From a virus: DNA of 57,831 nucleotides. The stretch spans positions 1-57,831 of the IMG/VR virus record IMGVR_UViG_3300006789_000027. One strand, 5' to 3'. The notes beneath the pieces were generated by a model. The model saw nothing but the letters and a program-made list of their open reading frames with translations, had not been told where the DNA came from and searched no databases. Positions within the stretch are counted from its first letter, which is position 1; the number at the start of each line of letters is the position of its first letter. Below are positions 1 through 57,831 of the stretch, piece after piece. The position numbers and the translations under genes are program-made.

Positions 1-1
1 C

Positions 2-874
2 TTTCATTACGACACTGATGACCTTCTAACAGACCTTTATGAGGGACATAGGTTAGAAGACTTGTATAAAAACCATAAGCTAGATGAGCTTACAAAGGCT
101 ATTTACAACAACGCAGATTTAGTATCTGTAACCCAAAGAAAGTTCGCAGAAAGAGTTATGCCTTTTATAAAAGGTACTCTTGTCGTAATTAAAAACGCAA
201 TTGATTACGACTTACCTTGTTGGAATTTTCCTAAACCTCAAGTCCCTAAGAAAGCTCCCTGTCGAATTGGATGGGTAGGAGGAATTCACCATGAGCAAGA
301 TTTAAAGCAGGTTCCCAACGTTGCTATGGGAGTTAATGCCAAAGTGGGACCTGAGAAAGTTCATTGGAGATTCTTTGGGAGACCTCCCCTTAATAAGAAA
401 GGCGACAAAGGTGATTGGCAACAGGACGTATGGAATAATTATGAGAAGATCCTAACCAGAGGGATTCGGCATAGGAATTGGGCTGTATATCCTGCAATGG
501 CATCCCACCTGTACGGAGCTATGTTTCCGAATATGGATATTGCTATTGCTCCCTTGGAGTGGAATAACTTTAATGACTCTAAATCCGAAATTAAGCTTAT
601 GGAGTGTGGTAGGTATGGGATTCCTTTAATTGCTACAGACTGCGGATGTTACGATGAGGTTATTAAGAATGGGGTTACGGGGTACCTTGTATCTAAGGAC
701 AACCCAAGGGGTGAATGGGTTTCAGCTTTGTCTCGCCTTATTAAAGACAAAGATTTACGAGAAGAAATGGGTAGAAATCTGAAGAAAATCACAGATGAAC
801 GCTTTAATATTAATAATCATATACATTCCCGCTTGGAGTTATATGAACAACTTTTAGAACGTGTCGAAAATTAA
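2..874 (+). CDS. Glycosyltransferase, GT-B fold (5' end outside window)
   Basis: The reading frame is open from base 2, so the start lies upstream of the window; the ATG-like codon at 62 is internal. The first visible residues (YDTDDLL) resemble the acidic stretch of the N-terminal Rossmann domain of GT-B enzymes. The C-terminal half has the sugar-nucleotide-binding pattern of GT4/GT1 enzymes (EIKLMECGRYGIPLIAT, then a GVTGYLV loop). It probably transfers a sugar from a nucleotide donor onto a surface or virion glycan. It overlaps the next gene by 14 nt. The exact sugar and acceptor cannot be told. Confidence 0.8.
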   Translation, partial: FHYDTDDLLTDLYEGHRLEDLYKNHKLDELTKAIYNNADLVSVTQRKFAERVMPFIKGTLVVIKNAIDYDLPCWNFPKPQVPKKAPCRIGWVGGIHHEQDLKQVPNVAMGVNAKVGPEKVHWRFFGRPPLNKKGDKGDWQQDVWNNYEKILTRGIRHRNWAVYPAMASHLYGAMFPNMDIAIAPLEWNNFNDSKSEIKLMECGRYGIPLIATDCGCYDEVIKNGVTGYLVSKDNPRGEWVSALSRLIKDKDLREEMGRNLKKITDERFNINNHIHSRLELYEQLLERVEN

Positions 875-1643
875 AATAATATCGGGCTGGACTAACCCTG
901 GAGGTTCTACGGTTGCATTTATAAACTTGTGTAATCTTTTTAACGAGAATGGTTTAGATTGTACGTTTTATGGTCCTCATGATTGGCACTTGGACAAGTG
1001 TAAGGCGGGAAGACTTCAAGAGTGTGCTGTAAATGAGGAAGGTGAAAATCTCATAGTACACTTTTTGAAGTTTCCTGAAAGACCTGAAAGCTCGAATAAA
1101 GTTATTTTAGCTTGTCATGAGAAGCAAGTATTTCCCATAAAGGAAATAAAGCCTTTTTGGGATGACATCGTATATGTGTCTGAATCTCAAATGAAGTGGC
1201 AAGAAGTTACGGGGGAGATTATCCCCAACATAATTTTCCCCCTTATTGAAAGAGAAAAATCCTTTGTATCTGCAGGAGCTATTGGAAGTATAGATAGAAA
1301 CAAAAATACGCATGTTTCCATCGAAAGAGCTTTAGCGGACGGGCATTCTGAAATGCTTCTATACGGGCTAGTAACTGATGAAGTGTATTACTCCGAGGAA
1401 GTAAAAAACTACGTCGAGTCTGGTTACGCAAAAATTATGAAACATGAGAATGACAAACAGAAAATGTATGATACCCTTTCAGATGTTTATCATAGCTCAC
1501 TCAGTGAGACTTTTAATTTTATTAAGCCTGAGTGTGAAAAAGCAGGTGTTAGGTATCACGGATTAGACTCCGCTGAATCTGGAGCGGGATATTGGACCTC
1601 AGAAGATATACTGAGTAAATGGAAGGAACTGCTAAAGGTATGA
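861..1643 (+). CDS. Putative glycosyltransferase-like protein
   Basis: 260 aa from a GTG start that overlaps the end of the preceding glycosyltransferase. A Rossmann-like N-terminus with a glycine-rich GGSTVAF loop near residue 14 resembles the first domain of GT4-type enzymes. The usual E-x7-E acceptor/donor motif is weak, around PECEKAG near the C-terminus. The gene sits in a compact run of overlapping glycan genes. Most likely a divergent glycosyltransferase. The family call is by fold pattern and position, not by a decisive motif. Confidence 0.5.
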   Translation: MSKIKIISGWTNPGGSTVAFINLCNLFNENGLDCTFYGPHDWHLDKCKAGRLQECAVNEEGENLIVHFLKFPERPESSNKVILACHEKQVFPIKEIKPFWDDIVYVSESQMKWQEVTGEIIPNIIFPLIEREKSFVSAGAIGSIDRNKNTHVSIERALADGHSEMLLYGLVTDEVYYSEEVKNYVESGYAKIMKHENDKQKMYDTLSDVYHSSLSETFNFIKPECEKAGVRYHGLDSAESGAGYWTSEDILSKWKELLKV

Positions 1644-3628
1644 CTGTACTTAAAAAAATGGAACAAAGTTCTCAGAGAATAGTGGTCTTAACGACCTTGT
1701 ATAATTGTGAAGAGTGGATTGATAAATGCATTCAATCTATTAAAGACCAGACGTATGATAATTATAAGTGTTTCATTTTAGATGATATGTCAACGGACTC
1801 TTCAGTAGAAAAAGCTAAAAAATCTATTGGCGATGACCCTAGGTTCTTTATAGTTCAAAATACTAAAAAGTATTACCAGACTGGAAACTACGATCAAATT
1901 ATTAGGAGTGATCAAGTTCAGGATGATGATATTTGCGTCGAAGTTGATGGGGACGATTGGTTGCCCGATAGTGGTGTTTTTGACAGAGTGATTGATACCT
2001 ATTCAGAGGGGGAGATTTGGATTGCTTTTGGGCAGTTTAGATATGCAGATGGGCGTAAAGGCTTTGCCCAACAAGGAAGCGTAGCTCAATGCAGGACGAG
2101 TGTGTTTACAATGTCTCACCTAAGAACTTGGAAAGCGTTTTTGTGGCGTAGCATTCAGGTTGAAGATTTATACACTTATACGGGCTGGTATTCTGATGGA
2201 GGGGGAGATGTATTCTTTATGACCCCCATGTATGAGATGGCTACAGAACGGCACACTAAATTTATGGAGGGTATTAATTATGTTTATAATGATGATAATC
2301 CTCTTAACGATCATAAAAGGGAAAGCAATCCACAACACCAACACGCTAATTTTGCTAGAAGTAAGTCCCCCTACGGACCCCTTAATTTTGGATATAACCT
2401 CTTAACTCCTTATCGTTTTGATTTAGTCCCCAAATTCTTGTATGCTTCGTATAAAGAGGCTAAACTAAAGACTGATTTTGCAGTTGATATTTACAAAGAA
2501 CATTTACGTGTTTGGAATGGCTTTAAGGAGTACGATAATCCATATAAGAATACCTTTGAAAAATTTAAGGAGTGTTTTGATAATTTAATTGCTTCTATGC
2601 GAGAGAGCGGGTTTGATAAAAACTACCCCGTCCCTACTACTCCAGAAGGACACCTCTTAAATGGATCGCACCGAACAGCGGCAGCTTACATTACTAATTC
2701 AACTTTAAGAACACAGAAGACTACTGAGCCCTCTGCTGGTCAGCTTGATTGCGGCTCTGCTTTTTTTAGAAATTTAGGTTTAGGTAAAAAGCACTTAGAT
2801 TTTATAGCTTTAGAGTATGCTAAACTGAAACCTAGTACTAAAGTTATTACCTTACATCCCGTGAGAGATCCTTCTAAGGAAGAAGCAGTAACTGATTTAA
2901 TATATTCTACCACCGAAGTTGTTTATGATTCAGTAGTTCCTTTAGAAAAAATTGGATTTACCAGATTTATGAGCCAAATGTATTTAGGGGAATCTTGGTT
3001 AAGCACACCACAAGATCCGATAGCTGGAGCAAAGATTAAAGCAGGCTTATGTTGGGGCTCTACCCCTGTTCGTGTTATCTTAATTGAAGAGGCTGACCTA
3101 GAAAAAGTAAATTCGCTTAAATCGAATATTCGGAGTATTTATAATATTGATAAGTCTTCAGTCCACATTAATGATACTCATGAAGAGACTTTACGATTAG
3201 CAAGAGTAATATACAATCCCAATAGTGTTTATTTCCTGAATAAAGGTAATCCTGATTTTTCGGAAAAGCTTAGTATTGAATTGAATAAGTACAAGAGAAC
3301 TATTGAAGGTAATAATTTAAATTCTGATCTTTTCTGTGTAACAGGAAGTGCGGTGATGTCCTTGTTTGGGTTGCGAGAATGTGCTGATTTAGACTATCTC
3401 CATTATAATCCTAATCATATTATTAAAGGTAGCTCTTACATTAGTTCACATGAAAATGAGTTAAGTAAGTATCCTATGCATAAAGATGACATTTTGTTCA
3501 ACCCTAATAACCATTTTTATTGGAACAACATAAAGTTTGCTACATTAGACGTTGTGAAATCTTTAAAGGCCCATAGAGGGGAAGCCAAAGATTTAGTTGA
3601 TGTTAAGTTAGTGGAGAGTATTTTATGA
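1619..3628 (+). CDS. Multidomain GT2 glycosyltransferase with C-terminal nucleotidyltransferase-like domain
   Basis: 669 aa. Residues ~15-250 are a GT-A/GT2 domain: VLTTLYNCEEWI nucleotide loop, LDDMSTD, then the metal-binding VEVDGDDW. Around residue 347 is LNGSHRTAA, like the ligand loop of ParB/sulfiredoxin-type domains. Around residues 577-595 is a GSAV-FGLRE-DLDYL pattern resembling the active site of nucleotidyltransferases (GS followed by D-x-D). The start at 1619 overlaps the previous gene; an internal ATG at 1640 is an alternative. The N-terminal GT2 call is firm; the middle and C-terminal calls are by motif only. A single chain could both activate and transfer a substituent. Confidence 0.65.
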   Translation: MEGTAKGMTVLKKMEQSSQRIVVLTTLYNCEEWIDKCIQSIKDQTYDNYKCFILDDMSTDSSVEKAKKSIGDDPRFFIVQNTKKYYQTGNYDQIIRSDQVQDDDICVEVDGDDWLPDSGVFDRVIDTYSEGEIWIAFGQFRYADGRKGFAQQGSVAQCRTSVFTMSHLRTWKAFLWRSIQVEDLYTYTGWYSDGGGDVFFMTPMYEMATERHTKFMEGINYVYNDDNPLNDHKRESNPQHQHANFARSKSPYGPLNFGYNLLTPYRFDLVPKFLYASYKEAKLKTDFAVDIYKEHLRVWNGFKEYDNPYKNTFEKFKECFDNLIASMRESGFDKNYPVPTTPEGHLLNGSHRTAAAYITNSTLRTQKTTEPSAGQLDCGSAFFRNLGLGKKHLDFIALEYAKLKPSTKVITLHPVRDPSKEEAVTDLIYSTTEVVYDSVVPLEKIGFTRFMSQMYLGESWLSTPQDPIAGAKIKAGLCWGSTPVRVILIEEADLEKVNSLKSNIRSIYNIDKSSVHINDTHEETLRLARVIYNPNSVYFLNKGNPDFSEKLSIELNKYKRTIEGNNLNSDLFCVTGSAVMSLFGLRECADLDYLHYNPNHIIKGSSYISSHENELSKYPMHKDDILFNPNNHFYWNNIKFATLDVVKSLKAHRGEAKDLVDVKLVESIL

Positions 3629-4362
3629 GTAAGCTAAATGTTCCTTTTTATGTGTCTACTAATAACAAGCATCTTGAATGCTTGGAGGTCTTCATCCATA
3701 TATTTAATCAGTGTATTCCAGAGCAAGAGCTTATAGTTTTAGGCTATAATAAACCATCGTATGAATTACCTGAAAATTGTAAGTTTATTTCAATGGGTGA
3801 GCAGGGGGATGTTTCCGAGTGGTCAACAGACCTGAGAAGATACTTTTTAGGCTGTGATGATGATTATTTCCTATATGGAACTGAAGATACTTTCTTTTAT
3901 GATACACCAAAAATTGAATACATTAACTACTTGTTGGGAAGAATGAAAGATAATGGGGCAATAGGGAGAGTTCAACTTACAGATGGCGCAGAGGAAAATG
4001 ATTGCACTCTTGAAACCAGTTGGCATTATAAAGTAAAATTGGTAGATGAAGTTACTGAGTGTCCTTGGGGAGACTTTAAACTGTTTAAACAAGTTCAGGG
4101 AAGCAATTATACTATAAACACGCAATTTTCACTTTGGAATAAGGAGTACTTTCTTAAATACATGACTGATGGGATGACCCCTTGGCAATTTGAAATTGAT
4201 GGCTCAGTACGAGCAAGAAATGACAGTAATTACGAAGTATGGATGGTCGATGGAACAATCCCAATCAAGAAAAAAGAAGGGTATCAGGCAGGAAGATGGC
4301 AAAACGTAGAGCATTGGGCTCATGCATTAGGTAATAAACTAAAAAAGAGAATTTTAACATGA
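3625..4362 (+). CDS. Putative glycan-biosynthesis protein, unrecognised family
   Basis: 245 aa, ATGA overlap with the upstream gene and a 4-nt overlap with the downstream one, so it belongs to the same translational unit. Acidic aromatic motifs (GCDDDYFLYGTED) around residues 74-87 look like the DXD metal site of GT-A folds. The C-terminus is basic and ends KKRIL. No family could be named with certainty. A nucleotide-sugar-dependent transferase acting on the same glycan is the likeliest role from context. Confidence 0.45.
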   Translation: MSKLNVPFYVSTNNKHLECLEVFIHIFNQCIPEQELIVLGYNKPSYELPENCKFISMGEQGDVSEWSTDLRRYFLGCDDDYFLYGTEDTFFYDTPKIEYINYLLGRMKDNGAIGRVQLTDGAEENDCTLETSWHYKVKLVDEVTECPWGDFKLFKQVQGSNYTINTQFSLWNKEYFLKYMTDGMTPWQFEIDGSVRARNDSNYEVWMVDGTIPIKKKEGYQAGRWQNVEHWAHALGNKLKKRILT

Positions 4363-5231
4363 ATTATATAAAAGAAGAGACTTTGGGAGAACAAGATGAA
4401 AGCTATCATAGATATTTGCTAGTATGTGAAAAAGCATCTACTGATGATGATACCTTTCAAAATTTTAAATCGGATCCAAACTACACATACGAACTAGAAC
4501 ATACATCTGCACCCTTAGGAGAACACTACGTCTCCCTGCTTCTAGAGGAATACCCGAGTATATTAAAAGAGTTGGATTGGGATAAAATAAGAATAAATGA
4601 TAGGCACGGTAATACGGCAAAGCATAATTTTTCAAGACTACTTAACTACTGTGGTGGCGATAGTGAGTTTTCACCAACAACCATTGGCTACTTGTATCTC
4701 GCTTTACGAATGCTTCATAACCTGAAAAAACAAAATAAGAACAATATTGATGTTTTTGAAATAGGGTGTGGTTATGGGGGACAATGCTACTTATTTCACA
4801 TAATTTCAGAATTCATGGGTATCACAATTAACTCATACAACTTAGTTGACCTACATCATGCAACGACCCTGCAAGAGAAATACCTCGCTCTTTTAGGTAT
4901 AACAGAAACTGTTAATTTTCTCTCGTGCAAAGATTTTGATGAGTGGAAAACTAAAATTGAAAATGTTGATTATGTGATTAGCAATTATGCTTTTTCCGAA
5001 ATGAGTGACTCATGGGCAAGAAGATATCTGGATACCATTGTCTCAAAAGCAAAGCATGGGTTTTTTCAATGGAATAATAGGGATGGGAAAGACGGCAGCA
5101 GTCGAGGAGGCAACCTTACATTATCCGAATTTGTTAGCAAAATTCCTGATAATAACTCTATGATTCAGGATCCAGGTAACCCTTTACATTTATATCCGCA
5201 ATGGCACTACATGAGACTAATTGAGTTTTAA
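4359..5231 (+). CDS. Putative sugar O-methyltransferase (SAM-dependent)
   Basis: 290 aa. The central region has a class I methyltransferase glycine-rich loop (VFEIGCGYGGQC, about residues 132-143), an acidic VDL after beta-2 and a C-terminal region rich in aromatics (GFFQWNNRDG), the usual layout of putative sugar O-methyltransferases in glycan islands. The N-terminal 120 residues are helical and presumably bind the acceptor. It lies between glycosyltransferases and phosphonate genes, so methylation of a sugar residue is plausible. Confidence 0.6.
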   Translation: MNYIKEETLGEQDESYHRYLLVCEKASTDDDTFQNFKSDPNYTYELEHTSAPLGEHYVSLLLEEYPSILKELDWDKIRINDRHGNTAKHNFSRLLNYCGGDSEFSPTTIGYLYLALRMLHNLKKQNKNNIDVFEIGCGYGGQCYLFHIISEFMGITINSYNLVDLHHATTLQEKYLALLGITETVNFLSCKDFDEWKTKIENVDYVISNYAFSEMSDSWARRYLDTIVSKAKHGFFQWNNRDGKDGSSRGGNLTLSEFVSKIPDNNSMIQDPGNPLHLYPQWHYMRLIEF

Positions 5232-5232
5232 T

Positions 5233-5895
5233 ATGAAGAATATAATTATACTTGCTGCTGGACCCCCCAAATACGAAAGAAATCGTCATTTAGAGATTTT
5301 TGATGGGGAGATTTTAATTGATAAAGTAATCAATAAGTGTAGAATAGATGATACAAAATTATATGTGGTTATTGATAAAAGCAATAATCAACTAAGAGAT
5401 CACCTAGAAAATTTAAATGATATTCAAATACTCTACCCAGAGGATCAGAGAATGTACAGCACCTTTAAAGAAGCCTTGTCTGTAGACGGAGACTGCATTA
5501 TGGTTGCTGGAGATTTAATTGGGTTACGGAGTGGGGACATAGAAAAGTTTGTTAATAGTAACTTTAAATCAGCTATCTGTAAGTATGCTCATCCTTGGGG
5601 TAATAATCTTATACAAAAAGGAATGATTAGACGGGCAGACGTAGGAGACTGTATTAATATGATATGTCAGGAGCATAAGGAAGAGTTTTTAAGCAACGAT
5701 AATAGGGATAAGGCGCAGGACTTGTGGAGTATTTTTTTTGAAGGCGCTACTATGAATCCTTACATTTATAATGACGTAGGTACGTTTATGTCCTATTCTT
5801 TTTATCACAATCTTTGGTCAGATCCTAAAACTGACTCTAGAGGAGAAAAAGGATTAATACCTTTTAATCACAATATTTATAATGACAATGATTAA
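5233..5895 (+). CDS. MobA/LicC-like nucleotidyltransferase
   Basis: 220 aa from the ATG at 5233; a TTG at 5221 in frame is unlikely. It starts with the beta-strand-loop IIILAAGPP typical of NTP-transferase (GT-A-like) domains, but the usual GxGxR segment is replaced by PPKYERNR. MVAGDLIG near residue 92 could supply the second metal-binding acidic residue. It directly precedes the PEP-mutase gene. LicC/PntC-like enzymes activate phosphocholine or AEP with CTP, so this may be a second activating enzyme beside the HxGH enzyme at 8573. Substrate uncertain. Confidence 0.55.
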   Translation: MKNIIILAAGPPKYERNRHLEIFDGEILIDKVINKCRIDDTKLYVVIDKSNNQLRDHLENLNDIQILYPEDQRMYSTFKEALSVDGDCIMVAGDLIGLRSGDIEKFVNSNFKSAICKYAHPWGNNLIQKGMIRRADVGDCINMICQEHKEEFLSNDNRDKAQDLWSIFFEGATMNPYIYNDVGTFMSYSFYHNLWSDPKTDSRGEKGLIPFNHNIYNDND

Positions 5896-5904
5896 TAGAT
5901 CAAA

Positions 5905-6774
5905 ATGAAAACTATAAAAGAATTATTAAATGACGTAAAAGCTACTAATGTTGTTATAGGGGCCAACAACCCTTTAATAGCAGAACTAGCTATGAGAGCG
6001 GGGTATGATGGGGTATGGGTATCAAGCTTTGAATCTCATGCATGGAACCTTCTACCAGACGCAAACATTCTAAATACGACTGATTACTTTGATACTATTA
6101 GCAAGATTAGTGACAGGATAAGTATTCCTATTTTGGTGGACGCTGATGAGGGTGGTCCTAGCTCTATTAATACAATTAGAATGGTTAGAGAGTATGAGAA
6201 GGCAAAAGCTTCTGCTATGTGTTTTGAGGATAATCCATCTCCTAAGCGGTGTTCTTTTTATGGGATGAAGCAAAGTTTGGAAACACCAGAGATTATGTGC
6301 GGCAAGATTAAAGCAGCAGTAGAGAAAAGATTAGATAAAGATTTTGCAATCATTACTAGAACAGAGGCTCTAATTCAAGGTCATGGTCAGTTGGTTGCTT
6401 TAGAGAGAGCTAAAATGTACAACGATGCTGGGTGCGATGCGTTTTTAATTCACAGCAAGAGTAAGACTCCAGAAGAGGTTTTAGAATTTGCTGATGCGTA
6501 TCATAAAGCTAATCTTCGCGCACCTTTGGTTTGTGTGCCTACTACGTATAATAAGGTGACTATAGACGAATTAAACAGTGCAGGGTTTAGTTTGGTAATT
6601 TACGCTAACTACTCTGTTAGAGCGGCAGTAAAAGCAATTCAGGATGTTTTTAAAAAGATACATGAGGGAGGTTCTTTATCTGCTGCTAATGATGATGTAG
6701 TTGAGATGGAAAATATATTTGAATTGATTCGAGTGGATCAACTTAAGGACAACCAGCAAAGATATGGATCCTAA
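5905..6774 (+). CDS. pepM: PEP mutase / isocitrate-lyase superfamily enzyme (PepM-like)
   Basis: 289 aa, full-length match in pattern to phosphoenolpyruvate mutase: AGYDGVWVSS near the N-terminus, the Mg-binding D79-A-D81, HSKSKTPEE, then VPTTYNKVT and VIYANYSVRAAVKAIQ. PepM converts PEP to phosphonopyruvate, the entry step of phosphonate biosynthesis. The hallmark loop EDKxxxKxNS is altered here: residues 108-117 read EDNPSPKRCS. Lys114 is kept, but the first Lys is Asn and the catalytic-loop Asn is Cys, giving a KRC string like that of methylisocitrate lyases. The downstream decarboxylase and transaminase genes favour a PEP-mutase role. It overlaps the next gene by 11 nt. Confidence 0.75.
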   Translation: MKTIKELLNDVKATNVVIGANNPLIAELAMRAGYDGVWVSSFESHAWNLLPDANILNTTDYFDTISKISDRISIPILVDADEGGPSSINTIRMVREYEKAKASAMCFEDNPSPKRCSFYGMKQSLETPEIMCGKIKAAVEKRLDKDFAIITRTEALIQGHGQLVALERAKMYNDAGCDAFLIHSKSKTPEEVLEFADAYHKANLRAPLVCVPTTYNKVTIDELNSAGFSLVIYANYSVRAAVKAIQDVFKKIHEGGSLSAANDDVVEMENIFELIRVDQLKDNQQRYGS

Positions 6775-7159
6775 CCTGTTTGATAGTTTAGTGCGTGAAG
6801 GTTATACATTCTTCACTGGAGTTCCTGATAGTGCGTTAAAACAATTTCAAGACGATATTATAAACTCTGGGCTACGGCATGTCATTGCAACCAATGAAGG
6901 TCAAGCGATTGGCATAGCTGTAGGAGCAGAATTAGCGGGTGAAAAGGCTTGTGTTTATTTGCAAAACTCTGGTTTGGGTAACATTATAAACCCAGTAACT
7001 AGTTTGTGTATACCTTATGGTATTCTACCTTGTTTAGTCATTGGGCATCGACATACTTTGCCTCAACATAGAATTATGGGAGAAACTGATGAAAAGTTAC
7101 TTCAGTTGATTGGATACACAAATTACACCATTGTTAAAGGGGGTAATAATGTTAACTAG
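6764..7159 (+). CDS. Phosphonopyruvate decarboxylase, alpha (PYR) subunit
   Basis: 131 aa corresponding to the pyrimidine-binding half of TPP-dependent phosphonopyruvate/sulfopyruvate decarboxylases: FFTGVPDSALK, the cofactor-activating glutamate in NEGQAIG (Glu45), and YLQNSGLGNIINPVTSL. With the next gene it would decarboxylate phosphonopyruvate to phosphonoacetaldehyde, the irreversible step that pulls the PEP-mutase equilibrium. In most phosphonate producers this is one ~380-aa chain; here it is two, as in archaeal ComD/ComE. The last 11 nt overlap the beta gene. Confidence 0.8.
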   Translation: MDPNLFDSLVREGYTFFTGVPDSALKQFQDDIINSGLRHVIATNEGQAIGIAVGAELAGEKACVYLQNSGLGNIINPVTSLCIPYGILPCLVIGHRHTLPQHRIMGETDEKLLQLIGYTNYTIVKGGNNVN

Positions 7160-7610
7160 AGAGGAGTCTATTAGAGAGATATTTGAAAAGCATGGTGACG
7201 CTGTTTACGTGACCAACACTGGTTACATGTCCAGGGCTGTGTATAGTTTATATCCCGACAAAGAAAGCATATTCTATATGCAAGGCAGCATGGGTATTGC
7301 CCCGTGTATTGGTTTGGGCATTGCTAAGAATACAACTAAAGATGTTGTAGTTTTAAGTGGGGACGCTGCACTACTAATGCATTTAGGGATTACTCATAGC
7401 ATTCGTGATGCAAACTTGCCTAACTTATTCGTTTATGTATTAGATAATGGTTGTCATGAGTCTGTTGGAGGTTACGATTGTTCATTTTTGGAAAAGAACT
7501 ACCCTGGAGTTACTAAGATTTATAAAATTAGCAATGACGGAAAGTGTCCTAGAGTGGAGGTTGAGTGTTTAGAAAATACAAAAAGGGTTAAGGATTTTTT
7601 AAATGCATAA
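7149..7610 (+). CDS. Phosphonopyruvate decarboxylase, beta (TPP-binding) subunit
   Basis: 153 aa from the ATG at 7149, preceded by an AAGGGGG ribosome site inside the alpha gene. It is the diphosphate-binding half: GDAALLMHLG (Gly71-Asp72) and LDNGCHESVGG (Asn100) form the GDG...N motif that holds Mg-TPP. Length and order match the C-terminal half of single-chain Ppd. The own ribosome site and clean reading frame argue for a real two-subunit enzyme rather than a broken gene. It overlaps the transaminase gene by 8 nt. Confidence 0.82.
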   Translation: MLTREESIREIFEKHGDAVYVTNTGYMSRAVYSLYPDKESIFYMQGSMGIAPCIGLGIAKNTTKDVVVLSGDAALLMHLGITHSIRDANLPNLFVYVLDNGCHESVGGYDCSFLEKNYPGVTKIYKISNDGKCPRVEVECLENTKRVKDFLNA

Positions 7611-8592
7611 GATACTACTCAACCCAGGACCAACTAATACGAGATATAAAACTAAAGAGGCCCAGACTAACGGCTCTGATGTCTGTCATAGGACGGAAGA
7701 GTTTAAAAGTATATTGCAGCAGACTAAAAATCTATTACTGAAGAGATTTGGTTCCTCATGTGGGTTTAAGATTGCTTTATTGGGGGGAAGTGGGACTATT
7801 GGAATGGAAGCAATGATTTCCTCTCTTGTGGATGAAAAAGTGGTTGTGCTCAATGCTGGCATCTACGGGCAAAGGGCAGTAGACATGCTGAAGATTTATG
7901 GTGTAGAGTATACTGAAGTTCCTGTTAAAGACATCAGAGATGTTAAACCTAACGAAGAGTATAAATGTGTTTATTTCGTAGAGAATGAAACTACGACAGG
8001 TGAACACTTCCCTTTAGAAATACTAGCACAGAAGTATCCTAATGCTAAGTTTTTTATTGACGCTACATCCTCTTTTGGAGCATCTAAATATGATGACTTT
8101 TTAAATAGAATCAATGTAATTTCTTTTTGTAGCAATAAATGCTTGCAGTCAACCCCCGGCCTTGGCATTGTAATATGGGACGAGAGACTGAAATGTCATG
8201 GTAGATCTTATTATTGTGATTTAAGTAGGTATACATCTGAAAGTATACCGTTCACCCTCCCTGTCCAGTCAGTATATGCACTACATTCTACTCTAGAAAT
8301 AACTTCCAACCATCAAGAGTGTTTTAACGAGAGAAGAGATAAACTAATTTTAGAGTTTTCTAAGATGGGAATAGAATCAATAAATTACTTACCCAGCAAT
8401 TCTATTATAGGATTCAAACATCCTACTATGAAGTATGAACAATTAAGAGACTTTTTGTATGATCGGGGGTTGGTCATATATGCGGGGGTAAAGGGGATAG
8501 AAAACAGTTTTAGAGTTTCTACTATGAGTTCTATTTTTGATGATAAATTTAATTTTATAATGGAGAAATTTAATGAAACGTGTATACGCTGA
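7603..8592 (+). CDS. phnW: 2-aminoethylphosphonate transaminase (PhnW-like)
   Basis: 329 aa class-V PLP aminotransferase. LLNPGPTNT at the N-terminus, GGSGTIGMEA (residues 61-70), Asp153 in DATSSFGA, and the Schiff-base Lys179 in SNKCLQSTPGLG fit AEP transaminases closely. In a biosynthetic setting it aminates phosphonoacetaldehyde to 2-aminoethylphosphonate. No phosphonatase (phnX) is adjacent, so a synthetic rather than catabolic direction is inferred. A little shorter than the usual ~360 aa but with all core motifs. Confidence 0.82.
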   Translation: MHKILLNPGPTNTRYKTKEAQTNGSDVCHRTEEFKSILQQTKNLLLKRFGSSCGFKIALLGGSGTIGMEAMISSLVDEKVVVLNAGIYGQRAVDMLKIYGVEYTEVPVKDIRDVKPNEEYKCVYFVENETTTGEHFPLEILAQKYPNAKFFIDATSSFGASKYDDFLNRINVISFCSNKCLQSTPGLGIVIWDERLKCHGRSYYCDLSRYTSESIPFTLPVQSVYALHSTLEITSNHQECFNERRDKLILEFSKMGIESINYLPSNSIIGFKHPTMKYEQLRDFLYDRGLVIYAGVKGIENSFRVSTMSSIFDDKFNFIMEKFNETCIR

Positions 8593-9415
8593 TATAGTAG
8601 GTGATTTATTTCATGTAGGTCATTTGAATTTGTTTAAACAGGCTAGAGAGTTTGGAGACTTATTGATAGTTGGAGTTCATTCGGACGCCACAGTAGAATC
8701 TTATAAAAGAAAACCTGTCATAGAAGAAAACTATAGGTACGAGATTGTTAAAAATTGCAGACTAGTGGATGAGATTATAGAAAACGCTCCTAGGATGATT
8801 ACTAAGGAGTTTATTGATAGGCACAACATAGATGTGGTTGTACACGGAGATGACCCCAGCCCAGAGTTTGAAGAACAACATAAAGTACCTTTAGCTTTGG
8901 GTATTATGAAGTATGTTAAGTATACTAAAGGGATATCGTCAACGGAAATTATAAAAAAAACACAGGACGTTGCTGATAGGAAAAATCTTAAAGCTGAAAA
9001 AGAAATAGTTAAAGTTAGATCTAAATTGAATAATAAAATGCTTCATTGTGTTTACAGAGCGTCTGAATTAGTTTCGGGAAGGACGGAGTTAATTGAGCCT
9101 GATAATTTTATTCAGTGTGCTTATTTAAAGATGGATAAGGGCAAAACCTTTAGAGCACATAAACATATCTGGAAGAAGCCTTGCTTTGAGGAAATGATTG
9201 CTCAAGAAAGTTGGGTAGTAATTCGAGGTAGTGTAAAAGTGCATTTTTTTGACACGGAAATGCAGCCTTTAGAAACGCACATACTTAAAGCAGGAGATGC
9301 CTCGTTTACTTTAGAAGGAGGGCATACCTATGAGATTTTAGAGGATAACACCCTAGTATACGAATATAAAACCGGCCCCTACGAAGGCCAAGAATTAGAT
9401 AAGGTATTTAATTAG
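8573..9415 (+). CDS. CTP:(amino)alkylphosphonate cytidylyltransferase fused to a cupin domain
   Basis: 280 aa. Residues 1-130 are a nucleotidyltransferase of the ethanolamine-/choline-phosphate cytidylyltransferase type: HVGH at 14-17 and ISSTEII at 121-127, both nucleotide-binding signatures. Residues ~150-280 form a cupin-like barrel (FRAHKH, VVIRGSVKVHFF, ILKAGDASF). Located straight after the AEP transaminase, it probably makes CMP-AEP from CTP and AEP for transfer onto a glycan or lipid. The fused cupin is unusual; it may bind the substrate or regulate, or be an independent epimerase-like activity. It overlaps phnW by 20 nt. Confidence 0.75.
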   Translation: MKRVYADIVGDLFHVGHLNLFKQAREFGDLLIVGVHSDATVESYKRKPVIEENYRYEIVKNCRLVDEIIENAPRMITKEFIDRHNIDVVVHGDDPSPEFEEQHKVPLALGIMKYVKYTKGISSTEIIKKTQDVADRKNLKAEKEIVKVRSKLNNKMLHCVYRASELVSGRTELIEPDNFIQCAYLKMDKGKTFRAHKHIWKKPCFEEMIAQESWVVIRGSVKVHFFDTEMQPLETHILKAGDASFTLEGGHTYEILEDNTLVYEYKTGPYEGQELDKVFN

Positions 9416-9416
9416 A

Positions 9417-10007
9417 ATGAATTTTAACACGGTAAAAGAATTTGAGAATACCATAGCAGAGTTCTACGGAGCTCCTTATGGAGTTGCTGTAGATTGCTGC
9501 ACTCATGGAGTAGAACTAGCTCTGCGATATACCTGTGCAGAGTCAATTACAGTCCCAACTAGAACCTATATTTCTATTCCTTTTCTAGCTAATAAACTAG
9601 GAATAGAGTTGCAGTGGACAACAAAGGAGTGGGAAGACTACTATTATTTAACGCCTGAAGTTATAGATGCAGCTGTATTGTGGACTAGAAATAGCTATAT
9701 TCCTGGAACCTATATGTGCTTAAGTTTTCAATTCCAGAAACATTTAAGTTTAGGGAGAGGAGGTATGATCCTAACAGATAACGAATCTGCCGCTTTAAAT
9801 CTTAAAAAGATGTCTTATGACGGCAGACTTCCCGATAAGCCCTGGAGAAATCAAGATATTAGTAGTATGGGATATCATTATTACATGACTCCTGAGACTG
9901 CACAGAACGGATTAGATAAGTTTGAAGAGGCGAAAAATAGAAATCCTCGCCAATGGAAATGGAAAGACTGGCCTGATCTAAGAAATATGAAAATATTTAA
10001 CACCTAG
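9417..10007 (+). CDS. Short DegT/DnrJ/EryC1-type aminotransferase
   Basis: 196 aa, about half the usual 370-400 aa. It retains the PLP core: DCCTHGVELAL (phosphate loop), TRTYISIPFLAN, and the Schiff-base region SFQFQKHLSLGRGGM with Lys108. The C-terminal small domain that normally completes the dimer and sugar pocket is missing, and the gene ends cleanly with a stop. With the GDP-mannose dehydratase next to it, amination of GDP-4-keto-6-deoxymannose (perosamine-type) is the natural guess. It could equally be inactive. No frameshift is visible. Confidence 0.65.
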   Translation: MNFNTVKEFENTIAEFYGAPYGVAVDCCTHGVELALRYTCAESITVPTRTYISIPFLANKLGIELQWTTKEWEDYYYLTPEVIDAAVLWTRNSYIPGTYMCLSFQFQKHLSLGRGGMILTDNESAALNLKKMSYDGRLPDKPWRNQDISSMGYHYYMTPETAQNGLDKFEEAKNRNPRQWKWKDWPDLRNMKIFNT

Positions 10008-10021
10008 GACTATTATAGAAC

Positions 10022-10984
10022 ATGCAAAAAGTAGCGTTAATTACAGGAATCTCTGGGCAGGACGGAAGTTATCTATCAGAGTACCTTCTCTCGAAAGGGT
10101 ATGAAGTACATGGTATCGTTCGTCGCAACTCAGTAGCGGAAAATCAAGACAGTAGGATTGCTCATCTGGACGTAACTTGTCACTACGGAGACTTGTCAGA
10201 CATTCACTCCCTGCATAGAATTGTATCAGAGGTAAAGCCCGATGAAGTTTATAACCTTGGAGCCCAAAGCCATGTAAGAGTTAGCTTTGATGTCCCCGCA
10301 TTCACAATCCAGACGAATGCTATTGGCGTTTTGAATATTCTTGAGGTTTGCCGCATTCATGTTCCCAATGTAAAGTTTTATCAGGCTAGTTCCTCTGAGA
10401 TGTTTGGAAACTCTGTTGATGAGGATGGTTACCAAAGAAAGACTACCCCCATGATGCCCACTTCTCCGTATGGCTGTGCAAAAGTAATGGGGTACAATTT
10501 GGTTCGTCACTATAGAGCAGCGTATAATATGCACACTTGTAACGGCATTCTTTTTAATCACGAGTCCCCTCGTAGAGGATCAAACTTTGTCACTAATAAG
10601 ATTGTAAAAGGAGCAATTGAAATTAAAAAAGGTATTAGAGATACTTTAGCTTTGGGAAATTTAGATGCGTCTAGAGATTGGGGTCACTCTAAAGATTATG
10701 TAAGAGCCATGCATTTAATTAGTAATCATTCAGAGGCTTCTGATTGGGTGGTTGCCACGGGGGAAAGTAGAACTATTAGGGAGATGTGCGATGTAACCTT
10801 TTCATTGTTAGGTTTAAACTATAAAGATTATGTTACGGTAGATCCTAGGTTTTTTAGACCTCAAGAATTAGATTTTCTAAAAGGAGATTCTTCGGAAATC
10901 AGGAAAAAACTAAATTGGAAACCTAAGTACACATTCGAAGGTATGGTTTCGGAAATGGTTGATCATTGGATGAATATACTGTAA
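10022..10984 (+). CDS. gmd: GDP-mannose 4,6-dehydratase
   Basis: 320 aa extended SDR. ALITGISGQDGSYL gives the NADP-binding loop with the GQDG typical of Gmd; NLGAQSHVRVSF, then SSSEMFGN and the catalytic tyrosine-lysine pair in SPYGCAKVMG; LGNLDASRDWGHSKDYV is a family signature. It converts GDP-D-mannose to GDP-4-dehydro-6-deoxy-D-mannose, precursor of fucose, rhamnose or perosamine units. No fucose synthase is in the window; the neighbouring DegT protein is a candidate next step. Confidence 0.9.
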   Translation: MQKVALITGISGQDGSYLSEYLLSKGYEVHGIVRRNSVAENQDSRIAHLDVTCHYGDLSDIHSLHRIVSEVKPDEVYNLGAQSHVRVSFDVPAFTIQTNAIGVLNILEVCRIHVPNVKFYQASSSEMFGNSVDEDGYQRKTTPMMPTSPYGCAKVMGYNLVRHYRAAYNMHTCNGILFNHESPRRGSNFVTNKIVKGAIEIKKGIRDTLALGNLDASRDWGHSKDYVRAMHLISNHSEASDWVVATGESRTIREMCDVTFSLLGLNYKDYVTVDPRFFRPQELDFLKGDSSEIRKKLNWKPKYTFEGMVSEMVDHWMNIL

Positions 10985-11045
10985 GTATTCTTTTCAAAAA
11001 GGAATAGGAATTACATATAATTGTATAAAATCTCAAGTAAAAGTA

Positions 11046-11055
11046 CTTTAATATA
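11046..11055 (+). promoter_or_regulatory. CTTTAATATA box 2 nt before uvsX ATG
   Basis: One of several AT-rich boxes placed directly before start codons (also 14185, 21481, 21672, and 23405 before a structured RNA). It resembles a phage late or middle -10 element. If it is a -10 box the transcript would be leaderless or start inside the gene. Confidence 0.4.
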
Positions 11056-11057
11056 GT

Positions 11058-12023
11058 ATGAGCATCTTAGATGATATTTGTAAGGATTTAGAGAACGCTT
11101 CGGTGCTCTCAAAAGAAAGCCAAATTTTTGGTTACGTGGACTCAGGTTCCTATGCCCTTAACAAAGTAATTTCGGGAGATTACAACGGAGGATATCCTAT
11201 TGGGGGTATTACAGAGATTTTCGGAGAAAGTAGTACGGCAAAAACCGTATTCCTCACCCACGCTTTTATTGGAGCCCAAAAGAAAGGTTATTATACCGTA
11301 ATGGTAGACAATGAGCATGCGTACTCTCCAGACTTCGCAGAGAAACTTGGGTTAGATACGAGCAAATTAATCTACGCAGAACCCGAATCATTAGAGGATT
11401 GTTTTGAGTTTATTGAAAAATCAATTTTGGCAATTCGCAAGAAAGACCCTAAAACCCCAATTCTCGTAGGGTATGATTCTATTGGAACATCCCCTACCAA
11501 TAAAGAGCTTTCAGATGGTTTTGGAAAGAACTCTGAGATGGGAGGAGCCCTCAGAGCTAAAGTAGCAGGGCAATGCCTAAGAAGAATTAATACTTTGCTA
11601 AGAAAGCATAAAGCAGGTTTAATCATTATTAACCAGATTAGAAGCAAGGTGGGAGTAATGTTTGGGGACCCTCGTACCAAGGCAGGAGGAGGCAAGGCAC
11701 TTCTTTACTATTGTGGAACCGCGTTAGAAACAGCATCGAGTAAGAGCGACCAAATGTTTGATGACCGTAAAAACCCTCTAGGTATTACAGGAACTATCAA
11801 GGCTGTAAAAAATAAAATAACAAAACCGTTCCAAACCTGTGAATTTAAGCTTTTATATGATGAAGGTTTAGTTTCCGAGCACGGACTAACCGAGTCCTAT
11901 TATAAAGATGGACTTGCGACTAAGCCAACACAGGGATGGTTCTCTATTGATGAGGGTAAGACCAAGCATCGAAAGGGAGACCTAGACAGAAAAATCGCAG
12001 ACAAACTAGAAGATGGACAATAG
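11058..12023 (+). CDS. uvsX: RecA/UvsX-like recombinase
   Basis: 321 aa. Walker A GESSTAKT at residues 56-63, DNEHAY strand, Walker-B-like ILVGYDSIG, and the L2-region LIIINQIRSKVG fit the RecA/UvsX core. It should form a nucleoprotein filament for recombination-dependent phage DNA replication and repair. It is preceded by CTTTAATATA three bases before the ATG, a motif repeated at other starts in this window. The C-terminus overlaps a small membrane-protein gene by 11 nt. Confidence 0.88.
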   Translation: MSILDDICKDLENASVLSKESQIFGYVDSGSYALNKVISGDYNGGYPIGGITEIFGESSTAKTVFLTHAFIGAQKKGYYTVMVDNEHAYSPDFAEKLGLDTSKLIYAEPESLEDCFEFIEKSILAIRKKDPKTPILVGYDSIGTSPTNKELSDGFGKNSEMGGALRAKVAGQCLRRINTLLRKHKAGLIIINQIRSKVGVMFGDPRTKAGGGKALLYYCGTALETASSKSDQMFDDRKNPLGITGTIKAVKNKITKPFQTCEFKLLYDEGLVSEHGLTESYYKDGLATKPTQGWFSIDEGKTKHRKGDLDRKIADKLEDGQ

Positions 12024-12279
12024 CACGTTTTATATGATTATGGGAGCATTCATTGGAATCTCTCTATACCAGGTATACCAACATATTTCTTTTTTAAGGT
12101 CGGAAGGAAAACGTAAAAAAGAAGAGGATGCAAAGCAGAGAGAGCTTGTTATTTTAAGACTTAGCTCTGAAGTAAAAGCTGTAAAAAGCCTTTTGGGTGA
12201 GATGCAGAAAGAAAGAGAGTTGGAAGAAGTTCGATTATTAACAGAAGGATTAAAACATGCCGAGAGTAACATCTCTTAA
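12013..12279 (+). CDS. Small membrane-anchored coiled-coil protein
   Basis: 88 aa. One N-terminal hydrophobic segment (about residues 6-20), then a highly charged helix rich in Lys, Glu and Leu with coiled-coil periodicity. It overlaps uvsX by 11 nt and the next cupin gene by 23 nt. Function not recognised; an inner-membrane tether or spanin-like role is possible but unsupported. Confidence 0.6.
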   Translation: MDNSTFYMIMGAFIGISLYQVYQHISFLRSEGKRKKEEDAKQRELVILRLSSEVKAVKSLLGEMQKERELEEVRLLTEGLKHAESNIS

Positions 12280-12682
12280 TAAGTTCGCTGATTCTCGAGG
12301 ATGGAGTTTAAATGACATTTATGCTCAGATTCCATTAACAAGCAGACAGCAAGTAAATTTTTCTATCTTGTATCCGGGAATTGTAAAAGCCTGGCACAGA
12401 CATAAACATCAAGATGATTATTTTTGTGTTCTTACAGGCATGGCTCAGGTAGGAGTTTACTCTGATGAAAATGGAGCCGAAAAATTTTTCATAGGAGAGC
12501 ATAACCCTGCAGTTATTCATATTAAGGCAGGAGAATGGCATGGACTTACCGCCATAGGAGATAAGCCTGTAGGTTTGCTTTATATGGTTACTAAGGACTA
12601 TAACCCTAATGAGCCAGATGAAGAAAGAGCTGGACATTTAAGTTTTGTGGATGATGAGTGGTGGAAACCGGAGAATAAGTGA
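12257..12682 (+). CDS. Cupin, dTDP-4-dehydrorhamnose 3,5-epimerase-like (RmlC-like)
   Basis: 141 aa single cupin. DSRGW near the N-terminus, NFSILYPGIVKAWHRHKHQDD and CVLTGMAQVGVY, then HIKAGEWHGL match RmlC/sugar 3-keto-isomerase cupins, including the His expected to act as base. ATG is preceded by AGAAGGA. It would act with rmlA, rmlB and rmlD, which lie about 3 kb downstream, in making dTDP-L-rhamnose or a related sugar. The separation from the other rml genes leaves some doubt on substrate. Confidence 0.7.
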   Translation: MPRVTSLNKFADSRGWSLNDIYAQIPLTSRQQVNFSILYPGIVKAWHRHKHQDDYFCVLTGMAQVGVYSDENGAEKFFIGEHNPAVIHIKAGEWHGLTAIGDKPVGLLYMVTKDYNPNEPDEERAGHLSFVDDEWWKPENK

Positions 12683-12897
12683 TGATTGAATCGTTTTTGG
12701 GGTTTGTTATTTTTATAGGGATTATTGCCTATTTTGTATGGGGATTTTTCTTAGGGCCTTTGCTTCTTATTACAGGGAAATTAGACCCTCCCCCTGAGGA
12801 AAAGAATAAAGCAGTTAAGCCGAAAGCTAAAGAGTACAAAATTAAGGGTCACGTTGTGCCTATACGTTCTGAATATGACCCAGAATACGAATTATAA
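12679..12897 (+). CDS. Small membrane protein
   Basis: 72 aa. N-terminal 35 residues are strongly hydrophobic (one or two membrane passes), followed by a proline- and lysine-rich cytoplasmic tail. ATGA overlap with the cupin gene and TAATG overlap with the next gene show translational coupling. No family recognised. Confidence 0.55.
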   Translation: MMIESFLGFVIFIGIIAYFVWGFFLGPLLLITGKLDPPPEEKNKAVKPKAKEYKIKGHVVPIRSEYDPEYEL

Positions 12898-13070
12898 TGG
12901 GACGTATTAAAGAATCAGATAAGTATGAGTGGCACGGAGTAAAATGTGCCGGTTGTGGGGAGAGGCAAACTATTCGATTAGGCATAGGAACCATTTTAAC
13001 TTCTGACAGGTTTAATGATCGTCACGAGTATATTTGCCCGAAATGCAAAAAAGGAAAAAAGGGTAAGTGA
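12897..13070 (+). CDS. 57-aa zinc-ribbon protein
   Basis: A short gene that starts in the TAATG junction with the previous gene. It carries two Cys pairs, KCAGCGER (residues 17-24) and ICPKCKK (46-52), spaced as a zinc ribbon, and ends in a basic GKKGK tail. It likely binds nucleic acid or a protein partner. The Cys spacing and coupling support it as real. Confidence 0.7.
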   Translation: MGRIKESDKYEWHGVKCAGCGERQTIRLGIGTILTSDRFNDRHEYICPKCKKGKKGK

Positions 13071-13092
13071 AAGGGTATATAAAAGGAATACT

Positions 13093-13599
13093 ATGCATCT
13101 CTTCAATTCACAATACGAATCTTCCATGGACGCTTTCGACTTTGACAAGGAGTTTAGGCTCTTTGCAGAGGCTAAAATGGAAACTGAGAGTGGACGATTT
13201 GTCGGATACTCGGACGCTAAAATCATGGAAGTACTTAGAGAAGAATTCTCTATGTTTAAAAATGCTTCTCCTAATAAAGAAGGAGAGGCTGAAGCTAAAA
13301 AATCCAAGATTCCATCCTTTAAGTCTATCGGACAAGCCCTAAAGACCTCCAACTACGGTCAAATTTTTACTACTCCGCAGTCTGATAGGATTTATGTAAT
13401 CACCAAGGGTACTTGGGGAGAGAAGTCTACCGATAAAGTAGTAAAAGGATTCCCTCTTAGTACAGACATGGCAAAAATCAAGAAGTATTCCAAGAGAACA
13501 AAAGTAAAGCATGGAGGTTCTTCTCCCGAAAGCCTCTCTAAAGACGAAGTAACCCCTTCAATCTTGAAGAAACGGTCAATCAAGCCCACCGACACATAA
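13093..13599 (+). CDS. Uncharacterised basic protein
   Basis: 168 aa from the ATG at 13093, chosen because AAAAGGAATACT gives a good ribosome site; a longer in-frame start at 13015 would lie inside the zinc-ribbon gene. The protein is mixed alpha/beta with a Lys-rich middle and tail. No recognised domain. It is followed after 2 nt by another basic protein. Confidence 0.55.
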   Translation: MHLFNSQYESSMDAFDFDKEFRLFAEAKMETESGRFVGYSDAKIMEVLREEFSMFKNASPNKEGEAEAKKSKIPSFKSIGQALKTSNYGQIFTTPQSDRIYVITKGTWGEKSTDKVVKGFPLSTDMAKIKKYSKRTKVKHGGSSPESLSKDEVTPSILKKRSIKPTDT

Positions 13600-13601
13600 T
13601 T

Positions 13602-13823
13602 ATGGTATCCAGCAGACAACGTAGAGCAAACAGAATTGCAACCCTTGCCGCAGAACGAGCAGAACGAGCAGAACGAGCAGAGCTTGAAGGCGTAGAAGGG
13701 GTAGAAGAAAAGCCTAAGGCTAAAAAGGCTAAAAAGGCTAAAGCTAAAAAAGCTTCTAAGCCGAAAGAGGAAGAGAAGTCGATGAGAGAAAAATTCTCTG
13801 AGATTTTCAAGAAAGATAAGTAA
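13602..13823 (+). CDS. Low-complexity Lys/Glu/Ala protein
   Basis: 73 aa with two micro-repeat tracts: Ala-Glu-Arg repeated from a 9-bp unit near 13652-13681, and Lys-Ala-Lys repeats from 13713. It is probably helical and highly charged, like small phage DNA-binding or head-associated peptides. Overlaps the next start by one base (TAATG). Confidence 0.5.
   Translation: MVSSRQRRANRIATLAAERAERAERAELEGVEGVEEKPKAKKAKKAKAKKASKPKEEEKSMREKFSEIFKKDK
13652..13681 (+). repeat. 9-bp tandem repeat (GAACGAGCA, three copies)
   Basis: In-frame microsatellite inside the low-complexity gene at 13602; each unit adds Ala-Glu-Arg. Such tracts change length by slippage without breaking the frame. Confidence 0.8.
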
Positions 13824-14164
13824 TGGCAACAACCTATCATCCTCGCAAACCTTATTTCTCCCCTAATAGGATTCAGCTTGTAGGGAAGGAAATTATTCGT
13901 GATTGTGCGGAGGATAGAGTTCGTGCGTTGGAGGCTTTTGATTATTATAAAGGGATGGTGGACGCCAACCCAGAGGATGATAAATCAAAGTCCGAAATGA
14001 TCAAAGCTCTAGAGCTGTCTATGGAAGCTAACAACCGAAAAATTAAAATGTTAGACACTATGGTAAAGCTCGCAATCCACCGAGATAAGACTCAGCCAGC
14101 GAAAGCTACGGAAAAAGAGCTAGACAAGTTATCTTTTGAGGATTTTAATCAAGTAAAGAAGTGA
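13823..14164 (+). CDS. Uncharacterised helical protein
   Basis: 113 aa, mostly helical, with an N-terminal HPRKPYFSPNR segment and acidic helices after it. Coupled to the gene before by a TAATG junction. It ends 33 nt before the AAA+ gene. No family recognised. Confidence 0.5.
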   Translation: MATTYHPRKPYFSPNRIQLVGKEIIRDCAEDRVRALEAFDYYKGMVDANPEDDKSKSEMIKALELSMEANNRKIKMLDTMVKLAIHRDKTQPAKATEKELDKLSFEDFNQVKK

Positions 14165-14184
14165 TATTTGTTCATCGGTTGAGT

Positions 14185-14194
14185 CTTTAATATA
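14185..14194 (+). promoter_or_regulatory. CTTTAATATA box 3 nt before AAA+ gene ATG
   Basis: Same ten bases as before uvsX at 11046. The interval 14165-14197 holds no gene and ends in this box, as expected for a promoter starting a new unit. Confidence 0.45.
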
Positions 14195-14197
14195 ATA

Positions 14198-15436
14198 ATG
14201 ACTACCGATCACTACATCGTCTATAGCCAAGTCCTTGACTGCTTCGTAAAAGTACGCAGATTACAACCTGAGGATATTGGAAGTATTTTTGAAGCTCTGG
14301 ACAAGAAGCTTGAGAATCCTAATTTCTCAATCAATGGTCTTGTTCGGCTAATTGTAAAAAAATGCGTGGTTGGATTCGAAGCCATGCAAAAGAAGTACGG
14401 GGACGTTTCCGTATTTAACGAGGCTGTCTACGAAGCCGTTACAGAGGTGTATCCAATGCTTACCGCCGACACCGCATGTAGTCACTATAATATCGTAGAG
14501 GGTGAGGAGGAAGAAGAGATGGGGCTATTAAAGCCATATAATATGAAAGAGCTTATTTCCATCAAACAAAAGATTTCGAAAAATATTATAGGGCAAGACC
14601 AAGCTATTAATGAAATGTTTGAAACGTTCAAGCTGTTAAACTCGGGATTTGAATCCTTTGCATCCTTATTCTTCATCGGAACAACCGGAGTAGGAAAAAC
14701 AGAGCTGGCTCGTCAAACCGCTGAGCATTACCTAAAGAACCCTAAAAGGCTTTTAAAGATTAATTGTGCGGAATACGCAGGAAACCATGAATACGCTAAA
14801 CTCATCGGCAGTCCCCCTGGATATATTGGCTCCAACGAGAAAGGTATTCTTACAGAAAGAGCAGAGGAGTCATCCCAGTGGGTTATCCTGTTTGATGAGA
14901 TTGAAAAAGCTAGTGATAAGCTCCATAATCTTCTTTTGGGTCTCCTAGACGAAGGAACCATAATGGACAATAGAGGAGCCGTATTAGATTTTTCTAACTC
15001 TATAATCTTGTTTACCAGTAATGTAGGAGTAAAAGATTCCGTTAACAAGACCGCAATTGGATTTGGGGAAGATGCCGACACCTCTTTTGCTGTAGTAAGG
15101 CAGGAGATTACGAGTGCATTCAAGAAAGAATTTCCTCCAGAATTTATTAATCGTATTGACAGTGTAGTATACTTTAATCAGTTAACGCCTGAGGATGCGG
15201 CAGTTATTGCAAAGCTAAATCTTCGCAAATTACCTATCAATATTACAAAAAAGCTCGTTACCTACGTAGTAGATAATGCGTACTCTGCGGAGTTTGGAGC
15301 AAGAAACATTAAACGCTTTATTAAAAAGAATGTTACTCTGAAATTGGCAGATAAAATTCTTGAGGGAAGCACTTGTGCTAAATTCAAAGCAATCTTTAAA
15401 GATAGCACATTTACCATAGAAGAAACTAAAAAATGA
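14198..15436 (+). CDS. Clp-type AAA+ unfoldase (single D2-like ring)
   Basis: 412 aa. Residues ~125-400 match the D2 module of ClpA/ClpB/ClpX: Walker A GTTGVGKT (161-168), pore loop GSPPGYIG (204-211), Walker B VILFDEIEKA (229-238), sensor TSN (273-275), FINRID before the small domain and GARNIKRFI near the end. The N-terminal ~115 residues are unlike known Clp adaptor domains. It probably unfolds or remodels proteins by ATP hydrolysis; no ClpP gene is nearby, so it may act alone or with host ClpP. Confidence 0.82.
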   Translation: MTTDHYIVYSQVLDCFVKVRRLQPEDIGSIFEALDKKLENPNFSINGLVRLIVKKCVVGFEAMQKKYGDVSVFNEAVYEAVTEVYPMLTADTACSHYNIVEGEEEEEMGLLKPYNMKELISIKQKISKNIIGQDQAINEMFETFKLLNSGFESFASLFFIGTTGVGKTELARQTAEHYLKNPKRLLKINCAEYAGNHEYAKLIGSPPGYIGSNEKGILTERAEESSQWVILFDEIEKASDKLHNLLLGLLDEGTIMDNRGAVLDFSNSIILFTSNVGVKDSVNKTAIGFGEDADTSFAVVRQEITSAFKKEFPPEFINRIDSVVYFNQLTPEDAAVIAKLNLRKLPINITKKLVTYVVDNAYSAEFGARNIKRFIKKNVTLKLADKILEGSTCAKFKAIFKDSTFTIEETKK

Positions 15437-15696
15437 AAAGTTTAAATTTTACTTGGGGTAACGTAATCACGATAATTATTACGCTATTTGCTGCAGGAAC
15501 CGCATGGGGAATATCGAACTCTCAAATCAAAGCAAATGAAGAGAAGATAGAGGCTGTGAGAATTGAGTTTAGTTCGAATGAGAAAGATATTAAAGGTATG
15601 CTAGAGGATATCGAAACGAATATTTCGATTTTGAATATTAAAATGGCTGAAGTAGCAAAAGATATTCAATGGATTAAAGAAAATTCAGATAATTAA
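15433..15696 (+). CDS. Membrane-anchored coiled-coil protein
   Basis: 87 aa. Hydrophobic segment at residues ~9-25 (VITIIITLFAAGTAWGI) followed by a long heptad-like helix. ATGA overlap with the AAA+ gene suggests a partner relation. No recognised family. Confidence 0.55.
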   Translation: MKSLNFTWGNVITIIITLFAAGTAWGISNSQIKANEEKIEAVRIEFSSNEKDIKGMLEDIETNISILNIKMAEVAKDIQWIKENSDN

Positions 15697-15728
15697 ACAC
15701 TTCTTAAATCCTGGCACTATAATAGCTT

Positions 15729-16463
15729 ATGAAAGGAGTAATTCTTTGTGGAGGAAAAGGAAGCCGTCTTTACCCCCTAACATATTCAAACAATAAGCAC
15801 CTTCTTCCGGTATACGATAAGCCGATGGTGTATTACCCAATCAAAACTCTTGTTGATGCAGGTATTAAAGATATCCTTATTGTATTTTCAAACCATATGG
15901 AAGGGTTTATTAAAACTCTGAAGAATGGGGAAGATTTTGGGTTAGACTCCTTAAGTTATGCGTACCAAGAAGGTGATGGGGGGATTGCAGACGCATTATC
16001 AAAAGCCAAAGCATTTGTGGGGGAAGACAAATGTGCCGTAGTACTAGGGGATAATTTGATTTTTGATGATATATCCTCCGCAGTAAAAGAGTTTGAAACT
16101 TTTGGAGGGGCAATGATTTTTACTAAGAGCGTATCTGACCCTGAAAGATTTGGAGTAGTGGAGTATGACCCTGTAGGAGATGGGGTTAAGGACATTATTG
16201 AAAAGCCTGAAGTTGCCCCTTCCAACGATGCAGTTATAGGGTTGTATTTTTATGACACTACAGTATTTGATAGAATTTCAGAACTATCACCGTCCGAGAG
16301 AGATGAGTTAGAGGTTACTGACCTTAACAGAAAATATCTCGAGGATGAAGCTTTGAGCGTAAAGAAAATTCACGGAACCTGGATAGATTGTGGAACCCCC
16401 GAATCTCTTTATAAAGCTTCTAGACTAATGTTTGAAGAGCAAAATGTTAACCTAACTGTATAA
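15729..16463 (+). CDS. rmlA: Glucose-1-phosphate thymidylyltransferase
   Basis: 244 aa, a little short of the usual ~290. GVILCGGKGSRLYPLT is the nucleotide loop; KHLLPVYDKPMVYYPI, VLGDNLIFDD and DPERFGVVEYD are RmlA signatures. It makes dTDP-glucose from glucose-1-phosphate and dTTP. CTATAATAG at 15717-15725, just before the ATG, may be its promoter. A single-base overlap joins it to rmlB. Confidence 0.9.
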   Translation: MKGVILCGGKGSRLYPLTYSNNKHLLPVYDKPMVYYPIKTLVDAGIKDILIVFSNHMEGFIKTLKNGEDFGLDSLSYAYQEGDGGIADALSKAKAFVGEDKCAVVLGDNLIFDDISSAVKEFETFGGAMIFTKSVSDPERFGVVEYDPVGDGVKDIIEKPEVAPSNDAVIGLYFYDTTVFDRISELSPSERDELEVTDLNRKYLEDEALSVKKIHGTWIDCGTPESLYKASRLMFEEQNVNLTV

Positions 16464-17425
16464 TGACCCAAGATATTATTGTTGTAACTGGAGGAGCCGG
16501 TTTTATAGGCTCTAGATTTATTAAATACGTTTTCGATACCACGAAAAGCGATATCGTCTGTGTAGACAAAATGACCTATGCTGCTGACAGAGATAGAATT
16601 GAAGACTATATTTGGCAAGATGATAGATTTTCTTTTATTCAGAAAGATATCTGTGATTTAAAATTGAAAGATTTGCCAAAAGATTTCACGCATCTCGTGA
16701 ACTTTGCAGCAGAGTCTCATGTGGATAATTCGATTGAAGATGGCAGTCCTTTTCTAAAAAGTAATTTTGAAGGAGTGTATAACCTTATTCAAGTAGTATT
16801 GAAAAGAGGTTTAAAAGGTTTTGAACGTTTTGTACAGATTTCTACGGATGAAGTTTACGGAGATATGAAAACTGTAAAGAAGTATGGGGCAAGTGAGAGC
16901 CATGTTTTAAAGCCTAGCTCTTTCTACTCCTCCACGAAAGCTTCTGCAGAAATGCTTGTAATGTCGGCATACAAAACATATGGAGTTCCATATTTGATTA
17001 CCCGAAGCTGTAATAACTTCGGACCAAATCAACACGAAGAAAAATTTCTCCCTAAGCTGTTCAAATCTATTAGTGAAGGGGATAAAGTTCCAGTTTATGG
17101 AGATGGTCACCAGGTACGAGAATGGATGCACGTAGATGATAACGTTCGTCTCGTTCATACCCTAATGAATAGCAACGGAAAGACTGATGTTGTAAATATC
17201 GGTTCTGGTTTTGGATATACAAATTTAGAGATTATAGAATTGGCATCCAAAGCCCTTGGCAAAAAGGTTAAGGTAAAGCACGTTAAAGATAGACGAGGTC
17301 ATGATAGAGTATATCAGCTAGATTGTGAATACCTAAAAGAGCGTGTTGGTGACTATATGTTCCTATGTTTGGAAGGATTTTTTAAAGATGAAGTTAGACG
17401 GATTGACTGTATTGTTGACAGGTAG
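16463..17425 (+). CDS. rmlB: dTDP-glucose 4,6-dehydratase
   Basis: 320 aa SDR. TGGAGFIGS dinucleotide loop, NFAAESHVDNS, QISTDEVYGD, catalytic YSSTKASAE and RSCNNFGPNQ are diagnostic. Makes dTDP-4-dehydro-6-deoxyglucose. The last ~20 residues overlap the start of the next gene and lack similarity to normal RmlB ends. Confidence 0.9.
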   Translation: MTQDIIVVTGGAGFIGSRFIKYVFDTTKSDIVCVDKMTYAADRDRIEDYIWQDDRFSFIQKDICDLKLKDLPKDFTHLVNFAAESHVDNSIEDGSPFLKSNFEGVYNLIQVVLKRGLKGFERFVQISTDEVYGDMKTVKKYGASESHVLKPSSFYSSTKASAEMLVMSAYKTYGVPYLITRSCNNFGPNQHEEKFLPKLFKSISEGDKVPVYGDGHQVREWMHVDDNVRLVHTLMNSNGKTDVVNIGSGFGYTNLEIIELASKALGKKVKVKHVKDRRGHDRVYQLDCEYLKERVGDYMFLCLEGFFKDEVRRIDCIVDR

Positions 17426-18122
17426 CAATGGAACTCTAGGAAAAGAGCTTGTTCCACTGCTAAGAGCCAAAGGGGCAAAATTATTGCTTCCTTCACATAA
17501 AGACTTTCCTGTAGAGGATATTCTTAGGGTTAATGAATATGCCAGAGAGAATCGATTTGATGTAATTATTCATGCTGCCGCTTGGACAGATGTTCCGGGA
17601 GCAGAGAAAAAGAAGAATTATCAAAAAGTAATAGACGTTAATATTAATGGAACCTGCAATATGAAGTATATCGCAGGAATTCATGAAGCCAAGCTAATTT
17701 ATATTTCCACTGATTATGTGTATCCTGGAATTAATGGATGTTATGATGTAAAAGATGCTGCTAAACCTACCACCTTTTACGGGTTTACAAAGCTGGCAGG
17801 AGAGAGTTATGTGGATATTAAGAAGGATATGGTTATTAGAACTTCCTTTATAAAGAGAGGAACATGGGGACCTGCGAGAAAGCAACTTCAGGCAGTATTT
17901 GATGATGTATACACCTCCAAAGATTGGGTGGACATTATAGCCGAAAAAATCATTCAGCTAATATCAAAGAAAAAGAAAGGTCTTTTTAACGTAGGAACTA
18001 GCAGAAAAAGTCTTGTAACCCTCGCAGAAGCTGAATATCCTGAAGTATCTAAGATTCTAGCAGCCGATTTGAATTTAGGTTACGAATATCCGTTGGATAC
18101 CTCCATGAAATCCTCTATATAA
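17388..18122 (+). CDS. rmlD: dTDP-4-dehydrorhamnose reductase-like SDR
   Basis: 244 aa from the ATG at 17388 (MKLDGLTVLLTGSNG...); GGAAGGA lies upstream. TGSNGTLG nucleotide loop, HAAAWTDVPGAE (RmlD substrate loop), ISTDYVY and the catalytic FYGFTKLAGE identify it. The expected product is dTDP-L-rhamnose or a 6-deoxyhexose variant. Shorter than usual (~290 aa). With rmlA and rmlB it forms an overlapping three-gene unit. Confidence 0.85.
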   Translation: MKLDGLTVLLTGSNGTLGKELVPLLRAKGAKLLLPSHKDFPVEDILRVNEYARENRFDVIIHAAAWTDVPGAEKKKNYQKVIDVNINGTCNMKYIAGIHEAKLIYISTDYVYPGINGCYDVKDAAKPTTFYGFTKLAGESYVDIKKDMVIRTSFIKRGTWGPARKQLQAVFDDVYTSKDWVDIIAEKIIQLISKKKKGLFNVGTSRKSLVTLAEAEYPEVSKILAADLNLGYEYPLDTSMKSSI

Positions 18123-18138
18123 AACGAGGTTATAACTA

Positions 18139-18567
18139 ATGGCATTACCAACATATTCAGGAGGACACGGCAGAGCCGGAGGTCCTAGTACCCAACACCA
18201 GAAAGAATACTTGAGCATGGAAGTTAATTCTGCATCAGGAACCGCCGCAGGAAATATCATTCAGATTGATCCTGAATCTGACGAGCATGTTTGCATGTGG
18301 GGAGGGTCTTTCTCTTTTGCCGGGAATCCATCAACCGCCGATACAAGTGTTACATATTCTGTCAGCGGACTTACAGAGGGAGTTGTATATCAGGATAAAA
18401 TCGGGGCTACTTCCACTTTGAAAGGAAATCCGGGAGTTATGAATAATTTTACATTGCCTATGCCTGTAAAATTCAGCAAAGGTGACTCTGTAGCTGTAAA
18501 TGTATCCGATATTACGGCGGGAAGTGAGTTTTATGCTAATTTTCACTACACAGTTGTTAAGGGGTAA
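18139..18567 (+). CDS. Beta-rich structural protein, paralogue 1
   Basis: 142 aa beginning MALPTYSGGHG, without charged clusters, rich in Gly, Ser, Thr and alternating hydrophobics, typical of small virion surface or decoration proteins. Same start sequence and length as the next gene, so the two are a tandem duplication. Virion location is an inference. Confidence 0.55.
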   Translation: MALPTYSGGHGRAGGPSTQHQKEYLSMEVNSASGTAAGNIIQIDPESDEHVCMWGGSFSFAGNPSTADTSVTYSVSGLTEGVVYQDKIGATSTLKGNPGVMNNFTLPMPVKFSKGDSVAVNVSDITAGSEFYANFHYTVVKG

Positions 18568-18573
18568 TAAATA

Positions 18574-19002
18574 ATGGCATTACCAACATACTCAGGAGGG
18601 AATACTTTTGCAGGAAAAACCTCTACAGCAAGAATTAGGGAGTTTAAATCTTTAACCTGTGTAAACTACGTCAAGACTACAGGCTCCGAAAACGACGATG
18701 AAATCATTGCCGCTCCAGCAAGCGGAAAAACAATTAATGTGTGGGCTCTACACGTAGGGTATACTTCCACTGCGGCTACTGCAGGGGTATGGTATGCTTT
18801 GCATGATGATGGAAGGTCTAAAGATTTTCATATAGGAAGCATGAGAAGCCACAGTACTACTAACATTGGAAATTCCGATTGGACCGTGCTAGATATGCCT
18901 ATCTCTGTAGGAGATGCCGAACCGCTAAACATTACATTTGGCACCGATTCAGGAAATAGAGTTATTAGCATAAACGTTTTTTATACTGTAGACAATGTCT
19001 GA
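18574..19002 (+). CDS. Beta-rich structural protein, paralogue 2
   Basis: 142 aa beginning MALPTYSGGNT. The first 27 bases differ from those of the gene at 18139 at only two positions, while the rest has diverged strongly. The shared leader could be an attachment peptide. It overlaps the third gene by 8 nt. Confidence 0.55.
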   Translation: MALPTYSGGNTFAGKTSTARIREFKSLTCVNYVKTTGSENDDEIIAAPASGKTINVWALHVGYTSTAATAGVWYALHDDGRSKDFHIGSMRSHSTTNIGNSDWTVLDMPISVGDAEPLNITFGTDSGNRVISINVFYTVDNV

Positions 19003-19552
19003 TACAACGGTAAATGTCTCCGGCTCTGATGGCACATATGGCATCGACGCCGTTCAAGTAGGAGATCCCGCTTCTTCTGGGGATTACAGGCAAGTTCTTG
19101 TAGTTGGAGATTTCACTAATTCTGGTGTAGATGGGTCTATGGCTACCGTGTCTACTAGTGCTTTGCATGTAGCAACGAAACCAGGAGATTCTTATTTTTC
19201 TGTGTGTTCCATAAATTTCTCGGGAACCGCCGCCCCAGCCTCCCTCGCGTCGGCGGAATTAATGCCAGCCCCTGGAGCTGAGTTAAAATACATTATACAC
19301 GGAGTAACATGTTCCACGAGAGGCTCAGGTGCCAGTTCAGCGGCTACAATCTATTTTCACCAGAGCGCAGCCTTCACTGAACCTTTTTTCTATAGTGCCT
19401 CACATATAGGAAAAATGACAGCAACACATAACGCAATGTTTTCCCATGGAGTTGCAATACCTACAAATACAGCAGTAGGTATTACCCATGAAGAAACTAC
19501 GACTCAAGTCTATATTCTAGCGACAGTATATTACCAAGTGGTTTCTGTATAA
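18995..19552 (+). CDS. Beta-rich structural protein, related to the two upstream
   Basis: 185 aa. Lacks the MALPTYSGG leader but its C-terminal two thirds, ending in an alternating VYILATVYYQVVSV strand, has the same composition and strand pattern as its neighbours (each ends in FHYTV or FYTV). Probably a third member of a virion surface-protein group. Confidence 0.5.
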   Translation: MSDTTVNVSGSDGTYGIDAVQVGDPASSGDYRQVLVVGDFTNSGVDGSMATVSTSALHVATKPGDSYFSVCSINFSGTAAPASLASAELMPAPGAELKYIIHGVTCSTRGSGASSAATIYFHQSAAFTEPFFYSASHIGKMTATHNAMFSHGVAIPTNTAVGITHEETTTQVYILATVYYQVVSV

Positions 19553-19573
19553 CAAGTTACCTAGATAAAATGT

Positions 19574-20416
19574 ATGAAAAGACTTGCAATTCTTTTAGGA
19601 CTTTTAGTATCTTGCAATTCCCCGCAGGTCATCGTCGAAGACACTATCGAAGAAGTTTCTCTTACTGAGAGATACCAAATAGTAAAAACTATCGAGGATG
19701 CTGTTAATGCTACCGTTCAGGTAGATTTTGGACTTGCAACTGGTACCGGCTTTGTTGTCGGGCATAAAATTGACCCTGTAACCAAATCCTATTATTACGA
19801 AATTCTGTCTGCAGCTCATGTATTTGAAGAGGATATTCCTGTAGATGGATCTCCGGTTCCTCCTGTAAGAGTAGTTTTTTCCATAAACAAAAAGAAAAGT
19901 TTTTCATTGGGTACTCTAGAGAAGATTGATATTGAGGCAGATATAGCCCTAATCAAAGTATATGATTTCATATCGGACAAGCCAAGGTGTCCAATATTTG
20001 AAATTGAAAAAGGTACCGAGTACTTGAATTATCATACAGATGTAGCTATTGTAGGATATCCTCAAGGGATTGGTCCTATTGTTACTAGAGGTCATATTTC
20101 AGGCATTGAGATGTTGGAGTGGGACAAAGAATCTTTTCTTACGACTGCACAATCAGCCCCTGGAACCAGTGGAGGTCCCGTAATTAATTTAAAGACGGGA
20201 CGTATTATAGGAATGTTGAGAGCAGTTTTGGTACTTCGTCCTTCAGGTCAATTGCTTACATGGTGTTCTATTGTAACTCCCGTGTCCCGTATTCAACGAT
20301 TTTTAGGTGAATATTATGTTGAAGATTATCCGTATATTATTAAGCCAGCTGAGGTGTCCCGGGGAGTTTCCTTTCAAGAGAAAGGGAACTTTCTTTTGTT
20401 TTATCCCGACGAATAA
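19574..20416 (+). CDS. Trypsin-like serine protease, predicted lipoprotein
   Basis: 280 aa. The N-terminus is a lipoprotein signal (MKRLAILLGLLVSC, lipid-attached Cys14). The catalytic triad of the trypsin/HtrA fold is visible: His82 in SAAHV, Asp123 in EADIALIKV, Ser199 in APGTSGGPV. It would be exported and tethered to a membrane of the infected cell, where it might cut surface or envelope proteins. There is no PDZ domain, unlike HtrA/DegP. Unusual cargo for a phage. Confidence 0.82.
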   Translation: MKRLAILLGLLVSCNSPQVIVEDTIEEVSLTERYQIVKTIEDAVNATVQVDFGLATGTGFVVGHKIDPVTKSYYYEILSAAHVFEEDIPVDGSPVPPVRVVFSINKKKSFSLGTLEKIDIEADIALIKVYDFISDKPRCPIFEIEKGTEYLNYHTDVAIVGYPQGIGPIVTRGHISGIEMLEWDKESFLTTAQSAPGTSGGPVINLKTGRIIGMLRAVLVLRPSGQLLTWCSIVTPVSRIQRFLGEYYVEDYPYIIKPAEVSRGVSFQEKGNFLLFYPDE

Positions 20417-20433
20417 AGATATATAATTCGATT

Positions 20434-21477
20434 ATGTTAGCGGAGTATATTTGGCTCGACGGAACAAAAGGATTTCCCCAAATCAGGGGAAAGCTTAGAG
20501 TTTTAAAGGATATTCAGGCAAAAGCTCTTGGGAGTTACGAGACTTCCGATTTTCCTGAGTGGGGATTTGATGGTGGAAGCACTAATCAAGGCACTTTAAG
20601 TGATTCTGACTCCGTTCTTAAGCCCTGCAGAATCTACACTAATCCTTTAATGAGCGAAGGTGTTATTGTGTTATGCTCCGTGTACGAGCCTGATGGAACT
20701 TCTTCTGAGAGCAACACTAGAATAAAATTAGAAACTCTTTCCTCTAAGACCAGAAAGGAAGAACCTATTTTTGGTTTTGAGCAAGAATACACCCTTTTCA
20801 AAGGAAATACTCCCGCTGGCTTTACAGAAGGAGTCCCAGCCCCCCAAGGACCTTATTATTGTGGGGTTGGTACGGGTAAAATAGTTCACAGAGAACTCGC
20901 AGAGACACATTTGCAGAAATGCCTTAAAGCAGGGATAGACCTTCACGGAATAAACGCAGAAGTAATGCCGGGACAATGGGAGTTTCAGACTGCCGCTAAC
21001 TCCCCTCTAAAAGCCTCTGATGATTTATGGGCTGCAAGATATGTCTTAGAGAGATTGGCTGAGGAGAGGGGTTTAAATGTGTCCTATGACCCAAAGCCGA
21101 TGGAGGATTGGAACGGAGCGGGATGTCACGCTAATTTCTCCACTAAAGATATGAGAGAAGGAACCAGTGATGACGAGGGAGGTATTAGTGGATACGAATT
21201 TATTAAGCATGCTATTGAACGCCTAGAGTCTAGGCATATGAAACATATTAAAGTGTACGGGACGGGAATTGCTAAAAGACTTACAGGAGAATGTGAAACC
21301 TCTCCTGTTCATGAATTCACGTGGGGAGTGTCTGATAGAGGAGCAAGTATAAGAGTTCCTGCGCATGTAAAAAAGGAAGGAAAGGGCTATCTTGAAGACC
21401 GAAGACCCTGTGCGAACATAGACCCTTATAAAGTTGCCGCAATTATCCTAGAAACTGTGTTAAAATTCGACAGTTAA
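20434..21477 (+). CDS. glnII: Glutamine synthetase, class II (eukaryotic-type)
   Basis: 347 aa, the GSII length, not the ~470 aa of GSI. Signatures in order: EYIWLDG, PEWGFDGGST, FGFEQEYTLF, AEVMPGQWEFQ, WNGAGCHANFST, RLTGECETSP, WGVSDRGASIRVP. Key metal- and ATP-binding residues appear kept. It joins ammonia to glutamate. In an infected cell this could redirect nitrogen; alternatively it was recruited for modifying a phage molecule. No adenylylation site is expected for this class. Confidence 0.88.
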   Translation: MLAEYIWLDGTKGFPQIRGKLRVLKDIQAKALGSYETSDFPEWGFDGGSTNQGTLSDSDSVLKPCRIYTNPLMSEGVIVLCSVYEPDGTSSESNTRIKLETLSSKTRKEEPIFGFEQEYTLFKGNTPAGFTEGVPAPQGPYYCGVGTGKIVHRELAETHLQKCLKAGIDLHGINAEVMPGQWEFQTAANSPLKASDDLWAARYVLERLAEERGLNVSYDPKPMEDWNGAGCHANFSTKDMREGTSDDEGGISGYEFIKHAIERLESRHMKHIKVYGTGIAKRLTGECETSPVHEFTWGVSDRGASIRVPAHVKKEGKGYLEDRRPCANIDPYKVAAIILETVLKFDS

Positions 21478-21480
21478 GAC

Positions 21481-21490
21481 CTTTAATAGA
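21481..21490 (+). promoter_or_regulatory. CTTTAATAGA box before GTG start
   Basis: Variant of the CTTTAATATA box, 2 nt before the GTG of the 57-aa gene at 21493; a further copy, CTTTAATAG at 21672-21680, lies 3 nt before the ATG at 21684. Confidence 0.4.
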
Positions 21491-21492
21491 GT

Positions 21493-21666
21493 GTGAACGA
21501 GCAAAACAACCAAGAGCAGAGATTTCGTGTTGTAATCGATGGAAAGATTGTGAACGAGAACTTCAATTCTATTCAAGAAGCCATGGAGTGGGCTAAGGTC
21601 ATAGTAAAGGAAGATTCTAATATTTCTATAGAAACTTACCTAAAACCTAAACTTTTATTGGACTAA
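21493..21666 (+). CDS. 57-aa protein
   Basis: GTG-start small gene following the CTTTAATAGA box, stop at 21664-21666. Pattern of strands and one amphipathic helix (FRVVIDGKIVNENFNSIQEA, about residues 11-30). Fills the gap between glutamine synthetase and the DUF3310 gene. Function unknown. Confidence 0.5.
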   Translation: MNEQNNQEQRFRVVIDGKIVNENFNSIQEAMEWAKVIVKEDSNISIETYLKPKLLLD

Positions 21667-21683
21667 AGGTACTTTAATAGTAT

Positions 21684-22019
21684 ATGACTGACGACCAATC
21701 ATATCACCGAGAAGACCGTTGGAGCAAGTCTTACGGTCCCTCAGGAGAAGAAGAACATTTGGCGGCTGATGAAAAGACTGCAGAGTATCTCAGAGGTATT
21801 CAACGTCACTATGAGAGTAGAGAGGATAAGGATATTGTAAATCATCCGCCTCACTATAACCAAGGTATTGAAACCACAGATTATATTATTTCTAACAACA
21901 TGAATTTTTGCGAAGGTAATATCGTTAAGTATGTCACTAGATATAAGCTTAAAGGTGGAATGGAAGACCTTAAAAAAGCCAAGTGGTACTTGGAAAAACT
22001 AATTAAATCAACCAAATAA
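21684..22019 (+). CDS. DUF3310 (SaV-like) phage protein
   Basis: 111 aa. The C-terminal half has the DUF3310 signature: VNHPPHYNQGIETTDYI, then FCEGNIVKYVTRYKLKGG and DLKKAKWYLEKLI. Common in phages and sometimes described as a nucleotide-kinase-related domain; the biochemical role is not settled. The N-terminal 50 residues are charged and disordered-looking. Confidence 0.8.
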   Translation: MTDDQSYHREDRWSKSYGPSGEEEHLAADEKTAEYLRGIQRHYESREDKDIVNHPPHYNQGIETTDYIISNNMNFCEGNIVKYVTRYKLKGGMEDLKKAKWYLEKLIKSTK

Positions 22020-22023
22020 TATT

Positions 22024-22164
22024 ATGAAAGAATTTTTGAAAGAAAACAAATGGAAAGTTGCAATGGCTGTACTGGTCATTTTTGGAGTTGGACGTGCGTG
22101 TGGATGGATTACACCAAATACACAAGATGAAGCAGAGGCTTCATATTATAACAACACAAACTAA
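22024..22164 (+). CDS. 46-aa membrane peptide
   Basis: MKEFLKENKW start, one hydrophobic stretch (VAMAVLVIFGVGRACGWI, residues 12-29) and a polar tail. Starts 4 nt after the DUF3310 stop and is followed by a terminator hairpin, so it is the last gene of the unit. Confidence 0.55.
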   Translation: MKEFLKENKWKVAMAVLVIFGVGRACGWITPNTQDEAEASYYNNTN

Positions 22165-22172
22165 TAGGCTTT

Positions 22173-22224
22173 GGAGATGTGCCAGTGCGCTAGTAAGCAA
22201 TAGTACAAAACATCTCCGTTTTTA
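22173..22224 (+). terminator. Intrinsic terminator
   Basis: GGAGATGT at 22173-22180 pairs with ACATCTCC at 22210-22217, followed by GTTTTTAT. The loop is long (29 nt). It closes the unit ending with the 46-aa peptide. Confidence 0.6.
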
Positions 22225-22276
22225 TCATACCTAAAAAAGTCAAAGCAAGGTGCAAAAAAGTCAAAGCAATACCCTG

Positions 22277-22423
22277 ATGAAAGATTTCCTGTCAGCTCTA
22301 AATGTAATTTCTATAGTTGCCATGACAATCACATCTTTTCCTTCGTGGTCCAGTATCATGTTTCTATGGTCTTTCTTTGCCCATATTGTATATGTGATAT
22401 ACTACGAAAAACCCTTAACCTAA
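22277..22423 (+). CDS. 48-aa membrane peptide
   Basis: Starts ATG at 22277 right after a pair of AAAAAAGTCAAA repeats; two hydrophobic stretches (LNVISIVAMTIT and IMFLWSFFAHIVYVIYY). Its TAA stop overlaps the third repeat. The next gene begins 14 nt later. Probably real given the fit between repeats, start and stop; no strong ribosome site is seen. Confidence 0.45.
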   Translation: MKDFLSALNVISIVAMTITSFPSWSSIMFLWSFFAHIVYVIYYEKPLT

Positions 22424-22437
22424 AAAAGTCAAAGGAC

Positions 22438-22776
22438 ATGTCAAAAAAGTCAAACAATAACCCTCCAATGGAATATCTGTATCTTCTCATCGCAAAAGAA
22501 TTAGGACGCGATGGGACTCCTTCTCATAACGAAAAAATTCTTTCAGTCTATAAAAGTCAAAAGGATGCTGAAGTTATGATAGAGGCTCAAAATGAAAATA
22601 AAAGTAACTGGGGATTCAAAATCAACGAAACTGATAAGTTAGAGATTTTAGAAGTTCCTCGTGAAATTACTTTTGGACTTCAACTTCCGTCTTGGACAGA
22701 AGAAATGAAACGCATGGAAGAAATGCTTTCCGAAATGATGGAAAGTGTTTCTGAAACTGAAAAGCAAAGCGACTAA
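22438..22776 (+). CDS. Uncharacterised acidic protein
   Basis: 112 aa from ATG 22438, preceded by AAAGGAC; a longer open frame from 22345 overlaps the membrane peptide and is less likely. The first codons contain a copy of the AAAAAAGTCAAA repeat. Mixed fold (EYLYLLIAKELGRDG...KDAEVMIEAQN) with an acidic C-terminal helix. No family recognised. Confidence 0.5.
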   Translation: MSKKSNNNPPMEYLYLLIAKELGRDGTPSHNEKILSVYKSQKDAEVMIEAQNENKSNWGFKINETDKLEILEVPREITFGLQLPSWTEEMKRMEEMLSEMMESVSETEKQSD

Positions 22777-22814
22777 AAAAGTCAAATCACACACAAAACC
22801 AATTTTATAAAATT

Positions 22815-23054
22815 ATGGAAATGAACGAACAAATTAGAGAACACCTTATGGATACTCTTAAAGCATATAAAGGAAGCATTGATGGCGTTGAGGATTTTAT
22901 CAAAAATCATTCTCAACAACTTGAAAATGCTAAGACTCATAAAAAAACTGTAGAATCCAAGATTGCTGACCTACAAGAACTTTTGGGTGTATCCGATGAG
23001 GATATGAAAACTGAAAATTCTGAGGACACAACGCCTGAAATGAAACTTGTTTAG
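22815..23054 (+). CDS. Small coiled-coil protein
   Basis: 79 aa, almost wholly helical with heptad spacing (LENAKTHKKTVESKIADLQELL), acidic tail. Last gene before a 500-base non-coding stretch. Function unknown. Confidence 0.5.
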   Translation: MEMNEQIREHLMDTLKAYKGSIDGVEDFIKNHSQQLENAKTHKKTVESKIADLQELLGVSDEDMKTENSEDTTPEMKLV

Positions 23055-23068
23055 GGGAGCCGGAAAGC

Positions 23069-23083
23069 CTGCCATTTTGGCAG
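23069..23083. repeat. CTGCCATTTTGGCAG palindrome, outlying copy
   Basis: A 15-bp palindrome identical to those spread through 33.8-38.9 kb, here 14 bases after the stop at 23054 and next to a GGGGAGCC run. It can form a hairpin with a 5-base loop on either strand. Confidence 0.75.
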
Positions 23084-23138
23084 TCGTATCTTGTGAAAAA
23101 ACCCCCACTAAACCAAAACTACTTTAGTTTTAGAAGCC

Positions 23139-23171
23139 GAAGGAATCCTAATAATATTTTAGGATTCCTTC
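23139..23171 (+). terminator. Strong terminator-like hairpin
   Basis: GAAGGAATCCTAA (23139-23151) and its perfect 13-base complement (23159-23171) enclose a 7-base loop, followed by ACTCTTTT. Ends the unit that closes with the gene at 22815. Confidence 0.75.
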
Positions 23172-23404
23172 ACTCTTTTCCCATTAGCACAAAAAGAACA
23201 AAAAATCTTAGGAAAATATTAAAACATCGTAATGCTTACTTTCCTTACACTATTAAAGGGTAAGCACTTAAGGTTCTAAACATAATTCTTTTAGGTATAG
23301 GGCGAGACGAGGGCGAGTAGTCATAAACCCTTTATCTATAAGATAATAGCAAAAATATCTGCGAAATAAATACGAGAAAGTTTGATATTTTTTTTACTTT
23401 TGCC
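23172..23404. other. AT-rich non-coding stretch
   Basis: No open frame with a ribosome site. AT-rich, with TTTGATATTTTTTTT just before the CTTTAATATA box at 23405; it probably holds the promoter region of the structured RNA that follows. Confidence 0.5.
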
Positions 23405-23414
23405 CTTTAATATA
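23405..23414 (+). promoter_or_regulatory. CTTTAATATA box before structured RNA
   Basis: Identical to the boxes before uvsX and the AAA+ gene. It ends one base before the 5' arm of the structured leader at 23416, consistent with transcription starting close to that arm. Confidence 0.5.
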
Positions 23415-23415
23415 C

Positions 23416-23525
23416 TGTAGGGAAAGGGAGGTTCGCCTTTGATTCACTCCTAAGTGGAGTTAGAGAAGGAAAGAATCTAACCTGATTTTCTAACCATAAT
23501 AAAAAAGGAACGCCCTGACCCTACA
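23416..23525 (+). ncRNA. Candidate structured leader RNA
   Basis: The ends pair: TGTAGGG-AA-AGGG (23416-23428) with CCCT-GA-CCCTACA (23513-23525), 7 plus 4 bp around a 2x2 internal loop. Inside are AGG-TTCG-CCT, ACTCC-TAAGT-GGAGT, and GTTAGA...TCTAAC hairpins, making a multibranch fold. It ends 28 bases before the ATG at 23554. Could be a riboswitch-like leader or an independent small RNA. It matches no class I can name. Confidence 0.5.
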
Positions 23526-23553
23526 TTCACAAAAATCTTAAACAATAAAAAAA

Positions 23554-23835
23554 ATGGCTAAAACACCAATTTACTCTAAGTCTTTCCGATACCGCTCTAA
23601 CGGTTCTGAAAGCAATCGTCAAGTTCTTGTAACCGCACAAAACCAAAACACCCTGAAAGGGTTTGATATTACGGGAATGTCTCCTGCCAAGATTACTGAA
23701 ATTCAGTCTACTTGGAATCGTTATGCAAGTCGCAGTATGCCTTTAACCAAGAAAGAGTCTGCTGTGTTGAATCGAGTTTCTGCTCCATTCAAGTCTTTCA
23801 AGACGAGTCGGATTCGCTATTTCCACAACAACTAG
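23554..23835 (+). CDS. Small basic protein
   Basis: 93 aa, positively charged, rich in Ser, Arg and Asn (YSKSFRYRSNGSESNRQVLV...RIRYFHNN). Preceded by the structured leader and followed by an intrinsic terminator, so it is transcribed as a single gene. The basic, aromatic composition suggests nucleic-acid or ribosome binding. Its N-terminal pattern loosely resembles the 59-aa protein at 34924-35103. Confidence 0.55.
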   Translation: MAKTPIYSKSFRYRSNGSESNRQVLVTAQNQNTLKGFDITGMSPAKITEIQSTWNRYASRSMPLTKKESAVLNRVSAPFKSFKTSRIRYFHNN

Positions 23836-23852
23836 GATATAGTAATTTTGTA

Positions 23853-23892
23853 AATGCCTCCTAGATTCTTTCTGGGGGGCATTATTTTTTTG
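23853..23892 (+). terminator. Intrinsic terminator
   Basis: AATGCCTCC (23853-23861) pairs with GGGGGCATT (23875-23883, one G-U), followed by ATTTTTTTGG. Isolates the single gene at 23554. Confidence 0.75.
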
Positions 23893-23912
23893 GTATTTTT
23901 CCAAGTTTATAC

Positions 23913-23940
23913 TTGATATATTTTCATATTATGGTATAAT
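23913..23940 (+). promoter_or_regulatory. Sigma-70 promoter, extended -10
   Basis: TTGATA (23913-23918), 16-bp spacer, TGG before TATAAT (23935-23940). The surrounding 30 bases recur with one change at 26093. Drives the MoxR-type gene, 58 bases downstream. Confidence 0.75.
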
Positions 23941-23998
23941 GGTAGCACCTAGAAAGGGAAAACCCCTCTCATAAACTCGTTTCATAAACAAAACAAAA

Positions 23999-24829
23999 AT
24001 GGCTTCTAACTTCGTAATTGACCCCGTAAAGAAAAAGATTCTTACGGAACTCGTAAACTCTGGCAAAAATACTCTTTTGACTGGAGGAACTGGATGTGGA
24101 AAAACAACTTTGGCAATCGAGATTGCTAAGGAACTTGGACTAAAACCAGTAGTTATCAACTGTGGCTCTACTCAAGATGCCCGTTCTTCTCTTTTGGGAT
24201 ACTTCACATTGAAAGACGGCGATACTGTTTTTCAAGAAGCGGATTTCCTGAAAGCAATTCAAGAAGAGAATACGCTTATCATCTTGGATGAATTGTCCCG
24301 TGCTTCTGATGATGCGTATAACATTATCTTTCCAATTTTGGATTTCCGCCAAGAAGTTCGTGTGGATGAAAAAGATGATGAGCGTATTGTTCAAGTAGCG
24401 GATAATGTAAAGTTCTTGGCTACGGCTAACATTGGAATTGAATATTCTTCTGCTCGTAGTATTGACCGTGCTTTACAAGACCGTTTTCTAACCTTCAACA
24501 TTCCTTATATCAAAGGAAATAAATTGAAAACCTATGTGAAAAAGCAATTTGATTCTGAGACTGCCGAGGCTTCAACAGAACTTTTCAAGTTATATGATTA
24601 CTCACATAAAATGTTTGACGAGTCAAAACTTTCTGCTCGCCTCTCAACGAGAATGATTTTGGATGTAGTGCCTTTAGTATCGAAATTTACTATTGGAGAA
24701 ATTCTCGACCATGTTATTCTTTCCATCTTCAAGCAAGATAGTTCTTCTATTATCACAGACGCAAATGTGTTACGGGAGTATGCTGATTCTCTTGGAGTTT
24801 ACAAAAAAACTAAAACTGCTACGGCTTAG
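23999..24829 (+). CDS. MoxR/CobS-type AAA+ ATPase
   Basis: 276 aa. Walker A GGTGCGKT (29-36), Walker B LIILDELSRA (93-102), sensor-1 ATANIG, arginine-finger region ALQDRFL. The lack of other domains and the neighbourhood (HExxH protein, VWA protein) fit MoxR-VWA systems, where the ATPase acts as a chaperone with a von Willebrand partner. T4-like cyanophages also carry CobS-like proteins. The substrate is not known. Confidence 0.78.
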   Translation: MASNFVIDPVKKKILTELVNSGKNTLLTGGTGCGKTTLAIEIAKELGLKPVVINCGSTQDARSSLLGYFTLKDGDTVFQEADFLKAIQEENTLIILDELSRASDDAYNIIFPILDFRQEVRVDEKDDERIVQVADNVKFLATANIGIEYSSARSIDRALQDRFLTFNIPYIKGNKLKTYVKKQFDSETAEASTELFKLYDYSHKMFDESKLSARLSTRMILDVVPLVSKFTIGEILDHVILSIFKQDSSSIITDANVLREYADSLGVYKKTKTATA

Positions 24830-24831
24830 TA

Positions 24832-26061
24832 ATGGAAGATAACATTTTTGACGGCATCGAAGAAGTAGATGCTGAGTTTATGGAAAGGTGGCTTGGAGGG
24901 GCAAAGATTAACTCTTTGTCCCCCAAGACACTTTACGATATACAAATGCTTATTAAGCATTATTCCGATATCATTGTTCCAGACAAAAAACTTTCGGTTG
25001 AATTTCCAACTGAACAAGATGGATGTGCTAGAGCAAGTGTGGCAAACGGACAAGTTATCATTCCTACAAATCTTTTACAAGAAGGGCGTGTAGATGAAAC
25101 TATTGGATGTATGATTCACGAACTTCACCACATTAAACTTTCAGACTCTGAAAAGGATATCTGGCTAAAATGTTTTGTGTTTGTGTGTAAGGCATTAGAT
25201 TCGTTATTTATTGAAACTGAAAAAGGATATTACACTTCTCTAAAAGATGTAGTCCTTTCAGATTCCAGTTTATCTTTTGCGGATATCATGTCGGATAATC
25301 CACAAAATCCAAATGCTGATTTCTTGCGTCAGGCTTGTGATGATGTTGCGTTTCTTCTAAATGCTGTGGAGGATATTCGTATTGACGAGAAAACACCTCC
25401 CAACTTGAAAAAATACTTAGACAAGCAAACGGATAGAATCGGAAAAGAGTTTAAGGAAAAATACGATGAAGGAGATTTAGATGAAAATAATTTGATGAAC
25501 ATAGTTTTCAGATTATTATTTCATCATAAAGATGTAATTCACGATGATTTTATAGATTCTCGTTTTGGGGATAAAGAGTTTATTGTAAATTCTTCTCCTT
25601 CGGAATATACCCCTGTGGTATTTGACGCTTTCAAGAATGAATTGAGAAATCACATTGAAAATCTTTATCAGGACTCTAACAATACGGTTGGTAATTCTGA
25701 AAAGCAAGATGAACAAGGTATAGACATAATGGATATGTATCTTGGTGATGATATAAAAGAAAGCATTGAAGAACAACTTAAAGAACATTCGCAGGGAGAT
25801 AAGAATAAAGCATTTTCTTCATGCGGAGAAATTGAGTTTGATGATAAAGAATTGGGGGACGGACTTGTTAAATTCAGTCAAAACTCTAAAAAGGTTTCTG
25901 AGGAAATGATAAAGGTAATGAAAACAAAACCTCCTATCTTGCCAATACAAACCATTCTTGAAATAGACTCTTACGCCCGTATCAAAATTCACCAGACAAC
26001 TGAGTGTTTTGATGGCAAAAATGTAAATTACGCCTGTGTAGTTTACGATGACACAAAATAA
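24832..26061 (+). CDS. Predicted zinc metallopeptidase-like protein
   Basis: 409 aa. HELHH at residues 96-100 within an amphipathic helix (CMIHELHHIKLSD) is the HExxH zinc signature; placement beside MoxR and VWA genes resembles the DUF2201-type metallopeptidase/VWA proteins, but here the VWA part is a separate gene. The central 200-350 region is acidic. Begins 2 nt after the ATPase stop, so co-transcribed. Whether it cleaves proteins is unproven. Confidence 0.65.
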   Translation: MEDNIFDGIEEVDAEFMERWLGGAKINSLSPKTLYDIQMLIKHYSDIIVPDKKLSVEFPTEQDGCARASVANGQVIIPTNLLQEGRVDETIGCMIHELHHIKLSDSEKDIWLKCFVFVCKALDSLFIETEKGYYTSLKDVVLSDSSLSFADIMSDNPQNPNADFLRQACDDVAFLLNAVEDIRIDEKTPPNLKKYLDKQTDRIGKEFKEKYDEGDLDENNLMNIVFRLLFHHKDVIHDDFIDSRFGDKEFIVNSSPSEYTPVVFDAFKNELRNHIENLYQDSNNTVGNSEKQDEQGIDIMDMYLGDDIKESIEEQLKEHSQGDKNKAFSSCGEIEFDDKELGDGLVKFSQNSKKVSEEMIKVMKTKPPILPIQTILEIDSYARIKIHQTTECFDGKNVNYACVVYDDTK

Positions 26062-26092
26062 AAAATAAATACCAAGATTTCCTATTTTATAC

Positions 26093-26120
26093 TTGATATA
26101 TTTTCATATTCTGGTATAAT
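26093..26120 (+). promoter_or_regulatory. Sigma-70 promoter, near-copy of the one at 23913
   Basis: TTGATA (26093-26098), 16-bp spacer, TGG then TATAAT (26115-26120). ACTTGATATATTTTCATATT is identical to the upstream copy. It starts a second transcript for the 26160-27799 genes. Confidence 0.75.
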
Positions 26121-26159
26121 ATAGGAGTCTTAAACCCAGAAACCCGTTTAACAACACCA

Positions 26160-26888
26160 ATGGCTACACAAAAAACTTTACAATACTATGAAATGAAACA
26201 TCCCCTAAAGGATGCGAAAATTCTTAGTCCAACTGCTCTTTCTCAAATTCCTAATTCTGATGTTGATGATTATGAGGTTGAACATGAGAAATATATTGTT
26301 CCTGCCTTCGACCATGATACTACTATTCTATCTGAACGCAAAAGCGAAGTTTTAGATTCTTTGAGAACCCTTTACGGTTCCCAAAGTAAAGAATACAAGT
26401 ATATGGAAAGGTCTTTTAGGAAAGGAGATGATAAGATTACCAACCATTATAACAAAAATGTTCCCCCGTCTTTACTAAGAAGAAAAATATCTGAGGCTCG
26501 TCAATTAGCAGAAGGAAATGGAGGATACAAGAAAGCATCTTCTGGAGTAGATTCTGATTCTATGGAGGATATTGACTCCGCAATCAAATTCTTAATTTCT
26601 GAAGGGTATGAATACGGAAAAGATTTTTCTTCTCATAACTCTGTTTCAATCGCAAATGCTCTTATTCCAGAGATTGCCGAAGAATACATTTTGGGGAAGA
26701 AAGAAATTGACGGAATGAAAATTCCTTCTGTGGATAATGACGGAGAGTGGACATATGATAGTGATATTTACTCATGTTCAGACATTCTCCTTTCTAATGA
26801 CTACAACCATGAACAAGTAAGATTGTCTTTCTTTATCGAAGAGGGGGAAATCAAAGTAATTCAAAACTGTGTCGGGGAAGATAACTAA
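26160..26888 (+). CDS. Uncharacterised protein between metallopeptidase and VWA genes
   Basis: 242 aa, acidic, no recognised motif. Lies under its own promoter copy and 2 nt before the VWA gene. Contains a basic cluster (SLLRRKISEARQ) and a C-terminal strand-rich part. Probably a partner or substrate of the MoxR-VWA set, by position only. Confidence 0.5.
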   Translation: MATQKTLQYYEMKHPLKDAKILSPTALSQIPNSDVDDYEVEHEKYIVPAFDHDTTILSERKSEVLDSLRTLYGSQSKEYKYMERSFRKGDDKITNHYNKNVPPSLLRRKISEARQLAEGNGGYKKASSGVDSDSMEDIDSAIKFLISEGYEYGKDFSSHNSVSIANALIPEIAEEYILGKKEIDGMKIPSVDNDGEWTYDSDIYSCSDILLSNDYNHEQVRLSFFIEEGEIKVIQNCVGEDN

Positions 26889-26890
26889 TT

Positions 26891-27799
26891 ATGCCGAGAA
26901 AGATAGAAAACGCCACTTTCTCATCAGAGTTTATGTTTGAAGAGAAAGTGTCTCCTGACCTTAAAAGATTCAGAGATGTTTTGTTTTCTAGGTTTTCTAG
27001 GCAAATCGGTTTGCTTTTAGAATCTAAACGACCTAGAAAACAAAATTCCACTAAAGGAAGATTGAATACTAGAATTGCGTATAGACACCCGTTTAGCGAT
27101 AATATCTTTTCTAAGTATGAGCATATTCCTTCTTCGGATACTACAATCGTAATGCTTATTGACGGTTCAGGAAGTATGAGCAGTAGAGATAGTTCTCGTT
27201 TCAGTAGAATCGACACTTGTAATGCTGTTTGTAGTGCCTTCGCAAAATCAGTAAAAAATGTTCTAAAGGATGAACTCAAAGTAGAAATTTTTGTAAAATC
27301 TGCTCCTGCGATAGAATCTGAGTCTTTAGGGGTAGCAGGTCAATTCCCAACACTAACAAGAATTTTCACTAATACAACCCCAAAGACTAATTCTGATTTT
27401 GATAAACTACTAGGACTAAACACATATTCTCCTATTACTGTTGATGGAGATGGCGTAGGAAGTTATACGGCAGAATATAGTGTTCTACCTGCTCTTATGG
27501 ATTGGGCAGAAAATAACATCACCACTAAAAATATGATTGTGTTCAACCTTACTGATGGTGGAACTTATATTAACTTAGGAACAAATCATTTTCGTTTTGG
27601 TAACTCAGATACTGGTCTGATGAAATCGAAATATCTTAGAGGTGTCCCTAATCTCTCACTTTGCTTAGGTAATGATGTAGCCAGAAAGGAATTAACCAGT
27701 ATGTATGGCAAGGATGTAATCTTCTCTGATGGAGAAGGAGATTTTGTTCCTGCCATGTTCAAGACCCTAACTCGATTCGTGGATGAAAGCGTCCAATAA
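26891..27799 (+). CDS. VWA-domain protein (CobT-like)
   Basis: 302 aa. A von Willebrand factor A fold: beta-1 with the metal site TIVMLIDGSGSMS (DGSGS at 91-95), then MIVFNLTDGGTY supplying the third metal-site loop. VWA proteins paired with MoxR ATPases bind client proteins through the metal site. The first ~75 residues are basic and may contact the ATPase. Starts ATG 2 nt after the previous stop. Confidence 0.8.
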   Translation: MPRKIENATFSSEFMFEEKVSPDLKRFRDVLFSRFSRQIGLLLESKRPRKQNSTKGRLNTRIAYRHPFSDNIFSKYEHIPSSDTTIVMLIDGSGSMSSRDSSRFSRIDTCNAVCSAFAKSVKNVLKDELKVEIFVKSAPAIESESLGVAGQFPTLTRIFTNTTPKTNSDFDKLLGLNTYSPITVDGDGVGSYTAEYSVLPALMDWAENNITTKNMIVFNLTDGGTYINLGTNHFRFGNSDTGLMKSKYLRGVPNLSLCLGNDVARKELTSMYGKDVIFSDGEGDFVPAMFKTLTRFVDESVQ

Positions 27800-27805
27800 A
27801 TAAAA

Positions 27806-28474
27806 ATGACTAACACACCAAAAAACTTTAGACAAAAGAAAACACCTTCACTTACAAAGGGAGGAAAATTACCAAATAGTTCTTTTTACCATACACTTTC
27901 CCAAACAATAGATTTATTGGGATGGAAAGATACTGGAAATGCCTATTTAGATGAATTCAAGAGCGACTCGTTAGAATTTTTTCAATGTCCAACAATAGGA
28001 AAAATTTCTATTCTAGATTCCAAGAAAACGAATTATACTCTTGCAGGAACTGAATTAGTAATTCCTACTGGATTTCTCTTAGACCTAACCTCACATCTTT
28101 ATGACATGATAGAGAAAGAGGACTCCACCGCTCAACCTAGCAGGCATTGTGAATATCGCAAAGTAATTTATAAGTTATTAGATATTATTTACTTTGTAAA
28201 AGAAAGTGCTTACGATGTGGTTTCCACTAAAGAACACAAAAAACTTACCCATAGATATTCTTATCGAAGGAATAGAAATGTAGACTTGGGAGCGTCTACT
28301 TTTCCAATGCTGTCAAGAAGATATGAAAATACTTCTTTTTACAATACGGCACAAGAATTATATTCTGAAGTTATGGATTTTTCTGATTGGAACCTTGATT
28401 TGAGTTTTCCTTTGAGGGGATTGCCTTTGAATGTCTTGAAAAGTGAAATTTTACAATACCGTATGTCGCAATGA
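27806..28474 (+). CDS. Uncharacterised protein
   Basis: 222 aa, N-terminus basic and disordered (KNFRQKKTPSLTKGG), then helical. Begins 6 nt after the VWA gene and overlaps the next by 4 nt, so the same transcript. No domain recognised; possibly part of the MoxR-VWA system. Confidence 0.5.
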   Translation: MTNTPKNFRQKKTPSLTKGGKLPNSSFYHTLSQTIDLLGWKDTGNAYLDEFKSDSLEFFQCPTIGKISILDSKKTNYTLAGTELVIPTGFLLDLTSHLYDMIEKEDSTAQPSRHCEYRKVIYKLLDIIYFVKESAYDVVSTKEHKKLTHRYSYRRNRNVDLGASTFPMLSRRYENTSFYNTAQELYSEVMDFSDWNLDLSFPLRGLPLNVLKSEILQYRMSQ

Positions 28475-28911
28475 AAATCTATCCTATAAGTAAACGCCTA
28501 CGAAATGTTTTTGGTAGACTGGCTTTTGAGTTAGATGAATCTTTAGAACTTGCAAAACATTTGGATGTCCCTAAAGGGGAATATGAATTGTTTGAGGATG
28601 ACATAAACATTCTAAAAGAATTTGTAACTTGTTTTGATTGGAATGGGGGTGTTTCTCAACGAGGAGAAATGCCCTCTTGTTGGAATAAAGATACTATCTT
28701 TGATAACTATGAGGAACATGAACAAAGATTCAATTTTCCTTATGAGCGTTCCCAATTAGAATTTGATTGGGATGCTAAGAAAACCGAAGAAATTAAATGC
28801 CCTCTCTGTAAAGGAAAGGGCGTTGAAGAAGAAAAAAATAAAGGTTACAGAAGGTATAAATGCCATTCTTGTAACGGTAACAAAAAAATTGAAATTGAGA
28901 TAGGAGAATAA
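28471..28911 (+). CDS. Protein with DnaJ-type zinc finger at C-terminus
   Basis: 146 aa. The last 40 residues have two CxxCxGxG-like repeats, CPLCKGKG and CHSCNGNK, as in the DnaJ cysteine-rich region. The N-terminal ~100 residues are acidic and unrecognised. Likely a protein-protein or client-binding zinc module. Confidence 0.6.
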   Translation: MKIYPISKRLRNVFGRLAFELDESLELAKHLDVPKGEYELFEDDINILKEFVTCFDWNGGVSQRGEMPSCWNKDTIFDNYEEHEQRFNFPYERSQLEFDWDAKKTEEIKCPLCKGKGVEEEKNKGYRRYKCHSCNGNKKIEIEIGE

Positions 28912-28913
28912 CG

Positions 28914-29501
28914 ATGCCAAACTGGTGTTCTAACATACTAACGATTGAAGGTTGTAAGGAAGAAGTAGATAATTTTGTTGAAACAGCAAAAGGATACGGA
29001 TATAAGCCTGAGAAGCAAAATACAAAAGATGGTTTCACGCCATTTGATTTTAACCAATTTATTCCTATGCCTCCAGAAGTAATTGAAAATGGTTACAATG
29101 GAGAAAAAGGAATGGAAGGTGTAGAATCTGGTTACTTGTGGGAAAATAATAATTGGGGCGTGAAATGGGGTGCTTGCGAAACTTGTATGTCCCGAAATGG
29201 AGATACCGAAGCAGTATATTCTTTTGATACAGCATGGAGTCCCCCAATCAAAATGATGGATGCTTTTATAGAGCAATACCCGTCTTTAACATTTACTTTA
29301 CAGTATGAAGAACTGGGAATGATGTTTGAGGGAACTTGTATCGCAACGAACGGAAGTGTTTCTGATGAGTGTAAAGAAATCACAGTAGAGTCTTTACATG
29401 AGCAAGGTTGGCACGATGACCCAGAAGATTATGGTGATGAATGTGAATTGTGCGAACAAGAACTAATTGCTAATAACATTGAGGAAGATTACAATGACTG
29501 A
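28914..29501 (+). CDS. Api92-like ferredoxin-fold protein
   Basis: 195 aa starting MPNWCSNILTIEG, the hallmark opening of Api92-like phage proteins, with LWENNNWGVKWGACET and FDTAWSPPI further on. An acidic C-terminus with a CELCEQ pair is added. Function of the family is unknown. Start is preceded by GGAGAATAACG. Confidence 0.75.
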   Translation: MPNWCSNILTIEGCKEEVDNFVETAKGYGYKPEKQNTKDGFTPFDFNQFIPMPPEVIENGYNGEKGMEGVESGYLWENNNWGVKWGACETCMSRNGDTEAVYSFDTAWSPPIKMMDAFIEQYPSLTFTLQYEELGMMFEGTCIATNGSVSDECKEITVESLHEQGWHDDPEDYGDECELCEQELIANNIEEDYND

Positions 29502-30063
29502 TAAACAATATGTAACGACAAATGACCAATTAAAGAAAATTGAGAAAAAGTATGGAAGGTTAATCTTTACTATTGCTCATAGAATTGGAGGAGATTCCGT
29601 AGTAAATTCGTTTGAGGATTCTGTCCAAGAACTTTATATTTCTTCTTTAGATGCCTGTGAAGCATATGAAAGAAAAACTGAAAAGTTATTTGACGAGTTC
29701 TTTGGAACAGATGAATTTGATAAGTATATCAAATCTGTTCTTTGGAATAAAAAGAATAATCAAGGAAAGCAAATCACAAAGAAACTTGGGATAAATCGAC
29801 ACGCAACTCTAAATGAAGAAATTTTAGAGCATGACCCTGCGTTAGAATATGAATTGTCTGATGTGAGTAGTATGTTGGCAGAAGTAGATGGGATTACAGA
29901 AGAGGGAGAGAGGCTAATTGAAATGATTGTTTCCGACCACAAACTCGTAAAGCCTAACGGAAGCCTAAACATTTCTAAAATCTCAAGAGATATGGGAATG
30001 ACCAAAAAGGATGTAACGCTTTTGGTTTCTCAACTTAAATCTATTTTGGTGGAGTATTACTAA
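29494..30063 (+). CDS. Sigma-factor-like protein
   Basis: 189 aa from ATG 29494; an upstream in-frame start at 29467 lies within the previous gene. Helical N-terminal half resembles sigma region 2 (FEDSVQELYISSLDACEAY, KYIKSVLWNKKNN) and the C-terminal part has a helix-turn-helix (NISKISRDMGMTKKDVTLL). T4-type phages use a short sigma (gp55) for late promoters; this is a candidate for that job. Evidence is pattern only. Confidence 0.5.
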   Translation: MTDKQYVTTNDQLKKIEKKYGRLIFTIAHRIGGDSVVNSFEDSVQELYISSLDACEAYERKTEKLFDEFFGTDEFDKYIKSVLWNKKNNQGKQITKKLGINRHATLNEEILEHDPALEYELSDVSSMLAEVDGITEEGERLIEMIVSDHKLVKPNGSLNISKISRDMGMTKKDVTLLVSQLKSILVEYY

Positions 30064-30176
30064 TGAGATACTTACTAAAAGAATTTGAATTTTGGTGTGA
30101 ACGATGGTTCAGCACATTTGCGTTTATCAGGACGATTGTATGCTTGGCATTTTTACTTTTGGCGGTGCTAAGATGA
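30063..30176 (+). CDS. 37-aa membrane peptide
   Basis: TAATG junction with the sigma-like gene; sequence FAFIRTIVCLAFLLLAVL forms one membrane segment. Ends in an ATGA overlap with the next gene. The two junctions support translation. Confidence 0.55.
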   Translation: MRYLLKEFEFWCERWFSTFAFIRTIVCLAFLLLAVLR

Positions 30177-30436
30177 AAATTCCTCCTTATTGTAAAATGT
30201 GTAAAGGGTTTCAGATAATGGCATATTTTCCCAAGCAAAAGAGGTATTGGGGGGACGCATGGGTTCCTATAAACTCATCTTACGGCTACCCATACACTTA
30301 CAAAGGTTTTGCTATCAACAAAGCAAATCATATACTGACTTGGAATAGAAATGCGGATGCTTATATACAAATAATAGACTTACAAACTGGAGGTGTTGTT
30401 TGGGAATCAGAAAATATGAAAGAGGTAACACAATGA
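30173..30436 (+). CDS. Small Cys-pair protein
   Basis: 87 aa from ATG 30173 (ATGA overlap with the membrane peptide). CKMCKG near the start could bind metal; the rest is beta-rich (GFAINKANHILTWNRNADAY). Overlaps the next start by 4 nt. Unknown function. Confidence 0.5.
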   Translation: MKIPPYCKMCKGFQIMAYFPKQKRYWGDAWVPINSSYGYPYTYKGFAINKANHILTWNRNADAYIQIIDLQTGGVVWESENMKEVTQ

Positions 30437-30708
30437 AAAAAGCAATACTAATGGGTGGGCTTGCAGGATTACTTGTAGCAAATGTTTTCGCTACGATAAA
30501 AACAAAAATGGTGGTAACTGAACTACAAAAACAAGTATTTCATATCGACACGCATAGGCAAGTAATGGAAAGGCATACTGGGGATAATGTTTATTGTGTT
30601 CTATGTTCAGAATACAATCAATGGAAACTGGTTCAACAAACCTCTTCTTCAAGCACATACCAAAATAACGAAGAAGAAATGATAATCATAAAACATCTAA
30701 AAAACTAA
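30433..30708 (+). CDS. Small membrane-anchored protein
   Basis: 91 aa from ATG 30433 with AGAGG upstream. AILMGGLAGLLVANVFATI is one membrane segment, followed by a soluble part with one CVLC pair. Unknown function. Confidence 0.5.
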   Translation: MKKAILMGGLAGLLVANVFATIKTKMVVTELQKQVFHIDTHRQVMERHTGDNVYCVLCSEYNQWKLVQQTSSSSTYQNNEEEMIIIKHLKN

Positions 30709-30712
30709 AGAA

Positions 30713-30919
30713 ATGAAATCAAAATACAGAAGCCACGGAACATTCTCAAACGAGAGAAAAGCACAGAAGAAATTAGATTCTCTTATTGTCCTGCATGGAG
30801 AATATGCGGATGGGGATAAGGGTGAAATCCAAAGGTTTTTCATAAAGAAAAGAACTTGGATGGGAAAGGATAAATCCAGATACCAAGTATCGGAACTAAT
30901 AAGGAAAGGAAGTAAGTAA
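30713..30919 (+). CDS. Small basic protein
   Basis: 68 aa, 25% Lys/Arg, starts 4 nt after the previous stop and its TAATG stop junction couples it to the HIT gene. No motif recognised. Confidence 0.5.
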   Translation: MKSKYRSHGTFSNERKAQKKLDSLIVLHGEYADGDKGEIQRFFIKKRTWMGKDKSRYQVSELIRKGSK

Positions 30920-31320
30920 TGATTGAGTGTAACGATTGTTTTACAGGATGTATATTTTGTGATACCACAGGCATAAAAACTGACCATCACATTATTGTAA
31001 AGGACGAATATCCAATAACAAAAGGACATTTGCTTGTCATACCTAAACGCCATTTGCTTCATCTTTCCCAATACAACACTCAAGAATGGAATGATTTATA
31101 TCATGCTATTAACGAAGCAAAACAGATGTGTTCTTTCGCTACCGACTTCAACATTGGAATAAACGATGGAATACGAGCAGGACAAACAATAGAGCATTTG
31201 CATTGGCATATAATCCCACGCACAGAAAATGATGGTGGAAAACCCTGTGGAGTTAGAAATGTTTTTTCTGATAAAGCAGATTACCGCAACAAACAAAAAA
31301 AGGAAGTAAGTAATGATTGA
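30919..31320 (+). CDS. HIT-family nucleotide hydrolase/transferase
   Basis: 133 aa. The histidine triad is HLHWHII (His93, His95, His97); GHLLVIPKRHLLHL and CNDCFTGCIFC at the N-terminus (zinc-type Cys set) are typical of HIT proteins. These act on nucleoside phosphate linkages such as adenylated or dinucleoside polyphosphates. In a phage it might clear or alter a signalling nucleotide; substrate unknown. Confidence 0.85.
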   Translation: MIECNDCFTGCIFCDTTGIKTDHHIIVKDEYPITKGHLLVIPKRHLLHLSQYNTQEWNDLYHAINEAKQMCSFATDFNIGINDGIRAGQTIEHLHWHIIPRTENDGGKPCGVRNVFSDKADYRNKQKKEVSND

Positions 31321-31681
31321 ATACGACACAATGCCCCAAGAACTTCAAAAGTTTTACGAAAAAAAGGGAAAAGAAGAAGGAATAACAGGTGAGCAGTTTT
31401 ACATAAGAGAACAAAAATCCAAACACATTTTCATAAGAAATTTATTTGAGAGTAAAACTAGAGAGGAAATAAATATTCATCTTAGTGATGTTCACTCACA
31501 TCTTATGGATATTTCTGATTACTTAAACATTATCGACTCTCCCCACGCAAAAGAAGCATCAAAGATATCAGGTGATTTTCTTAATTTTATTTCCTGCTTT
31601 GCGATTTTGTGTGATGAATCCAAACGGGTTGGTTGGCATTGGGAAGAAGAAGATTTTTGCGGGAGGAAAATAAACAAATGA
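31313..31681 (+). CDS. Uncharacterised helical protein
   Basis: 122 aa, helical and charged, 8-nt overlap with the HIT gene and 4-nt overlap with the next. No recognised motif. Confidence 0.5.
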   Translation: MIEYDTMPQELQKFYEKKGKEEGITGEQFYIREQKSKHIFIRNLFESKTREEINIHLSDVHSHLMDISDYLNIIDSPHAKEASKISGDFLNFISCFAILCDESKRVGWHWEEEDFCGRKINK

Positions 31682-31986
31682 AACTAATAGGAATGATAAT
31701 GTTGGCAACAATGACCGTGCCAATCAAAACAGAAATTGAAACAGTTTCACACGGAGTATTCTATGTTGAAGCATGGGATTGCGAAGCAGGATTACTTGCA
31801 AAGGGAACTAAGGAAAAGAGGGTAATGTTCAATATGGAGCATATCCTATACGCAGAAGAAAAAGGAAAAACTACTGTTATTACCGTTGAAGATGGTAATG
31901 CTACTAGAGAGTTTCTAATCAAAATGAAGTTTGAGGATACCATGAAAGGTATTATCTCAACATATACTAAAAGTGGAGGGAAATAA
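31678..31986 (+). CDS. Uncharacterised protein with hydrophobic N-terminus
   Basis: 102 aa from ATG 31678 in an ATGA junction; an in-frame start at 31633 is inside the previous gene. MKLIGMIMLATMTVPI may be a signal or membrane segment, the rest is beta-rich. Unknown function. Confidence 0.5.
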   Translation: MKLIGMIMLATMTVPIKTEIETVSHGVFYVEAWDCEAGLLAKGTKEKRVMFNMEHILYAEEKGKTTVITVEDGNATREFLIKMKFEDTMKGIISTYTKSGGK

Positions 31987-32343
31987 ATGAGAACCGAAGA
32001 AGAATTGAAATGGTATGAAGAAGAAATGAGAAGAGAAGAAGAAGCAGGGCTGAATATGTTATCCCTTGTAGCCCTAACTCTTCTAGTAACCACAATACTT
32101 TTGGCGAGAAAAATGATGCCAATTTCAGAACCAGAACCACAGAAACAAGAGACTGAAGTCTCTAGGCTTCAAGAAAGAAAGGGTGGAGGACAAGGTGAAC
32201 TTTACGAATGTAAACCTCAAGTAACTATCGTATCTAACTACGATATACATAAGCATCATCAAATGGTATTGAACATAGTATCAGAACCATTGATTTGTGG
32301 AGTGTGTAGAGAAAACCAAAATCATTTTTTTGGAGGAAACTAA
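31987..32343 (+). CDS. Membrane protein with cytoplasmic helix
   Basis: 118 aa. Charged N-terminal helix (EELKWYEEEMRREEEAG), one membrane segment (LSLVALTLLVTTILLA), then a polar part with a CGVC pair. Starts right after the previous stop. Confidence 0.5.
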   Translation: MRTEEELKWYEEEMRREEEAGLNMLSLVALTLLVTTILLARKMMPISEPEPQKQETEVSRLQERKGGGQGELYECKPQVTIVSNYDIHKHHQMVLNIVSEPLICGVCRENQNHFFGGN

Positions 32344-32565
32344 ATGAATTTCAGCGAAGAAGGAACAAGCCCACGATTGCTATCATATTTGAGAATAGCA
32401 TTCATACTAACAACACTAATAATAGCAGGAATGTTCATGTCCTGTTCAATACCAGAATGGTATTATGAAGAGCAGTTAATAGCACATCAGTATCATGTAG
32501 AACTAAGATACCAATACGAAGATTGTGATTTCTGCCAATACGGAAGAACCCAAAACTTTTACTAA
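32344..32565 (+). CDS. Small membrane protein, possible lipoprotein
   Basis: 73 aa. IAFILTTLIIAGMFMSC resembles a signal with a lipobox Cys, though it starts ~20 residues in. Followed by a Tyr/Cys-rich soluble part (YEDCDFCQYG). Starts directly after the previous stop. Confidence 0.45.
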   Translation: MNFSEEGTSPRLLSYLRIAFILTTLIIAGMFMSCSIPEWYYEEQLIAHQYHVELRYQYEDCDFCQYGRTQNFY

Positions 32566-32566
32566 A

Positions 32567-32743
32567 ATGGAATACGCACTAATAACAATAGCAGTCTTGA
32601 TTCTAATAGTCCAAATAGCCCAACTATTCAGGTTGGCAAAGATGGAGAAAGACATCGAGATTCTGGAAGATTTCGCTGAGTTATCAGCGATGAAAATAGA
32701 GGAACTGAAAACTACTACGAGTAAGTTCGACACCCCATTTTAA
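32567..32743 (+). CDS. 58-aa membrane peptide
   Basis: ATG at 32567, one nucleotide after the previous stop. YALITIAVLILIVQIAQLF is a membrane helix followed by a charged coiled-coil-like helix. Confidence 0.5.
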   Translation: MEYALITIAVLILIVQIAQLFRLAKMEKDIEILEDFAELSAMKIEELKTTTSKFDTPF

Positions 32744-32761
32744 TTTTTCCCGCCGAGAACA

Positions 32762-32881
32762 ATGAGTAATAAGTATAGAGACAATAGTAAGAATACTTGT
32801 AAAGAACTAGAAGATAATCCTAACAAGATAACACTTACAGAGATTCTATTTATCCTCATTTGTATCATTGTATTACTATAG
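32762..32881 (+). CDS. 39-aa membrane peptide
   Basis: ATG at 32762. Polar N-terminus then ILFILICIIVLL, a C-terminal anchor. Last gene of the rightward unit, before a 520-base non-coding region. Confidence 0.4.
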   Translation: MSNKYRDNSKNTCKELEDNPNKITLTEILFILICIIVLL

Positions 32882-33117
32882 GATAATATACACATACACA
32901 CCAGTATTACCTATTATTACTTGTATGGAGTAAGGTAAGAATACAACTAAAAAAAGGAAAGATTAAATAGATTTATATGTAGATGTTGGTTACGGATTTA
33001 GAAGAGTATGTTATAATGGTTCAAGAAATGTATGATGTTTTGGTATGAATATCTTATTTTTTTTCCTATTTGTTGATATTTTGTGTTTTTTAATTTTCAA
33101 CTATAGTTCATCTAAAA

Positions 33118-33192
33118 AATTAAATACGAAGAATATCGTAATAAACCGAATTAAATACGAAGAAATACCACTCTTTTCGAATTAAATACGAA
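33118..33192 (+). repeat. Three 13-bp direct repeats, 31-bp period (iteron-like)
   Basis: AATTAAATACGAA at 33118-33130, 33149-33161 and 33180-33192, identical, with starts exactly 31 bp apart (three helical turns). Spacers are AT-rich. Layout matches iterons for an initiator protein or an operator array. Confidence 0.75.
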
Positions 33193-33251
33193 CATAATCG
33201 TATATTTTGATTTTTTGTTTCCAAAAAAGTCAAAGCCCTTAATAGCAAAAA

Positions 33252-33279
33252 CCCCCTTTAACAGAAAAGTCAAAGGGGG
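33252..33279 (-). terminator. Bidirectional terminator hairpin
   Basis: CCCCCTTT (33252-33259) pairs with AAAGGGGG (33272-33279). On the minus strand it is followed by GGGGGTTTTTGC, on the plus strand by TTTCT. It would end the tRNA transcript. One AAAAAAGTCAAA-type copy is in the loop. Confidence 0.6.
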
Positions 33280-33400
33280 TTTCTACCATATATGGTATGG
33301 GTAGTAAATATTTTCCGAGGTTCATAAAGTATCACACACAACATATGGTATATGTATATTAAAATTTTTTCGTGCGGATAGTAAAAAGTCAAAGGAGGAC

Positions 33401-33477
33401 TGGCACACCCGATAGGATTCGAACCTATACTCTACAGATTAGAAGTCTGTTGCTTTATCCAATTAAGCCACGGGTGC
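33401..33477 (-). tRNA. tRNA-Arg (anticodon TCT)
   Basis: 77 nt on the minus strand with an encoded CCA end (TGG at 33401 on the plus strand). Acceptor GCACCCG pairs with CGGGTGT (first pair G-U), T arm TATAGGTTCGAATCCTATC, anticodon loop ACTTCTAAT giving TCT for AGA codons. The only canonical tRNA found. AGA is a common codon in this AT-rich genome, so a supplement to the host pool is likely. Confidence 0.92.
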
Positions 33478-33852
33478 TTATTCCAGCCAAAAAAAATTTA
33501 ATTCTTATGGTAATACAGTAGAGAAGATACCCCATAGTAAAAAAGTCAAATGGGGAATAGGTAAAAGAAAAATGCCATGAGAAATCCAATTTAATTTTTA
33601 GATTTCCCACGGCTATCACCTTTATTTAATTTTCTCCTAAAAAGAACAAATGCCAAGAGGGGTTCCCCCTCCTTGGCGATAAGCATTATACCATATTTGT
33701 AAGCCCTTGTCAATAAAGAACTTACATTTGTTGTAAAGTATTTTTGATTTTTGGCACTTATTTTGGTATTATTTTTTGATTGTAACTGCTTATGTGGCAG
33801 GGATTTAAGTCAAATCCGGGCCGAGAACCTGCCATTTTGGCAAGAAGGGAGC
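33478..33852. other. Intergenic hairpin-rich region
   Basis: No gene seen. On the minus strand it contains CCCCAT...ATGGGG (33530-33555) with a repeat in the loop, GAGAAATC/GATTTCCC (33579-33608), GCCAAGAGGGG/CCCCCTCCTTGGC (33652-33677, terminator-like, T-rich after it), GGATTT/AAATCC (33801-33817) and the palindrome copy at 33829. Confidence 0.55.
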
Positions 33853-34080
33853 CTAAGCCCCCTCCTCGATGTAGTGTGGTGTAATGTTATCCCATCTTTC
33901 CCGTCGCAAGGAATATCCGTCATCTTTCAATGACCATTCCCCCTTACAATGAATACAGGATATCGTTACAGGTTTGCGTTCTGAAAGAAAGAAACTTCCG
34001 CATACTTGGCACTCAGGACATTTCCGAGAGCCGAGAGATAGACCCTCAAGGAGCCTATCCCTCTTTTCCCTATATGCCAC
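33853..34080 (-). CDS. Zinc-finger protein, 75 aa
   Basis: CPECQVCGSFF and ISCIHCKGEW give two Cys pairs for one zinc, with basic N-terminus (MAYREKRDRLLEG). One-base overlap with the upstream gene's stop couples the pair. Followed by GGGGGC-TTAG-GCTCCC hairpin and the palindrome at 33829. Possibly a DNA-binding regulator. Confidence 0.65.
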   Translation of the reverse strand: MAYREKRDRLLEGLSLGSRKCPECQVCGSFFLSERKPVTISCIHCKGEWSLKDDGYSLRRERWDNITPHYIEEGA

Positions 34081-34454
34081 TATTGAAGTTCCCCCAAGTC
34101 CATATTTGCCACCATAGAATCGACATCCAATTCTGCGATGACCTCTTGCTTGCGTTCCGAGATATCATCCAAGTTAGACTTCATTTCCTCTTGGATACGC
34201 TCTGCGTTCTCAAGATTATGTTCAGCCTCTACGACTTGGCTCTTAAGCCGAGCAATACGGACAGAAAGACCTTTTTCTGGGTCAAGCCACTTCATAGCCT
34301 TTGCCAATTCGACCTTAGCCGTCTTTTCTTCCGAGAGAATTTCTACCATGCGAGGGTCATCTGCGATTTGCTTTTGAGCGACCTTAACCTTCAAGGCGTT
34401 TACCTTTTCAAGTGCTTCGGAGAGTAACTGTTGGGGAGTTCTGTGTTTAGCCAT
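34080..34454 (-). CDS. Coiled-coil protein, 124 aa
   Basis: Almost fully helical with long heptads (LKSQVVEAEHNLENAERIQE). Unlike its neighbours it has a ~60-nt leader with a GAGGG/CCCTC hairpin and an AGGTAAAGAAA ribosome site. Two promoters lie upstream (34513 and 34612). First gene of a two-gene unit. Confidence 0.6.
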   Translation of the reverse strand: MAKHRTPQQLLSEALEKVNALKVKVAQKQIADDPRMVEILSEEKTAKVELAKAMKWLDPEKGLSVRIARLKSQVVEAEHNLENAERIQEEMKSNLDDISERKQEVIAELDVDSMVANMDLGELQ

Positions 34455-34512
34455 TTTCTTTACCTATTACGAGTTTAGGAGAATGAGGGTGGTGTCCCTC
34501 TGTGATGACCCT

Positions 34513-34540
34513 ATTATACCATCTTTCTGGCTCAGGTCAA
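34513..34540 (-). promoter_or_regulatory. Sigma-70 promoter for 34454-33853 unit
   Basis: Minus strand TTGACC (34535-34540), 16-bp spacer, TATAAT (34513-34518). A TTTGACTTTTTT repeat lies immediately upstream. Confidence 0.8.
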
Positions 34541-34611
34541 GTAAAAAAGTCAAAAAGCGTGAAAATTCTCTAAAAAACTTTGGGAGGGGGGGAGATTAAA
34601 GAGATGCCCCT

Positions 34612-34639
34612 AGTATAACATATTTCCGAGCCATGTCAA
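34612..34639 (-). promoter_or_regulatory. Second sigma-70 promoter
   Basis: Minus strand TTGACA (34634-34639), 16-bp spacer, TATACT (34612-34617), again with TTTGACTTTTTT just upstream. No open frame starts at its expected start site, so it adds to transcription of 34454 or makes a short RNA. Confidence 0.7.
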
Positions 34640-34782
34640 GCAAAAAAGTCAAACCTCTTTAGAAAATCCACCAGCCCCAAAATAGCATTAATCCGGATCC
34701 GCAGCTGGCTCCCTGGTAAAAAAATCCGGTGGCTGCCAAAACGGCAGACCCTGGGCCCGTGGAAAAAGTCAAAGAGTAAAAT

Positions 34783-34870
34783 GGGGGGAGTTTGGAATAG
34801 CGAACCTATTAAGAATCTTTGCATCGATTCAGTTCTACACAGTTGGAACAACCGTGCCAAACTCCTCCCC
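34783..34870 (-). ncRNA. Cloverleaf-like structured element, 88 nt
   Basis: Ends pair over a long stem: GGAGTTTGG (34787-34795) with CCAAACTCC (34857-34865), extended by a G/C run. Read on the minus strand there are three internal hairpins: CACGGTTG-TTC-CAACTGTG, GAATC-GATGCAAA-GATTC and AATAG-GTTCG-CTATT. The four-way shape resembles a tRNA but loop sizes (3, 8, 5) do not fit one. Lies downstream of the 59-aa gene. Strand is assumed from the surrounding leftward transcription. Confidence 0.5.
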
Positions 34871-34923
34871 AAGTGCTTTGAAAGAGAGGCTAGACATAAG
34901 CCTAGCCCCCCCATATTCATTAG

Positions 34924-35103
34924 TTATGCATAATGCCCACAACTCCGCAGATTGCGATTAACATACGAGCGAGCGTTGTTCTTTGAGTTAAATCGCAGGG
35001 TATGGGTTTTTCCTTTGGAAACATAACTCACCGTATGAGCGGTCATGTTATTAGGAACCTTGCGAATGTGAATTTGGCGAGCAGGTGTTTTCGTGTTATT
35101 CAT
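34924..35103 (-). CDS. 59-aa basic protein, leaderless
   Basis: MNNTKTPARQ start, then IHIRKVPNN and SYVSKGKTHTLRFNS; highly basic with few acids, probably nucleic-acid binding. Its ATG lies 6 nt after a TATAAT box, so the mRNA should begin at or next to the start codon; no ribosome site is possible. Confidence 0.7.
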   Translation of the reverse strand: MNNTKTPARQIHIRKVPNNMTAHTVSYVSKGKTHTLRFNSKNNARSYVNRNLRSCGHYA

Positions 35104-35109
35104 GAAAGT

Positions 35110-35137
35110 ATTATACCATATCCTATGCCCAAGTCAA
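35110..35137 (-). promoter_or_regulatory. Sigma-70 promoter abutting start codon (gene 34924-35103)
   Basis: TTGACT (35132-35137), 16-bp spacer, TATAAT (35110-35115), ACTTTC, ATG. Confidence 0.85.
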
Positions 35138-35248
35138 GAGAATATCTTATAAAATCAAGAAAATCCCAAAAAACAAATGTTCCGGGATCTGCCAAAATGG
35201 CAGACCCTGGGCCCGTCAAAAGTGGTGATTAGACCCCCTGGGCTTGCT

Positions 35249-35863
35249 TTAATGGGCAATATAGGCTATGGTATGAACTTTTTTAGACCAACACGCCCGA
35301 CAATCCTTACATTTTCCTTTCCGAGCAAAGGCACGGCATAAGGAATAACCCTTGGAAGGGATAAAATTATCTTCGGATTGTATGATTGTGCTAGTATGAG
35401 AACCCGATACCTTTCCACCAATAACGCTATCGCTAGAATATCGCACCACTACATTTTCTGGCATTTTCTCTAATACCGCTTGGATATTAGGAATTTTATA
35501 AGTGCGGGTAGGAATCCAGTGTTTCGTATTAGGCGTAGCCTTACAAACCCTTACAATTTTCTCCGCTAGAATTTCATTCTCAATATCCCCAGAATCAAAC
35601 CACCGAAAGAATTTTCCCTTTCCAATTGCTTTCACCATAGCATCAACCCAACCGCTACGCTTCCAATCTTCCATATTGTATTCCCGTAAGTCTTTTACAG
35701 CCCCAAACTTATAGCGTCCCTTAGTAGCGTAGCAACCTTGGCAAGCATCGACTAGGGTAACGCCATCGGACTTAAAAGCCCCTTGGCAAGTGGTAACTGC
35801 TGGAAGCGACCAAGATTTACAGGGCATTTTAGAGGCATTAGAGAGTTTGGGGCTTGCTTTCAT
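35249..35863 (-). CDS. GP88-like phage protein
   Basis: 204 aa. Cys-rich with SWSLPAVTTCQGA, ACQGCYATKGRY, RWFDSGDIEN and a C-terminal CRAFARKGKCKDCRACW; these fit the phage Gp88 family, whose function is unknown though the Cys set suggests metal or cluster binding. Leaderless from a TAAAAT box 6 nt upstream. Followed by the palindrome at 35189. Confidence 0.7.
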   Translation of the reverse strand: MKASPKLSNASKMPCKSWSLPAVTTCQGAFKSDGVTLVDACQGCYATKGRYKFGAVKDLREYNMEDWKRSGWVDAMVKAIGKGKFFRWFDSGDIENEILAEKIVRVCKATPNTKHWIPTRTYKIPNIQAVLEKMPENVVVRYSSDSVIGGKVSGSHTSTIIQSEDNFIPSKGYSLCRAFARKGKCKDCRACWSKKVHTIAYIAH

Positions 35864-35869
35864 GAAAGT

Positions 35870-35898
35870 ATTTTACCATATCCACAGGCTCAGGTCAA
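35870..35898 (-). promoter_or_regulatory. Sigma-70 promoter abutting start codon (gene 35249-35863)
   Basis: TTGACC (35893-35898), 17-bp spacer, TAAAAT (35870-35875), ACTTTC, ATG. Confidence 0.8.
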
Positions 35899-36009
35899 GA
35901 ACTATTTTGAGGAATTTACCGGGCTCAAGAAAGTATCTGCCAGCCAGGCTGCCAAAATGGCAGACCCTTGGCCCGAGGAAGGGAGCCGAAGCCCCCCTCC
36001 CCTAAATTC

Positions 36010-36216
36010 CTACCATTCCTCTATTTCGTGGCACTCCATTTCAGCCTGAGATTGAGCATCAGCCCAAGCCTCAAAAGTTTCCTCGCCAGAGTCGCAATCG
36101 CAAAAAGTGGTGGATTGGACATCAGAGCCCATTTCAAGAATTCCATCATCGCCACAATTAGAACACACAGGGATATCGTGAATTTCCCCGAGAAGGTCGT
36201 TGGTATCGTATTTCAT
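36010..36216 (-). CDS. Acidic zinc-ribbon protein, 68 aa, leaderless
   Basis: CSNCGDDG and FCDCDSGEE form a Cys-pair set; overall very acidic, with an N-terminal MKYDTNDLLG. Could mimic nucleic acid or bind a protein. Start 6 nt after TATAAT. Downstream is a GGGGGC-TTCG-GCTCCC hairpin then the palindrome at 35949. Confidence 0.65.
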   Translation of the reverse strand: MKYDTNDLLGEIHDIPVCSNCGDDGILEMGSDVQSTTFCDCDSGEETFEAWADAQSQAEMECHEIEEW

Positions 36217-36222
36217 ATTGGC

Positions 36223-36250
36223 ATTATACAGTATTCTGAGCCAAAATCAA
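36223..36250 (-). promoter_or_regulatory. Sigma-70 promoter abutting start codon (gene 36010-36216)
   Basis: TTGATT (36245-36250), 16-bp spacer, TATAAT (36223-36228), GCCAAT, ATG. Confidence 0.8.
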
Positions 36251-36330
36251 GTAAAATAAGCAGAAAATCTCAAAAAACAAATATTCCGGGCAGCATGCTA
36301 AAACGGCAGCGCCCTGGGCCCGCAAAAATG

Positions 36331-36376
36331 AAAAAACCCCACTCCGTCCAGAGCGTTTACATGCATGGGAGGAGTG
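36331..36376 (-). terminator. Intrinsic terminator after 36432-36662
   Basis: On the minus strand CACTCC (36371-36376) pairs with GGAGTG (36340-36345), followed by GGGTTTTTTC. Upstream gene ends at 36432. Confidence 0.7.
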
Positions 36377-36431
36377 AGGTAGGGGGATTATTTGGTAGGC
36401 TATCCCCCTTGTAGCCCTATGAAACATACCC

Positions 36432-36662
36432 CTAGAATCCTTGAGTTGCCCAGTAAGGCTTCTTGGATGAGCGATAGTTATTTCCTTCGTGGTTATTGTC
36501 GTGGATAGACAAAACCTTGGGAAGCCTACGCCGTAGAGCAACATAGATTTCTAGTTTTTTCAAGGTTATCCATCTTTGGTTGTCCCTTGATTCTGCGGAG
36601 TTCCAAGATTTCGCAAAAGAGCGACCTGCAAGGATTGAGAGGTAGTTGATGATGTATTTCAT
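36432..36662 (-). CDS. 76-aa basic protein, leaderless
   Basis: MKYIINYLSILAGRSFAKSW... with a basic central helix (EIYVALRRRLPKVL). Fits the cassette pattern: consensus promoter, ATG 6 nt past TATAAT, terminator after the stop. No recognised family. Confidence 0.65.
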   Translation of the reverse strand: MKYIINYLSILAGRSFAKSWNSAESRDNQRWITLKKLEIYVALRRRLPKVLSIHDNNHEGNNYRSSKKPYWATQGF

Positions 36663-36668
36663 GAGAGT

Positions 36669-36697
36669 ATTATAACAGATTTGAGAGGTTCTGTCAA
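36669..36697 (-). promoter_or_regulatory. Consensus sigma-70 promoter abutting start codon (gene 36432-36662)
   Basis: TTGACA (36692-36697), 17-bp spacer, TATAAT (36669-36674), ACTCTC, ATG. Both boxes and spacer are perfect. Confidence 0.88.
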
Positions 36698-36704
36698 GCC
36701 TTTT

Positions 36705-36899
36705 CTAGGAATTCTTTATCAAAATGTCCTGAATCCAATTAACAAACCGTCCACTATCAAAAGCAGGGTTTGAGCGTTCGCACATATCACAAAAGGACAA
36801 TATGATAGAATCCGTTTGGTCTCTGTCAGCATTAATATTGACGATGATTTCAGCACAGGTGTCAGCCAATGCTTGGAAGTGTTGGCGGGTCATTTTCAT
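36705..36899 (-). CDS. 64-aa protein, leaderless
   Basis: ATG at 36899 chosen because TATAAT ends 7 nt upstream; a longer frame to 36935 crosses the promoter. Helical, with SFCDMCERSNPAF. An alternative ATG lies at 36893. Its stop is only 8 nt from the next -35 box. Unknown function. Confidence 0.62.
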   Translation of the reverse strand: MKMTRQHFQALADTCAEIIVNINADRDQTDSIILSFCDMCERSNPAFDSGRFVNWIQDILIKNS

Positions 36900-36906
36900 G
36901 TGTTCT

Positions 36907-36935
36907 ATTATACAGTAGCGAAAGGGTGCTGTCAA
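36907..36935 (-). promoter_or_regulatory. Consensus sigma-70 promoter abutting start codon (gene 36705-36899)
   Basis: TTGACA (36930-36935), 17-bp spacer, TATAAT (36907-36912), AGAACAC, ATG. Confidence 0.88.
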
Positions 36936-36953
36936 GGAAAATCTAGGAAATCT

Positions 36954-37157
36954 TTAGTAGTTTACAGACTCGCAAGCCAATTTGTAGACCAAACTGCGAC
37001 CCAGTTCCGAATCGGTGAAATCTTCAAGTTCTTGGTCAGTAAGAGGAGTGCCATCCTCACGTTCGCCATAGCAGGCGAAAGCATCGCAGAAATCGAAAGC
37101 GTCTTCCATATCGACACCATCGACACGGATTGAATTTAGGTTGATTAGGTTTTTCAT
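36954..37157 (-). CDS. Acidic 67-aa protein, paralogue of 38612-38839
   Basis: Start at 37157, 9 nt beyond TATAAT. Contains MEDAFDFCDAF...DGTPLTDQELEDFTDSE, which lines up with MENLDAFDNSDAF...DGTPLDNNQLDTLTDSD of the gene at 38839. Net charge strongly negative. Possibly an inhibitor or DNA mimic; function unknown. Confidence 0.65.
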   Translation of the reverse strand: MKNLINLNSIRVDGVDMEDAFDFCDAFACYGEREDGTPLTDQELEDFTDSELGRSLVYKLACESVNY

Positions 37158-37166
37158 TATGTAATC

Positions 37167-37195
37167 ATTATACCATCGCGGGAGTGAGTTGTCAA
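37167..37195 (-). promoter_or_regulatory. Consensus sigma-70 promoter (gene 36954-37157)
   Basis: TTGACA (37190-37195), 17-bp spacer, TATAAT (37167-37172), then 9 nt to ATG. Confidence 0.88.
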
Positions 37196-37309
37196 GTAAA
37201 AAATCAGAGAAATTTCGGGCCGAATATCTGCCAATTTGGCAGGAAACGGGACTTGAAGCACTACAAAGTAGCCTAGACTTATACAAGCCCCTATGAAAAT
37301 ATACCCTTC

Positions 37310-37681
37310 CTAGTCCATCTCGAACATCTCATCCAAGTCCGAGGAGGTTAGCGTCCCGTGTAAATCCTTGATAGTTCTTTGAAAAGCATTGTAGTATCTC
37401 ACGGGAATGTTGATTATTTTCATAATATCGTCAAGCGTTTCACCTTTCTGTTCCATTATAGCAAACAGCGTGTTAATTGTAAACACATCTGCCACTTGCC
37501 GAGGGGACAAAGCCTCGAAATCAAAATCTGCTTCCATGTTGAAAAAGTGCTTCATTATGGATTCTTTCACTTCCTGAGAAGTATGGGCAATGGCTTTGAT
37601 TACAGAGGTTTCGGCTATGGTGAGGTTGCCTACTGAGGTAAAGGAGGACAAATCGAAAGTAAAGGTTTCAGAGTCGTTCAT
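37310..37681 (-). CDS. 123-aa acidic protein, leaderless
   Basis: The ATG at 37681 is 6 nt past TATAAT; an in-frame ATG at 37687 touches the -10 box and cannot be on the transcript. Helical (LTIAETSVIKAIAHTSQEVK), ending in an acidic tail. No recognised domain. The palindrome at 37228 follows. Confidence 0.65.
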   Translation of the reverse strand: MNDSETFTFDLSSFTSVGNLTIAETSVIKAIAHTSQEVKESIMKHFFNMEADFDFEALSPRQVADVFTINTLFAIMEQKGETLDDIMKIINIPVRYYNAFQRTIKDLHGTLTSSDLDEMFEMD

Positions 37682-37687
37682 GCTCAT

Positions 37688-37716
37688 ATTATACCCTAGC
37701 GATTGAGTTTCGTCAA
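37688..37716 (-). promoter_or_regulatory. Sigma-70 promoter inside the 3' end of the upstream gene
   Basis: TTGACG (37711-37716), 17-bp spacer, TATAAT (37688-37693). The -35 box lies within the last codons of the lysozyme-like gene, whose TAG stop falls in the spacer. Confidence 0.85.
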
Positions 37717-38100
37717 GACCTTTTTCCAGTATTTTATTGTGGCTTGTTTCTTGTAGCCTTTTGGTCCCCCGTTATGGATACGGGCAACCTTCTCGGCATC
37801 GAATTTTGCGGGATTAGTCCATGCCTCACGAGCATAGCGTTTCATATAGGCATCGAATACCTTGATAGCATAGTCCCTATTGAAACAGTCCTTATAGGAA
37901 CCCCCTATATTACTACGCTCGATAGCATCCGTGTGATATATTTCCCAAATCTGTAAGCATCCGATAGCATTACCATTATCACCACGAGCATTATCATTAC
38001 CATTACTTTCAACAAGGATAAGAGCATTGACCAATTCATTTTGTTGGGGTGTGAGAATTACTTGCGGAACAGCAAGCATGAGGAGGAGAGGTGTAATCAT
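37696..38100 (-). CDS. Lytic-transglycosylase-like protein with signal peptide
   Basis: 134 aa from ATG 38100, 6 nt past TATAAT. N-terminal hydrophobic MITPLLLMLAVPQVILT looks like a signal. ALILVESNGNDNARGDNGN matches the catalytic-Glu region of Slt/lysozyme-like folds and ARIHNGGPKGYKKQ the substrate loop. It would cut peptidoglycan in the periplasm. Odd as a gene under an early-type promoter. Confidence 0.65.
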   Translation of the reverse strand: MITPLLLMLAVPQVILTPQQNELVNALILVESNGNDNARGDNGNAIGCLQIWEIYHTDAIERSNIGGSYKDCFNRDYAIKVFDAYMKRYAREAWTNPAKFDAEKVARIHNGGPKGYKKQATIKYWKKVLTKLNR

Positions 38101-38106
38101 GAACAT

Positions 38107-38134
38107 ATTATACCACAATTCTAGGCTAGGTCAA
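38107..38134 (-). promoter_or_regulatory. Sigma-70 promoter abutting start codon (gene 37696-38100)
   Basis: TTGACC (38129-38134), 16-bp spacer, TATAAT (38107-38112), ATGTTC, ATG. Confidence 0.85.
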
Positions 38135-38187
38135 GCATAAAATGAGAAATATTTGAAAATGCGGCCTAGGACCTGCCATTTTGGCAG

Positions 38188-38292
38188 CTAGAAGAAAATC
38201 ATGTCCAAGCATCTACAGCATAGCATCACGCATATAAAGCATATGCCAAGCAGTCCCGTAAGTTCCAAGCGGTCAAACATCTCCTCCCACAT
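38188..38292 (-). CDS. 34-aa Cys-rich membrane micropeptide
   Basis: Starts in a TAATG junction with the 70-aa gene. Sequence after a polar start is GLLGICFICVMLCCRCLDM, one hydrophobic Cys-rich segment. Stop TAG is followed at once by the palindrome at 38173. Coupling makes it likely to be translated. Confidence 0.5.
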   Translation of the reverse strand: MWEEMFDRLELTGLLGICFICVMLCCRCLDMIFF

Positions 38293-38504
38293 TATTCTTC
38301 CCCTGGGTCACTGAATACGCTATCTTGGCATACTTGGCACATTCCACTAATACTATACTCTTTCCGAGAGATATCATCCATTTGAGTTAATGCTTGCAGG
38401 CTAATCTCATCATTGCAGGTAACGCATAAACCATTCAGGATACGGTCAACCTTTTCAGGAAACAGAGAAAAAGCGGGCTTAGAGAGGTCGGGAGGGAGAG
38501 GCAT
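38292..38504 (-). CDS. 70-aa zinc-ribbon protein
   Basis: LCVTCNDE and MCQVCQDS give two Cys pairs, acidic elsewhere. Its ATG is in a TAATG junction with the 21-aa micro-ORF upstream, and its own stop with the 34-aa gene downstream. Confidence 0.65.
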   Translation of the reverse strand: MPLPPDLSKPAFSLFPEKVDRILNGLCVTCNDEISLQALTQMDDISRKEYSISGMCQVCQDSVFSDPGEE

Positions 38505-38569
38505 TAGTATTCGTCCGTTCCGAAGGGGAAGAGGATGCAGTCCCAGAAGAGGGTGATGATTTGTTTCAT
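38504..38569 (-). CDS. 21-aa leaderless micropeptide
   Basis: MKQIITLFWDCILFPFGTDEY, ATG 6 nt past TATAAT, stop in TAATG with the next gene. It may be a membrane peptide or simply a leader that lets ribosomes load for the following gene. Confidence 0.5.
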   Translation of the reverse strand: MKQIITLFWDCILFPFGTDEY

Positions 38570-38575
38570 GCGTGT

Positions 38576-38604
38576 ATTATATCAGAGCGTTAGACTTGCG
38601 TCAA
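38576..38604 (-). promoter_or_regulatory. Sigma-70 promoter abutting start codon (38569 unit)
   Basis: TTGACG (38599-38604), 17-bp spacer, TATAAT (38576-38581), ACACGC, ATG. It begins 8 nt after the stop of the upstream gene. Confidence 0.85.
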
Positions 38605-38611
38605 GTAAAAA

Positions 38612-38839
38612 CTAGGCGTTTTTACAAGCGGCAGAGTGTAGATGCATACCGCCAGCATCCGAATCGGTGAGGGTATCCAATTGATTATTATCGAGAGGTG
38701 TGCCATCCTTAAAGGTAGCACTTGAGATAAACGCATCCGAGTTATCGAAAGCATCGAGATTTTCCATGACCATAGAGGACACAAGAACGGGCTGGGGGAG
38801 AGCCGTGAGAGTAATCGTAGGGGTATTATCGTATTTCAT
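38612..38839 (-). CDS. 75-aa protein, paralogue of 36954-37157
   Basis: ATG at 38839, 6 nt past TATAAT; the frame extends upstream across the promoter, which is not coding. Shares the DAF...FKDGTPL...LTDSD block with the other gene. Function unknown. Confidence 0.65.
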   Translation of the reverse strand: MKYDNTPTITLTALPQPVLVSSMVMENLDAFDNSDAFISSATFKDGTPLDNNQLDTLTDSDAGGMHLHSAACKNA

Positions 38840-38845
38840 GCTTAT

Positions 38846-38874
38846 ATTATACCGTCGCCATGTGTCCCTGTCAA
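38846..38874 (-). promoter_or_regulatory. Consensus sigma-70 promoter abutting start codon (gene 38612-38839)
   Basis: TTGACA (38869-38874), 17-bp spacer, TATAAT (38846-38851), ATAAGC, ATG. Most upstream promoter of the leftward array. Confidence 0.88.
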
Positions 38875-39076
38875 GCATAAAATCCTAAATCCCACCGGAG
38901 AATACCACGCTTTGGGTCCCATGCCAGAATGGCAGGTCGCATAATATACAGATATCTTGCCTCCCTTTTAAGGGTCCCCTTTTTTGTTAAGGGACTCCTA
39001 GAAAAAAAATAAAATCCAATAAAATCCCAAATAAAATCCAATAAAAATACAAAAAATGAGCTATAAATATAATACA

Positions 39077-39430
39077 ATGAAACTACTAGTTGCCTTCATC
39101 TTAATCTTATCTTTATCATATATTGATCAAACTCAAATAAGATATGGAGATTATAAAAATTTTGACGCTGAGAAGAACCATAAAGTAGGTACCATAGAAT
39201 CGAAGCAAGTGTATTATAAGATTCCTGCTTACGAAGGAATCAAAACAGGAGAATATGAGAAAGGTACTGCCAAATACACCCAGGCTCTTAAAGAAACTAC
39301 TATGGAATATCGAAGGGTAATGCGAGTGACTGCTAAGAAACAGGATTTAAAGCTAATAGTGGAAATGGGAGGAATATCGGACTACCCCTCAAAAGATATT
39401 ACAGAGAATTGCATCTCTCACATTAACTAA
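39077..39430 (+). CDS. Secreted or membrane-anchored small protein
   Basis: 117 aa from ATG 39077; a start 21 nt earlier is less likely. LLVAFILILSLSYI is a signal or anchor, the rest charged with no family. ATAAATATAATACA just before the ATG resembles a T4-type late promoter. First gene of the rightward late block. Confidence 0.5.
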   Translation: MKLLVAFILILSLSYIDQTQIRYGDYKNFDAEKNHKVGTIESKQVYYKIPAYEGIKTGEYEKGTAKYTQALKETTMEYRRVMRVTAKKQDLKLIVEMGGISDYPSKDITENCISHIN

Positions 39431-39440
39431 ATAAAGTACT

Positions 39441-40865
39441 ATGGACCATGATAAGCTTATAAAAGAGTCGGAAAAAATTTTTGAGGGTGTATTAACAGAG
39501 AAAGGACTTAAGGCGCTCGCAAGATCAGGAGAGCTTGGACCGGATGTGGCCTCTTTTCATAGTAAAGGGAAAGGCACCTCTAACACAAATTGGGACAAAC
39601 CGATAACTAGGCCGGTAATGCCGGGAAGGATATCCGGACCCATGCCCCTGCATGCGAAAACGGCGAGAGCTAGATACAAATTATCACAATCGCAAAAGAG
39701 AGCAAAACTTCGTCCGGATTTAGTAGGTGGATCCACAAACCCAACCATACACGCTGACCCTGACGATAAGAAAGAAATGGATCAGTCTGCTGAAACATAC
39801 CGGAACCCAAACCCTCATGGTACGAAACGCGATTTGGGTGGCACTCCACCCGATTGGCGTCAAGGTACGGAACGAGGCGTGAAGAAGGTTCCAGGTGAAA
39901 AGCCTGCGGGACCCGATACTTCGAGGAAATTGGTTAGGCGTTTGAATCGTGTAAGACGTCCGCAGACCCCTATGAGTCAGCAAAAGAAAAATAGGATCCA
40001 AGCCTTCAAACCTTCCATGGAAAACTCCAACCAAGATCCCAGATTGGAGGAAGGTGTCGGACAAACGGTCGCAAAAGTTCTTAGGAGTAAACCCGCTAGA
40101 GCTCTGGGTCGTGGAATAGAAGCAGTAGGTGGAGCTGCGCTGAATGTAGCTGGAGCTGCGGGGAGGAGTGGAGCAGAAGCTCTCGATCGGGAAGCCGGGA
40201 GGTTGGGTCAGTGGGGTAAACGTAAAATAAGGCAAGGTTACCGAGCACTAAAGAGACGTGCTGGGGAAGCACTTGATGCTAAAGCAAAAGACAAGCCAAA
40301 TGTAATATCTCGTGAGGAAGCAACTAAGAAACGGCAAGCAAGACAGAAAGCGTTGGATACTCCTACGGATGTAGAAATGGAAAACTCCAACCAAGATCCC
40401 AACTTGAAGGAAGATAAAAAGCATGATGGTTCGATTTCAGGTCAACCCGCTACTTTCAAAAAAGGTAAAGAACTTGAGAGCACGAAAGGAAAAGGTTACC
40501 GTCTCGTAAAGAAAAAGTGGAAACTCGCATCTGAAATGGAAAACTCCAACCAAGATCCCAACTTGAAGGAAGCAGTTTCTGATTCTGGTACTCAACTGCA
40601 AAGGATTTATAAATCTGGAGAGCTCGCTGGAAGTGGAAAGTTTAGTGGGGAAAAGAATCATGGAGAGGTGCAAGATCAATTAGATCGTATTCGTAATAAA
40701 GGTCGTAAATTGGCACTAAAAGATAAAAAGATAAAGCCGAAGTTGAAGAGTAAGCTGATGACACCTTCCCAAGGCGGGGGAGACGTTGCAACTGAGAAGT
40801 CTTTGGTTAAAGGCATTACGAAGGGTAAAGCCATCAATAGAGCAATACGGGCACTTCCCAAGTAA
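39441..40865 (+). CDS. Basic polyprotein with repeated capsid-targeting-like signals
   Basis: 474 aa, very basic. The N-terminus (KLIKESEKIFEGVLTE) resembles the T4 capsid-targeting signal, cleaved by the prohead protease after L/I-x-E. Three near-identical 12-residue units MENSNQDPxLxE occur at residues 193-204, 313-324 and 366-377, each ending in a potential L-x-E cut and starting with Met. Cutting would give four basic peptides of about 50-180 aa, reminiscent of T4 internal proteins packed with DNA. No prohead protease gene is in this window. Function inferred. Confidence 0.6.
   Translation: MDHDKLIKESEKIFEGVLTEKGLKALARSGELGPDVASFHSKGKGTSNTNWDKPITRPVMPGRISGPMPLHAKTARARYKLSQSQKRAKLRPDLVGGSTNPTIHADPDDKKEMDQSAETYRNPNPHGTKRDLGGTPPDWRQGTERGVKKVPGEKPAGPDTSRKLVRRLNRVRRPQTPMSQQKKNRIQAFKPSMENSNQDPRLEEGVGQTVAKVLRSKPARALGRGIEAVGGAALNVAGAAGRSGAEALDREAGRLGQWGKRKIRQGYRALKRRAGEALDAKAKDKPNVISREEATKKRQARQKALDTPTDVEMENSNQDPNLKEDKKHDGSISGQPATFKKGKELESTKGKGYRLVKKKWKLASEMENSNQDPNLKEAVSDSGTQLQRIYKSGELAGSGKFSGEKNHGEVQDQLDRIRNKGRKLALKDKKIKPKLKSKLMTPSQGGGDVATEKSLVKGITKGKAINRAIRALPK
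40017..40572 (+). repeat. Three 36-bp coding repeats (MENSNQDPxLxE)
   Basis: Copies begin at 40017, 40377 and 40536; the first 25 bases of each are identical and copies 2 and 3 are identical for 36. All are in frame and begin with ATG. They look like fused starts of once separate genes or inserted cleavage tags. Confidence 0.85.
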
Positions 40866-40870
40866 TTCCG

Positions 40871-41194
40871 ATGAATCATAACAAGCTTATAGAAGAATCT
40901 GAAAAAATTTTTAATGCTGTGATTAAAGAGGGTTCTGGTGGAGAACAAAGCCAACTTCGAAGAATAGATGCGGAGGATGATAAAAATCCTGCTACTAACC
41001 CCGTGCTAAAGCGTCTCGAAAGTAAGTTGAAGCATAAGCAAAAAGGAGCGGACCGAAGAGCAAAGCATAGAGGTATGTTGGTAATCCCTAAAAAGGACCG
41101 TGAGCCTAAAGATCTCAAGCAACGACTTCAACAAAGACAAACCATGAGGCAAGCTAGACCCGTAAAAACGGTCGGAGAGAAACTCCCCAAGTAA
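40871..41194 (+). CDS. Basic head-packaged protein candidate
   Basis: 107 aa. KLIEESEKIFNAVIKE at the start parallels KLIKESEKIFEGVLTE of the polyprotein and ends in I-x-E followed by Gly-Ser, a predicted prohead protease site. Remainder is basic. Likely a second internal protein. Confidence 0.55.
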   Translation: MNHNKLIEESEKIFNAVIKEGSGGEQSQLRRIDAEDDKNPATNPVLKRLESKLKHKQKGADRRAKHRGMLVIPKKDREPKDLKQRLQQRQTMRQARPVKTVGEKLPK

Positions 41195-41752
41195 ATGAAA
41201 AAATTTTTGGCGCTAGGACTAATCCTATGCCTCGTAGGATTTCTCAGTAATATACCATCTTATTCCGATTCTGCATCAGAAGAGCCAGAGGAATCTATGG
41301 CATTCCATGATCCTTATAAGCCTTATAAGCATGAGATCGATATTGAATTTCTCACTCATTGTAGTCTGACCTTATCGAATGGAATTGGTACCTTTCGAAT
41401 GTCTGGTTCTCAATTTTTTATTAGAATGCTACAAAGAGATGAGCCAGGCGAGACTCACGAGACTGGGCTTGTTCTACATAAACCAAATTTTCATTTTCAT
41501 TGGCCTCAACGTTCTGTTTTAGGTTTTAATGCTTCAGTAGAGTACACTTATCCAGCTCATTCTTTTGTAGGGTATTACTATAATATCGGATTATTTGACC
41601 CTCCTAGTATTAATAACATCGGATCAAAGATTCATTATAGAGGAACGGGAATCCTCCAGCTCCGGGAAGGCTCCGCCTTAATTACTTTAGGGAAACGTAC
41701 TTGGGTGCAACATGCTCCATGGGTATTAGTTTTCGGAAGAAATCCTAAATAA
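41195..41752 (+). CDS. Protein with signal peptide
   Basis: 185 aa. MKKFLALGLILCLVGFL is a clear signal-type segment; the mature part is beta-rich with many aromatics (FHFHWPQ, YYYNIGLF). Starts directly after the previous stop. Exported or envelope-associated; family unknown. Confidence 0.5.
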   Translation: MKKFLALGLILCLVGFLSNIPSYSDSASEEPEESMAFHDPYKPYKHEIDIEFLTHCSLTLSNGIGTFRMSGSQFFIRMLQRDEPGETHETGLVLHKPNFHFHWPQRSVLGFNASVEYTYPAHSFVGYYYNIGLFDPPSINNIGSKIHYRGTGILQLREGSALITLGKRTWVQHAPWVLVFGRNPK

Positions 41753-41792
41753 ATGGCGTTAAGGGGGGCGGAACTTCTCTAGATATAGTAAT

Positions 41793-42635
41793 ATGCCATT
41801 GAGCCAGCCCTCCCAACCAACAACTAATAAAGTAACCACTAATGCCAGTGGGATTAACGTCGTATCAGGAATTCCTAATTCCAGTGGATATGACGGACCG
41901 TGGTATATCGAGGAGCAAACCCTAAGTATAAGCTACAGAAGAGTACCTGAGGCCCGGATGACGGATTGGAATTGCAGCTTGGACTATGTTAGATGGGAGG
42001 GGCAAGTAATCCGCACTCAGCTTGCCATGTTTATAACTGCCGAGGTTAAAGGTTATAAAGACTGGGGGCATTACGACACTTCCGCATGGTCACAACCTCA
42101 AGTCCTTAAGGTATACGCTGCTAGTGCCGATGCTAGTGGAAGTACTTATGGGAATTTAACAGCCTCTTCATGGGGACCGGCAGGAGAAGTTGTAACCGAT
42201 CAGAAGTACTATCGCAGAGTCGCGTGGGATGATGCATCTGGAGCTTCGGAATTTACTCAGAGTTGTTTCGCAAGTAACGCATTCGCAGAGTGGCACGTCA
42301 ACCCGTATACCGAATATGCGTCTTCCGGGATGTACCCGGTTGAGGACCTGCTTGATAATATGTATTGGGCTATGGGTCCGCGAAAACCTGGGTGCCCGCA
42401 AAGTCCGATGATGTATTGGACTGCAAAGTGTGGTTTTGGAGCCTTGGGGTCACTTTTTGGTCCGTACGACACTTCTGGAGAGTACATGGACACGGCAGAT
42501 ATCCTAGATGAGGTTGGCAGTAGAATTGGATATTTAGGACTTTATAATCTGCCGAAGGCAGACGTGAACTCCAGTGGTGATGTCCTTGCGAATACTGGAG
42601 TAGCAGCATACCGAACCAGCAGGCACTCTTGGTAA
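41793..42635 (+). CDS. Beta-rich probable virion protein
   Basis: 280 aa, rich in Gly, Ser, Tyr and Trp, few Lys; polar N-terminus (MPLSQPSQPTTNK). Composition suits a head or tail surface protein. AGATATAGTAAT precedes the ATG, a late-promoter-like string. No family recognised. Confidence 0.5.
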   Translation: MPLSQPSQPTTNKVTTNASGINVVSGIPNSSGYDGPWYIEEQTLSISYRRVPEARMTDWNCSLDYVRWEGQVIRTQLAMFITAEVKGYKDWGHYDTSAWSQPQVLKVYAASADASGSTYGNLTASSWGPAGEVVTDQKYYRRVAWDDASGASEFTQSCFASNAFAEWHVNPYTEYASSGMYPVEDLLDNMYWAMGPRKPGCPQSPMMYWTAKCGFGALGSLFGPYDTSGEYMDTADILDEVGSRIGYLGLYNLPKADVNSSGDVLANTGVAAYRTSRHSW

Positions 42636-42695
42636 GAGTATCTGATTAATTTACACCTAAGATTTTAGAATCTGCTAAAGATTAGAACTTTTAGC

Positions 42696-42714
42696 GTTCT
42701 GTTAAGCGCCTTCG
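42696..42714 (+). other. GC hairpin
   Basis: GCGCC-TTC-GGCGC between the virion gene and the next small gene. No T-run follows, so more likely an mRNA stability or processing structure than a terminator. Confidence 0.4.
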
Positions 42715-42733
42715 GCGCATATATAACTTGATT

Positions 42734-42955
42734 ATGAAAATACTCTCTTCCTTACGTTCTGTGTTAAATTGGGCAGTTGCCAAGTTTGATGCTTGTTTTG
42801 CTTGGACTACCCAGCGTTTAGATATTCTATTTGGAGAAGTTACTGCGGTAATCGACTCTTTGATTAGAGTTGGTACTCGCGTTGTAGTTTTTCTACTTTT
42901 ACTTCAGATCCTTAATTTAGATCTTATTGGAGCTTTGAAGGAGTTTCTTGCGTGA
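42734..42955 (+). CDS. Small membrane protein
   Basis: 73 aa from ATG 42734 (TTG at 42728 not used). Amphipathic N-terminus and a C-terminal hydrophobic helix VVVFLLLLQILNL. Overlaps the next GTG start by 4 nt. Unknown function. Confidence 0.5.
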   Translation: MKILSSLRSVLNWAVAKFDACFAWTTQRLDILFGEVTAVIDSLIRVGTRVVVFLLLLQILNLDLIGALKEFLA

Positions 42956-43407
42956 ACTTTAAGGATTACATTGTTACGGAAGCTAAGAAGTGGGAGGATA
43001 TGACTCCTAAAGAGCGAGAAGCTAGTGAAAAAGCAAAAAAAGAGGCTGAAAAAATGGTAGCTCAAGGAAAAACTGATCTAGGTCTATCATCTAAGTCTAA
43101 AGCAGAAAAAAAAAGACTTCGTACCATCGCAGCTAAGAAGAGGGGACCCTCTGAGCTAGATGATGACTTGAAGTGTGATGAGTCCAAACGAGAAGAAGTT
43201 GAAAAAGAGGGCCCTTACGTAACCTCCCGTAAATTTAAAAAAGTAACGGACCCTGCCAAGAAAAGAAAAATGAGAGCTCAAAATCCTCCAATCGAGAGGA
43301 AGGATGTACCCTCTGTTAAAGATATCAAGGATAGGGAAGCAAAAAAGCGGAAAGAGAGCTTTCGAGCCGCCGGAAGAATGGCTGCTAGATCTAAGTTCAC
43401 AAATTAA
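42952..43407 (+). CDS. Basic head-packaged protein with capsid-targeting-like start
   Basis: 151 aa, GTG start. MNFKDYIVTE followed by Ala closely resembles the T4 internal-protein leader (MKTYQEFIAE followed by Ala), which is cut after Glu. The rest is Lys/Glu-rich and helical. Converges with the deaminase gene, overlapping by 4 nt. Confidence 0.6.
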   Translation: MNFKDYIVTEAKKWEDMTPKEREASEKAKKEAEKMVAQGKTDLGLSSKSKAEKKRLRTIAAKKRGPSELDDDLKCDESKREEVEKEGPYVTSRKFKKVTDPAKKRKMRAQNPPIERKDVPSVKDIKDREAKKRKESFRAAGRMAARSKFTN

Positions 43408-43898
43408 AGAGGCGACGACCCTTCTACCGTTAGTCTCTCGTAAGGATCAGCACACGAACAGGTTCCATTACTCGCAGACGTGTTTCCTACGATACATACA
43501 GTAATCCCACAAGTTTTAAGGAAATCAACTCCTTCATCCAGGCGATAAAGTTCACCGCAGACCACGCGACGGATTCCTGATTGGACAATAAGCTTAGCAC
43601 ACTCAAAGCAAGGAGATAGAGTGGTATAAAGCGTAGCTCCTTCGGAGCTACTGGTTCCCTTCGCTAGTTTAGTAATCGCGTTAGACTCCGCGTGAAGCAC
43701 CTCTCGACGCGTATCTCCGTTGCGGTCTTCACACATATTACTTTGTCCTGTAGGAGTTCCATTAAATCCGTCCGAAATAATCTGTCCGTTCTTTACAATA
43801 AGACATCCGACCTTCATTCTATTGGCTTGGGAAAGATTTGACCAGTTTTTGGCCATTTCGAGATAAGTTTGATCTAGTTTAGTTTGTGTAGCCATCAT
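43404..43898 (-). CDS. dCMP deaminase (ComEB-type)
   Basis: 164 aa. Zinc site: HAESN and PCFECAKLIVQSG, with the catalytic Glu in HAE. Converts dCMP to dUMP for thymidylate supply, and is common in T4-type phages. The real start is one of two adjacent ATGs at 43898 or 43895. AT-rich TATATTATA just upstream suggests a phage promoter. Confidence 0.85.
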   Translation of the reverse strand: MMATQTKLDQTYLEMAKNWSNLSQANRMKVGCLIVKNGQIISDGFNGTPTGQSNMCEDRNGDTRREVLHAESNAITKLAKGTSSSEGATLYTTLSPCFECAKLIVQSGIRRVVCGELYRLDEGVDFLKTCGITVCIVGNTSASNGTCSCADPYERLTVEGSSPL

Positions 43899-43914
43899 AT
43901 AATATAAAAGAATA

Positions 43915-43936
43915 AAGGGGGCTAAAAAGCCCCCTT
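43915..43936 (-). terminator. Intrinsic terminator hairpin
   Basis: AAGGGGGC/GCCCCCTT (8 bp) with a 6-base loop; on the minus strand it is followed by TATTCTTTT. Ends the 43958-44575 transcript. Confidence 0.7.
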
Positions 43937-43957
43937 AAAAGTAATTAAATATTTAAA

Positions 43958-44575
43958 TTATAGATCTTCTTCCTTTTGTGCAGCTCTAGAAGCTTTCTTG
44001 GACGCAGCACCCGTTCCTTTGGTAACTTTCTTCATAAGATTACGAGCAGCTTGATTCAAAGCATTTCCATTAGCGTCGAACTTCGCCTTTTCCTTCGTCT
44101 TAGACCCAAACTTAGCATTAAGAGCATCGTCACGTTCTTTTTCAGCTTTAGTACGAGCTTCAGCAAGAACTTTTACGATATCACAAAGACTTTGAACCGT
44201 TTCTTCAAGCATTCCAATTCTATCCTCAGGGGTATCTGGCTCCTTATGATCTTTTAAAGTTTTAGGCATAACCCACTTATTAGCGATGTTAGAGGGAAGA
44301 CCGAAGTTATCCATTCCAGCAGAGGCTGGATCGCTCTTAGGCTCTCCACCGCCACTAGGACCAGCCTTAGAGGCTGCTGCGGCATTCTCCTGGTTACCTG
44401 TAACAGTTCCAGAGCCTTTACCTTGATTCTCTTGGCTATCGCTGCCAGAACCTTTAGCGGTTGGAGTACTCCACTTATTACCATTCCCGAGCTTAGCATC
44501 GCCACCTGTTAATTTAGGGAGCATAGCGTTAGCTTCGAGAAGGGTGTTTACAAAATCTTGAGAAATATCTTTCAT
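43958..44575 (-). CDS. Probable head core or internal protein
   Basis: 205 aa. DFVNTLLE followed by Ala near the N-terminus is another L-x-E site. A Gly/Ser/Asn-rich low-complexity stretch (~40-90), a coiled-coil (EETVQSLCDIVKVLAEARTKAEKE) and a basic C-terminus follow. Layout suits a prohead scaffold or internal protein. TATATAAAATAGG lies before its start. Confidence 0.5.
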   Translation of the reverse strand: MKDISQDFVNTLLEANAMLPKLTGGDAKLGNGNKWSTPTAKGSGSDSQENQGKGSGTVTGNQENAAAASKAGPSGGGEPKSDPASAGMDNFGLPSNIANKWVMPKTLKDHKEPDTPEDRIGMLEETVQSLCDIVKVLAEARTKAEKERDDALNAKFGSKTKEKAKFDANGNALNQAARNLMKKVTKGTGAASKKASRAAQKEEDL

Positions 44576-44649
44576 TTTTTAATTACCTATTTTATATATT
44601 GTTCTTACTTAGAAAGTAAACAGCTTTATTCTAACTTCTAGATATAATA

Positions 44650-45162
44650 ATGGAACAAGAATTCTTCGATAACATTGAAAAAAATCCAATTATTGGGATT
44701 TTCGGAGATACTGTATTTCCTAATAAATCTATAGGGGAAGGGATTAGAGAAAAATCCAAAGTAATTTCAGAGCTTAAAAGCTTGCTTCTAAAGATGGATC
44801 CTAAGAAAGTATACATTATTCCTCATAGGGGGGTAAATTTAACATCCCTTACGATTTTACAGTATTTAAATATCCCATATACTATTGTAAACCCTTATCG
44901 AGGTTATTTTAATAGTACTCACAATAGAGACAAACTAAAAATTGTTTTTGGTATGGAAAATAGTTCTTCGGTTATTACGGTAGGAAAAAATCCTAAAAAT
45001 GCTAGAGGGACCCTAAAAGCTTTATCAGACACAGAAGATTTTGTTATTGACAGATCAGATCTCATTATTTCTATTAATGGTAATAAACCAGACAATAAAT
45101 CAATGAATTTACTTAAAAAACTTCCTGAATCTGGAAAACATATAATATTTTTTAAATATTAA
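44650..45162 (+). CDS. Possible SLOG/Rossmann nucleotide-binding protein
   Basis: 170 aa. IIGIFGDTVFPN then KKVYIIPHRGVNLTSL and LNIPYTIVNPY resemble the beta-loop patterns of SLOG (YpsA/DprA-like) proteins, which bind nucleotide ligands. The glycine content of the loops is lower than usual. TAGATATAATA directly precedes the ATG. Confidence 0.4.
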   Translation: MEQEFFDNIEKNPIIGIFGDTVFPNKSIGEGIREKSKVISELKSLLLKMDPKKVYIIPHRGVNLTSLTILQYLNIPYTIVNPYRGYFNSTHNRDKLKIVFGMENSSSVITVGKNPKNARGTLKALSDTEDFVIDRSDLIISINGNKPDNKSMNLLKKLPESGKHIIFFKY

Positions 45163-45175
45163 CAAAGTTATAACG

Positions 45176-45874
45176 TTATTTAATGTGGAGGGGTAGATTC
45201 TTTTTGAACAGGTCCGCAAACGCTTCCCTGTTTTCATGCCAAGAGGTCTTACCCTTAATCTCCCCTCTAGAGTAATGGATGACCTGTAAAGGTATGACCC
45301 TGTTTCGAAGACCCTTCATGTGCGCTTGAGATGTATAAAAGATATCATAAAAATCCCAATTCCCGGGAAAACATTTAGGCTTCTTTAGTTGGATAGTATT
45401 CACGGTTCTTCCTTTCGCTGCGAGGAATAATCCGTCCATTACCACAACATCCCCCAAAGGTCCAAAGTACGTTTGGAAGATTTCAGCCTTTTTATCCCCG
45501 TGATAAACACTTCCCGCTAAAGGATTAAGATGTGAATCCGCATGTGGAGTCTGCATGTCTTCCCACCAAACACAACTTGATCTGAGGAGACGAGTACCAG
45601 CTAAACCTACAAATCCAGAATTGGAATCCTCTAAGTTCTTTTCTATAAACAAGTTAAAGTCCCAAGGACTTGTTAAAACCTCAATATCATCGTGACAGAA
45701 GATAACAAGATCATCCGCTTTAATATCCTGATCCTTAACTCCAGTATCAAAAGCTTCAAAGATATTCTCAAACCCTACTAAAGGAACAACTCTCCATTCG
45801 GATAGTTCAAGGAAATGCCTTAAGGTTTTTTTGATTTTACCGTCTCGAGTTGGAATAAAAGCGACTTTTTTCAT
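45176..45874 (-). CDS. Glycosyltransferase-like protein (GT-A)
   Basis: 232 aa. LVIFCHDDIEVL gives the acidic metal motif, GNWDFYDIFYTSQAHMKG and VIHYSRGEIKG the acceptor side, as in small phage GT-A enzymes. It stands alone on the minus strand beside the terminase. CTATAATAG lies 18 nt before its ATG, the same distance as before the helicase gene. Confidence 0.6.
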   Translation of the reverse strand: MKKVAFIPTRDGKIKKTLRHFLELSEWRVVPLVGFENIFEAFDTGVKDQDIKADDLVIFCHDDIEVLTSPWDFNLFIEKNLEDSNSGFVGLAGTRLLRSSCVWWEDMQTPHADSHLNPLAGSVYHGDKKAEIFQTYFGPLGDVVVMDGLFLAAKGRTVNTIQLKKPKCFPGNWDFYDIFYTSQAHMKGLRNRVIPLQVIHYSRGEIKGKTSWHENREAFADLFKKNLPLHIK

Positions 45875-45910
45875 TTTCTATATAATTACACACTATTATA
45901 GGATGTTTTT

Positions 45911-47398
45911 ATGGTTTCTAAAAAAGAAGAAATATTAGAAGAACTTCGGAAATGCTCCGAAGATCCCGCCTATTTCATTAGAAACTACGTAAACATTGAG
46001 CATCCTATTAAAGGCATAGTACCTTTCGATTTATATCGATTTCAAGAAAAAATTATTAGTGAAGTTGAAGAATACCGATTTAACATTATTAGGAAGTTTA
46101 GACAAGCGGGAATTACTACTATCTGTGCGGCGTATTCCCTTTGGGCTATAATCTTCAAAAATAATCACAATATTATGGTTGTCTCTATTGGAGATCGGGA
46201 ATCTACCGCATTTCTTCGCAGAGTAGTTCTCATGTATGATGATCTTCCTGTATGGCTTAAACCAAAGATTACTGAAAAAAACAAACACTCTTTGTACCTT
46301 AGCACTGGAAGTCGTGTAAGAGCTCAACCTGCTGGTGCTGGACGAGGTGAATCTGTATCTCACTTGATTGTTGATGAGGCTGCATTTGTTGATAAGATGC
46401 GTGAGTTTTGGGCTGCGGTATACCCTACAATTTCTACCGGAGGTAAGGCTACTTTGATTTCAACGGTTAATGGAATGTCTAATCTATACTACGAGCTTTA
46501 CCGGGATGCGGAGTTAAAGAAAAATTCTTTTAACGTATTAGACCTTCATTGGAGAGAGCATCCAGAATACACTGACGAGTGGGCTAAGGAGAATAGACCT
46601 ATTATTGGGGAACGCATGTGGGCTCAAGAGTATGAGTGTGAATTCCTTGGCACAGGAGATACTTTTATAGATGGAAACACCTTGAAGCGTCTAAAAGGAA
46701 ATTCTTGCGAGGACTACTCGACTAGACACTCGGGCAAACTTAGAGTATTTCGGGAGCCTGACCCGTACCACCAGTATGTGCTAAGCGTCGATACCTCTTT
46801 TGGTAGAGAGCGTGATTACTCTGCATTTCAGATTATTAATCTTTACAGTGGTGAGCAAGTAGCAGAGTTCTATTCAAACACCACTCCAATCTCTAACTTT
46901 GCAAAAATTATTAAATCAGAAGGTGATGCTTATAACACGGCTCACTTAGTAGTTGAAAGGAATGGTTTGGGGATTGCACTGATTCAAGAACTATTTGATG
47001 TTCTTGAGTACGAAAACATGTGGATGGATGACAAAGGAGAATTTGGAATCCAGATCACTACTAAAACGAGAGAAGGAGTACTCTCCTCTTTAGAGGAAGC
47101 TCTTCGAGCTTCCAAGTTCAAAATTAATTCTGAGCGGACAATTGATGAGTTGATGACCTTTATTGTGAACGACAGCGGTAAAGTTCAGGCTGATGACGGC
47201 TATCATGATGACCTAGTTATGAGCTTAGCCCTTGCAGCCTCTGTTCTTGAGGAGTTAAAAGATAATGCTCCTATTATTCCTATGGGGACTAAAGATTTGA
47301 ACGAGGATAATCCAATTAAAGAACAATATAATATTCCAATACACATATCTAATAATGATAAAACCACTGAGGACATGTCATGGGTGATAAAAGACTAA
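45911..47398 (+). CDS. Large terminase subunit (T4 gp17-like)
   Basis: 495 aa. N-terminal ATPase: Walker A RKFRQAGITT (61-70), Walker B HLIVDEAAF with Asp155-Glu156. C-terminal RNase-H-like nuclease: VLSVDTSFGRERD, then a distal DGYHDDLVMS acidic pair. It pumps DNA into the prohead and cuts it. Overlaps the portal gene by 19 nt. Confidence 0.92.
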   Translation: MVSKKEEILEELRKCSEDPAYFIRNYVNIEHPIKGIVPFDLYRFQEKIISEVEEYRFNIIRKFRQAGITTICAAYSLWAIIFKNNHNIMVVSIGDRESTAFLRRVVLMYDDLPVWLKPKITEKNKHSLYLSTGSRVRAQPAGAGRGESVSHLIVDEAAFVDKMREFWAAVYPTISTGGKATLISTVNGMSNLYYELYRDAELKKNSFNVLDLHWREHPEYTDEWAKENRPIIGERMWAQEYECEFLGTGDTFIDGNTLKRLKGNSCEDYSTRHSGKLRVFREPDPYHQYVLSVDTSFGRERDYSAFQIINLYSGEQVAEFYSNTTPISNFAKIIKSEGDAYNTAHLVVERNGLGIALIQELFDVLEYENMWMDDKGEFGIQITTKTREGVLSSLEEALRASKFKINSERTIDELMTFIVNDSGKVQADDGYHDDLVMSLALAASVLEELKDNAPIIPMGTKDLNEDNPIKEQYNIPIHISNNDKTTEDMSWVIKD

Positions 47399-48999
47399 AC
47401 GAAGATAATCTTAACGAATCGTATACTGAATTCGGCCAGTTCAAAGCCGGGTATGGAGCTACCGGAAGCGGAGCTCTTTCAAGCTTCTTTGGGAAGTTTT
47501 TTGCTCGTAGGGGACGTAAGTTCACAAAAGGCGGAAGACTTGCAGGAGATGCCGCTACAACCTCAGATACCTTTGAGGGTGTTCCAGGTATTGGAGTTTC
47601 CAAAGGACTTCCTAAGTTGCCTCAGGTTGAATACGAACGAAAACGTAGGTATAAAGAGTATGAGGATATGGATGAGTATCCAGAAATCGGAGCCGCGTTG
47701 GACATCTATTCTGATGATGCATCGCAAAAGAATATCCGAGGAGAGGTTTTTGAGGTTAATGGTCCCAATGAGCAGATTGAATCTATCGTAAAAGATTTTC
47801 TTGAAACTGCAAAAATTAAAGAGTTTATCTGGGATATTATTCGTAACGTATGTAAGTACGGAGATTGTTTTATTGAGAATATTGTGGACCTTAATAACCA
47901 AGATGCGGGAATCCAAAGAATTAAAATCTTAAACCCCAACTATGTCTCCAGGGTTGAAAATAAGTATGGGTACTTGGAAAACTTCCTACAGGAGATTCCA
48001 GAAGCTAAAAGTGCTTTTCTTCCCGATCCTAGTCAAGGGATGGGTCAAGGAACTGGCAAGTATATGAAGCTCGATAAGGAGCAGGTCGTTCACTTTAGAA
48101 CGCATACTTCCGATCCAAATTTTTACCCTTATGGCAAGTCAATCTTAGCCGCAGGAGTAAGAGCTTGGAAGTCTTTGAAGCTTATGGAAGATGCTATGCT
48201 CATCTACAGGTTGGCCCGTGCTCCAGAAAGACGTGTGTTTTATGTCGATGTAGGTAACATGCCTACTTCTAAAGTAGAAATGTATATGGAGCGTCTTAAG
48301 CAGAAGTTTAAGAAAGAAAAGTTTTGGGATGGTCAAACAGGTAACATCAGTGAAAGATATAACCCTTTATCCACGGACGAAGATTTCTTTGTCCCTACGA
48401 GACCTAAAGGTTCAACTAAAATCGAAACCCTACCAGGAGCTCAAAATCTTGGCGAGACCGACGATGTAAAATACTTTAGAGATAAGCTCCTTGCAGCACT
48501 TAAAGTACCCAAAGATTATATTGTAGAAAAGGATAAATCTCCAGAGCGCAAAGCAAACCTTTCCCAATTGGATATTAAATTTGCACGTGCGGTTACTAGA
48601 GTCCAACGAGAGGTAGAGATTGGACTTACCATGCTTGCTAAGAGACATCTTACTCTTCGCAATATTCCAGGTCATCAACTCATAGGTCTTGAAGTTGTTC
48701 TATGTCCTCCTTCCGACATGTTCGAAAAGAGACGGCTAGAATTGGATGATCAAAAAATTAGAGTAGTTCAAGCCGTTAAGGGTTTGGAATTATTCCCGGA
48801 TGAATGGATTTATGAAAACTATTTCCAAATGACAGAGCAAGGTATTAAAGATACTATGTCTAAAATGGAAGCTCAAAAGGAAAAGCAAGCTGAAGCGATG
48901 GCAGCTCAAGATCCTATGGCAGGGGGAATGCCTCCCCCTATGCCGGGAGAAGAAGGTATGGAAGGTGAAGAAATGCCTCCAGATGAGGAGCCTGTATAA
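47380..48999 (+). CDS. Portal protein (T4 gp20-like)
   Basis: 539 aa, close to T4 gp20 length. DEYPEIGAALDIYSDDAS, LNPNYVSRVENKYGYLE, KYMKLDKEQVVHFRTHTSDPN and APERRVFYVDVGNMP are hallmarks of T4-type portals. Acidic Met/Pro-rich C-terminal tail. Twelve copies form the DNA gate at the head vertex and dock the terminase. Confidence 0.92.
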   Translation: MGDKRLNEDNLNESYTEFGQFKAGYGATGSGALSSFFGKFFARRGRKFTKGGRLAGDAATTSDTFEGVPGIGVSKGLPKLPQVEYERKRRYKEYEDMDEYPEIGAALDIYSDDASQKNIRGEVFEVNGPNEQIESIVKDFLETAKIKEFIWDIIRNVCKYGDCFIENIVDLNNQDAGIQRIKILNPNYVSRVENKYGYLENFLQEIPEAKSAFLPDPSQGMGQGTGKYMKLDKEQVVHFRTHTSDPNFYPYGKSILAAGVRAWKSLKLMEDAMLIYRLARAPERRVFYVDVGNMPTSKVEMYMERLKQKFKKEKFWDGQTGNISERYNPLSTDEDFFVPTRPKGSTKIETLPGAQNLGETDDVKYFRDKLLAALKVPKDYIVEKDKSPERKANLSQLDIKFARAVTRVQREVEIGLTMLAKRHLTLRNIPGHQLIGLEVVLCPPSDMFEKRRLELDDQKIRVVQAVKGLELFPDEWIYENYFQMTEQGIKDTMSKMEAQKEKQAEAMAAQDPMAGGMPPPMPGEEGMEGEEMPPDEEPV

Positions 49000-49051
49000 A
49001 TTTCTCAAATAAAAATAGAATAATATCTGTATATAAAATAGGAAAATAACC

Positions 49052-50713
49052 ATGAATTTCGAAAATAGAAACAAGGACTTAACCAATATCCATAAAGCAG
49101 CTGATTACCTTAGCCGTTCCCTTAGAGAGAACTTGAAGGTTTTCTCTGTAGATTCCGCCAATGGAAGAGTAACATTTCTCTCTGAGGCAGAGGTTGCTAT
49201 CCATTGTGACTACGAAATCTCCAAAGGATCCGCTCACCTGTCTAACTTTGATATTGAACCAATCGCAGTAATGCTTTCAGAAAAGAAAGTTAGTGATAAG
49301 ATTGAAGGGTCTATTTCAGAATTTGTATCTTCACTTCGTGAAAACAGATACGATGTGGCAGATACTTCTTTTGACGATGTTATTGGGTTATTTGAAACTC
49401 GTAGTAATCTTAAAGATTTAAATTCTCGTGTAGGAAAGCATATGGCATCCTTTGATGATAAAACTAAGATTATTGAGTCTGAAGAATTTAGTAAGTTAGA
49501 GCAGATTAAGGATATCATGGTTTCTTATATCTCTGAAAACAAAGAAAAGGTTTTAGGCAATAAAGATATTTCTAACTCTTTGAGAGTTGCTAATGCTCTC
49601 AGAACTGCTTTTAACGCTCCTGATACTAACTACGAAAGCTTAGTGGAAGGTGCAAGATTCTCTGTAGATCTCTGTGCGGATGCTTCTCTTTACGAAATGA
49701 TTTGTAAGCAGGAGTTGGTTCGCCAAGAACTTCTCGAGGCTAAAGAAGAATTTGCAAACACATGGATCTCTAACGACGCTATCCAAAATCTTGCATCTTG
49801 TATTTACGCTAAGGACGAAGCTCTACAAGAAACTCTTAAAAACATCTTGGAAGAAGTTCCTTACTTTGCATTCGCTACCAAATCGGACTTGAACGAAGTA
49901 TTCACTTCTGTGTTCGAGGTAAACTCCACAGATGTGGTGACCAAGAAAGAAATTAAAGAATTCACTCGTAAGTTGTACGAGTGGAAAAAGCCTGCAAAGG
50001 AAGAGATTACCCAACTACTTGATGAGAAGTATGGAATCAACGTTGCAAACCTCAAGTTTATCCCAACGTTTAGTAACTTGGCAAGAACTCAGTCCGTAAT
50101 GTTTGAAGTTCTTTCGATGCTTTCTGAAGATAATAGTCTTGTACAAGACATCTCAAGAGATTTCTCTAAATTCATCTCCAAGAAAGGTGGTGTTGAAACC
50201 CTAACCTTGAACGATTTTATTGTAGAGTGTTTCGAAGAAGCTTTGGAAGAGCCCCTCAAAGAAAATCTTCTTATGCAGTACGTAGACATGCCTAGACTGT
50301 CCCGTGATATTTCGGCTCTCAAGACCCTTGTAGTAGGAGATGATGCTCCTGTGGGCGGGGAAATGGGCGGAGAAGAGATGGGAGAGGAAGTTCCTGAAGA
50401 AGAAGTACCTGAGGAAGGAATGGAAGAAGAAGTACCTGAAGAGGGTATGGAAGAAGAGGTTCCTGAAGAGGGTATGGACGAAGAGGTACCTGAGGAAGGT
50501 ATGGAAGAAGAGGTTCCTGAAGAAGGAATGCCTGAAGAAGAGGAAGGTGTGCCTGTAGGTGACGATTCTACGGAAGAGATTCCTTTTGGAGGCGGAGGTG
50601 AAGATGAAGGAACTCCGCAAAACTCTCTTGCTTCGGATCTAGAAGCTCTTGTTAAGAGTTTGGGTCTTGGGAGAGAAGAGGAAGAGGACGGAGACGACCA
50701 GTACGAAGCCTAA
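49052..50713 (+). CDS. Virion/head protein with acidic repeat tail
   Basis: 553 aa, helical throughout. The C-terminal ~120 residues are strongly acidic with five repeats of a 9-residue unit (E/D)EEVPEEGM. TATATAAAATAGG before the ATG is like the string before 44575. Position after the portal suggests a head core/scaffold or packaged protein; the family is not recognised. Confidence 0.5.
   Translation: MNFENRNKDLTNIHKAADYLSRSLRENLKVFSVDSANGRVTFLSEAEVAIHCDYEISKGSAHLSNFDIEPIAVMLSEKKVSDKIEGSISEFVSSLRENRYDVADTSFDDVIGLFETRSNLKDLNSRVGKHMASFDDKTKIIESEEFSKLEQIKDIMVSYISENKEKVLGNKDISNSLRVANALRTAFNAPDTNYESLVEGARFSVDLCADASLYEMICKQELVRQELLEAKEEFANTWISNDAIQNLASCIYAKDEALQETLKNILEEVPYFAFATKSDLNEVFTSVFEVNSTDVVTKKEIKEFTRKLYEWKKPAKEEITQLLDEKYGINVANLKFIPTFSNLARTQSVMFEVLSMLSEDNSLVQDISRDFSKFISKKGGVETLTLNDFIVECFEEALEEPLKENLLMQYVDMPRLSRDISALKTLVVGDDAPVGGEMGGEEMGEEVPEEEVPEEGMEEEVPEEGMEEEVPEEGMDEEVPEEGMEEEVPEEGMPEEEEGVPVGDDSTEEIPFGGGGEDEGTPQNSLASDLEALVKSLGLGREEEEDGDDQYEA
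50396..50530 (+). repeat. 27-bp coding repeat, five copies (EEEVPEEGM)
   Basis: Five in-frame units in the gene at 49052; the second to fifth differ only by synonymous changes and one Glu-to-Asp. Typical of tandem expansion. Confidence 0.85.
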
Positions 50714-50937
50714 TCTAAAATATATCCCTGCTTGATCCAACGTCGTAGAATATGTTGATGCCTATTCTGCATACCTAAAAGCTCTACGACGATACTTTCA
50801 AGTCCCTCAATAGAGTCCTCTGTTATTTCGGAGGACTCTAAAACTTTTTCAAGTTTCTGCATGATATACTTTAGAGAGTCCTGATCGTCATCAGACATCT
50901 TGTTTATCTTAGCTTCTTTAATTTTCTTTGATTCCAT
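50710..50937 (-). CDS. Small helical protein downstream of UvsW
   Basis: 75 aa from ATG 50937 (preceded by GAGGTCGATATTC); an in-frame start at 50952 is possible. Helical (IMQKLEKVLESSEITEDSIEGL). It overlaps the helicase gene end by 20 nt and converges with the gene at 49052. Might be a helicase partner like T4 UvsW.1, from position only. Confidence 0.5.
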   Translation of the reverse strand: MESKKIKEAKINKMSDDDQDSLKYIMQKLEKVLESSEITEDSIEGLESIVVELLGMQNRHQHILRRWIKQGYILD

Positions 50938-52285
50938 GAATATCGACCTCAAAATTCAAAGACTTATAAGCTCTAAGCCTTTGGATTGAATGTTTCCCTA
51001 AATAGGGAGCTCTATCTATAAAATCATAGATAAAAACTTTGGATTTATTCTCATGTTTTCTTAAAGTTCTTCCTAATGCTTGAACCGTAGCAATCTCAGA
51101 TTTCAAACCTCGAGCATTAATAAGATGAGTGAGTTCGGGAATATCGACCCCTGTCTGAAAGATAATCGTCCCAATGATTATAGAAGGTCCAGGAGCATCT
51201 ATAAAGCTCCGTAAGGTCTTATCTCTATCTTCAAGACTATCCTTACCCTCTAATTTAAAAGAGCCTGGAAGGAGGTTGTGTAGCTTCTCCGCATGCTTTA
51301 AGTTTTTCGTGAGAATAAGAACTTTTGAATGGTTTCCGGTAATACCCTTGGCAATATTTGCAATCGTGTTGTTACGCTCTTCGCTTTCGACAATGTAATC
51401 ATTGTAAATTTCCATATAGGACTGACCCTTATATTTGTCTGAGTCAATATCCGGAAGAGTAATCATCTGAATAGATGGAGGGGTGAGATACCCATCTTCG
51501 ATTAGTTCTTCAGCGGTGACATACTCTATCTCCTTACCTAGAAAGGATGTTAGGGATAATTTAGAAAACTTTTCCGTGGGGGGAGTAGCCGTCATTCCAA
51601 TCCTGACAGAGGAAGAAGGAAAGGATTTCAGTACTTTAGTAGCCAGTTTCCCTTTAGCGAACTCATGAATCTCATCAAACATGATAAAATCAGAATCTTC
51701 TAAATGGGACATAATAATTTTATCCACCGATTGAATCGTACAAAGAGTAATATCCTTAATGTCCACCCCATCCCCAAAAGCTACTCCAACATCAATACCA
51801 TGCTCTGTCAGAAATTTATGCGTTTGAGACAAAAGTTGTTTTTTGTTAAAGAACACAATTCCCTTTTTACCTTCCAAGGCTTTTAAGAGTCCTCCCATAA
51901 CAATAGTCTTCCCACTTCCAGTAGGAGCTTTAATGATACACGCTCGTCTCTCTAAAGCCTCCTCAACGAGATACTTCTGGTACGGACGATATTCGATCCC
52001 TTCTAAGTCATAGTCTCCAAAGGAGATATCGCTTCTGCTGTCCACAAGTTCGAAGTCCCTCTCCAAATAATTCAAATCCTCAATAATGCTATATAACAGC
52101 CCAGTACCAAATTTTCCAGTTTTGGAGCTGAAAAATTCTTTTTCTCCGTTCCAAGACCCTCTTCGATAAGAAGGGGTAAATTGGTATCCGGGAGTTTTAC
52201 AGCTATATTTCTTTCCTAAAGCCTTGAGAAGTTTTTTCTCTTTAGTTTTTAGTACAGAATATACATTAGAAATAAAAATTTTCAT
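50918..52285 (-). CDS. uvsW: UvsW-like superfamily 2 helicase
   Basis: 455 aa. Q-like region YRPYQ, Walker A APTGSGKT (120-127), DEIH box (204-207), motif III GMTATPP, and C-terminal motif VI QALGRTLR. The ~90-residue N-terminal part matches the small UvsW domain preceding the motor. Works in recombination and origin processing. CTATAATAG is 18 nt upstream of the ATG. Confidence 0.9.
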   Translation of the reverse strand: MKIFISNVYSVLKTKEKKLLKALGKKYSCKTPGYQFTPSYRRGSWNGEKEFFSSKTGKFGTGLLYSIIEDLNYLERDFELVDSRSDISFGDYDLEGIEYRPYQKYLVEEALERRACIIKAPTGSGKTIVMGGLLKALEGKKGIVFFNKKQLLSQTHKFLTEHGIDVGVAFGDGVDIKDITLCTIQSVDKIIMSHLEDSDFIMFDEIHEFAKGKLATKVLKSFPSSSVRIGMTATPPTEKFSKLSLTSFLGKEIEYVTAEELIEDGYLTPPSIQMITLPDIDSDKYKGQSYMEIYNDYIVESEERNNTIANIAKGITGNHSKVLILTKNLKHAEKLHNLLPGSFKLEGKDSLEDRDKTLRSFIDAPGPSIIIGTIIFQTGVDIPELTHLINARGLKSEIATVQALGRTLRKHENKSKVFIYDFIDRAPYLGKHSIQRLRAYKSLNFEVDIHGIKEN

Positions 52286-52331
52286 AAAATTTATCGTTCT
52301 TTTCTATTATAGATAGAAAACTCACATTATT

Positions 52332-53171
52332 ATGTCAGAAGAAAAAACAATTTTAGATCTCGCAAAAGCAGGAGCCGCCCAACAGGAAGCATCAAATCCA
52401 GGGTCTCCTCAAGTTCCAGTAAGCAATCAACGCCAGGAAGATTCCTCTGTTTCCGATGCCCTATCAGAACTACTTTCTAAGGTGGAAAGCAAGGGAGCGT
52501 GGGTTCCTGTAAAGCTACCATCTCTAGGAAAATACAATGAAGGTTTGGGAGATACGGTTGAGCTTAGACCTTTTAACTTTGAGGATGAGAAAATCCTTAG
52601 ATCTGTCAAAAACATGACGGATATTAAGAATGCAGTAACTACTCTCTTTAACAGATGTACTAGAGGAATTCCTTACCCCCAAATGAGTTTAGTAGACAAA
52701 AGTTATTTGCTTTTTAAGCTTAGAGAGATCTCTTATGGGGCTGAGTATCCTATAGAAGCAGAATGCCAGTCTTGCCAAACCAAGAATGAACTTACTATAG
52801 AATTGGATAAGTTGGGAACTAATTATGCTTCCGACGACGCAAGTGCTGAGATGACAATTATGTTACCAGACTCAGAAGTAGAAGCTTCTATTAGAATCCC
52901 GAGAACAGTAGACGAGCCTCTTCTAGATAATCCTGCCGCTCTTATGGACAACCTTTGGAGATTTGTTACCCGCGTGGGAACTCACACGGAGCGTATTATT
53001 ATTCAAAACTTTATTACAAAAACATCGGCAAGAGATGTCGCAGTAATCAGAGAATCTATTTTTGGAGATAAAGCAGGACTTGAAACAAAGGTAATGTTTA
53101 GATGTCTCCAGTGCGATAGTGAGCAAATAACAGAACTACCTTTAAATGAAAATTTTTTCTCGGTGAATTAG
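52332..53171 (+). CDS. T4 gp26-type baseplate/assembly protein
   Basis: 279 aa. Contains PVKLPSLGKYNEG, ELRPFNFEDEKIL, YLLFKLREISYGAEY and zinc pairs CQSCQTK and CLQCDSE, features of the T4 baseplate-hub family. Ends at TAG 53169-53171, but a T-TTT-TTC slippery string at 53153-53159 could divert ribosomes into the -1 frame (next entry), as in tail assembly chaperones. Confidence 0.8.
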   Translation: MSEEKTILDLAKAGAAQQEASNPGSPQVPVSNQRQEDSSVSDALSELLSKVESKGAWVPVKLPSLGKYNEGLGDTVELRPFNFEDEKILRSVKNMTDIKNAVTTLFNRCTRGIPYPQMSLVDKSYLLFKLREISYGAEYPIEAECQSCQTKNELTIELDKLGTNYASDDASAEMTIMLPDSEVEASIRIPRTVDEPLLDNPAALMDNLWRFVTRVGTHTERIIIQNFITKTSARDVAVIRESIFGDKAGLETKVMFRCLQCDSEQITELPLNENFFSVN

Positions 53172-53347
53172 AAGCTCGGCTAGATGGAGATTCCTTGTAT
53201 CAGGAGTCCTATATCCTAGTTCACCTTTGTGGGTTTAGCCTTAAAGATGTCTACACTATGACCTATATGGACAGAGGAGAATACATAAAAATAAGAAAGG
53301 AAGAGTCCGACAGAGAATCCGAAGAAATGAGTAAAGTAGAACAGTAA
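53159..53347 (+). CDS. -1 frame extension of the gp26-type protein (candidate programmed frameshift)
   Basis: Reading after a -1 slip at TTTTTTC gives LGELEARLDG...DVYTMTYMDRGEYIKIRK, 62 codons to TAA 53345-53347. The frame has no ATG near its start; an upstream TGA lies just before the slip site. A fused product would be 338 aa. The alternative is a separate gene from TTG at 53195 with GGAG 5 nt before it. Begins within the gene at 52332. Confidence 0.55.
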   Translation, partial: LGELEARLDGDSLYQESYILVHLCGFSLKDVYTMTYMDRGEYIKIRKEESDRESEEMSKVEQ

Positions 53348-53366
53348 ATACCTTGAAGGATTTACT

Positions 53367-54278
53367 ATGGTACAACTTAACGGACACAACGTAACCCCAA
53401 GACACAACCGACCAGGAGTCTTGGGAAACACTTATTTGGAGTTTTTCTTCATCAATAACGGCGCTTTTGCACATCCTTACGAGGTGTGCAGTGTTCATAT
53501 ATTCGCGGATACCACTAACGGAGATTCTAGCGAACTAATAAACTCAAGCGGAACCTTAGATTCAAGCACTGTAAGCTCATTAGCCAAAATGGAGTTTACA
53601 AACTCTGCGACGGTTCTTGGCACACTCCCCGACTCGTCAGGGTTCGATCCAACAGGATTTGGAGACGATGTGAATACAGCCAGTGCAATTTACAGGATTG
53701 GGGATGGAGAGGGACACTTTGCAGTGGCACTGAAACCTAACGCATTGTGGGCAGGAGGAGCATCAGCAAATAGCGCCTCTTCCACAGGAAAATATTTTGA
53801 TATTTGGACTGTAGTAGATGTAAACGGATCTGATCCAAGAACTTACGTACACGCCTTTGAATTATTCAGGGATGTAATATTCTCTATCACAGAGCCTTTA
53901 CTGGTCACTACATCTCACGCCTTGGTGCAGAAATACGTAAATAAGAATTCCATTGTAAAATTACAAATCAAATCCGACCACGTAGTAAACAATAGGAATA
54001 TTTCCGAAGAGATCAAGAACGTTTTTACTCAGTCCGTAGTAAACAATGCAGCTGTTCGAATTATCAAGTTGAAGGAGGACACCTCTACTGGTCTACCTTA
54101 TGACCAAATTAAGGATTGGGGAGATACTTCCGGATATGTCCAAATTGATTCTGCAGACACAATTACCTATAATTGGGATACTAGTGGAATGGAAACGGGT
54201 ATGTACGAACTCCAAGTAAGCTCTACAGTCCTAGATCAAACGATAATGAGTGACAAGTTTAACTTAGTAGTTCGTTGA
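53367..54278 (+). CDS. Beta-rich tail or head structural protein
   Basis: 303 aa, almost all beta-rich, Asn/Ser/Thr-rich, with a C-terminal immunoglobulin-like pattern (MYELQVSSTVLDQTIMSDKF). GLPYDQIKDWG is a distinctive block. Likely a virion component; family unknown. Converges with the primase gene, overlapping by 20 nt. Confidence 0.55.
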   Translation: MVQLNGHNVTPRHNRPGVLGNTYLEFFFINNGAFAHPYEVCSVHIFADTTNGDSSELINSSGTLDSSTVSSLAKMEFTNSATVLGTLPDSSGFDPTGFGDDVNTASAIYRIGDGEGHFAVALKPNALWAGGASANSASSTGKYFDIWTVVDVNGSDPRTYVHAFELFRDVIFSITEPLLVTTSHALVQKYVNKNSIVKLQIKSDHVVNNRNISEEIKNVFTQSVVNNAAVRIIKLKEDTSTGLPYDQIKDWGDTSGYVQIDSADTITYNWDTSGMETGMYELQVSSTVLDQTIMSDKFNLVVR

Positions 54279-55239
54279 CCCTGAAGTCGAAACCCATCTT
54301 CCGTACGTTCTTATTGATGTGCATAACCACATCTTTCTTAGGGGCTTGGACAGTAAACTCGTTCCAGTCCTTGAATCTTTCAGGAGGCTGAACAACCCAA
54401 GGAATAGGAAGATTTTTAGATTTAATAAGTCTAAGAGATTTTAACATTCCTTCTTTGCCCGGAGCATCATTATCAAAAGAAAGGATAATTTTAAAGCCAT
54501 CTAACTCTTTTAACTGTGCATGAGACATGAAGCTTCCCTGAATACTGGTAGCATTAACACCTAGGCTTTGAAGGGCAATCGCATCCAGGGGACCTTCTAC
54601 AACTACCACATAGGATTCGAAGCAATCAAAAGGAAAGAGAACCTCAGAGGATTTGACGCCGTGCTCTTTATGAGTAGGATTAAGATACTTCATACCTCCC
54701 CCCAATATGTTTCTAGCTTGGAAATAGTAAAGCCCCCCCATATCCTCATAAGGAATAATGAGACGATTTACATACTTCCCTCCTGTAGCAACATAGAATT
54801 TTTGGTCTTTTAAACCTCTAGACCTAATCATTTTACAAGCCAACTTCTCTATCAGGGACTCTGAGAATCTGCTGGTATCATAGTCTAAAAGTTTAAAGTG
54901 CTCTAGCTCATTCTGGATATCCAAAGAGTTTAGAGGGTCAGGAGCTTTAGATTTTTGAGGAGTATAGAACAATAGCTCTGGCGTATCAACCAGTCTCCTC
55001 ATCACCTTAACCGAAGCCTCATCATAGGAAATACCTTCTATGAAGGATACTAGATGAACAAAACTCCCCCTCTCTTTAGACTTGAAACACTGCCATAACC
55101 CAGTCTCTCCATTAACAGACATATGTTTCTTGGAATCCTCAAAAAACAAAGAATTCACGATAAATTCCTCACCCGCTACATGATAATCTTGGAATTTATC
55201 AGCAATATACTCTTTAATAATACTAGGAGGAATCTTCAT
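54259..55239 (-). CDS. DNA primase, TOPRIM type
   Basis: 326 aa. TOPRIM motifs: VVVEGPLDAIAL (Glu216) and ILSFDNDAPGKEG (Asp256-Asn-Asp258). The N-terminal region has GLWQCFKSKERGSFV, like the zinc-binding domain of DnaG but with the metal Cys mostly lost. Comparable in size to T4 gp61. Makes RNA primers for lagging-strand synthesis. Confidence 0.85.
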   Translation of the reverse strand: MKIPPSIIKEYIADKFQDYHVAGEEFIVNSLFFEDSKKHMSVNGETGLWQCFKSKERGSFVHLVSFIEGISYDEASVKVMRRLVDTPELLFYTPQKSKAPDPLNSLDIQNELEHFKLLDYDTSRFSESLIEKLACKMIRSRGLKDQKFYVATGGKYVNRLIIPYEDMGGLYYFQARNILGGGMKYLNPTHKEHGVKSSEVLFPFDCFESYVVVVEGPLDAIALQSLGVNATSIQGSFMSHAQLKELDGFKIILSFDNDAPGKEGMLKSLRLIKSKNLPIPWVVQPPERFKDWNEFTVQAPKKDVVMHINKNVRKMGFDFRVNELLS

Positions 55240-55284
55240 AAATACATTAATGGGGGTTCACAACATATTAAAGAACAACAGACC

Positions 55285-56076
55285 ATGTTTATTTCAAAAG
55301 TTTCCCCAAGTAAATTAAAAACCTACGATGAATGTCGTCAGCGTTACAAGTTCAGATACGTAGATTATTTGAAAGACCTCTATAACCCTAACAGTAATAC
55401 CAACGCTCTTCAATTCGGATCTTACGTGCACAAGATTCTGGAGGATGGTGTAGAGGCTAAATCAGTAGATGAACTTCGGAGGCTCGCTGAGGAGCTTCGT
55501 CCTAATTATAAATTTTCGGACAGAAAGAAGGAGGCTCAGATGGATAAAATTCTGGAGAACTTCTTCAAGTTTAACGCTCAGCTAGAGGAAAATGTAAGTA
55601 CAGAACTTCCTTTTGAAATTAAGATGACTGATGATTTTGCTATAAACGGAATCATTGACCGTGTAATCAAAGGAAAAACTGGCAAATACTTAGTAATTGA
55701 TTATAAGACTTCTAGACAAGCAGCTTCAAAAAGGTCATTGTTTAAAGACCCTCAGATGCTCATGTATGCTTATGCAATCCACAAACTGTATAATGTTCCT
55801 TTTTCTGACATTACAGTTTCACATTACTATCCACACTTGGATAAGCTGGTAGCTATTAGTTATGGACCTACTCAGGTTAATGCTTTCCTCAGGACTCTAA
55901 AGGATAAAATCTGGGAGATTAGAAAAAAGAAGTCTCAAGACCTTAAACCTATCCTGAATCAGTTTTGTGACTGGTGTAGCTTCAAAGACCTATGTCCAGA
56001 ATTTGGAGGAACCTCAAAGATGCTGGAAGAAGCTAAGGCTAAAGAAAAAGAAAAATACCCACGTAAAAAACCTTAA
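55285..56076 (+). CDS. PD-(D/E)XK nuclease, RecB/Cas4-like with Fe-S Cys set
   Basis: 263 aa from ATG 55285; a longer frame from 55123 overlaps the primase gene. SPSKLKTYDECRQRYKFRY with Cys17, His49 in GSYVHKILE, Asp125 (GIIDRV), Asp139 and Lys141 (IDYKTS), then Cys228, 231 and 237 (FCDWCSFKDLC) for a 4Fe-4S cluster. A DNA end-processing exonuclease in replication or recombination. Confidence 0.87.
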   Translation: MFISKVSPSKLKTYDECRQRYKFRYVDYLKDLYNPNSNTNALQFGSYVHKILEDGVEAKSVDELRRLAEELRPNYKFSDRKKEAQMDKILENFFKFNAQLEENVSTELPFEIKMTDDFAINGIIDRVIKGKTGKYLVIDYKTSRQAASKRSLFKDPQMLMYAYAIHKLYNVPFSDITVSHYYPHLDKLVAISYGPTQVNAFLRTLKDKIWEIRKKKSQDLKPILNQFCDWCSFKDLCPEFGGTSKMLEEAKAKEKEKYPRKKP

Positions 56077-56357
56077 TCAAGTTTTATAGCTGGACAGTAT
56101 AGAGATAAATCAATCTCTCTAAAGAATTCAAGAACTTCTCTTTCGGAATACTTAAATTTTTTAGTGTACTGTGAAACGATTGTAGACTTCTTTACAGGTT
56201 TTCTATTCTTCATAGCTTTTAATAAGTATTCCTGGAAGATAGATATAAAGTGAGCAGAGAACCTATGTCTCCATTTTTCTGTAAATCTTGAGCTTAGAGC
56301 ATAATCAACCTGCTCCAAAAACTCATGGATTTCTAACTCTGAATCGAATTCACTCAT
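56073..56357 (-). CDS. Uncharacterised helical protein
   Basis: 94 aa, helical with a basic central part (KAMKNRKPVKKST). Converges with the nuclease gene, 4-nt overlap. Preceded by CTATAAAGATATAG, a promoter-like string. No family recognised. Confidence 0.5.
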   Translation of the reverse strand: MSEFDSELEIHEFLEQVDYALSSRFTEKWRHRFSAHFISIFQEYLLKAMKNRKPVKKSTIVSQYTKKFKYSEREVLEFFREIDLSLYCPAIKLD

Positions 56358-56485
56358 TTTTCTATATCTTTATAGTATTTTTTTTAGATTTTATCAGATC
56401 TATTTAATCTTTTTTCTGTGTTTCCGTTTTTTGATCTAGGATAAATCATATAAATATATTGCATTAAAGTAAACTTTTAACGATT

Positions 56486-56905
56486 ATGGCGAAAAATATT
56501 ACAGAATCTTTACCGGACGGAATGAAAGCTCGTCCTTTTATGAATCCACGTAAAGTGGAATCTGCTGCAGGTAATTTGTATACCTTCACTTACAACTCCA
56601 AGACGGCTAAAATCGGACAGCCTTTGATTATAAATGTACGTAGGAACAATAAGAGATTGTTCAGAGCTAAGAACAGAGATCAGTATATGGCAGGAATTGT
56701 ACTGAATAATTTATCACCTGCAATGACAGCTTTTTTAATAAAGAGACTAGGAACCAGAAAACTTATAACCTGGAGGGATATTAAAGCTCTTGGAATTTTA
56801 GCGCCTAAGGCTTACTACAGAATATACAATGTAAAATATCGTCGGGATTTTCATGTAGTTGATCCAAGTATATACTTGGAACGAGAACTAGAAGAATCTC
56901 GATAA
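56486..56905 (+). CDS. Uncharacterised basic protein
   Basis: 139 aa, positively charged (NVRRNNKRLFRAKNRDQY). Mixed alpha/beta with YRIYNVKYRRDFH near the end. Lies 8 nt before a tape-measure-like gene, so a tail assembly role is possible. Family unknown. Confidence 0.5.
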   Translation: MAKNITESLPDGMKARPFMNPRKVESAAGNLYTFTYNSKTAKIGQPLIINVRRNNKRLFRAKNRDQYMAGIVLNNLSPAMTAFLIKRLGTRKLITWRDIKALGILAPKAYYRIYNVKYRRDFHVVDPSIYLERELEESR

Positions 56906-56913
56906 TTTAAACC

Positions 56914-57831
56914 ATGGCTGAAGGAAAGAAAGATCGCGAGTATTTAGGATTAGAAGCAGGAATGCGGGATCTCCGTTATTCCGTAGATAATCTTGTATTT
57001 AAGGCAGTCAAATCTGCGCTTCCTGAAAAGCTTGGAGCCGTGGCAGCCGTAGCCCATGCGCTCGAAGTATCTTTTAGAGCAGGAATGCAGGCACAGAATA
57101 AGTTGGCGTCAATGATGGCTGCTACTGGTAGGGGTTTAAATCAACATACTCAAGCTTTAAATATACAAGGTGTAACTTTTGAAAAAGCTGTAGCCGCTGC
57201 AGCGGATACATTTACCGCTGGACTTCGAACAAATGTAAAGTCTTCCGCTGTATTGATAGGTCAGTTAAAAGTTCTAGATCTCGATACTAAAGCGGCAGCG
57301 CAGTTCTTGGCTCACAATACTCAGCTACTAGGAGTAAATGCTAGGCAATCTCAAGCTACTTTAAAAGGTGCTGTTGAAACCGCAGCAGCCTATAGAATCT
57401 CAGGAGACGCGATGATCTCCGCTATGAGAGCCCTAAGAAAAACTCTTGAGTCTGCATCAGCAGCTTATGGACCAAAAGTTGCCACGGCTATAACCCAGGC
57501 AACTACTGAATTACAAGGAAGAGTAGGTCAGGGGTCACAAGGTGCGCTGGAATCTGTAATAAACCAATTAGCCGCAGGAACTGAAGAATCTAATAAACTT
57601 CTTCTCAGGCTTGGGGTTCCTCTGGAGATGTTTGCCTCCCAAGACCCTAAAGAAATAACAAGAGGTGTAGAAATGGCTATGCAGACAGTAAAATCTATTA
57701 CAGGGGGGGTAAGAGGAGGTGCAGCTGCAGGTATTATGAAAGACGCTATCGCTAAAGGTTGGGGTATAAACGATTCTTTCATTCTTCTGGCTGACAAGCT
57801 AGCAGATCCACTTCATAAACTTGATGAGAAA
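56914..57831 (+). CDS. Tape-measure-like tail protein (3' end outside window)
   Basis: 306 codons without a stop, running off the edge. MAEGKKDREYLGLE start, then long Ala-, Gly- and Gln-rich helices (AAVAHALEVSFRAGMQAQNK, GALESVINQLAAGTEESNKL) resembling tail tape-measure or virion helical proteins. The visible part lacks a recognised domain. Start preceded by TTTAAACC, not a strong ribosome site. Confidence 0.55.
   Translation, partial: MAEGKKDREYLGLEAGMRDLRYSVDNLVFKAVKSALPEKLGAVAAVAHALEVSFRAGMQAQNKLASMMAATGRGLNQHTQALNIQGVTFEKAVAAAADTFTAGLRTNVKSSAVLIGQLKVLDLDTKAAAQFLAHNTQLLGVNARQSQATLKGAVETAAAYRISGDAMISAMRALRKTLESASAAYGPKVATAITQATTELQGRVGQGSQGALESVINQLAAGTEESNKLLLRLGVPLEMFASQDPKEITRGVEMAMQTVKSITGGVRGGAAAGIMKDAIAKGWGINDSFILLADKLADPLHKLDEK

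Follow-up and report, generated by a model that had tools for sequence, protein, structure and literature searches.

Formation of the carbon-phosphorus (C-P) bond is a rare chemistry, and phosphonates make up a large share of marine dissolved organic phosphorus and are a source of marine methane. In bacterial Pnt clusters, such as that of Treponema denticola (Rice et al. 2019, PMC6697681), genes for PEP phosphomutase (Ppm), phosphonopyruvate decarboxylase (Ppd), 2-aminoethylphosphonate (AEP) transaminase and cytidylyl activation lie beside glycosyltransferases. The phosphonate genes of the marine pepM clusters of Prochlorococcus and SAR11 adjoin cell-surface glycan genes, and one proposal is that the phosphonoglycans of cells shield bacteria against phages (Acker et al. 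2022, PMC8931226). In Fom1 of fosfomycin biosynthesis (cited in PMC6697681), a cytidylyltransferase (CyTase) is fused to Ppm. Marine T4-like phages have hypervariable LPS/glycan islands of glycosyltransferase and nucleotide-sugar genes amid a T4-like core. To our knowledge, C-P bond biosynthesis is absent from the known islands of this kind. Among deposited phages, Vibrio phage Va2 (MW073017) has a gene annotated as PEP mutase and encodes a Ppd-like TPP enzyme. The 'Bacteriophage sp.' entries MT837901 and MT836947 were rejected as phage precedents, their remaining genes looking bacterial (for example, a YidC-like protein on L011), and the matches in Acinetobacter phage MD-2021a were to a methylisocitrate lyase beside prpC/acnA, apparently bacterial sequence. 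The open papers searched yielded no account of a complete C-P pathway in a phage, and the whole route was found in none of 50,697 deposited phage records.

We analysed a stretch of 57,831 nucleotides (IMG/VR record IMGVR_UViG_3300006789_000027; hereafter the window) in which a preliminary description had placed a complete AEP pathway, one not known to it from any well-described phage, at 5233-9415. The coordinates and gene order were confirmed, as were the assignments of the four pathway enzymes, and the absence of the route from the deposited phages bears out its view of precedent. Four families in contiguous genes match the four pathway steps: positions 5905-9415 hold overlapping genes for Ppm, a two-gene Ppd, a PhnW/AepZ transaminase and a cytidylyltransferase-cupin fusion, and neighbouring genes of the cassette overlap by 8-20 bases or are separated by gaps within about 10 bases. 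All features given here with coordinates are on the plus strand. The record is that of a T4-like phage, with the hallmark terminase large subunit, TerL (45911-47398; phrog_2, 8e-47; about 35% identical to cyanophage gp17), and T4-type portal protein (47380-48999; phrog_213, 3.6e-90), as well as a UvsX/RecA-like recombinase (11058-12023; phrog_97, 1.8e-61) and a DNA helicase (phrog_16).

Ppm (5905-6774) matched Pfam PEP_mutase (8e-38), the PEP mutase model TIGR02320 (1e-75) and PDB 5unc (1.4e-61). The signature EDKxxxxxNS is missing, and the loop reads EDNPSPKRCS in all phage copies of the window type, differing from the canonical loop at two positions (K116N and N122C). Alignment to 1m1b/1pym and 5unc revealed that Ppm retains the counterparts of W44, S46, D58, D85, D87, E114, K120, S123, R159 and H190 of Mytilus PEP mutase, of which D58, D85, D87, E114, K120, R159 and H190 are what we take to be ligand or catalytic residues. 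In a tree rebuilt without two very long branches (Va2 and methylisocitrate lyase), the phage Ppms nest in a clade with cellular Cys-loop members (26 rows, 100/98). These cellular homologues were retrieved by a scan with a broader Ppm alignment; a contig scan with the phage-only alignment retrieved nothing, its peptide patterns being too phage-specific. We know of no assayed Cys-loop enzyme. In support of a mutase role, homologues of Ppd and PhnW lie within 3.6 kb in ten of the 16 cellular members of the clade, and several cellular members have a C-terminal NTP-transferase domain with a PK motif, as many PEP mutases likewise do (PMC6697681). Collectively, these results support the assignment of Ppm as a putative PEP mutase of a Cys-loop class.

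Ppd is encoded by two overlapping genes, PpdN (6764-7159; TIGR03297 positions 2-121, 3e-31) and PpdC (7149-7610; positions 170-284, 1e-26). Both TPP domains are present and TIGR03297 is the best model for each half, at 109 and 94 bits against a cut-off of 312.5 for the whole model. PpdC retains NGCHESVGG in the alignment, and GDA replaces GDG in its TPP motif. The transaminase (7603-8592) has a class V fold, with an invariant PLP lysine in SNKCLQSTPGLG; TIGR03301 was its best match (3e-53), yet below the cut-off of 360.8. The nearest solved structure is the AEPT domain of Treponema PntC-AEPT (6pd1, 6e-30), with 1m32 matched at 2.5e-24. With Ppm at 254 bits against 319.55, all three enzymes are under the curated NCBIfam equivalog cut-offs. 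The last gene (8573-9415) encodes a PF01467 domain (CTP_transf_like, residues 1-131, 8e-23), with the HxGH motif as FHVGH and the ISTT-type motif as ISSTEII, and in addition a C-terminal WbuC-like cupin (about residues 146-280; cupin_WbuC, 1e-9); in L003, one of the related loci, cytidylyltransferase and cupin are two separate genes. AEP cytidylyltransferase is the likely role of this PF01467 enzyme.

The gene at the front (5233-5895) had been described as a LicC-like addition to the pathway genes. Pfam and NCBIfam searches with it gave no match. Its structural model (pLDDT 81.5) resembles PntC/GlmU/IspD nucleotidyltransferases, the best being 6pd1 PntC-AEPT (E 5e-8); the name is therefore valid at the level of fold, and a predicted GT-A-type nucleotidyltransferase fold holds. 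L015 and L018 carry the rest of the cassette without this gene, which is therefore accessory rather than core. We set it aside as the AEP cytidylyltransferase on this ground and on two others: RNRHLE stands in place of the PK lysine in all aligned members, and L023 has the gene, together with the C-terminal region of the GT2 protein described below, with no Ppm within the 20.7 kb read.

As the preliminary description had noted, glycosyltransferases adjoin the cassette. Upstream lie a GT4-like glycosyltransferase cut by the window edge (2-874; phrog_7162, 2e-30; Glyco_trans_1_4, 3e-10), a single protein with a GT2 domain (residues 23-155; Glycos_transf_2, 1e-16) and a conserved C-terminal region (residues 261-669) at 1619-3628, a protein without a Pfam match that travels with the cassette (3625-4362; about 50% identical in L003, L004 and L007) and a putative, weakly NanM-like sugar O-methyltransferase (4359-5231; TIGR04371, 1.6e-8, below cut-off). 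Downstream are a DegT/DnrJ-family aminotransferase-like protein of 196 aa, short in L003 too (9417-10007; PF01041, 4e-16), a GDP-mannose 4,6-dehydratase (10022-10984; PF16363, 1e-116; TIGR01472, 5e-118) and a polysaccharide-biosynthesis cupin (12257-12682; PF14667, 3.5e-9). Across the cassettes the adjoining genes encode glycosyltransferases, GDP-mannose dehydratase, GT11 and methyltransferases. LicD (PF04991) is absent from the window record; L015 and L018 have it, and there it is probably the AEP transferase. The GT2 C-terminal region, found in eight of the 11 viral records searched, is mutually exclusive with LicD, and in L017 a single ORF of 909 aa joins it with the LicC-like domain; it is a candidate that may act as the AEP transferase in the window phage. 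A PDB sequence search with this region gave no match, and a nucleoside-diphosphate-kinase-like fold was too weak (E about 6e-3) to be accepted. Like LicD, two further extra genes of relatives are associated with phosphonates: L005 and L017 encode a PhyH protein most similar to methylphosphonate hydroxylase, and L015 a B12-radical-SAM protein whose score to the Sden_1168 P-methyltransferase family is 570.5 of 575 bits.

The locus is not that of one odd phage: about thirty viral contigs carry this module or a variant, and Ppm of the window type was found on 11 further IMG/VR contigs. The core order Ppm-PpdN-PpdC-PhnW-CT (CT, cytidylyltransferase) is common to the window, L003, L005, L015, L016, L017, L018 and L124, with one methyltransferase gene inserted ahead of PhnW in L005; the L004 contig stops after PhnW, and L006 and L007 stop inside Ppm, so that order was assessed that far. 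Since it is kept among relatives diverged at up to half of their residues, the order is far beyond chance. Comparison of L003 with L004 gave dN/dS of 0.04-0.06 for Ppm, PpdN, PpdC and PhnW, and the cassette genes are thus under strong purifying selection. A second module, on 19 contigs, comprises a canonical cytidylyltransferase-Ppm fusion, Ppd and an Fe-alcohol dehydrogenase. Its PEP mutases score 374-398 bits, above the cut-off, and its Ppd is 55-77% identical to that of the window; this combination suggests that it probably makes CMP-hydroxyethylphosphonate. Ppd is two overlapping genes in every AEP-type and main hydroxyethylphosphonate-type phage locus, never a single chain there, and the phage Ppds, the window's included, form one clade (100/99).

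We favour, with some reserve, the reading that the cassette is a phage-borne phosphonyl-tailoring module altering a glycan, most likely that of the host surface. Ppm would convert PEP to phosphonopyruvate, and the split Ppd would decarboxylate this to phosphonoacetaldehyde and so draw forward the first step, which is unfavourable. Amination of phosphonoacetaldehyde to AEP by the PhnW-like enzyme would follow, and the PF01467 domain would activate AEP with CTP to CMP-AEP. A transferase would then attach AEP to the glycan made by the GDP-sugar enzymes and glycosyltransferases encoded alongside. Formed during infection, the product would most likely alter the host surface glycan and might, for example, block re-adsorption or superinfection. 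From family membership and gene context, production of AEP/CMP-AEP is very likely, and the complete route claimed for this phage is the best reading of the sequence evidence. Given that product, the neighbouring genes and analogy make the host surface glycan a likely target.

The source is a metagenomic assembly, and bacterial DNA misassembled onto a phage contig, or decaying passenger genes, might produce such a locus. We dropped this reading, whose misassembly part the preliminary description had raised and which is now of negligible probability, because the cassette shares one contig with a T4-like portal and terminase in three independent assemblies (the window, the 115.6-kb L004 record and the 136-kb L124 record). 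A GC break is absent, no cellular Ppm homologue above 44% identity was found, the phage Ppm sequences are a clade of their own, and dN/dS of about 0.05 speaks against decay; conserved order and strong purifying selection therefore indicate neither contamination nor a chimera. It is quite unlikely that the Cys-loop Ppm is another isocitrate-lyase superfamily member (a hydrolase or C-C lyase) and the product not AEP but, for example, a sulfonate. The loop fails EDKxxxxxNS and KRC is also found in methylisocitrate lyase, but PEP mutase is the best superfamily model (254 bits; phosphonopyruvate hydrolase, 200; methylisocitrate lyase, 157), Ppd and PhnW accompany cellular Cys-loop Ppms, and the same split Ppd stands behind canonical PEP mutases in the second module. 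Sulfopyruvate decarboxylase alpha and beta are further matches of the two Ppd halves, and two subunits are typical of that enzyme, whereas phosphonopyruvate decarboxylase is the top score for each half.

If AEP is made, its target might still be other than the host surface. A phosphonate glycan on the virion, at its tail fibre or a capsid glycoprotein, would fit the glycan islands of L015 and L003, which precede structural- or lysozyme-looking genes, and no flippase or polymerase for surface polysaccharide was identified in the ORFs read; we consider it unlikely, as there was no sign of virion glycosylation and a set of GDP-sugar, LicD and GT11 genes typically belongs to envelope polysaccharide or LPS. 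Hypermodified bases are known from phages, in some cases with aminoalkyl groups, and this lends precedent to the suggestion that AEP modifies the phage's own DNA. That part of the preliminary description was not supported, and we regard it as very improbable: no thymidylate-synthase/hydroxymethylase homologue was found in the window and 11 related records, all incomplete, the variable neighbours are glycan genes, and relatives carry LicD and GT11. The preliminary description had also offered a phage or host glycan, and a surface glycan is for this reason much better supported than DNA.

Retention of the module or a variant in about thirty contigs suggests that phages re-dress the surfaces of infected cells. 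Phages with this trait are possible phosphonate producers, and they open the surface-defence idea to testing from the virus side. More tentatively, there may be a phage-specific pool of C-P modules of two types, one for AEP with a Cys-loop PEP mutase and one for hydroxyethylphosphonate with a CyTase-Ppm fusion, which share one phage clade of split Ppd and would give infected cells a phosphonoglycan coat varying by phage (plain, hydroxylated or P-methylated); phages would then be marine phosphonate producers that turn a proposed bacterial anti-phage defence on each other. The Cys-loop class also fails the motif with which a published survey (PMC6697681) filtered for PEP mutases, suggesting that cellular producers such as Nitrospira and Planctomycetes are undercounted.

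Among the known systems, Va2 differs in its incomplete route: its Ppm is only about 25-29% identical and has the loop EDKNPSAKINS, its Ppd is a single chain, and there is no PhnW match. The second phage module shares its PF01467-Ppm fusion with Fom1, and its Fe-alcohol dehydrogenase fits a hydroxyethylphosphonate route; unlike Fom1, it is phage-borne with a split Ppd and a glycan context, and the window module has cytidylyltransferase and Ppm apart, plus a transaminase. The window shares its enzymes and adjoining glycosyltransferases with the Pnt clusters, from which come the closest solved relative of its transaminase. In contrast to bacterial Pnt, it is on a phage, with Ppd in two genes and a Cys-loop Ppm; its cytidylyltransferase is PF01467 with a cupin where Pnt has a PF12804-type PntC, and its record is without LicD as the transferase. 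Its setting, glycan genes amid a T4-like core, is that of the islands of marine T4-like phages, and its phosphonate genes adjoin glycan genes as in the marine pepM clusters. Those clusters are cellular and proposed to guard cells against viruses (PMC8931226), whereas here viruses own the trait.

The preliminary description of this record reported a run of genes for 2-aminoethylphosphonate (AEP) synthesis beside glycosyltransferases, with a LicC-like enzyme at the front. Six consecutive genes, all on the + strand, were found at 5233-9415. Family matches of the last five fit the enzymes described: a PEP-mutase family enzyme (Ppm, 5905-6774), phosphonopyruvate decarboxylase in an N-terminal and a C-terminal half (PpdN, 6764-7159; PpdC, 7149-7610), an AEP transaminase (PhnW/AepZ, 7603-8592) and a cytidylyltransferase. 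This last enzyme (8573-9415) belongs to PF01467 and is fused to a cupin. The product of the first gene (5233-5895) gave no match in the family search. Its predicted structure has a PntC/GlmU/IspD-type nucleotidyltransferase fold and best matches the phosphonate-specific PntC of Treponema denticola, so the LicC-like assignment holds at the level of fold. No PHROG family matches any of the Ppm, Ppd or PhnW genes. Surrounding the cassette are two glycosyltransferases, a GT4 and a GT2 that is extended by a long C-terminal region, together with a NanM-like methyltransferase, a GDP-mannose 4,6-dehydratase, a polysaccharide cupin and a short DegT-like protein. The DegT-family aminotransferase-like proteins are conserved at only ~200 aa in both the window (9417-10007) and the related phage contig L003 (14198-14830).

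The window is an entire IMG/VR virus record (57,831 bases), which is linear and therefore probably a fragment. Its GC content is ~0.43-0.45 at 34001-44000 versus 0.35-0.40 across most of the remainder. It carries a T4-type portal (phrog_213, 3.6e-90), a phage DNA helicase (phrog_16), a UvsX-like recombinase and a large terminase only ~35% identical to its nearest deposited relatives, mostly cyanophages. Bacterial DNA joined by assembly error had been named as a possible source of the AEP genes. This is not a live explanation, because related cassettes share one contig with portal and terminase in two further cases (115.6 kb and 136 kb) and no GC break was seen at the window cassette.

A back-translated search revealed six IMG/VR relatives with a Ppm 79-100% identical to that of the window, and wider searches found the exact EDNPSPKRCSFYG motif in eleven contigs, including one (L002) almost identical to the window. 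The order Ppm-PpdN-PpdC-PhnW-cytidylyltransferase is kept in every contig of sufficient length, with PhnW identity down to 49%; one methyltransferase gene is inserted in L005, and L003 encodes the cytidylyltransferase and the cupin in two distinct genes. Comparison of L003 with L004 gave dN/dS of 0.04-0.06 for Ppm, PpdN, PpdC and PhnW, and in more distant pairs synonymous sites were saturated while the proteins were still alike. The window-type module is a conserved unit. Directly upstream of Ppm, phage contig L005 also encodes a RuBisCO-family protein (8868-10004; PF00016, 8e-36; type III/IV-like).

PEP mutases are recognised by the motif EDKxxxxxNS (Rice et al., PMC6697681). In the alignment, the phage Ppm loop reads EDNPSPKRCS, with K116 replaced by N and N122 by C (Mytilus numbering) and the remaining ligand positions conserved; its KRC recalls methylisocitrate lyase. 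The 80 cellular homologues, none of which exceeds 44% identity to the phage Ppm, divide by loop type. Many with the canonical NS loop adjoin Ppd, and those with TS or SS loops resemble phosphonopyruvate hydrolase, with no Ppd or PhnW detected near any of them. Sixteen (L026, L027, L028, L029, L032, L033, L034, L037, L038, L040, L041, L043, L054, L069, L086 and L087) have a Cys loop, ED[NSY]xxPK[RK]CS, and come from Nitrospira, Planctomycetota, Binatota, Acidobacteriota, Omnitrophota, Myxococcota, Nitrospinota and Verrucomicrobiota; several have a nucleotidyltransferase domain at the C terminus. Ppd and PhnW homologues both lie within 3.6 kb of Ppm in 10 of the 16. In the tree, the phage Ppms group as a single clade (100/100), set on a long branch within the Cys-loop clade (26 rows, 100/98), where one member, L052, has N in place of C. 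Judged by gene context, the Cys loop appears compatible with AEP synthesis. The EDKxxxxxNS filter (PMC6697681) would miss these cellular PEP-mutase-like proteins, often found beside Ppd and PhnW.

A broader scan revealed viral contigs in which a cytidylyltransferase is fused to a Ppm with the canonical loop; in the two examined, this Ppm scores above its curated cut-off, at 374 and 398 bits. A second phage phosphonate module was recognised in 19 contigs of up to 189 kb (L134, L135, L137-L141, L143-L152, L155 and L156; for example L143, 5569-8463), where behind the fusion come a split Ppd, sharing 55-77% identity with that of the window, and an Fe-alcohol-dehydrogenase-like gene best matching the phosphonate-associated model TIGR03405. 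This short dehydrogenase (260-266 aa) is presumably complete. The layout fits the CMP-2-hydroxyethylphosphonate route, as in Fom1, and this is probably the product. Two of the contigs of this type that were checked (L144 and L149) carry a terminase, and one of them also a portal. The phage Ppds of both module types, including that of the window, form one clade (27 rows, 100/99) separate from cellular Ppds, with the two types interleaved. Since a close relative sits behind a canonical PEP mutase, the window Ppd likely acts on phosphonopyruvate.

Relatives of the window carry further phosphonate-associated enzymes at this locus. PhyH-family oxygenases closest to methylphosphonate hydroxylase, candidate AEP hydroxylases, lie upstream of Ppm in L005 (7076-7804) and L017 (7555-8289). 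In L015, a B12-dependent radical SAM protein (12038-13687) between the cytidylyltransferase and LicD scores 570.5 bits against the Sden_1168 P-methyltransferase family (cut-off 575 bits). That one locus has gathered several such enzymes in different relatives is difficult to account for if the core does not make a phosphonate. LicD proteins transfer phosphocholine from CDP-choline in Lic pathways. LicD (PF04991) closely follows the cytidylyltransferase in L015 and L018 (4e-10 and 6e-11), and among Ppm-bearing records it never occurs together with the GT2 C-terminal region. This mutual exclusion suggests that the region may transfer AEP in place of LicD; its occurrence in L023, with no Ppm seen in the stretch read, speaks against this. 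The region (window 2399-3625; L017 4105-6834; L023 7143-9197) has the motifs LLNGSHR, HINDTxEET, GLRxxxDLDYL and RGExKD, is fused to GT2 and in L017 additionally to a LicC-like protein, and had no match in Pfam or PDB sequence searches. Between the cytidylyltransferase and LicD, L018 encodes a 479-aa protein (11401-12840) with no match in a Pfam search; it ends in ILDGVHRLA, recalling the NGSHRTAA motif of the GT2 region.

The cassette neighbours are envelope-glycan genes that differ between phages, as expected of a surface-modifying island. Decoration of phage DNA, also proposed earlier, has no support, because a search of 12 records gave no relative of thymidylate synthase or hydroxymethylase. 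We prefer the host surface, decorated during infection, as the target and place decoration of the virion second. The phosphonoglycans of marine bacteria have been proposed to act partly as protection from phages (PMC8931226). We conjecture that a phage-borne phosphonoglycan trait would serve superinfection exclusion or camouflage.

The earlier statement that no well-described phage is known to carry the whole route agrees with our searches, in which Vibrio phage Va2 was the only credible relative among 50,697 deposited phage records. Va2 has a divergent PEP mutase and a Ppd-like enzyme, and a PhnW search gave no match; its two genes lie around ribonucleotide reductase genes (MW073017.1, 104837-110942). 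Similar genes also occur in two gut records labelled 'Bacteriophage sp.' (MT837901.1 and MT836947.1), which were rejected as precedents, as their gene content looks bacterial. Another deposited 'phage' record, CAKLQH020000009.1, also has bacterial-looking gene content near the match. The open-access literature searched gave no report of phosphonate biosynthesis in phages; viruses have been reported to carry genes for phosphonate degradation (PMC13188868). The chemistry itself is already known from bacteria; as far as could be checked, conserved, phage-specific phosphonate modules in which Ppd is split and Ppm has a Cys loop are new.
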